From the NCBI GenBank assembly GCA_020350725.1, contig CP070719.1, forward strand, positions 2,006,970-2,044,388: a DNA stretch of 37,419 nucleotides, read 5' to 3'. The stretch's first letter is position 1. The number at the start of each line of letters is the position of its first letter. Below, in pieces: positions 1 through 37,419 of this stretch. Both the position numbers and the translations under genes were made by a program. The notes beneath the pieces were generated by a model. The model saw nothing but the letters and a program-made list of their open reading frames with translations. It searched no databases and had not been told where the DNA came from. This DNA is from a bacterium (GTDB lineage: Bacteria; BMS3Abin14).

Positions 1-1490
1 CCACACCTTCCTGTGGGCCTTCGGCGACGGCGCCACCTCCACCAGCCAGAACCCGACCCACGTCTACGCCGACAACGACGCGGACGGCCTCTACACCGTC
101 ACTCTGACCGTCACCGACGACGAGGGGGGCGAGGGCAGCAACACCCTCACCGTCACCGTCAACAACGTGGCCCCCACCGTGGACGCGGGTGAGGACCGGA
201 CCGTCGACAAGGACGTGGCCGCGAGCTTCGCCGGCAGCTTCACCGACCCGGCCGGCTCCCTCGACGATCCCTACGCCTTCCTGTGGGACTTCGGTGACAC
301 CGCCACCTCCACCAGCCAGGACCCGACCCACACCTACACCACAGGGGGCATCTTCACCGTCACCCTGTACGTCACCGACGGCGACGGAGCGGCCACCGCG
401 GACACCCTGGTGGTCACCGTCGGCAACCAGGTGCCCGTGGCCGACCCGCAGGCGGACCTGACGACCATTGACGAGGGCAGCTCGGTGAGCTTCACCGGCT
501 CCTTCTCCGACGCCGACGCCGGCGACACCCACACCTTCCTGTGGGCCTTCGGCGACGGCGCCACCTCCACCAGCCAGAACCCGACCCACGTCTACGCCGA
601 CAACGACGCGGACGGCCTCTACACCGTGACCTTCACCGTCACCGACAACGAGCTCGATGCGGACACCGGCACCCTCACCGTCACGGTCAACAACGTGGCC
701 CCCACCGCAGTGGCGCTCGGTGACCCGACGGCCGCCAAGGACGTGGCCGCGAGCTTCGCCGGCAGCTATACCGACCCGGCCGGCTCCCTCGACGACCCCT
801 ACACCTTCCTGTGGGACTTCGACGACGGCGCCACTTCCACCAGCCAGAACCCCAGCCACATCTACACCACGGCCGGCATCTATACCGTCACCCTGACCGT
901 CACCGACGGCGACAGCGCGTCCACCGCCGACACCCTCACCGTCACCGTCGGCAACGAACTGCCCGTGGCCGATCCGCAGGCGGACCTGACGACCATTGAC
1001 GAGGGCAGCTCGGTGAGCTTCACCGGCTCCTTCTCCGACGCCGACGCCGGCGACACCCACACCTTCCTGTGGGACTTCGGCGACGGCACCGCCACCTCCA
1101 CCAGCCAGAACCCGACCCACGTCTTCGCCGACAACGACGCGGACGGCCTCTACACCGTGACCTTCACCGTCACCGACGACGAGGGAGGCGAGGGCACCGA
1201 CACCCTGATCATCACCGTCAGTAACCTCCCGCCCACCGCCGACGCTGGCGGGGACATCTCGGCCGTCGAAGGGGAAGAGGTCGCTTTCACCGGCAGCTTC
1301 ACCGACCCGGCCGGCTCCCTCGACGACCCCTACACCTTCCTGTGGGACTTCGACGACGGCCCTGCCACCTCCACCAGCCAGAACCCGACCCACACCTATT
1401 CATCCTCGGGAGACTACATCGTGACCCTGACCGTCACCGACGGCGACGGCGCACCCGACACCGACACCCTCACCGTCACGGTGACGCCCC
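1..1490 (+). repeat. In-frame tandem DNA repeat encoding PKD domain pairs, 528-base period
   Basis: Near-identical DNA recurs every 528 bases, which is 176 codons or two PKD domains. The anchor acaccttcct falls at 3, 531 and 1059, and gccggctccc at 251, 779 and 1310 (the last step is 531 because of one added codon). Conservation at the nucleotide level, including third positions, points to recent duplication or ongoing homogenisation rather than only protein-level constraint. Confidence 0.9.
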
Positions 1491-2917
1491 AGTACACCAT
1501 CGGCGGCCGGGTCACCGGCATCCCGTCATCGCCCTCGGACATCGTGGCCAGCGTCAACTTTGCCGGACCTGCCGACACCACCGTCCAGACGGACACCGGC
1601 GGTTTCTACACCAGCCCAGGGCTGCCCACAGGCACCTACACCGTGACGCCCATCCTCGGCGGCCAGTCGTTCACCCCGGCCTCCAGGAGCATCACCCTGT
1701 CAACGTCCAACCGATCCAACATCAATTTCACCATGCAGTCCCCCATCTGGTTCGTCGACATCGACAACGTCTCCTCCACCGAGGACGGCATGGGCTGGGC
1801 CACGGCCTTCACCCACCCCCAGACCGGTTCGGATTTCGCCAGTTCGGGCGAGCAGGTCTGGGTGGCCGACGGGACCTACGTCCCCATGGACACCTCCGTC
1901 AGCACCGTGCCCGTCCTGACCATGAAGGCCGGCGTGGAGTACTACGGCGGCTTCGACGCCACCGAGACCGCCCTGGACCAGCGCGACCTGACCAAGGACG
2001 TGATCGGCGCCACGGCCAACCCCGCCGTCCTCGACGGCCTCGATTTCGCGGACCAGATCGTCATAGCCGCCAACAATGCGGTGCTGTCCGGCTTCAAGAT
2101 CACCGGAGCGCTCCTCAAGCCGGGTGTTGACAACGCGACGATCAACGCGAACTTCGTCAACGGTTTCACCCTCATCGACTGCGCCGTCAACGGAAACAAC
2201 GGCTCCTTCGACGTCCAGTCCGGCAGCGTCGGCCTGAACATGCACGGCGGACAGGTGATCAACACCGTCTTCTCCCAGAACTACGGGTACAACGGGCCGA
2301 TCTACGTCCGCCGGGAGAACACGCAGCCGGTGGACATCATCAACAGCAACTTCTTCTACAACTACGCCCGGTACGGAGGGGCACTGGTCCTCGGCGGCAC
2401 GGGCCCGATCCGGGTCGTGAACACCACCCTGGTCAACAACAACACCGATGACTGGCGGCCCGGCTGGCCGGACGCCATCTTCATCGACATGGGGTTGTTC
2501 GGCGCCCCGGCCGGCAGCGTCAGCATCACCAACTCCATCATCATGGGCAGGGTCAGCGGCGTGGCCACCGCAGACAGCACCTTCACCCAGCCTACGATAA
2601 CCTACACGTACATGGAGGCCTTCGGCGAGACCGTCGACCCCGACGACACCTACGAGGCGAGGTTCGCCGGTCCGGGCAACATCTTCAGCCCCAGCAACCC
2701 CAACATCGTATACTCCACCTTCGACTCGGTGCCCATGCCGTACGTGCTCGGCAGCAACTCACCCTGCATCGACGTGGGCAACAACGCGGCCGTCCTCATC
2801 ACCGCCTATGACCTGGACTACAACCCCCGCATCCTGGACTGGTGGAAAGAGGACCCCAACGGCCCAGGTGCCATCGTGGACATGGGAGCGCGCGAGTTCG
2901 TCCCTCCCTCACCCTGA
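1..2917 (+). CDS. PKD-repeat and parallel beta-helix surface protein (5' truncated)
   Basis: The frame is already open at the left edge (first full codon at base 2), so the true start and any signal peptide lie outside; an internal GTG at 167 is not a convincing start. Six PKD-type domains of about 88 residues follow each other, each with a FLWDFGDG-like core and a TVTLTVTDGDG-like end; the first is partial. From about base 1490 to 1740 there is a carboxypeptidase-regulatory-like beta-sandwich (IGGRVTG, then GGFYTSPGLPTGTYTVTP). From 1746 to the stop there is a right-handed parallel beta-helix of the PMP-like kind, starting WFVDIDN and ending with SPCIDVGNN and VDMGAREF, which resembles the tail of proteins labelled choice-of-anchor Q. 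PKD domains usually act in extracellular binding. The role is inferred: surface or matrix protein beside a polysaccharide locus. The stop is TGA at 2915. Confidence 0.85.
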   Translation, partial: HTFLWAFGDGATSTSQNPTHVYADNDADGLYTVTLTVTDDEGGEGSNTLTVTVNNVAPTVDAGEDRTVDKDVAASFAGSFTDPAGSLDDPYAFLWDFGDTATSTSQDPTHTYTTGGIFTVTLYVTDGDGAATADTLVVTVGNQVPVADPQADLTTIDEGSSVSFTGSFSDADAGDTHTFLWAFGDGATSTSQNPTHVYADNDADGLYTVTFTVTDNELDADTGTLTVTVNNVAPTAVALGDPTAAKDVAASFAGSYTDPAGSLDDPYTFLWDFDDGATSTSQNPSHIYTTAGIYTVTLTVTDGDSASTADTLTVTVGNELPVADPQADLTTIDEGSSVSFTGSFSDADAGDTHTFLWDFGDGTATSTSQNPTHVFADNDADGLYTVTFTVTDDEGGEGTDTLIITVSNLPPTADAGGDISAVEGEEVAFTGSFTDPAGSLDDPYTFLWDFDDGPATSTSQNPTHTYSSSGDYIVTLTVTDGDGAPDTDTLTVTVTPQYTIGGRVTGIPSSPSDIVASVNFAGPADTTVQTDTGGFYTSPGLPTGTYTVTPILGGQSFTPASRSITLSTSNRSNINFTMQSPIWFVDIDNVSSTEDGMGWATAFTHPQTGSDFASSGEQVWVADGTYVPMDTSVSTVPVLTMKAGVEYYGGFDATETALDQRDLTKDVIGATANPAVLDGLDFADQIVIAANNAVLSGFKITGALLKPGVDNATINANFVNGFTLIDCAVNGNNGSFDVQSGSVGLNMHGGQVINTVFSQNYGYNGPIYVRRENTQPVDIINSNFFYNYARYGGALVLGGTGPIRVVNTTLVNNNTDDWRPGWPDAIFIDMGLFGAPAGSVSITNSIIMGRVSGVATADSTFTQPTITYTYMEAFGETVDPDDTYEARFAGPGNIFSPSNPNIVYSTFDSVPMPYVLGSNSPCIDVGNNAAVLITAYDLDYNPRILDWWKEDPNGPGAIVDMGAREFVPPSP

Positions 2918-2942
2918 TGATGGATAGACCGCTTTAATCAGC

Positions 2943-2972
2943 CCGGGCAGGGGGCGACCGCCCCCGGCCCGG
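2943..2972 (+). terminator. Strong GC hairpin after the PKD/beta-helix gene
   Basis: The inner stem pairs 2950-2955 (gggggc) with 2960-2965 (gccccc) around a GACC loop. An outer 6-bp stem pairs 2943-2948 with 2967-2972, separated from the inner one by a single A-G mismatch. It begins 25 bases after the stop codon. There is no T-tract downstream, so it is not a textbook intrinsic terminator; it may terminate transcription with help or protect the 3' end of the message. Confidence 0.5.
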
Positions 2973-3039
2973 CCGTTACCTGTCATCCCCTCAAACCCCT
3001 TTACCAGCATCCGATAAGGAAGCCCTTCCGAGGTCCGAC

Positions 3040-4077
3040 ATGTCCGATCTTGTTACCGCAGACCCCCTCCGGGTCGAGAACTGGGATTCCCTGGTCTCGC
3101 AGCACCCGGGGGCGACCATATTCCACTCGGCCCGGTGGGCGAGGGTCCTGTCCGAGTCCTACGGATACCGGCCGAGGTATTTCGCCACCATCACGTCCGG
3201 CGGCCTCGAGACCCTGGTCCCGTGCATGGAGATCGCCAGTTTCCTGACCGGCAGGCGGGGCGTGAGCCTTCCCTTCACCGACTCCTGCCCTCCCCTTCTC
3301 TCCGGCCCCGAGACCTTCCCGGACCTGCTGCCCGCCATCACCGCGTTCGGCCGATCGGCGGGATGGAGGACCTTCGAGGCCCGGGACGTCGACCTCGGCC
3401 CGGCCGACGGCATCCCCGCCACGGCCTACCTCGACCACGACCTCGACCTGACGCCGGGACCCGACGGTCTCAAGGCCGGCCTGAGGAGCAGCACGGCGAG
3501 GAACATCAAGAAGGCGGCCAAATCCGGCGTGCAGATCCGCGAGGAGAACACCATGGCCGGCATGCGTGAATTCTGCCGGTTGAACAGCATGACCCGGAGA
3601 GAGCACGGCCTGCCCCCCCAGCCCTTCCGGTTCTTCACCCGGCTTTTCGACCACGTCATCGCCGGGGGATGGGGCAGGGTCCTGCTCGCGGTCAAGGACG
3701 GCCGCACGGCCGCCGGCGCCGTCTTCCTCCACTTCAACGGACGGTCGATCTACAAGTACGGCGCCTCCGACCGTGCCTTCCAGACCCTTCGCGCCAACAA
3801 CCTCGTCATGTGGGACGCCATCCGGAGGTACGCCGAGGAGGGTTTCGCGTCCTTTTCCTTCGGGCGGACCGAGCCGGACAACGAGGGCCTCCGGCAGTTC
3901 AAGGGAGGCTGGGGGGCGTCGGAACGGGAGATCCGATACGTGAAATACGCCATGAAGGAAGACGGCTTCGTCAAGGACAGCCTGAAGACCACCGGGTGGC
4001 ACAACCGGGTCTTCTCCCGCATGCCCATACCCGCCCTCAACGCCGTAGGGACCGTCCTCTACCGACACATGGGGTGA
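3040..4077 (+). CDS. FemAB-like / GNAT-fold acyl- or aminoacyltransferase
   Basis: A 345-residue protein of the FemAB-related type found in exopolysaccharide loci. It has an N-terminal half with IFHSARWARVL (27-37), the basic stretch RNIKKAAKSGV (154-164) that begins the second GNAT-like half, and the C-terminal FGRTEPDNEGLRQFKGGWG segment (274-292), typical of this family. FemAB proteins transfer aminoacyl groups from tRNA to an amino group; the substrate of the polysaccharide-associated branch is generally unknown. The ATG at 3040 has GAGG six bases upstream. It starts a tightly spaced run, with only 4 bases to the next start. No signal peptide or membrane segment is seen, so it should be cytoplasmic. 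The family is fairly sure; the donor and acceptor are not. Confidence 0.8.
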   Translation: MSDLVTADPLRVENWDSLVSQHPGATIFHSARWARVLSESYGYRPRYFATITSGGLETLVPCMEIASFLTGRRGVSLPFTDSCPPLLSGPETFPDLLPAITAFGRSAGWRTFEARDVDLGPADGIPATAYLDHDLDLTPGPDGLKAGLRSSTARNIKKAAKSGVQIREENTMAGMREFCRLNSMTRREHGLPPQPFRFFTRLFDHVIAGGWGRVLLAVKDGRTAAGAVFLHFNGRSIYKYGASDRAFQTLRANNLVMWDAIRRYAEEGFASFSFGRTEPDNEGLRQFKGGWGASEREIRYVKYAMKEDGFVKDSLKTTGWHNRVFSRMPIPALNAVGTVLYRHMG

Positions 4078-4081
4078 CCCC

Positions 4082-5065
4082 TTGACCGTGCCCAGGACAG
4101 AACACTCCCTGCGGCGGGAGATCCTCGCCCGGGTCTACTATGCCGTCAAGCCCCTCATTCCCAGGTCGGTCCAGATCCGTATGCGGCGCAGGGTCGTCCG
4201 CCACAGGCTGAGTTCCTACAGCCACATATGGCCCATCGATCCCGCCTCGGCCCGACCGCCGGAGGGATGGTCCGGCTGGCCCGGAGACAAGAGGTTCGCC
4301 CTCGTCCTCACCCACGACGTGGAGTCCGAGAAAGGCCTGAACAGGTGCCGGGATCTCGTCGAGGTGGAGAGGGCCCGGGGGTTCCGGTCGTCCTTCAACT
4401 TCGTGGCCAAGAAGTACGCCGTTCCCGCCGACCTGAGACGGCATCTCGGCGAAACCGGCTTCGAGGTGGGCGTCCACGGCCTCTACCACGACGGCAAGAA
4501 GTTCAACTCCCTCAAGGTCTTCAATTCAAGGGTCCCCGAGATCAACCGCTATCTGCGGGAGTGGGAGGCGACGGGATTCCGGGCCCCGTCGATGCACTGC
4601 AACCTGGAGTGGATCGGCCGGCTGGACATCCAGTACGACATGTCCACCTTCGACACGGACCCCTTCGAGCCCAAATCCAAGGGCGTCGGCACCATCTTCC
4701 CCTTCGTCGTGCCCCCGGCCAACGGGAGGAACGGATTCGTGGAGCTTCCCTACACGCTCCCCCAGGACTTCACCCTGTTCATCGTCATGGGAGAGGGCGA
4801 CTGCGGCATCTGGAAGAGAAAGCTGGACTGGATCGCCGAGAACGGGGGAATGGCCCTGATAAACGTCCACCCGGATTACCTGTACTTCGGGGACGGGATC
4901 CGGGGCGTGGACGAATACCCCGTGGCCCTCTACGAGGAGTTCCTCGATTACGCGAAGGAGCGCTTCGAGGGCCAGTATTACCACGCCACGGCCGGCGGCC
5001 TGGTCGCCGCCATGAAAGAGGAAGGCAGACTGACCCACCTCACCCGAGCCGATTCTGGAGGCTGA
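4082..5065 (+). CDS. Polysaccharide deacetylase (NodB-like) family protein
   Basis: A 327-residue protein with a degenerate NodB homology domain: LTHDVE (metal/catalytic Asp at 79), VHGLYHD giving an H-x3-H pair (H132, H136), GFRAP (R167, P169) and NVHPDY (H263). NodB enzymes remove N- or O-acetyl groups from glycans. No signal peptide is visible, so it probably acts on a cytoplasmic lipid- or nucleotide-linked intermediate. The start is a TTG at 4082, preceded by GGGG inside the previous stop region; a GTG at 4088 in the same frame is an alternative. It sits between a FemAB-like gene and a DUF362 gene, with 4- and 6-base gaps, so one transcript is likely. All the metal ligands expected of an active enzyme are present, but the target sugar is unknown. 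Confidence 0.8.
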   Translation: MTVPRTEHSLRREILARVYYAVKPLIPRSVQIRMRRRVVRHRLSSYSHIWPIDPASARPPEGWSGWPGDKRFALVLTHDVESEKGLNRCRDLVEVERARGFRSSFNFVAKKYAVPADLRRHLGETGFEVGVHGLYHDGKKFNSLKVFNSRVPEINRYLREWEATGFRAPSMHCNLEWIGRLDIQYDMSTFDTDPFEPKSKGVGTIFPFVVPPANGRNGFVELPYTLPQDFTLFIVMGEGDCGIWKRKLDWIAENGGMALINVHPDYLYFGDGIRGVDEYPVALYEEFLDYAKERFEGQYYHATAGGLVAAMKEEGRLTHLTRADSGG

Positions 5066-5071
5066 GAGACC

Positions 5072-6532
5072 ATGACCATGAACGACAGATTAGTAGCCCT
5101 GGATTTTCTGGAGAACAAGTCGTATCCCGACAGGGTCCCCTTCCACCCGCCGGAGAACTACCCCGAACTGGGGCCGGGAGACACCCATCCCGGCAACGAG
5201 GTCTACGCGGGCGTCCGGAACGTCCTCCGCCTCTCCGGCCTGGACCGGGACGCATACGGCACCGACCGGTGGAACCCCCTCGGCGATCTCATCGAACCGG
5301 GCATGACCGTGTTCATCAAGCCCAACACGGTGAGGCACTACAACACGGAGGGGCACGATGTGCTCTCCATCATCAACCACGCCTCCGTCCTCCGCCCCAT
5401 CCTGGACTACACGGTCAGGGCCCTCAGGGGGGAGGGACGGATCATCATCGGGGACTCCCAGGTCATCTTCGGGCAATTCGACAAGGCCTACGAGGCGGCC
5501 CAGATCGACCAGCTCCTGGACTGGTACCGGGACCGGACCTCCATCCCCATCGAGTGTTTCGACCTGAGAATGGTCCGGGGGGTCCGGACGTGGATGTACG
5601 GCAAGTGGGGCAGGAAGAGGGTGGAACAGGATCCCCGCGGATACCGGTTCGTGGACCTGGGTGAACGCAGCTGCTTCAACGGTGTGGACCCGACCCGCCT
5701 CAGGATCGCCATCGCCAGCTACAAGAACATGGTCAAACACCACTCGGGAGGGCGCCACGAGTACCTGTTCCCCAAATCGGTCCTGGACAGCGACGTCGTC
5801 ATCAGCATTCCCAAGCTCAAGACCCACCGGCGGACCGGCGTCACGCTGGCCATAAAGAATTTCATGGGGATCCCGGCGTGGAAGGACTCCCTGCCCCACT
5901 TCATCACCGGCTCCGTCCAGGAGGGGGGGGACCAGTACATCAATCCCTCGCTGCGCAAGAGGATCTGCACCCGACTGCACGACGAGATCCAGTCCAACCC
6001 CCTGACCCCCGTCAAGTTCGCCTGCGCGGTGGTCAAGAAGATCGTGTGGAACTCCAGCATGGTCGTCCCCTTCGAGGACGACATCTACGAGGCCATGTGG
6101 CCCGGCAACGACACCCTGTGGAGGACCCTCATCGACCTGAACCGCGGCGTTCTCTACGCCGACCGGGAGGGGAAGATCCAGGACACACAGCAGAGGAAGT
6201 TCTTCGGCATCATCGACGGCATCATCGCCGGGGAGAGGAACGGACCCGTGGGCGTCGACCCGGTGCCGGCCGGCGTCCTGATGGCCGGATCCAACCCGGT
6301 GGTCCTGGACATCGCCGCAGCGACCCTCATGGGGCACGACATCGAGAAGATCCCCATGATCCACAGGGCCATCTCGCCCAACGGTTCGCAGCTGCCCCTC
6401 TTCGAGGGATCGGCCGATGATGTCATTGTCGCCCTTGACGGAAGGACTCTGTCGTTCGAGGAGTTCAGCCGCGCGTACAACCTCCGCTTCGAGCCCCATC
6501 CCACGTGGAAGGGACACGTGGAGAGGGATTGA
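5072..6532 (+). CDS. DUF362 domain protein
   Basis: A 486-residue protein that carries DUF362 hallmarks: FIKPN (81-85), IIGDSQ (125-130), SIPKLKTHRRTG (245-256), AIKNFMG (260-266), IIDGIIAGERNGPVG (380-394) and AGSNPVVLDIAA (405-416). The family has no settled biochemical role. Some members carry C-terminal ferredoxin-like CxxCxxC motifs; this one has only scattered cysteines and no such cluster. No signal peptide is seen. The ATG at 5072 is 10 bases after GGAGG (5057-5061), a better fit than the ATG at 5078. Genes of this kind recur in polysaccharide clusters, where a role in handling an activated sugar or lipid intermediate could be guessed, but nothing in the sequence proves it. Confidence 0.85.
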   Translation: MTMNDRLVALDFLENKSYPDRVPFHPPENYPELGPGDTHPGNEVYAGVRNVLRLSGLDRDAYGTDRWNPLGDLIEPGMTVFIKPNTVRHYNTEGHDVLSIINHASVLRPILDYTVRALRGEGRIIIGDSQVIFGQFDKAYEAAQIDQLLDWYRDRTSIPIECFDLRMVRGVRTWMYGKWGRKRVEQDPRGYRFVDLGERSCFNGVDPTRLRIAIASYKNMVKHHSGGRHEYLFPKSVLDSDVVISIPKLKTHRRTGVTLAIKNFMGIPAWKDSLPHFITGSVQEGGDQYINPSLRKRICTRLHDEIQSNPLTPVKFACAVVKKIVWNSSMVVPFEDDIYEAMWPGNDTLWRTLIDLNRGVLYADREGKIQDTQQRKFFGIIDGIIAGERNGPVGVDPVPAGVLMAGSNPVVLDIAAATLMGHDIEKIPMIHRAISPNGSQLPLFEGSADDVIVALDGRTLSFEEFSRAYNLRFEPHPTWKGHVERD

Positions 6533-6552
6533 CCCAAAGGGGGTCCGGAAAG

Positions 6553-7194
6553 ATGAAAGCCGGACAGACCATAAAAAAGATAACCAGAAACTACCGCGAC
6601 TACGGCCTGAGGCTGACCGCCTCCAAGGTATCCCGCCAGCTGGTCAGCTTCGCCTTTGAGGACCAGACCTACCGGATCTACCGGATCCGCCTGGCCGATC
6701 ACTCCATGGAGAATTACGATGACGGGGGATTCACCTTCCGCCTCGTCCATCCCGATGAGGCCCCCCTCATCCGACAGATCGAGGACATGGAGGAGTGGCT
6801 CTGGAACAGGGTGGCGGAGAAACTCCGGTCCGGTTCGATCTGCCTCATCGCCGAGGAGGACGGCACGGTGGCCGGGTTCAACCTGGTATCCTTCGGCGAC
6901 GTGGAGATGCCCCTGGTCATGACGAGAAGGACGTTCCGTCCCATCGAAGCCTGGTCGGAGCAGATCACCGTCGGCAAGGACTTCCGGGGCAGAGGATTGG
7001 CCACGCTCCTGCGCTATCATACCTTCGACGAGTTGAAGAGGAGAGGGATCAGGAGGTTCTACGGCGGCACCTTGCCGTCCAACACGGCCAATCTCAAACT
7101 CTCCCGCAAAGTGGGCTTCCGGGAGATCGCCGACATCCGATACGTGAAGCGACTCAACAGGCGAAGCTGGACCTACACGAGGTTGGGCAGATGA
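6553..7194 (+). CDS. GNAT family N-acetyltransferase
   Basis: A 213-residue protein with a C-terminal acetyltransferase domain. The acetyl-CoA pyrophosphate-binding motif is FRGRGLATLL (144-153, the R/Q-x-x-G-x-G/A pattern), followed by GGTLPSNTANLKLSRKVGF (171-189), which matches the conserved N-x-x-x-x-x-x-x-x-G-F end of GNAT folds. An upstream GTG at 6505 in frame would overlap the previous gene by 28 bases and adds a low-complexity leader; the ATG at 6553 is preferred. Its stop overlaps the next gene's start by four bases (ATGA), so translation is probably coupled to the CapK-like ligase. It likely acylates an amino sugar or a small amine in the cytoplasm; the substrate is unknown. Confidence 0.8.
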   Translation: MKAGQTIKKITRNYRDYGLRLTASKVSRQLVSFAFEDQTYRIYRIRLADHSMENYDDGGFTFRLVHPDEAPLIRQIEDMEEWLWNRVAEKLRSGSICLIAEEDGTVAGFNLVSFGDVEMPLVMTRRTFRPIEAWSEQITVGKDFRGRGLATLLRYHTFDELKRRGIRRFYGGTLPSNTANLKLSRKVGFREIADIRYVKRLNRRSWTYTRLGR

Positions 7195-8645
7195 ACGTTT
7201 TCAACGCTCTTAACGAGGCCGCGGTGGGGCACCTCCTCTTCCCGGCGACCAGCAGCCTGATGAACAGGAGGCACATCCTTCAGAACTTCAGGAGGTTCCG
7301 GAGGACGGAGTGGTACCCGCCCGAACGCCTGATCGAGATCCAGGAGAGCAGCCTCAGGAAGCTCGTCCACTACGCCTACCACAGCATACCGTTCTACCGG
7401 GAGAGGTTCGACGCCATCGGCCTCAGGCCCGATGACATACGCCACCTGGCGGACGTCACCGCCATCCCTCCCCTGACCAGGCAGGAGGTCATCGACCATC
7501 ACCACCGGATGGTGGACAGCCGCTGCCTGCCCTACGCCAGGATGGCGGACAGCAGCTCACGGGGGACCGGGGCGCCCATAGCCTTTGCCCGCTTCCGCAG
7601 GGAACGGGTGGTCCGAAATACCTCGAGCGGCTCCACCGGCGCGCCCACCATCTTCTACGAGGACGGTGCCAGGACGGGCCTGAACTGGGCCCACGAACTG
7701 CGGTTCAGGAACTGGTTCGGCATCGGCCCGGGCGCCCGGGAGGCCCGCATGGCCAGGGTGTCCACCGATTACATGCCCAACGGCCGCGATCTCCTCTTTC
7801 GGAAATTCTTCTGGAACCAGCTGGCCCTGCCGGGTGTCAACCTGGGGGAGAAGGACTACGAGATCTGCCACAGAAGCCTGGCCGACTTCCGGCCCAGGGT
7901 GCTGTGGGGTTTCACATCCGCCCTCGCCGGCTTTGCCGGCTTCGTCAGGGACCGGGGGATCGACGTCTCTCCCTACAGGCCGGAGCTGGTCATCACCTGG
8001 GCCGCTCCGATGTACGAGCACGAAGAGGCCCTCCTCAGAGAGGTCTTCCAGTGCCACGTGACCAACATCTACGGGGCCCGGGAGGTCGGGCACATCGCCT
8101 GCCGCTGTCCCGAGGGGACGTTCCACATCAACCAGGAGAGCCTCCTCGTCGAACGGGAGGACCATCGGGCCCCGGCGTCCAACGGGTCGGGAGAGATCCT
8201 GGTCACCACCCTTGACCTGACCATCATGCCCTTTATCCGGTACCGGATGGGCGACATCGGCACCATCTCCAGCCGTCCATGCGCCTGCGGCAGGACGCTG
8301 CAGAACCTGGAGGATCTCCTGGGCCGCACCGGGGAGATCTTCACCACCAGGGACGGCCGCATGATCTCCCCCAACTTCTGGTGCCGGACGTTCATGAGTC
8401 CCGCCCTCAGCGAGAAGATCATCCGGTTCCAGGTGGTCTATCGGGCAAACGATGACATTCTCATCAAACTCGTCAGGGGCAACGGGTTCGAGAAGAGCAC
8501 GGAAGACGGGCTCTACCGTTTCCTCCGGGACAACTTCAGCGAGGACATCAGGATCACGTTCCAGTACGTGGACGAGATCAAGCCGCAGATATCGGGAAAA
8601 TACGAGATGGTCGTCAACGAGACGGCCCGGGAAACCGGAGTGTGA
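7191..8645 (+). CDS. CapK/PaaK-like adenylate-forming enzyme
   Basis: A 484-residue member of the phenylacetate-CoA ligase-like branch of the ANL superfamily, often named CapK in capsule loci. Visible motifs are the phosphate-binding loop NTSSGSTG (143-150), YGAREVG (294-300), and FIRYRMGDIG (348-357), whose Asp normally binds the ATP ribose. Two Cys pairs, C304/C306 and C364/C366 (the latter in CACGR), look like the structural metal site seen in related proteins. Family members activate a carboxylic acid as an acyl-adenylate and often pass it to CoA. The start ATG overlaps the GNAT stop as ATGA, which excludes the longer upstream frame. Together with the GNAT gene this suggests activation and transfer of an acyl group onto the polymer unit. 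The acid is unknown. Confidence 0.82.
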   Translation: MNVFNALNEAAVGHLLFPATSSLMNRRHILQNFRRFRRTEWYPPERLIEIQESSLRKLVHYAYHSIPFYRERFDAIGLRPDDIRHLADVTAIPPLTRQEVIDHHHRMVDSRCLPYARMADSSSRGTGAPIAFARFRRERVVRNTSSGSTGAPTIFYEDGARTGLNWAHELRFRNWFGIGPGAREARMARVSTDYMPNGRDLLFRKFFWNQLALPGVNLGEKDYEICHRSLADFRPRVLWGFTSALAGFAGFVRDRGIDVSPYRPELVITWAAPMYEHEEALLREVFQCHVTNIYGAREVGHIACRCPEGTFHINQESLLVEREDHRAPASNGSGEILVTTLDLTIMPFIRYRMGDIGTISSRPCACGRTLQNLEDLLGRTGEIFTTRDGRMISPNFWCRTFMSPALSEKIIRFQVVYRANDDILIKLVRGNGFEKSTEDGLYRFLRDNFSEDIRITFQYVDEIKPQISGKYEMVVNETARETGV

Positions 8646-8646
8646 C

Positions 8647-9672
8647 ATGAACGCGAGCGTTATCAGCCAGGCTCAGAGGGGTGACTGGGATCGGTACATG
8701 GAGGAGAATCCCCTGTCCATCGCATGGCAGGCTTACGAATGGAGCCACCTCGTCCGGCAGCACTTCGGTTACCGCTTTTTCCCCCTGGCCGCCTTCGAGG
8801 GCGATTCGATCAGGGGGATCCTGCCCCTGTATCTGGTCAAAAGGATGGGGGGAGGCATCCGGATGATGTCCGTCCCCCACGCCGTGGCCGGCGGCATCCT
8901 GGCCGACGGGGACGACGCAACCGCCTGCCTGCTCCGGAAGGCCATCGATCTGGCGACGGAATGCTCGGCGACCGAGGTGGCCCTGAAGCAGTACAAGGTG
9001 AAGGTGAAAGGCGAGCTCAAGGTGGACGAGAACTACTTCAACCGGGAACTGACGCTTTCGGCCGGCATTGACGATGTCTGGAAGCACCTCTCCGAGGCGA
9101 ACAGGGACCAGATCGGGAGCATGGACGGCTCCGATCTGGTCCTGGATCACCCGTCGGAGAGGGTGGACGAGTTCTACCGTCTCGTCCTCGCCCACCACCA
9201 TCGGCGCGGCATCCCGTGCGTCTCCAAGAGATGGATCGGGGACCTGATCAGATTCGGCATGTACAGTATCGCGTTCCTGCGCAAGGGCGACAGGGTGCAG
9301 GCGGGAACCATGGTCAAGACCTTCAAGGACACCGTCTCCTTTCCCTTCACCTGCCTGACGGGCGACGATCCCCGGTCCGCCCAGGCCGTCTATCGCCTGT
9401 ATTGGGAACTCATCAAGAAGTTCACCCTGGGAGGGTACCGGATATTCCACTCCGGGAGGATCCCCCAGACGGAAGAGACCGATCCGTATCGCCTCGGGTG
9501 GGGAGGCGACAAGTACCCCTACTACTATCAGTATTACCCGAAGACCGTTTCGCAGACCGAGTTCTCAAAGAAAAGGGGAGCCAAGCGGAAATACTTCCAG
9601 ACCGTCTGGAAGGTCACCCCCCGTCCCCTGGTCAAAGCGCTCGGCCCCCTCATCGTCAGGCAGTTTCCATAG
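8647..9672 (+). CDS. FemAB-like / GNAT-fold transferase
   Basis: A 341-residue protein resembling the FemAB-related protein at 3040: SIAWQAYEWSHLVRQHFGY (24-42) corresponds to its IFHSARWARVLSESYGY region, and a C-terminal SGRIPQTEETDPYRLGWGG segment matches the family's GR-x-x-x-x-x-GL-x-x-FK-x-GW pattern. The usual basic R-N-x-I-R-K-A motif in the middle is replaced by EANRDQIGSMDG, so the acceptor or nucleotide contacts may differ. The ATG at 8647 begins one base after the previous stop; the frame is open further upstream inside the ligase gene but that part is a shadow. No signal peptide is visible. It is probably a transferase acting on the same pathway intermediate; aminoacyl versus acyl transfer cannot be decided. 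Confidence 0.75.
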   Translation: MNASVISQAQRGDWDRYMEENPLSIAWQAYEWSHLVRQHFGYRFFPLAAFEGDSIRGILPLYLVKRMGGGIRMMSVPHAVAGGILADGDDATACLLRKAIDLATECSATEVALKQYKVKVKGELKVDENYFNRELTLSAGIDDVWKHLSEANRDQIGSMDGSDLVLDHPSERVDEFYRLVLAHHHRRGIPCVSKRWIGDLIRFGMYSIAFLRKGDRVQAGTMVKTFKDTVSFPFTCLTGDDPRSAQAVYRLYWELIKKFTLGGYRIFHSGRIPQTEETDPYRLGWGGDKYPYYYQYYPKTVSQTEFSKKRGAKRKYFQTVWKVTPRPLVKALGPLIVRQFP

Positions 9673-9754
9673 AAATGGCCGGGCCGGACACGATCAGGCC
9701 ATTGCCATGGATCACAAACAGCCCCAGACGCCTGCGCGGGAGATCCCCGGCGGA

Positions 9755-10813
9755 ATGAGGAAAATCGGCGCCATCGCAGTCCTGGTCCTTCTGTTCCAGC
9801 CCATGGACCTTGCGGGAGATTCCATGAGTTCACTGCCCCAGATCGCCAGATGGTATGACAACCGGCAGGCTGCCGTGAGTTTCCGCTTCGACGACAGCCT
9901 CGACTCCCACGTGAAGGTCGCTATCCCCGTCCTGGATGAATACGGGTACAAGGGCACCTTCATGGTCAACCCCGAAACCCGCCGCTTCCAGCGCAACAGG
10001 GATTTCTGGGTGGAAGAGGTCCCGAAGTCGGGCCACCTCCTGGGCAACCACACCATGCACCACAGGGGAGCCAGAGACATCGAGGAGGCCCACTACGAGA
10101 TCGGGGAGCCGGCGAGAATGATCCGGGACCTCTATCCCCATCGAAGCAAATTGATGGTGTTCGCCAGCGGAGGAGGGGAAAAATGGGGAGGCAAATTCTG
10201 GGAGAGGGCCGACCCGCTTTTCAAGGATATTCCCCGACAATATCATCTGATCGATCTGTACGACGGCAATCACCCCGCAGTGACGGCCAACTCCAACGGG
10301 TCCGAGGGATCCCTTCTGTCACATGTCGACAGGGCTATCGAGAACAGGAGCCACCAGCCGTTCGTCTTTCACAACGTCGGCCATGTCTCGGTCAAGGACC
10401 GGATCAAATCCCTGATCAACGGCTACAACCTCTCCTTTCCCGAGACGGCGTTCAGGAGGTTCCTCGATCATGTCAAGGCCAGGGAGGAGAGCCTCTGGAT
10501 CGCACCCCTGGTCGATGTCCTGAAATATGAGAATGAATTCAAAAGTTCCAGGCTGGAGACAACGGTGCAGGAGGGGATCATAACCAGCCGGCTGACGGTG
10601 GACACGGATCCTGAACTGTACGACCAGAAGCTCACCCTTATCCTTCCGGTCAAAGGTGGCACGGAACCGCCCGAGGTCTACCAGGACGGCTTCCGGGTAC
10701 AGGATGTGACCTCCGTCAACGGCCTCCTGGTGGCAAACGTCCTTCCCGTCTCGGGCGAGGTGACCTTTGTCGACGCCGGCCGGACGCCCACGATGGAATC
10801 CGCCGCGCCGTGA
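9755..10813 (+). CDS. Exported polysaccharide deacetylase (NodB-like)
   Basis: A 352-residue protein with a Sec-type signal: MRKIGAIAVLVLLF is a basic end followed by a hydrophobic core. The NodB domain has FRFDDS (D46, D47) and NHTMHH giving H99-x3-H103, the usual Asp-His-His metal set. The frame opens at an ATG at 9707, but that adds a polar 16-residue leader before the signal, so 9755 is preferred. A C-terminal region of about 90 residues is beta-rich (TLILPVKGG, GEVTFVD) and may be an accessory domain. Unlike the deacetylases at 4082 and 10896 it is exported, so it could act on the finished polymer in the periplasm or outside. The substrate is inferred, not shown. Confidence 0.82.
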   Translation: MRKIGAIAVLVLLFQPMDLAGDSMSSLPQIARWYDNRQAAVSFRFDDSLDSHVKVAIPVLDEYGYKGTFMVNPETRRFQRNRDFWVEEVPKSGHLLGNHTMHHRGARDIEEAHYEIGEPARMIRDLYPHRSKLMVFASGGGEKWGGKFWERADPLFKDIPRQYHLIDLYDGNHPAVTANSNGSEGSLLSHVDRAIENRSHQPFVFHNVGHVSVKDRIKSLINGYNLSFPETAFRRFLDHVKAREESLWIAPLVDVLKYENEFKSSRLETTVQEGIITSRLTVDTDPELYDQKLTLILPVKGGTEPPEVYQDGFRVQDVTSVNGLLVANVLPVSGEVTFVDAGRTPTMESAAP

Positions 10814-10895
10814 CAGGGCGCACCTGGAGATCTGACCGCTCAGCCTCCGTCCACTGCCGGCCTCCCCGAGCAAAGACGACAGCCACCCATAATCC

Positions 10896-12572
10896 ATGAT
10901 AGGCATTGTCTCCCGACCGGAACAGAGGGCCACCGTTGAGGAGTTCTTTCAACTGTTCAAGGTCCCGTGGGAATTCCATCAGGAGGGCAGGCGCTACCGC
11001 GTGCTGATCGTCACGGAACCCTCCGCGGCGCCGCTGTCCGCGGACCTGAACCTGCTTTTTTCCCCGGGATACTGCCCCGTCGACGGAGAGCACGGGACAG
11101 AGGTCCTTGCGGCGGACAGGGGCAGCCATGATCTCCTGCGGACTCCCTATGGCCAGCTGCCCATTCACACCGATCTTTGCCTCTTCCGGGGCTGCCCGGA
11201 TCCGATCGTCGAGACGACCCGCAGGACGTCAGCCGGTTACCGGGTCAGATCCGGCGGTCGGACTACCATCCGCATCGGTTTTGATCTCTTCGCCGAGGTC
11301 GAGCACCTCCTGCGGGGGAAACAGGGCGTAGAACATGCACTCCACCCGACGGTGGAGATCCTCATAGCGACGGTCCGCCGGTGGATCCTCGAAGCGGGCA
11401 TCCCTCTTCTGGAAATACCGCCGGTGCCTGCCGGATTCAAATTCATCTCCTGCCTGACCCACGATGTCGATTTCATGGGCATAAGGGAACACATCTTCGA
11501 CCGCTCCCTCTTCGGCTTCATCTACCGCGCTCTCTTCTCCTATTCCCTGACCGACCTGGTATCGGGCAGAGCGTCGAAAAAGCTCCTCCGGAACCTTCGA
11601 GCCCTTCTTTCCCTGCCCGGCATCTATCTGGGATTGACGGCCGACATCTGGAATCAGCTCGACCGCTATCTGGAGATCGAGGGGGAGAGAAAATCGACCT
11701 TCTATTTCCTCCCCTACAAGGGCAGGCCCGGGGATCGGATGCCCGGCCACGCCGGAGAGAAAAGGGCACCGGGATATCGGTCCTCCCGCTACGACGTCCA
11801 GGACCTGAAGGACTCGATCAGACGTCTGGTGGAGAGGGGCCATGAGGTCAGCCTCCATGGCCTGGACGCCTGGTGCAGCTCCGAGAGGGGAAAGGACGAA
11901 TTCGATGTCATACGCCGGCTCGCCGGTGTGGACCGGCTGGGGGTGCGGATGCACTGGCTCTACTTCTCCGAGGAATCCCCGAGGGCCCTCGACGACGCCG
12001 GCTTCTTCTACGATTCCACGCTGGGGTACAACGAGACGGTCGGATTCCGATCGGGAACCACCCAGGTCTACCGGCTGCCCGACTGCTCCCGGGTCCTGGA
12101 ACTGCCTCTCCACGTCCAGGACACGGCGATGCTCTACCCGGCACGCATGAACCTGTCCGAATCCGACGCCTTTACCCTCTGCCAGGAACTCATCTCCAAA
12201 CTGGCCATCTTCGGTGGAGTCCTGACCGTCAATTGGCACCAGAGGAGCCTCGGGCCCGAGAGAAACTGGGATGAATTCTACCTCAGGCTGCTCGCCGCCC
12301 TCGACTCCGAGAACGTCTGGTTCGCCACCGGCGGTCAGGCCGTCAGATGGTTCATGAAAAGGCGATCGGTTTCCTTCACCAGGAACTCCCCGGAGGGGAC
12401 GTCCTACGGATTGGTCTCCCATTATGCCGACGGATCCGGCCTGCCGGATCTCACCGTCAGGCATTACACGCCGGACAGAGACCCGGGGCACCCTCAGGCC
12501 TCTTCCGACGCAGCCCCTCCCTTCACCGACACCAGCTGGTCCGGTTCAGGGGAGATAACCCTCACCCTATAG
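10896..12572 (+). CDS. Long polysaccharide deacetylase family protein
   Basis: A 558-residue protein. The first 180 residues are an extra N-terminal region without a motif I can name, seen in long capsule-locus deacetylases. The NodB-like part follows with CLTHDVDF (Asp190, Asp192), EVSLHGLDAW (His321), GVRMHWLYF (350-358), FFYDSTLGY (370-378) and VNWHQR (His448). The second His of the canonical H-x3-H pair is absent after His321 (HGLDAW); some homologues of this type also have HG-x-x-x-S here, so this may be normal for the subfamily or may mean altered metal binding. There is no signal peptide, which suggests cytoplasmic action. The ATG at 10896 has no clear ribosome-binding site. An 82-base spacer precedes it, in which I see no gene. 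Confidence 0.78.
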   Translation: MIGIVSRPEQRATVEEFFQLFKVPWEFHQEGRRYRVLIVTEPSAAPLSADLNLLFSPGYCPVDGEHGTEVLAADRGSHDLLRTPYGQLPIHTDLCLFRGCPDPIVETTRRTSAGYRVRSGGRTTIRIGFDLFAEVEHLLRGKQGVEHALHPTVEILIATVRRWILEAGIPLLEIPPVPAGFKFISCLTHDVDFMGIREHIFDRSLFGFIYRALFSYSLTDLVSGRASKKLLRNLRALLSLPGIYLGLTADIWNQLDRYLEIEGERKSTFYFLPYKGRPGDRMPGHAGEKRAPGYRSSRYDVQDLKDSIRRLVERGHEVSLHGLDAWCSSERGKDEFDVIRRLAGVDRLGVRMHWLYFSEESPRALDDAGFFYDSTLGYNETVGFRSGTTQVYRLPDCSRVLELPLHVQDTAMLYPARMNLSESDAFTLCQELISKLAIFGGVLTVNWHQRSLGPERNWDEFYLRLLAALDSENVWFATGGQAVRWFMKRRSVSFTRNSPEGTSYGLVSHYADGSGLPDLTVRHYTPDRDPGHPQASSDAAPPFTDTSWSGSGEITLTL

Positions 12573-12587
12573 AGGTCCTTCGCAGCG

Positions 12588-13781
12588 ATGAGACGCAATA
12601 TCTGCATGCTGGCCTACACCAACTACACCTTCGACGCGAGAGTCCGCCGGGAAGCCGAGACGCTCGCATCGGAGGGTGACCGGAATGTCCTGTTCCTGAC
12701 CCTCATGGAGGGGCAGACGCCAAGGGAGTACCGGCAGAACGGCGTGACGATAAGGGAGCTGAATATCTCCAAGTACGAGGGGGACAGCATCTTCAAGTAT
12801 CTGCTCGCCTACTGCCACTTCGCGATCAGGGCGTTCTTCAGGATAACTTCTCTCTTTCTGAGGGGATCCATTGACGTCCTTCATGTGCACAACATGCCGA
12901 ACTTCCTCATATTCTCGACCATCGTACCCTTCCTCTTCGGAAAGAGGATCGTGCTGGACATCCACGACACGCTGATCGAGACATACGAGTCCAAATTCGC
13001 CAACAATCATTTCGTGGGCAGGATCCTCTATTATGCCCTGTACCTGGAGGAGAGGATCAGCTGCGCTGTCGCCCATAAACTGATCTGCGTCAACCACACA
13101 CAGAAGGACATCCTGATCGGAAGGGGTATACCCGAGGAGAAGATCCTGGTCCTGCTGAACGTTCCGGATCCGAAGATATTCAAGCCCGACAGCAGGACCA
13201 ACAGCCGCAACGGCGGCAACAACTCCTTCAACATGGTCTACCACGGGACGGTGGCCGCCAGGCTGGGTGTCGACCTCGCCATCGAGGCCGTCGCCGCGCT
13301 CAAAGACCACATCCCCGGCCTGAACTTTCTCATTCTGGGGGACGGGGAAAGGAAACAGGATCTCATCAGGTTCGCCGAGGAAAAGGAGGTCACGGACGTC
13401 GTCCAGTTCCTCCCGCTGATCCCGCTGAAGAGAATGGTAGAGATCCTGAGCGACAAGGACCTGGAGGTCATCTCGAACCGGAAAAACACCGCCACGGAAC
13501 TCATGTTGCCGGTCAAGCTGCTCGAATGCGTGGCCCTCGGCATTCCGGCCGTGGTCCCCAGGCTCAGGACCATCGAACGCTACTTCTCCGATGACATGGT
13601 TTTCTATTTTGACCCGGAGGACAGGGATTCCCTGGTGGAGACGATAAAAGACGCCTATTCAAACCCTGACAGGAGGGAAAGGACCGCGGAAAACGCCAAG
13701 AGGTTCCTGGACAGATACGGCTGGGATACCCACAAGCTCGACCTGATCAACCTTTACAACCATCTCGAGAACAGGAGGTAG
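12588..13781 (+). CDS. Glycosyltransferase family 4
   Basis: A 397-residue GT-B fold enzyme. The N-terminal acceptor half runs to about 200 and includes FDARVRREAE (15-24), VLHVHNMPNF (97-106) and LDIHDT (123-128). The C-terminal donor half begins with MVYHGTVAARLGVDLAIEA (216-234) and includes the E-x8-E-type segment ELMLPVKLLE (304-313), which binds the nucleotide sugar in GT4 enzymes. Retaining GT4 enzymes add sugars to a lipid-linked intermediate at the inner face of the membrane. A hydrophobic stretch near 104-120 may help membrane association. The gene is 15 bases after the deacetylase and 6 bases before the WbpB-like oxidoreductase, so its donor may be a product of that cassette; this is inference. 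Confidence 0.85.
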   Translation: MRRNICMLAYTNYTFDARVRREAETLASEGDRNVLFLTLMEGQTPREYRQNGVTIRELNISKYEGDSIFKYLLAYCHFAIRAFFRITSLFLRGSIDVLHVHNMPNFLIFSTIVPFLFGKRIVLDIHDTLIETYESKFANNHFVGRILYYALYLEERISCAVAHKLICVNHTQKDILIGRGIPEEKILVLLNVPDPKIFKPDSRTNSRNGGNNSFNMVYHGTVAARLGVDLAIEAVAALKDHIPGLNFLILGDGERKQDLIRFAEEKEVTDVVQFLPLIPLKRMVEILSDKDLEVISNRKNTATELMLPVKLLECVALGIPAVVPRLRTIERYFSDDMVFYFDPEDRDSLVETIKDAYSNPDRRERTAENAKRFLDRYGWDTHKLDLINLYNHLENRR

Positions 13782-13787
13782 CACCCA

Positions 13788-14852
13788 ATGGGCAAGATGA
13801 ATTTCGCTCTGGTAGGTTGTGGAAATATCGCCAAGAAATACGTCCACGTCTTTCAGAACCACCTGGACAACGCAAGGCTCGTCGGCTTCTGTGATCCGTG
13901 GCTGGAGCGGGCCAAGAAATTCGCCGACGAGGTCGGTGCGCCGGCGTTCCTGGAGGCCGGTCAGATGATGGACAAGATCGGAGACACCGTCGATGCCCTC
14001 TGCATCCTCACTCCAAGCGGGGTTCACGTCAACAACGTCGACGAACTGGTTCAGTACGGCAAACCACTGATCATCGAAAAACCGATGGCCCTCCGGCTGG
14101 ATGAGGCGGACGAGATCATCTGGAAGTGTGACGCCCACAAGGTCAAGATCTTCGTCGTCCATCAGAACCGGTACAACCTGCCCATCATCAAGGCCAGGGA
14201 GGCATTCGACCAGGGCCGGTTCGGAAAGCTCGTCATGGGCACCGTCAGGCTCCGGTGGAAGAGGGACCAGGCATATTACGATTCGGCGGACTGGCGCGGG
14301 ACATGGGCCTACGACGGAGGCGTCTTCACCAACCAGGCCAGCCACCACATCGACATGCTGACCTGGTTCATGGGCGAGGTGGAGAGCGTCAAGGCCGTCG
14401 GGATGACCCGACTGGTGAACATCGAATGCGAGGACACCGGTGCGGCCATTTTCAAGTTCTCCAACGGATCCCTGGGGATCGTCGAGGCTACGACCGCCAC
14501 CAGGCCAAGGGACCTCGAGGGCTCCATCAGCATCCTCGGCGAAAAGGGGACGGTGGTTATCGGAGGTTTTTTCATGAATGAGCTCACCACCTGGGAGTTC
14601 GAGGACCGCACTCCCGAAGACGACGAGATATTGGAGAAATTCGGCAAAAACCCCGACGGGTGGGGTTACAACGTGGCCGAATATCTCAAGGACGTGATCA
14701 GGGCGATATCGGAGAACAGGAGGGGCCTCGTGGACGGCCTCGAAGGCAGAAAATCCCTGGAGCTGATCAGTGCGATCTACGAGTCCATTGAAACGGGCAA
14801 CGACATTGATCTCAGATTCAGGCCCAAGAGATGCAAACTGGGGGTCCTATGA
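13788..14852 (+). CDS. Gfo/Idh/MocA oxidoreductase, WbpB/WlbA-like
   Basis: A 354-residue NAD(P)-dependent oxidoreductase with the dinucleotide-binding motif VGCGNIA (9-15), the EKP motif with Lys98 (97-99) and [15 protein letters not shown] (177-191), whose His186 matches the catalytic histidine of the family. Length and motifs fit WbpB/WlbA, which oxidises the 3-hydroxyl of UDP-N-acetylglucosaminuronic acid and hands the ketone to the aminotransferase WbpE. The next two genes are an N-acetyltransferase and a DegT aminotransferase, the same trio as wbpB-wbpD-wbpE; this context is the main reason for the call. The stop overlaps the next start (ATGA at 14849). An ATG at 13797 is an alternative start. 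The exact sugar substrate is inferred. Confidence 0.8.
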
Positions 14853-15454
14853 ACGAGAACATCAGAACATACAGCGGAGTCACACTGGGCCCGGGCGTCG
14901 TCGTGGAGGATTTCTGCATCCTCGGCGTACCGCCGCGCGGGATGAAAGAGGGAGATCTGGAGACCGTCATCGGGGCCAATGCGACGATCAGGTCCCACAC
15001 GGTCATATACGCCGGCAACAGGATCGGCGACAACCTGCAGACGGGCAACAAGGTCAACATAAGGGAGCTGAACGAGATCGGCGACAACGTCAGCATAGGG
15101 ACCCTGTCCGTCGTGGAGCACCACGTGAAGATCGGCAACGGTGTGCGGATCCACACCCAGGTCTTCGTTCCCGAATACACGATCGTCGAGGACGGGGCCT
15201 GGCTGGGACCCAACGTGGTGATAACCAACGCCAAGTACCCCCTGTCACCGGGGGTAAAGGAATCGATCGTCGGCCCCACCATCCGGAAGGGCGCGATCAT
15301 CGGAGCGAATTCCACCCTGCTGCCCGGGATCATAATAGGGGAGAACGCCATCGTGGGCGCCGGCTCGGTTGTCACCCGGGACGTTCCCGATCGAGCCGTC
15401 GTGGCCGGAAATCCGGCAAAGTTCATTAAATACAAGGAAGAGTTACCTTACTGA
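14849..15454 (+). CDS. Hexapeptide-repeat N-acetyltransferase, WbpD-like
   Basis: A 201-residue left-handed beta-helix acyltransferase built from repeated [LIV]-G-x-x-x-x turns ([48 protein letters not shown]) and ending with [12 protein letters not shown], as in many sugar acetyltransferases. WITH its neighbours it resembles WbpD/WlbB, which acetylates the 3-amino group of a UDP-2-acetamido-3-amino-uronic acid using acetyl-CoA; WbpD is of similar length. The start is set by the ATGA overlap with the previous stop and by GGGGGT just upstream; a longer frame from 14831 is less likely. It is likely a trimer in the cytoplasm. A different acyl donor or acceptor remains possible because hexapeptide enzymes are hard to tell apart. 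Confidence 0.8.
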
Positions 15455-15464
15455 GGAGGGAGAA

Positions 15465-16570
15465 ATGAACATACCTTTCGTTGATCTGAAAAGTCAGTAT
15501 GCGAGCATAAAGAATGAGATCGATACGGCCATATCGGAGGTGATCTCGAACACCGCCTTTGTCGGCGGCCCCTTCCTCAAGGCCTTCGAGGAAGAGTTCG
15601 CCGCCTTCTGCAGGACGAAATACTGCGTCGGCGTGGGCAACGGGACGGACTCCCTGTTCATCTCCCTCAAGGCCCTGGGAATCGGCGAGGGTGATGAGGT
15701 CATAACGGCGGCAAACAGTTTTGTGGCGACCTCGGAGGCCATCACCATGGCCGGGGCGAGGGTGAAGTTCGTCGACATCCATCCCGAGACCTACAACATC
15801 GACCCGGCCAGGATCGAGGAGAAGATCACGCCGAAGACGAAGGCCATCATTCCGGTCCACCTCTACGGCCAGCCGGCCGACATGGACCCCATCCTCGAGA
15901 TCGCGGCGAAACACGACCTCAGGATCGTGGAGGATGCCGCTCAGGCCCACGGCGCAGACTACAAGGGCAGGAGGATCGGGTCCATCGGAGACGCGGGGTC
16001 TTTCTCATTCTACCCGGGTAAGAACCTGGGCGCATACGGCGACGGCGGCGCCATCGTCACCGACAACCAGGAGCTGGCCGAAAAGGCGCACATGTTCGCC
16101 AATCACGGCAGGGCGGACAAATTCGGCCACAAGTTCGAGGGCGTCAACAGCCGGCTCGACGGGCTTCAGGCCGCCGTTCTCTCGGCCAAACTCAGGCACC
16201 TCGACGAGTGGACGGAGAGCCGCCGGAGGAACGCCTATCTCTACAACGAATACCTGGCCGATACGGACCTCGTCACCCCCCGGGAGATCGACGACGTCCG
16301 GGCCGTCTACCACCTCTACGTGGTGCGCGTCCCGAAGGACCGGCGGTCCGACCTGCAGGACTTCCTGCGATCGAAGGCGTCGCAACGGGCATCCACTACC
16401 CCATCGCCCTGCCGAACCTGAAGGCCTACGAGTATCTGAACCTCGATCCGGAGGATTTTCCCGAGGCGACCAGAGCGTCCCACGAGATCGTCTCACTGCC
16501 CATGTTCCCCGAGCTCACGGAGGATCAGATCCGCTTCACGGTCGACAGGGTCAAGGAGTTCTTCGCCTGA
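15465..16570 (+). pseudogene. DegT/DnrJ/EryC1 aminotransferase, WbpE-like, with one-base frameshift
   Basis: A PLP-dependent sugar aminotransferase of type I fold. From ATG 15465 (after the strong site GGAGGGAG) the first frame gives MNIPFVDLKSQY, NGTDSL (59-64), EDAAQAHG with Asp157, and SFYPGKNLGAYGDGG, whose Lys186 should bind PLP. At about 16376 the sequence reads aaggcgtc where aagggcgtc is expected. The first frame then runs into unrelated residues and stops at 16421, while the +2-shifted frame continues as GVATGIHYPIALPNLKAYEYL to the stop at 16570. Restoring one G gives about 368 residues, the normal length. Either a true mutation or a sequencing or assembly error. If intact, it would aminate the 3-keto sugar made by the WbpB-like enzyme using glutamate. 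Confidence 0.85.
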
Positions 16571-16641
16571 TCCAAGGGCAGGGCGGCAATAACGGCCCCA
16601 TCAGACCGGGCCTCTCGCACCGGTTGGGACAGAGTCCTGCC

Positions 16642-16653
16642 TCAACCGGTTGA
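16642..16653. promoter_or_regulatory. Perfect 12-base palindrome upstream of the toroid protein gene
   Basis: The sequence tcaaccggttga is its own reverse complement, and its core accggttg also occurs 25 bases upstream (16620-16627). Both lie in the 121-base spacer between the aminotransferase and the next gene. This could be an operator for a dimeric regulator, but no -10/-35 or sigma-54 site could be placed beside it and a chance palindrome cannot be excluded. Confidence 0.25.
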
Positions 16654-16691
16654 TCCCATCATGGAGCTTTTCCGGCGGAGTGAACCCAAAA

Positions 16692-17939
16692 ATGGATGAC
16701 ACACGGAAAACAGACGACCTCTCGAGGGAAGTCCAGAGGAACGTGGACCGATTCGTCCTGTGGCTCGAGGATTTCGGAGAGACGTCCTTCGACCATCAAT
16801 CCTATTTCGCCGGCCCGATCGGCCGGAGAGCCAAGGCGCTCTATTACAGGAACAGGATCCTGGGCCTGCCGGCGGTGGCGCCGATGATCCTCAGCGAAGC
16901 GCTCCTGCCCCAGGCCCGGAAGCTGTTCTGGAAGAAACAGAGGTTTCCCATTGCCGACGCTCATTACGCGATGGGATTTGCCTGGCTCTACGAGACCACC
17001 GGCAGAGAGGAGTATTACCGGCGGGCCGCCCATTTTCTGGACATCCTTGTCGACACCCGCTGTCCCGATTGGGACAACTTCTGCTGGGGCTACCCGTTCG
17101 ACTGGGAGACGCGGGGCGGAACGGTGCCCGCCGGGAGGCCTCTGGTCACCATCACACCCTACGTGTACGAAGCGTTCGCTCACGTGCACAGGCTCGACGG
17201 CCAGGGGCGGTGGCTGGAGATCTTGAGGTCCATATCCGATCACATGGCGGATGATTTCCTGGATATAGAGACCGGTCCGGGGGAGGCCACCTGCTCCTAT
17301 TCACCCTTTGACGGCAACGGCGTGATCAACGCCAGTGCCTACCGGGCGGCCCTGCTCGCCGACGCGTCGATCAGGTTCGAGGACGATCGATATTGGACCA
17401 TCGGGAGAAGAAACCTCAATTTTGTCCTGGCAAACCAGCAGGAAGACGGCTCCTGGCTCTACGCCATGGACAGTGTGCGGGAATTCGTCGACCACTTCCA
17501 CACCTGCTTCGTCCTGAAGGCCCTGGCGAAGATCGAGAAGCTGACCGGAGACGAGGGCTGCCGCCAGGCTATCATCAGAGGAGTCGATTACTATCTGGAC
17601 CGGCTGTTCGACGAGGACGGCCTGCCGAAACCCTTCTCCCGCGCTCCGCGGCTGACCGTCTACAGGAATGAACTCTACGATTACGCTGAATCGATCAATC
17701 TGGCCACTCTCCTTGCCGGCCGCTTCTCCCGGCTGGACGAGACCCTGCTCTCGATACTTCGCGACGTGACGATCCGCTGGGTGAAGCCGGACGGCTCTTT
17801 CCGCTCCCGCCGCCTTCTCTTCGGATGGGACGACGTTCCCATGCACCGGTGGGCCCAGGCCCAGATGTTTCGGAGCCTGACCTACTGGCTCTCCAGCCGG
17901 CAAGAAGAGATCTCCGCCGACCCGGACCCCGGAACCTGA
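16692..17939 (+). CDS. Alpha/alpha-toroid capsule-locus protein of unknown activity
   Basis: A 415-residue helical-repeat protein with several conserved aromatic and acidic motifs: FPIADAHYAMGFAWLYE (near 88-104), CWGYPFDW, TITPYVYEAFAHV, CSYSPFDGNGVINASAYRA and QQEDGSWLYAMD followed by FVDHFHTCFVLKAL. The pattern of helix-turn-helix repeats with DGSW and HFHT motifs is what an (alpha/alpha)6 barrel looks like, as in unsaturated glycan hydrolases, uronyl epimerases and cyclases. I recall homologues in capsule clusters that databases call VpsJ-like or, misleadingly, delta-aminolevulinic acid dehydratase; nothing here supports the latter. No signal peptide is seen. The ATG at 16692 follows GGCGGAG; a GTG at 16680 is possible. 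Probably a cytoplasmic sugar-modifying or polymer-processing enzyme, unproven. Four bases separate it from asnB. Confidence 0.7.
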   Translation: MDDTRKTDDLSREVQRNVDRFVLWLEDFGETSFDHQSYFAGPIGRRAKALYYRNRILGLPAVAPMILSEALLPQARKLFWKKQRFPIADAHYAMGFAWLYETTGREEYYRRAAHFLDILVDTRCPDWDNFCWGYPFDWETRGGTVPAGRPLVTITPYVYEAFAHVHRLDGQGRWLEILRSISDHMADDFLDIETGPGEATCSYSPFDGNGVINASAYRAALLADASIRFEDDRYWTIGRRNLNFVLANQQEDGSWLYAMDSVREFVDHFHTCFVLKALAKIEKLTGDEGCRQAIIRGVDYYLDRLFDEDGLPKPFSRAPRLTVYRNELYDYAESINLATLLAGRFSRLDETLLSILRDVTIRWVKPDGSFRSRRLLFGWDDVPMHRWAQAQMFRSLTYWLSSRQEEISADPDPGT

Positions 17940-17943
17940 TCCC

Positions 17944-19827
17944 ATGTGCGGCATCTGCGGACAGTACAATTACCTGAGCCAGAGACCGGCCGACCGGCAG
18001 ACCATCGAGCGGATGACGGAAAACGTCGTCCACAGGGGTCCCGACGACGAGGGATATCACTTCTCCGGTTCTCTGGGGCTGGGTTTCCGGAGGCTCTCCA
18101 TCATCGACCTTTCCGGCGGACACCAGCCCATGTCCGATGAAAACCGGAAGGTCTGGGTCGTCTTCAACGGCGAGATCTACAATTTCCCGGAACTGAAAAA
18201 GGAACTGCAGGACCTTGGCTACAGGTTCCGGACGCGCTCGGACACGGAGGTGATCGTTCACGGATATCGCCATTGGGGAACCGGCGTCTTCCAGCGGCTC
18301 AACGGCATGTTCGGCGTCGCCATCTGGGATGAGGACCGAAGGCGTCTCGTCCTCGGCCGCGACCCCATGGGGATCAAACTCGTCTACTATCGCCTGGACG
18401 ACGAGGGGATCACTTTCGGTTCCGAGATACGGTCCATCCTGGCCGCCAACGGGGCCGCCCCTGAGGTGGACCCCGTCGCCGTCAACCTGTTCCTCCGCTA
18501 CCGGTACACACCCTCGCCCCTGACCATCTACAGGGGGATCATGAAGCTGGCGCCGGGGACCATGCTGGTGGTGGAGAACGGCAGCGAGAGGGTGGAGCGC
18601 TGGTACAGGTACCGGCCCACCCTGTTCGACCCCCAGCCCAGCGACGACGAAGCGGCCCACGAGCTGCTGGAGATCTACAAGCGCGCCGTCAAGAGACATC
18701 TCCTGAGCGATGTCCCCGTGGGCCTGCTGCTCAGCGGAGGGATAGACTCCGGCATGCTCCTGGCCCTGATGAACCTCTACGGCGAGAACTGGCACACCTT
18801 CACCATCGGTTATGGGACCGCCATCTACAGGGACGATGAACTGAAGGATGCGGTCAGGACCGCCCAGCACTTCAAGACCACTCACTCGGCGGTCACCATC
18901 GACCAGAAAACCTTCGAGGAGAACCTTCCCAACATCGTCTCCTTCCTGGAAGAACCGATCGCCGCGTCCTCCATCGTGCCCATGTATTTCGTGTGCAAGC
19001 GGGCCAGGGAAGACGTCAAGGTCGCCCTGGTGGGGCAGGGTCCCGACGAGCTCTTTGGCGGCTATCCGAGGCACATCGGGGTCCGTTACGGCGCCCACTG
19101 GAGGAGGGCCCCGTCCTGGATGACCGACACCCTGGGAACCGCGGTGAGGAGACTGCCCCGGAACGAGACTCTCAAAAGGGGTGTCGAGTCACTGCGCACC
19201 GAGGGGAGGATGGAGAGATACCGAAACGTGTTCTCCCTCGTGCCGGGATCGCGGGTGGATTCCCTTTTTCATGACGGGCTGCTGCCCGAGGACACCGATG
19301 GCGAGATCCTGCGCTGCTGGGACGGTCTGGAGGAACTGATGGACGGCACCGACGAACTGGGGGGGTTCCAGATCCTCGAGGTGCGGTCCTCCCTCCCGGA
19401 TGAACTGCTCATGTACGCGGACAAGCTGTCCATGGCCCACAGTCTCGAGGTCCGTGTCCCCTATCTGGACAGGGAGATCGTGGAGTTCACCGAGCGCCTG
19501 TCCCAGGCCATGAAGGTGCGCTACGGAAGGAGAAAATGGCTGCACCGGAAAGTGTGCCGGGATTTCCTGCCGGGTGAGTTTCTGCGGCGAAAGAAGCGCG
19601 GTTTCGCCGTGAATGTCGTCGATGACTGGTTCCGGCGTTCCCTCGACGGCAAGATGGGGCAGTACCTGTCCGACGGCAAGTCCATTATGTACCAGTACCT
19701 CCAGCAGGACGTGGTGAGCAATATCCTGCAGGACCACCTCTCGGGCAGGCACGACTACCACAAGCTCCTCTTCAGTCTCGTGGTCTTCGAGGAATGGCTT
19801 CGCAACAGCGTCGGCGGCACCGGCTGA
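17944..19827 (+). CDS. asnB: Asparagine synthetase B-like glutamine amidotransferase
   Basis: A 627-residue two-domain enzyme of standard length. The N-terminal glutaminase domain has the nucleophile Cys2 (MCGICG), RGPDDEG (31-37), FNGEIYN (74-80) and SDTEVI (99-104). The C-terminal synthetase domain has the PP-loop SGGIDSG (264-270), GQGPDELFGGYPRH and YADKLSMAHSLEVRVPYLD. It uses glutamine ammonia and ATP to turn a carboxylate into an amide. In capsule and O-antigen loci such homologues (for example WbpS) are associated with amidation of uronic acids, which fits the WbpBDE-like cassette just upstream; free asparagine synthesis is the alternative. All catalytic residues expected are visible, so it should be active. 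Conversion of a uronic acid to a uronamide is my inference. Confidence 0.9.
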   Translation: MCGICGQYNYLSQRPADRQTIERMTENVVHRGPDDEGYHFSGSLGLGFRRLSIIDLSGGHQPMSDENRKVWVVFNGEIYNFPELKKELQDLGYRFRTRSDTEVIVHGYRHWGTGVFQRLNGMFGVAIWDEDRRRLVLGRDPMGIKLVYYRLDDEGITFGSEIRSILAANGAAPEVDPVAVNLFLRYRYTPSPLTIYRGIMKLAPGTMLVVENGSERVERWYRYRPTLFDPQPSDDEAAHELLEIYKRAVKRHLLSDVPVGLLLSGGIDSGMLLALMNLYGENWHTFTIGYGTAIYRDDELKDAVRTAQHFKTTHSAVTIDQKTFEENLPNIVSFLEEPIAASSIVPMYFVCKRAREDVKVALVGQGPDELFGGYPRHIGVRYGAHWRRAPSWMTDTLGTAVRRLPRNETLKRGVESLRTEGRMERYRNVFSLVPGSRVDSLFHDGLLPEDTDGEILRCWDGLEELMDGTDELGGFQILEVRSSLPDELLMYADKLSMAHSLEVRVPYLDREIVEFTERLSQAMKVRYGRRKWLHRKVCRDFLPGEFLRRKKRGFAVNVVDDWFRRSLDGKMGQYLSDGKSIMYQYLQQDVVSNILQDHLSGRHDYHKLLFSLVVFEEWLRNSVGGTG

Positions 19828-19865
19828 CGCCTCAGGATGCCCACCGGGAACAGACGAGGATTGCC

Positions 19866-20741
19866 ATGCGATACGTTCTTATCACCACCGCTCGAAACGA
19901 GGAACAGTACCTCGAGGAGACCATCCACTCCGTTATCCGCCAGACCGTCCTCCCCTTGAGATGGGTGATCGTCAGCGACGGCTCCACGGACAGGACGGAG
20001 GAGATCGTGGCGAAATATCTGCCTGATCATCCCTGGATGGACCTGCTGGCGCTTCCCGGGAGGGCCGAAAGGTCCTTCTCGGGTAAGGCGGACGCCTTCA
20101 ACCGCGGCCTGGGCAGGATCGACTCCCTGGACTATGAATACATCGGCAACCTCGACGCCGACGTTTCCTTCGGGGAGGACTATTTCGCCTACCTCCTCGG
20201 AGAGCTTGACCGGGACCCGGAACTCGGCGTCGCCGGAACCGATTACGTGGAGGGCGATTTCCACTCCTTCCGGGACAGCTACATCAGTGAAAACCACGTC
20301 AACGGGCAGATCCAGATGTTCCGCAGGGCCTGCTTCGACCAGATCGGCGGTTATCTGGCGATCCCCTACGGAGGGATCGATTGGGTGGCAGTGACGACGG
20401 CCCGCATGAAAGGATGGAAGACCCGCTCCTTTTCCGACCGCGTCTTCAACCACCTGCGCAGGATGGGAACTGAGGGGACCAACGTCCTCGGCGCCAGATT
20501 TCACTATGGGAAAAAGGACTATTTCCTCGGCGGCCATCCCCTGTGGCAGATATTCCGCAGCACGTTCCAGATGACCAAGAAACCCTACGTTCTGGGCGGG
20601 ACCCTTCTCCTCGCCGGCTACCTCTGGGCGTCGGCTACCATGGAAAAGCAGGTCCCCGAGGACCTCGAGAGGTTTCACAGGGGCGAACAGATGAAGCGGC
20701 TCCGGGGGATCTTCACCGGCACGGGGAACCGGAATGGATGA
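19866..20741 (+). CDS. Glycosyltransferase family 2
   Basis: A 291-residue GT-A fold enzyme. It opens with VLITTARNEEQYLEETIHS, has VSDGSTDRT (37-45) for nucleotide contact and NLDADVSF (95-102), whose Asp pair (97, 99) is the metal-binding DXD. Family 2 enzymes are inverting transferases that use nucleotide sugars. Near the C-terminus PYVLGGTLLLAGYLWA is hydrophobic and could anchor the protein to the membrane. The ATG at 19866 is chosen because the family motif begins right there; the frame is open 24 codons further up, overlapping asnB in another frame, without similarity. It should add one residue to the lipid-linked repeat unit. Confidence 0.85.
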   Translation: MRYVLITTARNEEQYLEETIHSVIRQTVLPLRWVIVSDGSTDRTEEIVAKYLPDHPWMDLLALPGRAERSFSGKADAFNRGLGRIDSLDYEYIGNLDADVSFGEDYFAYLLGELDRDPELGVAGTDYVEGDFHSFRDSYISENHVNGQIQMFRRACFDQIGGYLAIPYGGIDWVAVTTARMKGWKTRSFSDRVFNHLRRMGTEGTNVLGARFHYGKKDYFLGGHPLWQIFRSTFQMTKKPYVLGGTLLLAGYLWASATMEKQVPEDLERFHRGEQMKRLRGIFTGTGNRNG

Positions 20742-20819
20742 CCAGACGCGTTCCATTCCAGTTGGCCATCGGGAGGATCGGTCAGGCTGGAGAGGGACAC
20801 GGCAGACAGGGGACACACG

Positions 20820-21782
20820 ATGCTGATGCAGGTCGGCAGAAAAGAGATAAACATCAGGGGCCATTATGTCCAGGTGGACTCGGTACGGTTGGACGCCAGG
20901 GAGATCGTGGTATCGGGAAAATTCCTTAAAACAGCGCGACTTACAGAGGAAATGTACGACGACGTCGACAACCCCGAGGTGCTGATCGACGGGCTGCGGC
21001 GATCCGGCCTCGACGTGGATATCTTCACCTTTCTGGAGAGATTCCCGGGGCCCGAGCCGAAATATGATTACCACCTCGAGTGGGAGGCCTATACGAGGAT
21101 GAACATCAAGACTTTCGATCACTGGTGGAACCATCAGATCCGGAAGGCCACCCGAAACAGGATCAGAAAGTCCCAAAAGGTCGGTGTTGTCGTTCGATCG
21201 GCCGCATTCAACGATGACCTTGTGGAGGCCATATCGAAAATATATAACGAGACATCGGTCCGACAGGGCAAGGAGTTCTGGCACTACGGAAAGGACCTTC
21301 AAGCCATCAGAAGAGATCTCTCCCGTGATCTTGACAGATCGGAGTTCTTCGGCGCCTACCACAACAACCAGTTGATAGGGTTCATGAAACTGCTGTACAC
21401 CGACGACATGGCCGATCCGGTCCTTTTCCTGTCCATGATGGAGCATTACGACAAATCACCCAACAACGCCCTGATGGCCAAGGCCGTGGAGGTCTGCGCG
21501 GAGAGGAACATCCACTATCTCGACTATGGTCGATGGAGAAGCGACAATCATGCCGCGTTTCTCATGGCCAACGGTTTTGAAAAGATGATCCTGCCCAGAT
21601 ATTACTGCCCCTTGTCCCGTAAAGGGACCATAGCCTTGAAATCACATCTCCATAAGGGGCTTCTCGGAGTGATCCCGCCCAGAACAGCGGATCGGCTGAA
21701 GGGCCTGCGGAGCAGGCTGATCTCCATGAAAAAGGTCACCGGCCCCCCGAGGAGCGCTGCCGGTGGGGATTGGGATAACTGA
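20820..21782 (+). CDS. FemAB-like / GNAT-fold transferase, paralogue A
   Basis: A 320-residue protein highly similar to the next gene. Shared landmarks are YVQVDSVRL (16-24), LDVDIFTFLERFPG (64-77), FDHWWNHQ (99-106), the basic segment RNRIRKSQKVGV (112-123) that recalls the FemAB R-N-x-I-R-K-A-x-K-x-G motif, FFGAYHNNQLIGFMKLLYTD, MMEHYDKSPNNALMAKAVEVC and NHAAFLMANGF. The last two resemble the acetyl-CoA-binding and closing motifs of GNAT folds. The N-terminal 80 residues are specific to this pair. The start ATG follows AGGGGA by a usual distance. Its TGA overlaps an ATG of the next frame. The region is AT-richer than the rest of the window. The substrate is unknown; acyl or aminoacyl transfer is likely. 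Confidence 0.7.
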   Translation: MLMQVGRKEINIRGHYVQVDSVRLDAREIVVSGKFLKTARLTEEMYDDVDNPEVLIDGLRRSGLDVDIFTFLERFPGPEPKYDYHLEWEAYTRMNIKTFDHWWNHQIRKATRNRIRKSQKVGVVVRSAAFNDDLVEAISKIYNETSVRQGKEFWHYGKDLQAIRRDLSRDLDRSEFFGAYHNNQLIGFMKLLYTDDMADPVLFLSMMEHYDKSPNNALMAKAVEVCAERNIHYLDYGRWRSDNHAAFLMANGFEKMILPRYYCPLSRKGTIALKSHLHKGLLGVIPPRTADRLKGLRSRLISMKKVTGPPRSAAGGDWDN

Positions 21783-21808
21783 TGGACGGAGCAGGGGAGG
21801 AGAAAACC

Positions 21809-22726
21809 ATGCAGGTCTGCAAGGTCGAATACAATATCGCCGGGGACTACGTCCAGGTGGACTCGGTCCGGCTGGGCAATAATGTCGTGGTGGTCACGGG
21901 CAAGCACCTGAAGACGGCCAGGATCATCGAGGAAATGCACGAGGACGTCGAGAATCCCGAGTTCGTGATCAACGGGCTGAAGGAGTCCGATCTTGACCTG
22001 GATATCTTCACCTTCCTGGAGCGGTTTCCGGGATCCGAGCCCAGGTATGACTATCACACCGAATGGGAAGCCTTCACCAGGATGCACATCACGAATTTCG
22101 ATCACTGGTGGCAAAACCAGACCACGAAAAAGGGAAGGAACAGGCTGAGAAAGTCAGAAAAGGCGGGCGTTGTCGTCGAACGGGTCGAGTACAATGACGA
22201 GCTGCTGGACGGGATCGTGAACATATACAACGAAACACCCATCAGGCAGGGTCGGTATTTCTGGCATTACAACAAGGATATCGCCATCGTAAAAAAGGAC
22301 CTGTCGCGGGATCTGGCCAGATCGGATTTTTTCGGCGCTTATCACGACGGCCGCCTGATCGGGTTCATGAAGCTGCTCTACGCGGACAGGATGGCCTTTC
22401 CTGCCCTCTGTGTCTCCATGATCGAGCATTATGACAAGTGTCCCAACAACGCGCTCATCGCCAAGGCCGTGGAAGTCTGCGCGGAGAGGGGTATCCCCTA
22501 TTTCTATTACGGACACTGGAGAAGGGACAGGCACGCCCAGTTCCTTGAGGCGAACGGGTTCGGAAAGGTGCTCCTCCCCAGATACTACGTCGGTCTAACC
22601 GGTAAGGGTAAGATCGCCCTGAAACTGAATCTCCACAGGGGACCTCTCGGACTCATCCCGGACAGCATCCAGGAGGGCTTAAAGGTCCTTCGGGAACGGG
22701 TGTTGTCCGCCAAACACGGGGATTGA
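21809..22726 (+). CDS. FemAB-like / GNAT-fold transferase, paralogue B
   Basis: A 305-residue tandem paralogue of the gene at 20820. It shares YVQVDSVRL, LDLDIFTFLERFPGSEP, FDHWWQNQ, RNRLRKSEKAGVVV, FFGAYHDGRLIGFMKLLY, EHYDKCPNNALIAKAVEVC and HAQFLEANGFGKVLLPRYY. The start at 21809 is chosen because it follows GGGGAGGAG by a good distance and aligns with the paralogue's beginning; an ATG at 21782 that overlaps the previous stop (TGATG) would add nine residues. The pair looks like a gene duplication followed by divergence, for example CS versus HS-type charge changes around the basic segment, perhaps to serve two positions or two donors on the same polymer. No signal peptide is seen. Confidence 0.7.
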   Translation: MQVCKVEYNIAGDYVQVDSVRLGNNVVVVTGKHLKTARIIEEMHEDVENPEFVINGLKESDLDLDIFTFLERFPGSEPRYDYHTEWEAFTRMHITNFDHWWQNQTTKKGRNRLRKSEKAGVVVERVEYNDELLDGIVNIYNETPIRQGRYFWHYNKDIAIVKKDLSRDLARSDFFGAYHDGRLIGFMKLLYADRMAFPALCVSMIEHYDKCPNNALIAKAVEVCAERGIPYFYYGHWRRDRHAQFLEANGFGKVLLPRYYVGLTGKGKIALKLNLHRGPLGLIPDSIQEGLKVLRERVLSAKHGD

Positions 22727-22732
22727 TCATCC

Positions 22733-23494
22733 ATGGAAAACAGGAAGGATTTCTGGAAGAACTATTGGGATTCCCAGGCGGAAAAACCCCTCTCCGACTA
22801 CGAGATCGACCGGGGCGTGTCTTCCGACATGGAGGCCGCCAAACAGGCGTCTGAAGACATGACCATCGGCTTTGTCGAGCACAAGGCAACAGACGTTGTG
22901 TTTGATGCGGGGTGTGGAACAGGGGTCAATCTCAGCAGGCTGGGGCCCGGGGTCCGATCCCTGGTCGGCATGGACTATTCACCCGGGATGATCATGCGGG
23001 CCAGGCAGAGACTGGCGAATGAAAACGTCGGCAATGCCGGCTTGCTGGTCGGCTCCATATCCCACATTCCGACAAAGCCGGGTTTCTTCGACAAGATCGT
23101 CTGCATCAGCGTTCTGCACTACCTGAACGACGAGGACTGCGAGAGAGCCCTCAGGGAGTTCGCAAGGATCTCCAGGAACGGGGCCCTCCTCGTCCTCCAC
23201 GTAAAGAATCTTACCTCCCTTTACCTTTCCACCCTTCTTCTCGCCAAGAAGTTCAAACAGCTCCTGGGCAAGAGGGCGAATATTGAATACTACAGGCCGA
23301 GAAAATGGTATGAGAGGAAACTGTCGGAGTTGAACATGACCCTGTTGGACTACCATTCGGACAACATCCTCATCGTCGAGTTCCTGCCAAGGTCTCTCGC
23401 CCGCGCTCTGGGCAGGTTCGAGAGGAAATATCTGAAAAACAGGTTCTTCATGAAATACGGCTCCGACCTCATCCTGAAGGTGAAGATCAAATAG
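22733..23494 (+). CDS. Class I SAM-dependent methyltransferase
   Basis: A 253-residue methyltransferase. Motif I, which binds S-adenosylmethionine, is VFDAGCGTG (57-65); motif II is LVGMDYSPGMI (the acidic residue contacting the ribose); KIVCISVLHYLNDEDCERAL gives the later motifs. The C-terminal third (from about 170) has many basic and aromatic residues and no hallmark of its substrate. It starts 6 bases after the FemAB-like paralogue and probably shares its transcript. It could O- or N-methylate a sugar of the repeat unit or a transferred group. Small-molecule methylation outside the pathway is also possible. Confidence 0.85.
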   Translation: MENRKDFWKNYWDSQAEKPLSDYEIDRGVSSDMEAAKQASEDMTIGFVEHKATDVVFDAGCGTGVNLSRLGPGVRSLVGMDYSPGMIMRARQRLANENVGNAGLLVGSISHIPTKPGFFDKIVCISVLHYLNDEDCERALREFARISRNGALLVLHVKNLTSLYLSTLLLAKKFKQLLGKRANIEYYRPRKWYERKLSELNMTLLDYHSDNILIVEFLPRSLARALGRFERKYLKNRFFMKYGSDLILKVKIK

Positions 23495-23508
23495 AAGACG
23501 GCAAAACG

Positions 23509-23529
23509 GTGGGCCGCCGGGCCGCCCAC
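23509..23529 (+). terminator. GC hairpin between methyltransferase and second asparagine synthetase-like gene
   Basis: Six bases at 23509-23514 (gtgggc) pair with 23524-23529 (gcccac) around a nine-base loop, 15 bases after the methyltransferase stop. No T-tract follows directly (a gggtttt comes 12 bases later), so this is at best a partial terminator or a stability element. Confidence 0.3.
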
Positions 23530-23551
23530 TCTGAAGCGAAAGGGTTTTGAT

Positions 23552-25381
23552 ATGCCGGGTATTGCCGGAATCATCAGCAGGCGACCACGGGACAGGAATG
23601 AAAATGACCTGCATTCGATGACCGGATGCATGATGCACGAACCGTCCTACCGCTCGGGGTCGTACATCAACGAGGACCTCGGTCTGTACGCGGGCTGGGT
23701 GTGCCACGGGGACTCCTTCGCGGACTGCATGCCCGTCATGAACGCCGGAAAGGACATCGTGCTGCTGTTCTACGGGGAGAACTTCGTCGACGGCTCCGTC
23801 ATAGAGAGGCTGAAAAAGCAGGGCCATGAGGCGGACCGGTCCAATGCGGGTTATCTCGTCCACCTTTACGAGGAGGATCCGGTCAATTTTTTTCAGCTCC
23901 TGAACGGATATTTCAGCGGGGTGGTCGTCGACCTTCGGGAAGGGAAGATCGTCCTCTTCAATGACCGCTACCGGATGGGCCGGGTCTACTACCACCAGGG
24001 AGAGGAGGATTTCATCTTCTCCTCCGAAGCGAAATCACTTCTCAAGGTCCGGCCCGAACTGCGGGAGATCGACCATGAGGGTCTTGGCCAGTTCTTCGCC
24101 TGGGACTGCGTCCTGGAGGAGAAGACCCTCTTCAAGGATATCTTTCTCCTGCCGGGGGGTTCCCGGTGGACCTTCGCCGGCGGAAGCGTTCCGGAGAAAA
24201 GGACCTATTTCCACCCAAATGAATGGGAGAACAGACCCGTCCTCGGAAAGGATGCTTTCTACGACAGACTGACGGAGACATTCGCGAATATCCTGCCCCG
24301 CTACTTCGACGACCTGGACAGGATCGCGATGTCGGTGAGCTCCGGGCTGGATACCCGGGCCATCCTGGCCTGCATAGACGTCGAACCCGGACAGCTTCCC
24401 TGCCACACCTTCAGCGGGATCCACCGCGAGACCCTCGACGCGATCATCGCCCGCAAGATCGCCAAGGCCTGGCATCAGCCCCACGAGGTTCTCCGGCTCG
24501 GCAGGGACTTCCTGTCCCGTTTCGATGAATTCTCCGCAAAGACCGTTTACGTTACGGACGGGTGTCTGAACGTAAACGGATCCTATGACATCTACTTCAA
24601 TGAGCTCCTGAGAAACATCCGTCCGGTCAGGATGACGGGGAAATTCGGCAGCGAGATCGTGAGAAGTCACAGCATGTTGAGGAAGCCCTTTGCGTTTCCC
24701 GAGGAGGTCTTCCATCCGGATTTTAAAGGGCATTTCGACGCGGCTGTGGAAAAGCTCGATGAGAATCGAAAATGCCACAGACTTACATTCGCCGCGTTCA
24801 AGGAAATACCCTGGAACGAATACGGCCGTCTTTCCATGGAGATGTCCAAATTGACGGTCCGGACACCCTACATGGACAACGACCTCGTGGAGCTCATGTA
24901 CCAGGCTCCGCCGGGTGAGAGGGACACCCTCGAGATCAGTCTCCGGCTGGTGGATCACGGCAATCCCGCCCTGCGCCGTATCATGACGGACAGGGGCACA
25001 GCGGGACAAAACGGTTACTATTTCTCCAACCTCTCCAGGCTGTACCATTACTATCTGGTGAAGTCGGAATACATGTACCTCTGGCAGATACCGAACTGGC
25101 TCGCCAGGATCGACAGCATACTGTCCCCTCTGCATCCTGAAAAGCTGTTCACCGGACGTCATCAGCTGGGCAGTTACAGGCTGTGGTACCGCGATGAACT
25201 GTCCGACCACATCCGCAGTGTCCTGCTGGACAGCCGGACCAAGAGCAGGCCGTATCTGAACCGGTCCTTTCTGGAAAAGATGATCGACACCCACACGAGA
25301 GGACATGCCAATTATACGGGGGAGATCAATAAAATATTATCCGCCGAACTGATTCACAGACAGCTCGTGGAAGACATTTAG
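23552..25381 (+). CDS. Asparagine synthetase-like protein lacking the N-terminal cysteine
   Basis: A 609-residue homologue of AsnB with both domains, but the start reads MPGIAGI where active enzymes read MCGIAGI, so the glutaminase nucleophile Cys2 is replaced by Pro. The FNGEIYN loop is also lost (LLFYGENFVD, 71-80). The synthetase domain keeps a PP-loop variant, SVSSGLDT (261-268), in place of SGG-x-DS, and the late segment SKLTVRTPYMDNDLVELMY. ATP use is therefore plausible, but hydrolysis of glutamine is not. In beta-lactam synthetase the same loss goes with intramolecular amide formation, so this protein may adenylate a carboxylate and join it to an amine other than ammonia. No upstream start could restore the Cys. 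The function is inferred only. Confidence 0.8.
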   Translation: MPGIAGIISRRPRDRNENDLHSMTGCMMHEPSYRSGSYINEDLGLYAGWVCHGDSFADCMPVMNAGKDIVLLFYGENFVDGSVIERLKKQGHEADRSNAGYLVHLYEEDPVNFFQLLNGYFSGVVVDLREGKIVLFNDRYRMGRVYYHQGEEDFIFSSEAKSLLKVRPELREIDHEGLGQFFAWDCVLEEKTLFKDIFLLPGGSRWTFAGGSVPEKRTYFHPNEWENRPVLGKDAFYDRLTETFANILPRYFDDLDRIAMSVSSGLDTRAILACIDVEPGQLPCHTFSGIHRETLDAIIARKIAKAWHQPHEVLRLGRDFLSRFDEFSAKTVYVTDGCLNVNGSYDIYFNELLRNIRPVRMTGKFGSEIVRSHSMLRKPFAFPEEVFHPDFKGHFDAAVEKLDENRKCHRLTFAAFKEIPWNEYGRLSMEMSKLTVRTPYMDNDLVELMYQAPPGERDTLEISLRLVDHGNPALRRIMTDRGTAGQNGYYFSNLSRLYHYYLVKSEYMYLWQIPNWLARIDSILSPLHPEKLFTGRHQLGSYRLWYRDELSDHIRSVLLDSRTKSRPYLNRSFLEKMIDTHTRGHANYTGEINKILSAELIHRQLVEDI

Positions 25382-25409
25382 GAATGGCCCCTGACGCGAA
25401 GCATACTCC

Positions 25410-26768
25410 ATGCATCCATATCTAGCCCTTCTCCTGTACATAGCATTCATCTCGGCCGTCCTCCGTTTCGATCTGAAAAGACACCCCCGCGTTTCCGGCG
25501 CGGTCTGGGTCCCCCTGATCTGGATGTCTCTGAGCGGCTCGAGGAATCCCAGCCAGTGGCTCAACCTGAACCAATGGGGATCCGATCAGTTCCAGTACTT
25601 CCAGGAATATATGGGAGGCAATCCCACGGACAGGGCGGTCTTCCTGCTCCTGATCCTGGCGGGGCTGTTTATCCTGTTCAGGAGGAGAATAGATAAAATT
25701 CAGCTGCTGAAAACCAACCTCATGCTGTTCCTTTTTATTTCTTACTGTCTGGCCAGTCTGCTCTGGTCTGACTTTCCGACGGTGGCAGGCAAGAGACTGG
25801 TCAAGGCGACCGGCGATTACATCATGGTCCTGGTTGTCCTGACGGAAACACACTTCCTCGAGAACCTGGAGGCGTTGATAAGGAGAAGCGGTTACATCCT
25901 CATTCCGGGATCCGTGCTCCTGATGAAATATTTTCCCTACGGAAGGATCTTCTCCCCGTGGGGCGGGTCCGAATACACGGGCGTCTCCACCAGCAAGAAC
26001 ATGCTCGGCGCACTGTGCCTGATATACGGCTTCTACTTCATCTGGAGCATGGTGCGGGTTCGAAAGGGGGAGAAAACACTCTACGACAGGAAGGAATACT
26101 ACCTGTACGCTTTCATGCTTGTCATGATCCTGTGGATGCTTCTGAAGGCGCCGAGCATGACGTCGACCCTGTGCCTGCTGTTTTCCGTATCCATGGTTCT
26201 CGTCCTGCACTTTCCCGCGATCAGGAGGAACCCCCTGCGGATCCGCTTTCTGGTCATCTATACGGCTGTCTTCCTCACCATCATCCAGTTCTCCGCGGAC
26301 ATGATACCCGACCTTCTGGCTTTTCTGGGGCGGGACATGACGCTGACGGGGAGGATCCCCCTCTGGGAACAGCTCACATCCATGGATATTAACCCCGTGC
26401 TCGGTGCCGGCTACGAGAGTTTCTGGCTCGGGGGGAGGCTGGAGGAGGTGTGGTCCACGCACTGGTGGCACCCCAACCAGGCCCACAACGGGTATCTGGA
26501 GATCTACCTGAACCTCGGCTGGACCGGCTTGATTCTACTCGGGGGAGTCCTGTACTCGACCTACAGGAAGGCCAAAAGATCCCTGGTCGAAAATTTCCAG
26601 TACGGGACCTTTCGCATGGTGGCTCTGACCATCATCATTATTTTCTCCCTGCTCGAGGCGGCGTTCAAGGGGCTCCACATCATTTGGTTCCTGTTCCTTC
26701 TCGCCGCCATGGAATACCCGACCGCCCCCGGCGACGGTGAAAGCGCACCTCGCCTCCAGGCGCTATGA
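25410..26768 (+). CDS. O-antigen ligase/polymerase (Wzy/WaaL) family membrane protein
   Basis: A 452-residue polytopic membrane protein with about ten hydrophobic segments (for example LALLLYIAFIS, AVFLLLILAGLFILF, LMLFLFISYCLASLLW, FLVIYTAVFLTII). A large periplasmic loop lies late in the protein and contains LTGRIPLWEQL, GAGYESFW and WHPNQAHNGYLEIYLNLGW; H-x-x-x-x-x-x-x-E-like motifs of this kind (AHNGYLE) are typical of the Wzy_C/O-antigen ligase family. These enzymes join lipid-linked glycans to a growing chain or to lipid A. Because a Wzx-type flippase follows directly, a polymerase (Wzy) role is the better reading. The ATG at 25410 has only a weak ribosome-binding site. Confidence 0.85.
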   Translation: MHPYLALLLYIAFISAVLRFDLKRHPRVSGAVWVPLIWMSLSGSRNPSQWLNLNQWGSDQFQYFQEYMGGNPTDRAVFLLLILAGLFILFRRRIDKIQLLKTNLMLFLFISYCLASLLWSDFPTVAGKRLVKATGDYIMVLVVLTETHFLENLEALIRRSGYILIPGSVLLMKYFPYGRIFSPWGGSEYTGVSTSKNMLGALCLIYGFYFIWSMVRVRKGEKTLYDRKEYYLYAFMLVMILWMLLKAPSMTSTLCLLFSVSMVLVLHFPAIRRNPLRIRFLVIYTAVFLTIIQFSADMIPDLLAFLGRDMTLTGRIPLWEQLTSMDINPVLGAGYESFWLGGRLEEVWSTHWWHPNQAHNGYLEIYLNLGWTGLILLGGVLYSTYRKAKRSLVENFQYGTFRMVALTIIIIFSLLEAAFKGLHIIWFLFLLAAMEYPTAPGDGESAPRLQAL

Positions 26769-26816
26769 TCACCATTCACATCCCCTCCTCTGCAATGCGG
26801 GAGAGAAGAACCGCCA

Positions 26817-28355
26817 ATGTCCCCCAAAAATCAAAAGTATTTCAATACCGACCATCTCAAGCCGGAACTGAAGAGGCACGCCGTCAGGGGTGCCGGTGCC
26901 ACGATCTTCTCCAATGTCATGAGCTACGCCATCCAGATGATCGGCACCATCGTCCTGGCCAGGCTCCTCAGTCCCGACGATTTCGGCCTGATCACCATGA
27001 TCACCGCCTTCAGCATCCTCTTCCAGAATTTCGGCATGAGGGGTTTCACGGAGGCCACCGTCCAGGCCGAGGAGATCGATCACAGGAAGATCAGCACGCT
27101 CTTCTGGATCCATCTGGCCATCAGCCTCACCCTCGCCCTGGCCTTTATCGCCTGTGCCCCCCTCATCGCCAGGTTCTACAAGGAACCCAGGCTCGTCCTG
27201 CTGGCCGTCGCCATCTCAACGAACTTCCTGCTGTTTGCCCTGGCCACCCAGCACCTGGCCCTCCTGACGCGCAATATGCAGTTTTACCGCATCGCCGGGA
27301 TCGAGATCGTGGCCAACATCCTCAGCGTGACCGCAGGCATATCTCTGGCTCTGAAAGGGGCGAGCTACTGGTCTCTTGTGGCCAGGCGGGTGTCCATTCC
27401 CCTGGGGATGGCCATAGGGGCCTGGATCCTGTGCCGATGGCTGCCCGGCCTGCCGGCCGTCCGCACGGGCGTGGGTAAAATGGTCAGGTTCGGCATGAAC
27501 ACCTACGGCAACTTCACCCTGAATTATCTGTCCAGGAATCTGGACAAGGTCCTCATCGGATGGCGCCACGGAGCTCAGTCGCTGGGGTTCTACGACAGGG
27601 CCTATTACCTGTTCGTCATGCCCGTCAACCAACTGTCCTATCCCCTGACAAACGTCGCTGTTTCAGCGCTGAGCAGGCTGCGTGACGACCCCGCGAAATT
27701 CAGGGATTATTACCTGAAATCCCTCTCCATGCTCGCCCTGATCGGGATGCCCCTCAGTGCCGGGCTGACCCTGGCAGGCAGGGACTTTATCCTCCTGCTC
27801 CTCGGCCCCCAGTGGGGCAAGGCGGGGGAGATCTTCACCCTGTTCGGCCCCGCCATCGGCATCATCCTGATATACGGCACGCACGGATGGCTTCACCTCT
27901 CCCTGGGACGGGCCGACCGCTGGTTTCGGTGGGGGATCTTCGAGCTCGTGATCACAGCCCTGTTTTTCATGATGGGGTTACCCTTCGGTGCGTCCGGGGT
28001 CGCCGTGGCCTACGTATTGTCGATTTTTCTCCTCACCGGTCCGGGCCTGTGGTATGGCGGCAAACCCATCGGGCTTTCCGTCCTCTCCATGTTCGGGGCC
28101 ATCTGGAAGTTCACCCTGTCGGCGCTTGCCGCGGGGCTGATCTCCTGGTATCTTCTGTACTTCGCCGGTACGATCCCCCAGCTGTTCGCGGGGCTCAACG
28201 TCTTTGTGAGGATCGTCGTAGCGTCCATCGTCTGTTCGATCCTGTATTTCGTCCTCCTGGTCATCTCCCACGGCGGTTACCAGCCGATAAGGCAGTTTCT
28301 CTCCCTCGCCCAGGAGATGGTCCCCGGCCTTTCCAGGATAAAAAGGACCGGTTGA
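26817..28355 (+). CDS. Polysaccharide flippase, Wzx/WzxC-like (MOP superfamily)
   Basis: A 512-residue protein with 12 or more hydrophobic segments. It opens with the family signature RGAGATIFSNVMSYAIQMIGTIVLARLLSPDDFGLITMI in the region 24-62, where ARLLSP-x-x-FG is the hallmark of oligosaccharide flippases. Further on, LDKVLIGWRHGAQSLGFYDRAY matches the WzxC type. Flippases move the lipid-linked repeat unit from the cytoplasmic to the periplasmic face. It follows the Wzy-like gene, giving a minimal Wzx/Wzy pair. The ATG at 26817 follows GGGAGAGAAG. No charged or catalytic oddities were noticed. Confidence 0.9.
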   Translation: MSPKNQKYFNTDHLKPELKRHAVRGAGATIFSNVMSYAIQMIGTIVLARLLSPDDFGLITMITAFSILFQNFGMRGFTEATVQAEEIDHRKISTLFWIHLAISLTLALAFIACAPLIARFYKEPRLVLLAVAISTNFLLFALATQHLALLTRNMQFYRIAGIEIVANILSVTAGISLALKGASYWSLVARRVSIPLGMAIGAWILCRWLPGLPAVRTGVGKMVRFGMNTYGNFTLNYLSRNLDKVLIGWRHGAQSLGFYDRAYYLFVMPVNQLSYPLTNVAVSALSRLRDDPAKFRDYYLKSLSMLALIGMPLSAGLTLAGRDFILLLLGPQWGKAGEIFTLFGPAIGIILIYGTHGWLHLSLGRADRWFRWGIFELVITALFFMMGLPFGASGVAVAYVLSIFLLTGPGLWYGGKPIGLSVLSMFGAIWKFTLSALAAGLISWYLLYFAGTIPQLFAGLNVFVRIVVASIVCSILYFVLLVISHGGYQPIRQFLSLAQEMVPGLSRIKRTG

Positions 28356-28418
28356 CCGTCCGGCCCCCGGCCGCGTCCTCACAGTAGGACTTTACCCTTG
28401 GATGGAAGGAAATCGAGG

Positions 28419-30089
28419 TTGAAGAACCTTCTCTTTTTCGCCGCATCGCTGTCCCTGCTGTCCGCTGTATGCGGCGGGGACAGCGGGGGTAATGCCGCTT
28501 TTGGCCCTCCCCCCCCGCTGATCCGTTTTTACGCCACACCGGGATCCGGCGAGATCCGCCTGACCTGGTCCAGGCCGCCGGAGGACGCCGATCAGGCCGA
28601 GGTCCTCGTCCTGAGGACCACGGGCGCCTACGCCGCCAGCCACGGCGACGCCGGTGCGTTCGCCGCCTACTCGGGCACCGGCACGTCGTTCACCGACAGC
28701 ACCGCCGCGGAGGGCACCCTGCACTATTACTCGAAATTCACCAGGGACTCCTCGGGCAGTTGGAGCGATGACGTCGTGGAGGGGGTCACCGCCGCCAACA
28801 CGGCGTGGAGCAGCGTCGAATATCTCTGTGGGACCGACGACCTGGACAACTCCTGCACACCCTCCGGTCTTGCCACCCTGATCGGATCAGCGGGTGTCAG
28901 CGAAACCATCCGCATTGCCCGTGGAACCCATGACTGGGGTTCCGCTGTCACGGTCAACAAGAGGGTGGTCATCTCCGGAGGCGGGAGCTGTCCCGACTGC
29001 GGAGACCCCGACCCGTCCGGGACGTGGTCCTGGCCCGTCACCCTCAACATCAGCGGCAACAGCGCCTTCATCGTCAATTCGCCCTCATCGGGCGACCTGG
29101 TCCGGATAACGGGCCTCTCCTTCGACGGAAACGGCCCCGGATTCGATTACACCGACGGTTTGACCACCGGCATCATCACGGAGGCCACCGCCAACAGGTC
29201 AAGGTATCGCTTCGACAACCTGAGGTTCAGCGAGAGCGGCCAGTGGATCTCCACCTTCCGGACCAACGGCAATGAGGCCTACGGGGTCATCGACCACGTC
29301 TATCTCTACAACTCCGCGGACGGCGGAAACCCGCGTTTCCTTCACAACACGGGGCACGGGGGCGACCGGGGAGATACGGACTGGCGCCGGCCGACCTACT
29401 GGGGGTCGGAGAACTTCGTCTTCGTCGAGGACTCGACCCTTTTCTACGAAGTACCCAACACGTCCACCGGTCCTCTGTGCAATGACCAGCAGGGCGGGGG
29501 GAGGGCCGTGTTCCGGTACAACTACCTCTACAACTGCAGCGGGGGGAACCACGGCACCGAATCGGGCTGGCCGGCGAGGAGCGGGGTGGCCATGGAGTAC
29601 TACGGCAATGAGTTCTTCTGGTCGGCGCCGGGCAACAAGCTGTTCACCGGCCTCCTGTTGCGGGGCGGCTCGCTTTATCTTCACGACAACACCTTCACCA
29701 ACTTCCAGTCCATGCTGAAGATGTGGAACAACAGGGCCTACGGCGACAGTCCGGGGAGTTCGCCTCCAGGCGGGACCCCCCCTTATGACGGTCCCGGTCC
29801 GCCGACAGGTTACCCCCTCATCGACCAGGTCGGAAGGGGCCGGGCGGCCGGCGTAGGTCTTGCCCAAACGCAGCCCCAGGCACCGAACAGGGTACACATC
29901 TGGAACAATTCCGTGGTCAACACCGGCGGCGGGGGCGGCTGCCCCAACCAGGGAGATAGCAGCGAGCTCTCCATCTGCGACCCGGCATACGTCGCCCGGG
30001 GCAGGGAATACGAGTACAGCAGCGGCGGCAGCGCCGCCCCCGCGGCCTACACTCCCTACCCCTATCCCCATCCCCTGACCATCCCCTAA
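28419..30089 (+). CDS. Secreted FN3-like plus parallel beta-helix protein
   Basis: A 556-residue exported protein. The start is a TTG at 28419, eight bases after GGAAGGA, giving KNLLFFAASLSLLSAVCGG, a signal peptide; the Cys before GGDSGG suggests a lipoprotein, though SAVC is not a perfect lipobox. A TTG at 28398 would add seven residues and has a poorer site. Residues about 28-125 form one FN3-like module with AEVLVLRTTGAYAASH and TAAEGTLHYY, nearly the same as the repeats of the protein at 35285. The rest is a parallel beta-helix with DNSCTPSG, IRIARGTHDWGSAV, VVISGGGSCPDCG, NPRFLHNTGHGGDRG, LCNDQQGGGRAVFRYNY and GNHGTESGWPARSG. It is a paralogue of the gene at 33689. The fold suggests glycan binding or lyase activity, unproven. 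Confidence 0.75.
   Translation: MKNLLFFAASLSLLSAVCGGDSGGNAAFGPPPPLIRFYATPGSGEIRLTWSRPPEDADQAEVLVLRTTGAYAASHGDAGAFAAYSGTGTSFTDSTAAEGTLHYYSKFTRDSSGSWSDDVVEGVTAANTAWSSVEYLCGTDDLDNSCTPSGLATLIGSAGVSETIRIARGTHDWGSAVTVNKRVVISGGGSCPDCGDPDPSGTWSWPVTLNISGNSAFIVNSPSSGDLVRITGLSFDGNGPGFDYTDGLTTGIITEATANRSRYRFDNLRFSESGQWISTFRTNGNEAYGVIDHVYLYNSADGGNPRFLHNTGHGGDRGDTDWRRPTYWGSENFVFVEDSTLFYEVPNTSTGPLCNDQQGGGRAVFRYNYLYNCSGGNHGTESGWPARSGVAMEYYGNEFFWSAPGNKLFTGLLLRGGSLYLHDNTFTNFQSMLKMWNNRAYGDSPGSSPPGGTPPYDGPGPPTGYPLIDQVGRGRAAGVGLAQTQPQAPNRVHIWNNSVVNTGGGGGCPNQGDSSELSICDPAYVARGREYEYSSGGSAAPAAYTPYPYPHPLTIP
28820..30085 (+). repeat. Copy 1 of a long diverged direct repeat (beta-helix coding)
   Basis: This stretch and 33768-35040 encode the same beta-helix and remain close in DNA as well: the run around gacgtggtcc is unbroken for about 50 bases (29021 versus 33967, offset 4946). 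Both copies are in the same orientation and enclose three complete genes, so recombination between them could remove or amplify the cassette. Confidence 0.8.
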
Positions 30090-30122
30090 CCCTTTCTGCC
30101 CCATGCCGGCGGGAGGTACTCC

Positions 30123-31298
30123 ATGAAAGCGACCATCATCCTGGGAGGCCAGGGCGGCGACATCTATTACGAGCTCGGCCTGGTCCAGGGGCTGCTCAAC
30201 AACGGTCTGTCCGTGGAGGTCATCGGCAACAACGCCATGCAGCAATCGGAGGTCATGGACCACCCCAGGGTGTCCTTCCACAACCTCCGGCAGGACCAGA
30301 ATCCCCAGGCGCCGCTCTTCGAAAAGTTCACTAGGATCATGAAATTCTACTGGAGACTGATCCGGTACGCCCTGAGCACGGAGAGCAGGATCTTCCACAT
30401 CCAGTGGCTGAACAAGTTCCTCTTCTTCGACAGGATCGTCCTCAACCTGTACTACAAGATGCTCGGGAAAAAGCTGGTCTTCACGGCCCACAATGTCGAC
30501 CCGAAGGAGAGGGACGGCAATAATTCCACCTACAACCGGATCACCCTGAAGGGCATGTACCGCATCTGCGACCACATTATCGTCCACACGCCGAAGATGA
30601 AAGAACAGCTGATGGACTGGTTCGACGTGAGGTCCGAAAAGGTGTCCGTCGTTCCCTACGGCATCAACGACATGGTACCGAAGTCCGACATGAGCCCCGA
30701 GGACGCGAGGCATGTCCTGAAAATCCATCCTGAAACGAAAACCCTTCTCTTCTTCGGCTTCATCGCCCCCTACAAAGGGCTCGACATCCTCATCTCCGCC
30801 CTGCCCCGCATCAAGGAAGAACTTGGCGATATCAGGCTGATCATCGCGGGCAACATCAAGAACCCGAAGGCGAATCCCTATTGGATCAAGATCGACGGGA
30901 TGATAGAGGAGAACGGCCTGGGGTCGACGCTGACAAAGGACATCAGGTTCATCGAGGACGACGATATCGAGACCTATTTCAAGGCGGCCGACGTCCTCAT
31001 CCTCCCCTACCGGTACATCTTCCAGAGCGGCATCCTCTTCCTTTCCCTCAACTTCGGTCTGCCCGTCATCGCCACCAGGGTGGGGTCACTGGAGGACTTC
31101 GTGGACGAGGGAAGGACGGGCTTCATGTGCGAGCCGGAGGATCCCATCCTGCTGTCGGACTGCATCATCAAATATTTCGAGAGCGATCTGTACCGGGATC
31201 TGGCTCAGAACAGGGTGCGGATATTCGATTACGCCAGCGACAGGTACTCGTGGGACAGGATAGGGGGGATCACCGCTTCCATCTATCGGAACGCCTGA
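30123..31298 (+). CDS. Glycosyltransferase family 4
   Basis: A 391-residue GT-B fold enzyme. The N-terminal half includes ILGGQGGDIYYELGLVQGL, FHIQWLNKF and VFTAHNVDPKERD. The donor half contains LLFFGFIAPYKGLDILISAL, VLILPYRYIFQSGILFLSL and GLPVIATRVGSLEDFVDEG-RTGF, in which the segment around FQSG to EDF occupies the place of the GT4 nucleotide-sugar site. The ATG at 30123 is preceded by GGGAGG at a suitable spacing, one of the best sites in the window. It opens the three-gene cassette bracketed by the two beta-helix genes. It probably adds a sugar made or modified by the following SDR and oxidoreductase. Confidence 0.85.
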   Translation: MKATIILGGQGGDIYYELGLVQGLLNNGLSVEVIGNNAMQQSEVMDHPRVSFHNLRQDQNPQAPLFEKFTRIMKFYWRLIRYALSTESRIFHIQWLNKFLFFDRIVLNLYYKMLGKKLVFTAHNVDPKERDGNNSTYNRITLKGMYRICDHIIVHTPKMKEQLMDWFDVRSEKVSVVPYGINDMVPKSDMSPEDARHVLKIHPETKTLLFFGFIAPYKGLDILISALPRIKEELGDIRLIIAGNIKNPKANPYWIKIDGMIEENGLGSTLTKDIRFIEDDDIETYFKAADVLILPYRYIFQSGILFLSLNFGLPVIATRVGSLEDFVDEGRTGFMCEPEDPILLSDCIIKYFESDLYRDLAQNRVRIFDYASDRYSWDRIGGITASIYRNA

Positions 31299-31351
31299 CT
31301 GCCGAGGGTCCCGGTTCATGGGGCCGTCGGCTACCTTCAAGAGGGACAGCA

Positions 31352-32413
31352 ATGGATATCCGCAACCCCATAGCAAACCGGGATGACCTGATCCTCATCA
31401 CCGGCGCCAACGGCTTCCTGGGCACACGGGTGGTCAACGCGCTGCTCCGGAACGGGTATGTCAACCTTCGCTGCTTTGTCAAGAAGTCCACCGACGTCAG
31501 GTCGATGGTGGAAACGATCTGTCAATACAGCGGATCGAGGGTGGACGTCATGGAAGGCGATCTGGCCCGGAGAGGCGACTGTCAAAAGGCGGTCTCCAGC
31601 GCGGCCCTGATCTACCACCTTGCGGCGGGCTTCGGAAAATCCTACCGGCACATCTACAGGAACACCGTCGCGGCGACCAGAAACCTCCTCGACGCGGCGG
31701 TTGAGGAGCCGTCGATCAGGAGATTCGCGTCCGTCAGTTCGTTCACCGTTTACTCGACGGCAAACCTCAAGAAGGGGCAGTTGCTGGACGAGAATTGCGA
31801 GATCTACAGCAGGCCCGAGCTGAAGGGCGAAGCCTACTGCTGCGGCAAGGTCCGGCAGGAGGAGCTGGTCCTGGATTACCACAGAGACCATGGCCTGCCC
31901 TATGTCTTCGTGAGGCCCGGGTATGTCTTCGGCCCCGGCAAATCGGAGATCTCCGGCAGGGTCGGCCTCATGAGGGGAGATGTCTTCCTGAATTTCGGCG
32001 GCTCCAACCCGATCCCCCTCACCTACGTCGACAACTGCGCCGACGCCTTCGTCCTCGCCGGCCTGACGGGTGGGGCGGATGGACAGGCTTTCAACATCGT
32101 CGACGACGAGCTGCCCACCGGAACAGAGTTCCTGAACCTGTACCGGGAGAACGTAAAGAACATCAGATCCATCTCCGTTCCCAAAACGGCCAGCTATTTG
32201 CTGTGTCTGGCATGGGAGAACATGTCCCGCTTGTCACGGGGAAAACTGCCGCCGACCTTTAACCTCAGGAGGTGGTCGGACGACTGGAAGGGCAACCCCT
32301 ATTCCAACGAAAAAGCCAAGCGGTACCTGGGCTGGCGCCCGGACATATCCCTCGAGGACGCCTGCAGACACTACTTTGATTTCTGCAGGGAACAGACAGG
32401 GAATGGATCATAA
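31352..32413 (+). CDS. NAD-dependent epimerase/dehydratase (extended SDR)
   Basis: A 353-residue extended short-chain dehydrogenase. The Rossmann motif is TGANGFLG (17-24). The catalytic set appears as SVSSFTVY (127-134) and Y162-x3-K166 (YCCGK). The C-terminal part (FVRPGYVFGPG, PLTYVDNCADAFVLA, FNIVDDE) is typical of nucleotide-sugar epimerases and reductases. The frame is open for 157 codons upstream inside the GT4 gene, but ATG 31352 with GAGGGA just before it gives the normal family start. Possible reactions are C4 epimerisation, dehydration or reduction of a nucleotide sugar; the sequence does not decide. The neighbour that follows is another sugar oxidoreductase. Confidence 0.85.
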   Translation: MDIRNPIANRDDLILITGANGFLGTRVVNALLRNGYVNLRCFVKKSTDVRSMVETICQYSGSRVDVMEGDLARRGDCQKAVSSAALIYHLAAGFGKSYRHIYRNTVAATRNLLDAAVEEPSIRRFASVSSFTVYSTANLKKGQLLDENCEIYSRPELKGEAYCCGKVRQEELVLDYHRDHGLPYVFVRPGYVFGPGKSEISGRVGLMRGDVFLNFGGSNPIPLTYVDNCADAFVLAGLTGGADGQAFNIVDDELPTGTEFLNLYRENVKNIRSISVPKTASYLLCLAWENMSRLSRGKLPPTFNLRRWSDDWKGNPYSNEKAKRYLGWRPDISLEDACRHYFDFCREQTGNGS

Positions 32414-32431
32414 GGTGATTGGAGGGCCTTG

Positions 32432-33619
32432 ATGCGTCTGGCAATTGTCGGCTGTGGCAACATCGCTCCGTTCTACGTGAACACGCTCCCCCTGCACCCC
32501 CGGCTGGAACTCGTGGGCGGGACCGACCTCGACGAGGACCGCGCCCGGAAATTCTCCCAGTACTATTCCATAAGGCACTACCGGTCCCTCGACGAGATCC
32601 TGGCCGACGGGTCCATCGATCTGGTGCTCAACCTGACGAACCCCAAGAGCCACTATGCCGTGTCCAGGGCCTGTCTCGAGGCCGGCAAACACGTCTACTC
32701 GGAAAAACCGCTGGCCATGTCGTTTGCGGAGGCCGAGGAACTGGTGACCCTGGCGGAGGAATCGGGGCTCCAGATCTCCTCGGCCCCGTCACGCATCCTG
32801 GGCGAGACCGCCCAGACCATGTGGAAGGCCCTGCGGGACGACGCCATCGGGACCGTCCACCTGGTTTACGCGGAGATGGACGGCGGCCTGCTGCACCAGA
32901 TGCCTTACAAACAGTGGTCCAACGAGGTGGGCGTTCCCTGGCCCTACAAGGACGAGATGGAGGTCGGGTGCACCCTGGAGCACGCGGCCTACTCCATCGG
33001 ATGGCTGATGGCCTTTTTCGGACCGGTGGACACGGTGACGGCCTTCTCCCACTGCCAGATCCCCGACAAGATGGTCGACGTGCCCCTCGAGGCCGACCCC
33101 CCCGATTTTTCCGTGGCCCTGATGAAATTCCGATCGGGCGTGCTGGCCAGACTGACCTGCAGCTGGATTGCACCCCACGACAAATCCCTGCGGATCTTCG
33201 GGGACAGGGGAAACCTGTGCACCGATGATATCAGCACACCGTGCGCACCCGTCTACTCCGAACGGACGATCCGTTTCCTGGGCAAAGCCGTGATCAGGGC
33301 GTGGAAGAAGAAGTTCCCTCTGGTCAGGCCGCCCCGTCTCCCCCTTTCGAACCGCCTCGCCCTCCTGACCGTGGGTCCGCCCGGGTCCTTTATCAAATCC
33401 AAACTGCGCCACCTCAGGAAAAGGGTGGATTTCTGCCTCGGAATCGCGGAACTGGAGGCGGCCATCCGGGAGGGACGACCGTCCCGACTGTCCGCCGGAT
33501 ACTGCCTCCACCACACGGAGGTCGCCCTCGCCATCCACAACGCCCTGGAGACCGGAGGCGAATACAGGGTGAAAACCTCCTTCGAGCCCATGGACCCGAT
33601 GCCCTGGGCCATGCCTTAG
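32432..33619 (+). CDS. Gfo/Idh/MocA family oxidoreductase
   Basis: A 395-residue NAD(P)-dependent oxidoreductase with IVGCGNIA (5-12), SEKPLAM (90-96, Lys92) and VGCTLEHAAYSIGWLMAFFG, where His185 takes the catalytic His position. It is distinct from the WbpB-like gene at 13788: longer, with a C-terminal extension rich in basic and Pro residues (KKKFPLVRPPRLP) and HHTEVALAIHNALE near the end. Such enzymes oxidise or reduce a sugar hydroxyl or keto group, free or nucleotide-bound. The ATG at 32432 follows GGAGGG by a good spacing; the TTG three bases earlier is too close to it. It closes the cassette with the GT4 and SDR genes. Confidence 0.85.
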   Translation: MRLAIVGCGNIAPFYVNTLPLHPRLELVGGTDLDEDRARKFSQYYSIRHYRSLDEILADGSIDLVLNLTNPKSHYAVSRACLEAGKHVYSEKPLAMSFAEAEELVTLAEESGLQISSAPSRILGETAQTMWKALRDDAIGTVHLVYAEMDGGLLHQMPYKQWSNEVGVPWPYKDEMEVGCTLEHAAYSIGWLMAFFGPVDTVTAFSHCQIPDKMVDVPLEADPPDFSVALMKFRSGVLARLTCSWIAPHDKSLRIFGDRGNLCTDDISTPCAPVYSERTIRFLGKAVIRAWKKKFPLVRPPRLPLSNRLALLTVGPPGSFIKSKLRHLRKRVDFCLGIAELEAAIREGRPSRLSAGYCLHHTEVALAIHNALETGGEYRVKTSFEPMDPMPWAMP

Positions 33620-33623
33620 CGGT

Positions 33624-33664
33624 CTTCCCCGAGGCGCCGCGGTGAGGCCGCCGTCCGGGGGAAG
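33624..33664 (+). promoter_or_regulatory. Stem-loop in the spacer before the second beta-helix gene
   Basis: Bases 33624-33630 (cttcccc) pair with 33658-33664 (ggggaag), with a second short stem inside (33633-33636 with 33649-33652). It starts 5 bases after the oxidoreductase stop and ends 24 bases before the next ATG. No T-tract follows. It could attenuate read-through or set differential expression of the secreted protein; this is inference from structure only. Confidence 0.35.
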
Positions 33665-33688
33665 GATATTCCTCACGAGGAGACGAAG

Positions 33689-35053
33689 ATGTCAAAGCTG
33701 ACCGGAGTTCTCGTTGCCGCCCTGTCGGTGCTGATCTTCATGGCCCCCGGGGTCGGGGCCGAAACGTACACCTGCGGGGAGGACGGGGTGGACAACTCCT
33801 GCACCCCCTCCCGGCTGTCCAAGCTCATCCGGTCGGCGGAGGAAGGCGATACGATCCGCATCGCCGCGGGCACCCATGACTGGAAATCCGCCGTCACGGT
33901 CAAGAAGAAGGTGACCATCTCCGGGGGAGGGAGCTGCCCCGACTGCGGCGAAGAGGACCCGTCCGGGACGTGGTCCTGGCCCGTCACCCTCAACATCAGC
34001 GGCAACACCGCCTTTGTCGTCAGCTCACGCTCACCCGGGGACCTGGTCCGGATAACGGGCATCTCCTTCAACGGCAACGGCCCCGAGTTCAGCTACACCG
34101 ACGGCTGGATCACGGGGATCATCACGGAGGACACCTACAACGTAGCGAGATACCGCTTCGACAATCTGAGGTTCAACGAGAGCGCCGGATGGATCTCCAC
34201 GTTCCGGACCAACGGCATCCAGGCCTACGGGGTCATCGACCACGTCTATCTCCGCAACTCCTCCGACGGCGGAAATCCCCGTTTCCTTCACAACACCGGT
34301 CACGGGGGGGACCGGGGCAATACCGACTGGAGCCGCCCGACCCTCTGGGGATCGGAGAATTTCGTCTTCGTCGAGGACTCGACGCTCCACTACGAGGTCC
34401 CGAACACGACGACGCTCCCCCTGTGCAATGACCAGCAGGGAGGGGGGAGGGCCGTGTTCCGGCACAATTACCTCTACAACTGCAGCGGGGGGAACCACGG
34501 CACCGAATCCGGCTGGCCGGCCAGGAGCGGGGTGGCCATGGAATATTACGAGAACGACTTCTACTGGTCGGCGCCGGACAACAGGGTATTCACCGGCCTC
34601 TTCCTGAGGGGCGGCTCGCTGTACCTGCACGACAACACCTTCACCAACTTCCAGTCGATGCTGAGGATGAGCCTGTACCGGGCCGACGGCCGTCATCCGG
34701 GCAGCTCCCCTCCCGGCGGAACGGCGCCCTATGACGGGATGTGGGGGGACCCGTACCCCCCGGGGTACCCCCTCATCGACCAGCACGGCAGGGGTCAGGC
34801 GGCGGGGAAAGGCCTTGCCAGGACGCAGCCGCAGGCAGAGAACAGGATCCACGTCTGGAACAACTCCCTGATCAACACCGGCGGCGGGGGCGGCTGCGAG
34901 AACCTGGGTGACTTTAACGAGCTGTCCATCTGTGAAACCCGCTACATCGTCCGGGGCAGGGAGTTTGAATACAGCAGCGACGACAGCGCCGCGCCGGCAG
35001 GCTACACCCCCTACACCTACCCGCATCCCCTGACGCAACCTGGAGCAAAGTAA
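33689..35053 (+). CDS. Secreted parallel beta-helix protein
   Basis: A 454-residue exported protein. MSKLTGVLVAALSVLIFM plus APGVGA is a Sec signal with likely cleavage after Ala24. The mature part is a parallel beta-helix that matches the gene at 28419 over its whole length: DNSCTPSRLSKLI, IRIAAGTHDWKSAV, VTISGGGSCPDCG, NPRFLHNTGHGGDRG, LCNDQQGGGRAVFRHNY, GNHGTESGWPARSG and NTGGGGGCENLGD. Unlike that paralogue it has no FN3-like module. Four cysteines near the start (CG-x-DNSC, SCPDC) are shared and may form disulfides outside the cell. GAGGAG precedes the ATG at a normal distance. Pectate-lyase-like folds bind or cleave acidic glycans, so a partner or lyase of the locus polymer is plausible but unproven. 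Confidence 0.82.
   Translation: MSKLTGVLVAALSVLIFMAPGVGAETYTCGEDGVDNSCTPSRLSKLIRSAEEGDTIRIAAGTHDWKSAVTVKKKVTISGGGSCPDCGEEDPSGTWSWPVTLNISGNTAFVVSSRSPGDLVRITGISFNGNGPEFSYTDGWITGIITEDTYNVARYRFDNLRFNESAGWISTFRTNGIQAYGVIDHVYLRNSSDGGNPRFLHNTGHGGDRGNTDWSRPTLWGSENFVFVEDSTLHYEVPNTTTLPLCNDQQGGGRAVFRHNYLYNCSGGNHGTESGWPARSGVAMEYYENDFYWSAPDNRVFTGLFLRGGSLYLHDNTFTNFQSMLRMSLYRADGRHPGSSPPGGTAPYDGMWGDPYPPGYPLIDQHGRGQAAGKGLARTQPQAENRIHVWNNSLINTGGGGGCENLGDFNELSICETRYIVRGREFEYSSDDSAAPAGYTPYTYPHPLTQPGAK
33768..35040 (+). repeat. Copy 2 of the long diverged direct repeat (beta-helix coding)
   Basis: Partner of 28820-30085. Protein similarity covers nearly the whole length, with several near-identical DNA blocks, and some in-frame differences in the Gly/Pro-rich segment near 34690-34770 where copy 1 is shorter. 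Confidence 0.8.
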
Positions 35054-35284
35054 GCCGTACCTACCTGTCAAAAGACCTGCGCTTCCGTCAGCCGAGGACG
35101 ACAGCGAAGCCGCAGGTTGTCAGTGAATCGAAGATCGCTCGGAAACTGAATCCCGATTGGGAGATCTAACTGCGCGCGGCACCCTGACGCCTCGATCAGG
35201 GCGAGAGGACTCCCCTTCCCTCAGCGTGCAGCACAGAAACCGTGTGGGTGGGGGCACCCCCGCAAATGGAACGAGGATGAAGCC
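35054..35284 (+). promoter_or_regulatory. 231-base non-coding leader with several stem-loops
   Basis: This is the longest gene-free stretch in the window. Hairpin 1 pairs 35075-35085 (acctgcgcttc) with 35106-35117 (gaagccgcaggt, one bulged C) and holds an inner stem 35086-35089/35097-35100. Hairpin 2 pairs 35182-35187 (ccctga) with 35196-35201 (tcaggg). Hairpin 3 pairs 35246-35250 with 35255-35259 just before the gene. Hairpin 1 could end the upstream gene; the others could be a leader of the FN3 gene. I compared it by eye with the c-di-GMP-I (GEMM) pattern and found no convincing match. No promoter was placed. Confidence 0.4.
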
Positions 35285-37419
35285 ATGAAGAAGAGAAAAT
35301 GGATCCTGTCGCTCTTTCTGGTCGGAATCTGCACCATCCTTTCGCCGGCTCAGCACCACGTCGGCCACTCCGACACCCTGCCGCCCCTCGTAGAGGCGTG
35401 GTACGGGACCAGCCAATCCTTCGGCAACCAGGGACTGCCGCAGCCGCAGATAAACATCCTCGGCAGGGTATCGGACGCGGCAGACGGCGTTCAATCCCTC
35501 ACCTACTCCGTCAACAGCGACCCGGCACGGACCGCCAACCTGGGCCCCGATGGATTCAGGCTCACCTCGCCGGGCGACTTCAACATAGAGATAGACTACC
35601 GGGATCTGGCGGAGGGACCCAACGACATCCTCCTCACCGCCCGGGACACGGTCTCCAACGTGGCCACGGAGAGGGTCCTCCTCACCTTGTCCAGCGCCGG
35701 AACCTGGCCCGAGCCGTATTATATCGACTGGAGCGGCGTGTCCGATGTCCAGGACCCCGTTCAGGTCGTGGACGGCCTGTGGACCGTCGACCCGGCGGCC
35801 ACCGGCGTTCCCACCCTCAGGACGGCAGATCCGGGATATGAGAGGGCGGTGGCGCTGGGTGAGGCTGCGGGCAGCGGCGCCTGGGACGACTACGAGATCC
35901 TGGTCCCGATCACCATCCACTCCCTGGACAGCGCCGGCTACACCTCCACGGCGGGGGGGCCGGGGGTGGGCATCCTGTTCCGGTGGTCGGGGCACAGCGG
36001 AGACGGCAACGCGCCGAGCCGCGACCGATCGCTCTTCGGAGCGGCGGCCTGGTACCGCTCCCTGGCCCAGGACGGCAGCGCCGACGAACTCCAGCTCCTG
36101 GGAAACGGCCACATCCTCCTCGACACACTGCCGGGGACCCTGGCGCCGGGGGCCACCTTCAACCTCAGGATGCGCGTCGAGACGCGTGAGGGGATCGGGG
36201 GACTCTACAGGGCCAGGATCTGGGAGAGCTCCGCCCCGGAACCGACCGGCTGGGACCTGACGGGACAGGGCGGGCCTGCCGATCCCCAGGACGGATCCAT
36301 CCTCCTCCTCGCCCACTATGCCGACGTCAGTTTCGGCAACATCCAGGTAAACCCCCTTCCCATCATCAGCGGCATCCAGTCCGCCCCCGGGATCACGGCA
36401 GCCGTCATCTCCTGGGACACCGACGTCTTCTCGACGGGGGTGGTGGACTACGGACTGTCGACGGCCTTCTCCCATTCCGTAACCTCAGACCTCCTGACTC
36501 GGTCCCATTCCGTGGACCTGTCTGGCCTGGCCGAGGAGACCCAGTATTTCTACCGGATCACGGCCGGGGACGCGGTGGGGAACCAGGCAGGATCCGAGAT
36601 CCAGACGTTCACGACCCAGATGGACGCTCCCCTTTTCGCGCCGTTCACCTATCAGTCCTTCACCGCCACGGCCGGCACCGACCGCATCAACCTCGCCTGG
36701 ACCAACCCGACGGACCTCGACCTGGCTGTAATCACCGTAAGAAGGGATACTGCTGGATATCCTCAGGACGCCGTTTCGGGAACAGGCATCTACGATTCTC
36801 TCTCACCGACCCCTGGAGCCAGCGGCACCTTCCCCGACACCACCGCCGCTGAGGGGACACTCTACTACTACGTGATGTTCGCCCAGGACACGAGCGCTGT
36901 CTGGGACACCTCCATCTCGGCCAGCAACTCCGACACGGCAGAATGGAACACCCCGCCCGGCACGGTGACCGGCTTCACCGCCACGCCCGGCACCGGCCAG
37001 ATCGACCTCGCCTGGACTATCCCGGGCGATCCGGACCTGGCCGAGGTCCTCGTCCTGAGGACCGAGACCGACTACGCCACCAGCCACACCACCGCAGGGG
37101 CCGTCTCCTTCTCGGCCGGCACCGGCACCACCTTCTCCGACACCACCGCCGCCGAGGGCACCACCTACAACTACGCCGCCTTCACCCGGGACACGGCCGA
37201 CAACTGGAACGACACCGTGACACCGGGGACCACCGCAGCCAACGCCGCCTGGAACACACCACCCGGCACGGTGACGAACTTCACCGCCACGCCCGGCACC
37301 GGCCAGATCGACCTCGCCTGGGACAACCCGGCCGATCCGGACCTGGCCGAGGTCCTCGTCCTGAGGACCGAGACCGACTACGCCACCAGCCACACCACCG
37401 CAGGGGCTGTCTCCTTCTC
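35285..37419 (+). CDS. Large secreted FN3-repeat protein (3' truncated)
   Basis: The frame runs from ATG 35285 to the window edge without a stop, at least 711 residues. MKKRKWILSLFLVGICTILSPA is a Sec signal. Residues about 45-135 form a beta-sandwich (INILGRVSD to ATERVLLTL). Residues about 140-355 look like a concanavalin-type lectin/laminin-G fold (WSGVSDVQD, VGILFRWSG, LRMRVETREG). About 360-445 is an FN3 domain of the phosphatase-linked kind (AVISWDTD, GVVDYGLS, YFYRITAGD). From about 452 on there are FN3-like modules of 102 residues with DLAEVLVLRT and DTTAAEGT, the last two nearly identical in DNA. GAGGA lies 10 bases before the ATG. It should be extracellular; no anchor is visible because the end is missing. 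Glycan or matrix binding is inferred. Confidence 0.85.
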   Translation, partial: MKKRKWILSLFLVGICTILSPAQHHVGHSDTLPPLVEAWYGTSQSFGNQGLPQPQINILGRVSDAADGVQSLTYSVNSDPARTANLGPDGFRLTSPGDFNIEIDYRDLAEGPNDILLTARDTVSNVATERVLLTLSSAGTWPEPYYIDWSGVSDVQDPVQVVDGLWTVDPAATGVPTLRTADPGYERAVALGEAAGSGAWDDYEILVPITIHSLDSAGYTSTAGGPGVGILFRWSGHSGDGNAPSRDRSLFGAAAWYRSLAQDGSADELQLLGNGHILLDTLPGTLAPGATFNLRMRVETREGIGGLYRARIWESSAPEPTGWDLTGQGGPADPQDGSILLLAHYADVSFGNIQVNPLPIISGIQSAPGITAAVISWDTDVFSTGVVDYGLSTAFSHSVTSDLLTRSHSVDLSGLAEETQYFYRITAGDAVGNQAGSEIQTFTTQMDAPLFAPFTYQSFTATAGTDRINLAWTNPTDLDLAVITVRRDTAGYPQDAVSGTGIYDSLSPTPGASGTFPDTTAAEGTLYYYVMFAQDTSAVWDTSISASNSDTAEWNTPPGTVTGFTATPGTGQIDLAWTIPGDPDLAEVLVLRTETDYATSHTTAGAVSFSAGTGTTFSDTTAAEGTTYNYAAFTRDTADNWNDTVTPGTTAANAAWNTPPGTVTNFTATPGTGQIDLAWDNPADPDLAEVLVLRTETDYATSHTTAGAVSF
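36640..37419 (+). repeat. In-frame tandem repeat of FN3-like modules, 306-base period
   Basis: The marker cacggtgac lies at 36961 and 37267, a spacing of 306 bases or 102 codons, and the two units are almost identical in DNA. A more diverged unit precedes them from about 36640. The array continues past the window edge, so the copy number is unknown. Confidence 0.88.

Follow-up and report, generated by a model that had tools for sequence, protein, structure and literature searches.

Two adjacent, similar genes in a bacterial polysaccharide locus raise the question of what a pair of FemAB-like transferases does side by side. To address this question, we analyzed the genes within a stretch of 37,419 nucleotides (the window, on which all positions are given) and compared them with relatives elsewhere. 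The central features are as follows:

20820..21782, + strand: copy A, predicted FemX-fold (double GNAT) transferase (open reading frame, PF13480, model and fold match)
21780..21784, + strand: TGATG, shared by the stop codon of A and the earliest candidate start codon of B
21809..22726, + strand: copy B, sister paralogue of A (open reading frame, PF13480, BLASTP, trees)

Two adjacent genes with shared motifs

We confirmed both open reading frames and found the proteins to be identical at 192 of 302 residues (64%, BLASTP E 2e-147), with the motifs YVQVDSVRL, LERFPG and RNR[IL]RKS present in both, as the original prediction had described. The TGATG junction and a second, better start 27 bases further on (ATG at 21809) were likewise borne out. 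This second ATG is probably the true start of B, because a good ribosome-binding sequence (GGGGAGGAG) lies upstream of it and because the protein then begins MQV, matching M3 of A (ATG 20826). Copy A is 320 aa long (318 aa if begun at 20826) and B 305 aa from 21809 or 314 aa from 21782. PF13480 (GNAT Acetyltransf_6) passes the Pfam cut-off of 22 in both copies (31.4 bits for A and 23.5 for B), and PF02388 (FemAB) reaches 22.3 bits in A, under its cut-off of 24, and is not listed for B. An NCBIfam profile search at E 0.01 matched neither A nor B to TIGR03019.

The pair is a lineage-specific duplication that is not recent

A search of the source genome returned A and B and no third copy, and the family was not found in 192 other genomes, a set that includes 11 others of the source phylum. 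The first relative came from a Candidatus Sulfotelmatobacter record (L003) in the Acidobacteriota, where we detected the family in 7 of 396 genomes of a phylum set, 48 of 349 of one class, and 4 of 142 and 6 of 193 of two other classes; these sets overlap and together hold 59 distinct genomes with a relative. One match was present in 47 of the 59 genomes and more than one in 12, some of these being contig-edge fragments, with per-genome copy numbers in the 349-genome set standing as lower bounds (at most six candidates per genome were scored). We read 68 loci around the matches and checked tandem neighbours there separately, which revealed two other full-length tandems (G622 and G657) and one full-length copy preceded by a fragment (G801). 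The two full-length tandems consist of copies that are 37% (G622) and 36% (G657) identical and fall in two separate clades, and are therefore not local duplicates. By contrast, A and B are sisters in both trees with 100/100 support, and the closest sequences outside the pair share 43% and 44% identity with them. The larger tree omits four fragments (L115_4155, L120_8456, L120_8038 and L121_4920), and the 62-row family alignment (A5) leaves aside rows below 300 bits and L133-L139.

Judged from these trees and copy numbers, the pair is a separate, lineage-specific duplication and not a fixed unit. We thus abandoned the idea that the genes are always found together, given that a single match was the result in most genomes and that neither of the two other full-length tandems consists of sister copies. 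It had also been reasoned that single-copy orthologues in most related loci would point to a simple recent duplication. The single copies are indeed the rule, but the duplication is not recent, as dS between A and B is about 1.33 and near saturation. Together with a dN/dS of 0.19, this indicates that both copies have long been kept under constraint.

The transferase family has no dedicated model among the Pfam and NCBIfam models searched: at E 0.01, PF13480 matches 19 of 62 members, PF00583 16 and PF02388 2, and TIGR03019 weakly matches 7 (best 4.1e-05). We found nothing on the family in open-licence PMC papers. A plasmid source was also considered, but a plasmid collection gave no match. In one genome (G819), a transferase gene is split between two open frames (L120:8038-8917), and another copy lies on a different contig (L110).

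A FemX-like fold with a predicted shortened first half

A structure model of A, built from nine family members (mean pLDDT 86.2), has as its best full-length match in VIA-align FemX (6snr; Z 19.3, rmsd 3.5, 259 residues, model 1..279). The aminoacyl-tRNA peptide synthases Sba18 and Sbb17 (9wqy and 9wqw) tie with FemX at Z 18.9 over about 245 residues, followed by FemXVv, FemA and MprF; further down the list is the CoA-binding tandem GNAT VipF (Z 15.1, rmsd 7.9). Foldseek likewise placed Sba18/Sbb17 and FemX at the top. The Sba18 and Sbb17 structures differ from our case in being complexed with the antibiotic precursor streptothrisamine, and identity is 12-14%. These matches support the predicted FemAB-like assignment of the pair and, more precisely, a FemX-like double GNAT fold for A.

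Sequence-only comparison with the PDB gave a different picture, with single-domain GNATs such as PaiA, and not FemX, as matches. A plain N-acyltransferase of an amino sugar, using an acyl-CoA donor instead of an aminoacyl-tRNA, would fit these best sequence matches, the share of family members that match PF13480 or PF00583, and the presence of VipF in the fold list. We nevertheless regard this as a rather unlikely description of the family, since its best full-length fold matches are aminoacyl-tRNA enzymes and the FK lysine of such enzymes is invariant in the relatives read.

The first 80 residues had been thought to form a domain unlike that of the other FemAB-like proteins in the window, of which there are two:

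3040..4077, + strand: FemAB-like protein, TIGR03019-like under the cut-off, FK kept
8632..9672, + strand: FemAB-like protein, TIGR03019-like under the cut-off, YR at the FK place

In sequence this distinction stands, as a profile comparison with a seven-member FemAB-like alignment (these two proteins and five relatives) starts only at column 102. It does not extend to structure: in the full-length model the match to FemX already begins at residue 1, so the segment is most simply taken as the first GNAT half of a FemX fold in shortened form, and we gave up the notion of a novel N-terminal domain, the full-length match extending over residues 1-279. When the 121-residue N-terminal part was modelled alone, Foldseek gave no match at E <= 0.001 and VIA-align reached a best Z of 4.3, led by metallo-beta-lactamases and by Elp123 residues 422-540, which belong to the acetyltransferase portion of Elp3; single-domain GNATs reached Z about 3 over 1..93. 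This isolated result is compatible with a reduced GNAT or with none, and our suggestion of a shortened GNAT half draws on the full-length alignment.

Both copies carry leucine where all relatives covering the site keep a lysine

Comparison of active-site residues, which the original prediction had proposed as a check on divided roles, drew attention to one position:

21561..21563, + strand: codon CTC, Leu248 of A (FemX Lys305 position)
22544..22546, + strand: codon CTT, equivalent Leu of B

According to a review, the lysine at this place is the one reactive residue close to the substrate of FemX (PMC12945691). Aligned with FemX (1ne9), the FK motif of the FemAB-like proteins ends on K at position 305, and a profile comparison aligns the FK of the pair's family on this FK (probability 95.8). 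All 69 relatives with a residue at this position have Lys (all 72 non-window rows were used, and three are gapped at the lysine); both window copies have Leu, through different codons. The loop before the lysine position is five residues shorter in the window copies than in most relatives; this short loop is not special to the window, because L018 and L137 share the gap and yet keep Lys. Outside the family, the 8632 protein has YR where the 3040 protein has FK (compared by eye), another natural loss at this position, so the lysine is not universal among FemAB-like proteins.

At a threshold of at least 95% conservation in 62 relatives, 33 columns are conserved, and both copies keep 27 of these. 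Lost in A and B together are A92, K248 and one Tyr in the gapped loop; A alone has lost P146, and B alone L234 and P264. At 80% conservation the lone deviations are equal, with three columns in A and three in B. Among the residues common to A and B but seen in no more than 3% of relatives are A90, T92, R93, M94, H181, P200, L202, W239, H244 and L248. The comparison thus uncovered a change shared by the two copies and no clear split between them. The simplest history would be that the pocket changed before the duplication, with the Lys305-type residue lost in the common ancestor of A and B, and this ancestral loss makes it probable that both are altered in catalysis or substrate.

A redundant duplication, with neither a divided role nor changed chemistry, would agree with the mostly single copies elsewhere and with the equal number of lone deviations in A and B. 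We consider this distinctly improbable, as 64% identity at the dN/dS observed amounts to long retention of both copies, and as it leaves the shared loss of the lysine unexplained.

A cysteine-less asparagine-synthase-like ligase is the recurrent neighbour

The genes around the pair belong to a polysaccharide locus:

17944..19827, + strand: AsnB1, asparagine-synthase-like, glutaminase Cys kept (MCG)
19794..20741, + strand: family 2 glycosyltransferase, upstream of the pair, a frequent neighbour
22733..23494, + strand: SAM methyltransferase between the pair and AsnB2 (PF13649)
23552..25381, + strand: AsnB2, asparagine-synthase-like ligase, begins MPG, without the glutaminase Cys
25410..26768, + strand: O-antigen ligase/polymerase-like protein (Wzy_C; Wzy), frequent in the neighbourhood
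26817..28355, + strand: polysaccharide flippase-like protein (Wzx)

Across the 68 loci, an AsnB2 open frame lies within 450 bp of the transferase on the same strand in 52 and within 3.8 kb in another 6, and no AsnB2 occurs in the stretch read at 10. Where the sequence extends at least 5 kb to either side (44 loci), AsnB2 adjoined the transferase in 35 (33 downstream); the next commonest neighbour, Wzy, was within 5 kb in 35 of the 44 and adjacent in 6. The window order (A, B, methyltransferase, AsnB2, Wzy, Wzx) is partly repeated elsewhere, with transferase-methyltransferase-AsnB2 in L093 and transferase-AsnB2-Wzy-Wzx in L003. Among the 396 genomes of the phylum set, 7 carry the transferase and 10 carry AsnB2, with all 7 in common (Fisher p 4e-13, genomes counted as independent). 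The three genomes with AsnB2 and no transferase comprise a contig that starts inside AsnB2 (L035) and two diverged AsnB2 genes (L036 and L037). A separate search of 163 genomes found AsnB2 only in the source genome.

These two diverged AsnB2 genes (L037:5864-7717 and L036:9099-10007) have a TupA-type ATP-grasp gene directly upstream and no FemX-like transferase. L037 has two such genes in tandem; in L036 the TupA gene was seen by tblastn only, and AsnB2 is broken. It is as if a TupA-type ATP-grasp had taken the place of the transferase as the amide-forming partner of the diverged AsnB2.

With regard to AsnB2 itself, Cys2 is present in none of the 58 N-termini read, including that of the window, and the Asn of the NGE motif in AsnB1 is also lost in all eight AsnB2 proteins compared. 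An ATP-pyrophosphatase-type motif, [ST][GS]G[LIVM]D[ST]R, occurs in 53 of 59 AsnB2 proteins (SSGLDTR in the window), and the six misses are L071, L075, L093, L134 and two fragments at contig edges, L119 and L136. Beta-lactam synthetase, a relative of AsnB2, is not known to have the glutaminase Cys either. The AsnB2 profile matches the PDB entry 7ylz, asparagine synthetases and, weakly, 1jgt; AsnB2 differs from the beta-lactam synthetase/hydroxyamidotransferase group in its mostly TGGLDTR-type motif and its place in polysaccharide loci. Of the two asparagine-synthase-like proteins of the window locus, that at 17944-19827 keeps the glutaminase cysteine and that at 23552-25381 lacks it; the former passes the general asparagine synthase model TIGR01536. 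What emerges is a recurrent Acidobacteriota pair in loci of the exopolysaccharide or O-antigen type, in which a FemX-fold transferase is followed, usually directly, by an asparagine-synthetase-like ligase without the residue needed for glutamine use.

The heterodimer or two-position model of the original prediction can be weighed against this neighbourhood. It accords with the long retention of both genes (dS 1.33, dN/dS 0.19), with tandems before AsnB2 elsewhere (two full-length copies in G622, and a full-length copy with its preceding fragment in G801) and with the two tandem TupA-type genes that precede the AsnB2 of L037. However, most genomes with the family (47 of 59) have one match, only 3 of the 33 highly conserved columns distinguish A from B (P146, L234 and P264), and the G657 pair is without AsnB2 beside it in the stretch read. 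We therefore doubt that A and B are partners in a heterodimer or that each modifies its own position.

A putative module for amide decoration

From the paralogy of A and B, their predicted fold, the linkage to AsnB2, its missing cysteine and the shared Lys-to-Leu change, we propose a putative FemX-like module for amide decorations on an exopolysaccharide precursor, duplicated in the window lineage with changed chemistry, and we give this reading an even chance of being correct. In this proposal, an ordinary family member would attach an aminoacyl group, or a different acyl group, to an amine on a sugar precursor. AsnB2 is predicted to form amides without glutamine: it would activate a carboxylate with ATP and join it to an amine that is not derived from glutamine. 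Together, transferase and AsnB2 would make amide decorations before polymerisation and flipping. Weighing against such a module are the methyltransferase that separates the pair from AsnB2 in the window and the 10 of 68 loci without AsnB2 in the stretch read.

What the family does in general may not apply to A and B, because both are without the residue underlying the proposed aminoacyl-tRNA mechanism. On comparative grounds, it is probable that the chemistry or the substrate of the two copies has changed, or that they now serve as binding partners, with both under purifying selection. If they were catalytically silent and served as a subunit that binds or scaffolds AsnB2 or the precursor, this would account for the Leu that both carry in place of the reactive FemX residue described in PMC12945691 (Lys in all 69 relatives covering the site), alongside the retention of other conserved residues (27 of 33 columns in both). 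The strong constraint on both genes speaks against such silence, and the polar residues special to A and B (R93, H181 and H244) would be equally explained by changed chemistry, so that we hold a purely structural role to be unlikely. Returning to the favoured module with changed chemistry, a more speculative version, to which we assign little likelihood, is that the window lineage has converted a FemX-type aminoacyl-tRNA transferase into a lysine-independent two-subunit or two-step enzyme acting with the cysteine-less ligase, which would yield a polysaccharide with two types of amide decoration or an inter-residue amide link without glutamine. The pair offers a natural test of the FemX mechanism, as two diverged copies have kept the fold and most conserved residues without the lysine that is central to the proposed aminoacyl transfer.

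Comparison with known systems

The FemABX aminoacyl-tRNA transferases, among them Weissella viridescens FemX, resemble A in the double GNAT fold (residues 1-279) and share the FK motif with the relatives of the family. The window pair differs in a first GNAT half that appears shortened, in the Leu at Lys305 and in the acceptor, which would be a polysaccharide precursor.

A second comparison is with the Wbp/Vim linking-sugar pathway. There, VimA is reported to confer Ser or Gly specificity on the linking sugar, VimE is its proposed deacetylase and WbpS amidates it, and VimA is reported to match TIGR03019 (PMC7468200). The window contains a similar assortment, in that a FemAB-like protein has an AsnB amidotransferase, a match resembling VimE and genes of Wbp type in its vicinity:

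10896..12572, + strand: VimE-like partial match, NF053580 (E 3.4e-15, 55.6 bits against a cut-off of 440)
13788..16421, + strand: Wbp-pathway-like set (putative pathway roles), made up of the next three genes
13788-14852, + strand: Gfo/Idh/MocA oxidoreductase
14831-15454, + strand: hexapeptide acetyltransferase-like protein
15465-16421, + strand: DegT aminotransferase, whose frame seems to shift near the end

The 10896..12572 protein had no Pfam match at E 0.01. VimA was compared by its description only; A and B differ from it in having no TIGR03019 match, and the usual partner in their family is the cysteine-less AsnB2. All window matches to TIGR03019, TIGR03108, VimE and Wbp-like models fall under the curated NCBIfam cut-offs, and the Wbp/Vim resemblance is therefore only a lead. 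Should the transferase and AsnB2 together add amino acids to exopolysaccharide precursors, the Wbp/Vim idea would be extended to the Acidobacteriota.

TIGR03019 itself describes FemAB proteins associated with XrtA/PEP-CTERM. The family of A and B is similar at the profile level to the two window proteins of this type and their five relatives, and differs in that A and B gave no match to the model and no PF09721 is present in the genome. We set aside a PEP-CTERM/exosortase system, given that a search with the exosortase profile PF09721 alone returned no match in the source genome at E 0.001.

Other features of the window

The genes for A, B, the methyltransferase, AsnB2 and Wzy have a GC content of 54-56.5%, against a window mean of 61%. 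Because glycosyltransferase genes at 12588 and 30123 are also at 56%, the low GC gives only a weak hint of a separate origin of the block from A to Wzy. Within 16250-16660, the DegT frame stops at 16421 and C-terminal-like sequence continues in another frame, which suggests a frameshift or a sequencing error. Among the polysaccharide genes are also a DUF362 protein (5072-6532) and a PaaK-like ligase (7278-8645). Lastly, two proteins encoded 3.6 kb apart (28398-30089 and 33689-35053) share 78% identity across 426 residues, and neither matched a Pfam model at E 0.01.

Follow-up and report, generated by a model that had tools for sequence, protein, structure and literature searches.

We describe an AsnB-like protein, P0001, that lacks the glutaminase nucleophile of its family and is encoded in a bacterial polysaccharide locus. 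From its residues, we predict that P0001 is unable to take nitrogen from glutamine. Our preferred reading, which we hold tentatively and regard as almost evenly balanced between right and wrong, is that P0001 is a glutamine-independent, probably ATP-dependent, amide-forming enzyme that acts on the polysaccharide repeat unit or on a precursor of it and shares its pathway with a FemAB-like GNAT. This reading is based on a conserved full-length protein, loss of both Cys2 and the glutamine pocket, retention of the AsnB fold, placement in a single branch of the family, the polysaccharide context and co-occurrence with the GNAT. The window, meaning the whole 37,419-nucleotide stretch of DNA that was analysed, is a Wzx/Wzy polysaccharide locus.

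The P0001 gene and its lost glutaminase site

The features that define P0001, and the intact AsnB with which it was aligned, are as follows.

23552..25381, + strand: Cys2-less AsnB-like protein P0001 (ORF, 609 aa)
23552..23572, + strand: N-terminus MPGIAGI, with Pro2 at the position of the AsnB glutaminase Cys (Pro2 in six of six subfamily members)
23768..23788, + strand: FYGENFV replacing FNGEIYN, an altered glutamine-pocket loop (by alignment)
17944..19827, + strand: intact AsnB/WbpS-like amidotransferase (TIGR03108, 491 bits, cut-off 816.9)

The P0001 gene opens with the codons ATG CCG GGT ATT GCC GGA ATC, so the Cys2 nucleophile of AsnB is absent and a proline stands in its place. An earlier sequence-only reading had reported the MPGIAGI start, the full length and the PP-loop SSGLDT, all of which we recovered from the ORF on the + strand, and had placed an intact AsnB 3.7 kb away, which is indeed found there with its canonical motifs (MCGICGQ, FNGEIYN and SGGIDS). 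That reading also held that the FNGEIYN loop was lost; we find instead that it is altered to FYGENFV (residues 73-79, with G75 and E76 kept) and not deleted. Relative to the window's own AsnB, the rest of the glutamine pocket is lost as well, with RLSI replaced by WVCH and SDTE by SNAG. Pfam recognizes the glutamine amidotransferase domain GATase_7 in P0001 (3e-11) and gives a weak match to Asn_synthase. The host genome (2.78 Mb, one contig) contains just two matches to P0001, namely P0001 itself and the intact AsnB. The latter scores 445 bits against TIGR01536, above the cut-off of 267, and is probably the enzyme that makes a uronamide in this locus.

Orthologues of P0001 were recovered by an alignment scan of genome contigs, which yielded five homologues that are 36-45% identical to it, from Verrucomicrobia (L110), Nitrospira (L111), Terriglobia (L112) and Acidobacteria (L113 and L114). 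A scan of genome contigs with the single P0001 sequence, unlike the alignment scan, gave no match. Four of the homologues are full length, and the one in L114 is cut by a contig end. The sequence-only reading had proposed checking the conservation of Pro2, and had named Cys2-bearing orthologues or an error in codon 2 as evidence that would count against it; all five homologues start with MPG[IL], and neither was found. No orthologue was found among 12 genomes of the host's phylum, and all matches to P0001 in plasmid records were below 60% identity (~22-28% among the matches listed). A DNA pattern for MPGI.G starts was also tried as a measure of frequency and rejected; it seemed hugely enriched, but most of the matches inspected proved to be response-regulator receiver domains or SecD.

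The Arg branch of the AsnB family

We use the term Arg branch, defined here, for AsnB-like proteins that carry an Arg directly after the PP-loop and lack Cys2; P0001 has both traits. Among 84 aligned sequences, 38 combined the Arg with a non-Cys residue at position 2, and 5 more had the Arg with an alignment gap at position 2. The remainder comprised 34 canonical AsnBs with Cys2 and without the Arg, 6 sequences with neither, and 1 without the Arg whose position 2 was unaligned. No sequence among the 84 had both Cys2 and the PP-loop Arg. The Arg was thus present in 43 of 43 branch members, as its defining trait, and Cys2 was seen in none of them (5 being gapped at that position). Branch members that do not belong to the P0001 subfamily have Pro (22 sequences), Ser (5) or Ala (4) at position 2. 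A quick maximum-likelihood tree of 73 rows, from which both trait columns had been removed, put the Arg branch (37 rows) on one side of a single tree branch (SH-aLRT 100), and the trait requires one change on it.

Members of the Arg branch occur in Nitrospirota, Acidobacteria, Verrucomicrobia, Planctomycetes, Chloroflexi, Cyanobacteria and methane-oxidising archaea, including Methanoperedens; by sequence inspection, about 8 of 386 sampled genomes contain one. We found no NCBIfam model dedicated to the branch, as 30 of 30 members scanned matched the same general AsnB models, and P0001 itself falls far under every NCBIfam cut-off. The gene adjacent to other branch members is often a Wzx flippase (L101, L104, L115, L116, L122, L125, L128 and L141). 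Two Zixibacteria members lie outside polysaccharide loci (L117:1317-3152 and L118:2612-4447), the L117 gene directly before apparent ribosomal protein genes.

The Arg branch is best read as a widespread and unnamed group that would have lost glutamine hydrolysis permanently. Much of the sequence-only reading stands on this evidence, namely the loss of the nucleophile and pocket, the AsnB fold, the polysaccharide locus and the conserved Pro2. Its word "new" overstates the Cys loss, which is typical of a branch that spans many phyla and numbers at least 43 sequences. The ATP-dependent amide ligase that it proposed is a hypothesis, and it did not name the FemAB-like GNAT described below as the constant partner. 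Annotation as a glutamine-hydrolysing asparagine synthase is common for AsnB homologues encoded in polysaccharide loci; the two-letter rule (Cys2 absent, Arg following the PP-loop), which had no exception in the 84 sequences, marks a large branch without the glutaminase nucleophile.

The polysaccharide locus and its FemAB-like GNAT

Other genes of the window are listed below.

3040..4077, + strand: FemAB/XrtA-type GNAT (TIGR03019, 2.1e-35, below cut-off)
8644..9672, + strand: second FemAB/XrtA-type GNAT (TIGR03019, 1.3e-41, below cut-off)
10896..12572, + strand: deacetylase with weak VimE similarity (NF053580, 3.4e-15, below cut-off)
13788..14852, + strand: Gfo/Idh/MocA sugar dehydrogenase
14831..15454, + strand: hexapeptide-repeat acyltransferase
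15369..16570, + strand: DegT-family sugar aminotransferase in two overlapping frames (frameshifted)
19794..20741, + strand: GT2 glycosyltransferase (each of the five orthologue loci has a homologue)
20820..21782, + strand: FemAB-like GNAT that constantly accompanies the P0001 subfamily (PF13480)
21782..22726, + strand: tandem GNAT copy, 63% identical to the first and followed directly by the methyltransferase and P0001
22733..23494, + strand: SAM methyltransferase, directly upstream of P0001
25410..26768, + strand: Wzy-type O-antigen ligase/polymerase, directly downstream of P0001 (PF04932; homologues in L110, L111 and L113)
26817..28355, + strand: Wzx-type flippase (NCBIfam flippase matches, below cut-off)

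The loci of the orthologues share this setting in part. Wzy or Wzx is found in L110, L111 and L113, while L112 and L114 are short contigs, of which L112 has a flippase by Pfam. The GT2 glycosyltransferase, although common to all five loci, also has lower-score matches in 7 other genomes. A YdjC-type deacetylase is present in three of the five loci. The VimE-like deacetylase was considered as a constant companion and rejected, as the five orthologue genomes gave one weak match, which contains a stop.

The constant partner of the P0001 subfamily is the FemAB-like GNAT at 20820..21782. Homologues of this GNAT are present in all five orthologue genomes (in the L111 genome ~10.6 kb downstream on the same contig) and in none of 385 other genomes at E 1e-15, a co-occurrence that is descriptive, since the background was unmatched by lineage and loci may move as units. 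Most Arg-branch loci have no such GNAT beside the branch gene. The constant pairing of P0001-type proteins with this GNAT in surface-polysaccharide clusters suggests a glutamine-free amide-forming step in polymer building, and this tight link points to a specific pathway, open to testing, by which surface polysaccharides would gain amide decorations.

Several further features of these loci were observed. The protein encoded at 167-2917 consists of repeated DPAGSLDDPYTFLWDF... units that resemble PKD domains. Positions 16650-17939 encode a 429-aa protein with a weak pectate-lyase match, the L111 homologue of which (533 bits) is encoded immediately ahead of the P0001 homologue. Two similar secreted-looking proteins are encoded at 28398-30089 and 33689-35053; other proteins resembling beta-helix or pectate-lyase proteins occur close to the P0001 homologues in L110 and L113. 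The frame break in the DegT gene, near 16390, is either a true frameshift or an assembly error.

Synthetase site, proposed function and known systems

Three elements of the P0001 synthetase site differ from those of canonical AsnBs.

24335..24361, + strand: PP-loop variant VSSGLDTRA (residues 262-270) with the branch-defining Arg269, never found in Cys2 AsnBs
24635..24655, + strand: TGKFGSE, rewritten, at the canonical GEGxDE synthetase motif (by alignment)
24986..25000, + strand: TDRGT, where the canonical KxGF lysine aligns with Asp (a less sure alignment)

Residue equivalences to E. coli AsnB and to the Tyr-Glu dyad of beta-lactam synthetase were assigned from general knowledge and by alignment with the window's own AsnB. 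The PP-loop of P0001, SSGLDT against the canonical SGGxDS, keeps G265 and D267 before the Arg; G265, D267 and R269 are invariant across aligned branch members. Within the subfamily the loop drifts between SSGLDT (P0001), TGGLDG (L110) and TGGLDS. At the GEGxDE site the orthologues have TGNYGSE, TGKFGSE or TGNYGGE, giving a subfamily motif TG[NK][FY]G[SG]E in which the synthetase Glu of AsnB aligns with Lys or Asn. At the KxGF site the subfamily has [TS]D[RF]xG, in which Lys aligns with Asp, an assignment less certain than that at the GEGxDE site. The replaced residues are ones that we take to be E348 and K449 in E. coli AsnB numbering.

An AlphaFold model of P0001 (pLDDT 91.8, pTM 0.91) retains the two-domain AsnB fold. 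Its best PDB match was TsnB9 (E 2e-22, TM 0.69), and AsnB, beta-lactam synthetase and carbapenam synthetase (CarA) were also among the best, all four being AsnB-family proteins; Foldseek gave E 4.6e-18 for the model against the AsnB structure 1ct9. The modelled fold is consistent with an N-type ATP pyrophosphatase minus its glutaminase, and we infer that P0001 uses ATP.

In the mechanism we propose, P0001 would be a cytoplasmic enzyme whose substrate is either a sugar precursor or the lipid-linked repeat unit of a Wzx/Wzy-type polysaccharide. Using ATP, it would convert a carboxylate, that of a uronic acid or of an amino acid, to an acyl-AMP, and would join the activated acid to an amine other than glutamine-derived ammonia. 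The FemAB-like GNAT would serve the same pathway by acylating an amino group freed by the locus deacetylase. The amide product, the identities of the acid and the amine, and the order of these steps are what we infer. A more specific form of this proposal, which we consider rather doubtful, is that P0001 and the GNAT form a dedicated two-enzyme module that makes a non-ammonia amide (such as an aminoacyl- or amine-linked uronic acid) on repeat units, through a rebuilt ATP site in which the PP-loop Arg replaces the lost synthetase Lys.

Evidence against an amide-forming enzyme is a non-canonical PP-loop (SSGLDT, and TGGLDG in L110), non-conservation of the AsnB Glu and Lys, and the weak Asn_synthase match. 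With both active sites altered in this way, and with strict pairing to one GNAT, P0001 could be a pseudoenzyme that retains the AsnB fold with neither activity and acts non-catalytically, as a scaffold or as a regulatory partner of, for instance, that GNAT. We consider this unlikely, as the invariance of Gly265, Asp267 and Arg269 over aligned branch members and the conserved motifs that the subfamily has of its own are as expected of a working site.

It is quite improbable, in our view, that P0001 is an amidotransferase using ammonia, either free or from a partner, to make a primary uronamide. AsnB-family enzymes can replace glutamine by ammonia, as PesC does (PMC13060819), and the locus also encodes an intact AsnB, which has a 60% identical counterpart in the L111 locus. 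This intact WbpS-like AsnB is, however, already available for the uronamide reaction, and the acid-binding motif of P0001 is unlike that of AsnB. We also considered and rejected the intact AsnB as a feeder of P0001: two of the five orthologue genomes (L110 and L113, MAGs of unstated completeness) show no canonical AsnB, their sole strong AsnB-type match being the P0001 homologue, so an ammonia-feeding partner is not needed.

FemAB-type enzymes transfer aminoacyl groups, which would allow P0001 to form an acyl- or aminoacyl-adenylate as the donor for the paired GNAT, with the GNAT making the amide bond. The presence of the GNAT in all five orthologue genomes and in none of the 385 others favours this arrangement; it is nonetheless a poor prospect, as FemAB enzymes normally use aminoacyl-tRNA and most Arg-branch loci have no such GNAT beside the gene. 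A transfer of this kind, of an aminoacyl group on a sugar, has been proposed for VimA (PMC7468200). Finally, the DegT frameshift means that small errors or decay are possible in this window, but the chance that Pro2 comes from a sequencing error, or from decay of an AsnB paralogue, is close to nil: all five homologues, from several phyla, carry Pro2, which excludes an error at codon 2, and the entire pocket is altered, beyond one codon.

Returning to the preferred reading of P0001 as a glutamine-independent amide-forming enzyme, we compared it with known systems. E. coli AsnB (PDB 1ct9) resembles P0001 in its two-domain fold, similar length and partly kept PP-loop; P0001 differs, in alignment to the window's own AsnB, by its missing Cys2, lost pocket, replaced synthetase Glu and Lys, and Arg after the PP-loop. 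The best NCBIfam match of P0001 is the XrtA/PEP-CTERM amidotransferase family TIGR03108 (WbpS-like), which also occurs in polysaccharide loci; P0001 reaches 106.9 bits where the cut-off is 816.9, members of the WbpS type depend on glutamine, and the WbpS-like member here is the intact AsnB of the locus, not P0001. The hydroxyamidotransferase TsnB9 (7ylz), the best PDB match by both sequence and structure, retains Cys2 (MCGVAGW), unlike P0001.

An aminoacyl-sugar uronamide is the proposed product of the Wbp/Vim pathway in Porphyromonas gingivalis, where a deacetylase, the GNAT VimA and WbpS would form it (PMC7468200). The locus resembles this pathway in that a deacetylase, a GNAT and a WbpS-type AsnB are brought together for one surface glycan, and no Cys2-less AsnB-like protein is named among the enzymes in the part of that account considered here. 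In the literature searched, which included few subscription journals, we found no description of the Arg branch, its two-residue signature, the altered synthetase site or the GNAT pairing.

Loss of Cys2 in AsnB relatives is already known from beta-lactam synthetase, and both beta-lactam and carbapenam synthetases form amides without the glutaminase Cys. These enzymes (1jgt and 1q15) share the AsnB fold, are structural matches of P0001 and likewise lack an N-terminal Cys; they close small-molecule rings in antibiotic clusters and are ~11-14% identical to P0001 in structural alignment. The position of the catalytic Lys is Asp in P0001 as judged against the window's AsnB. Lasso peptide cyclases also form amides on the AsnB fold family without glutamine; P0001 matches them weakly (NF033535, 55.5 bits, cut-off 525) and differs in lying in a polysaccharide locus where no peptide cluster was seen. 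Loss of Cys2 is common among AsnB relatives, and the GNAT pairing and the altered synthetase site are the newer points of P0001.
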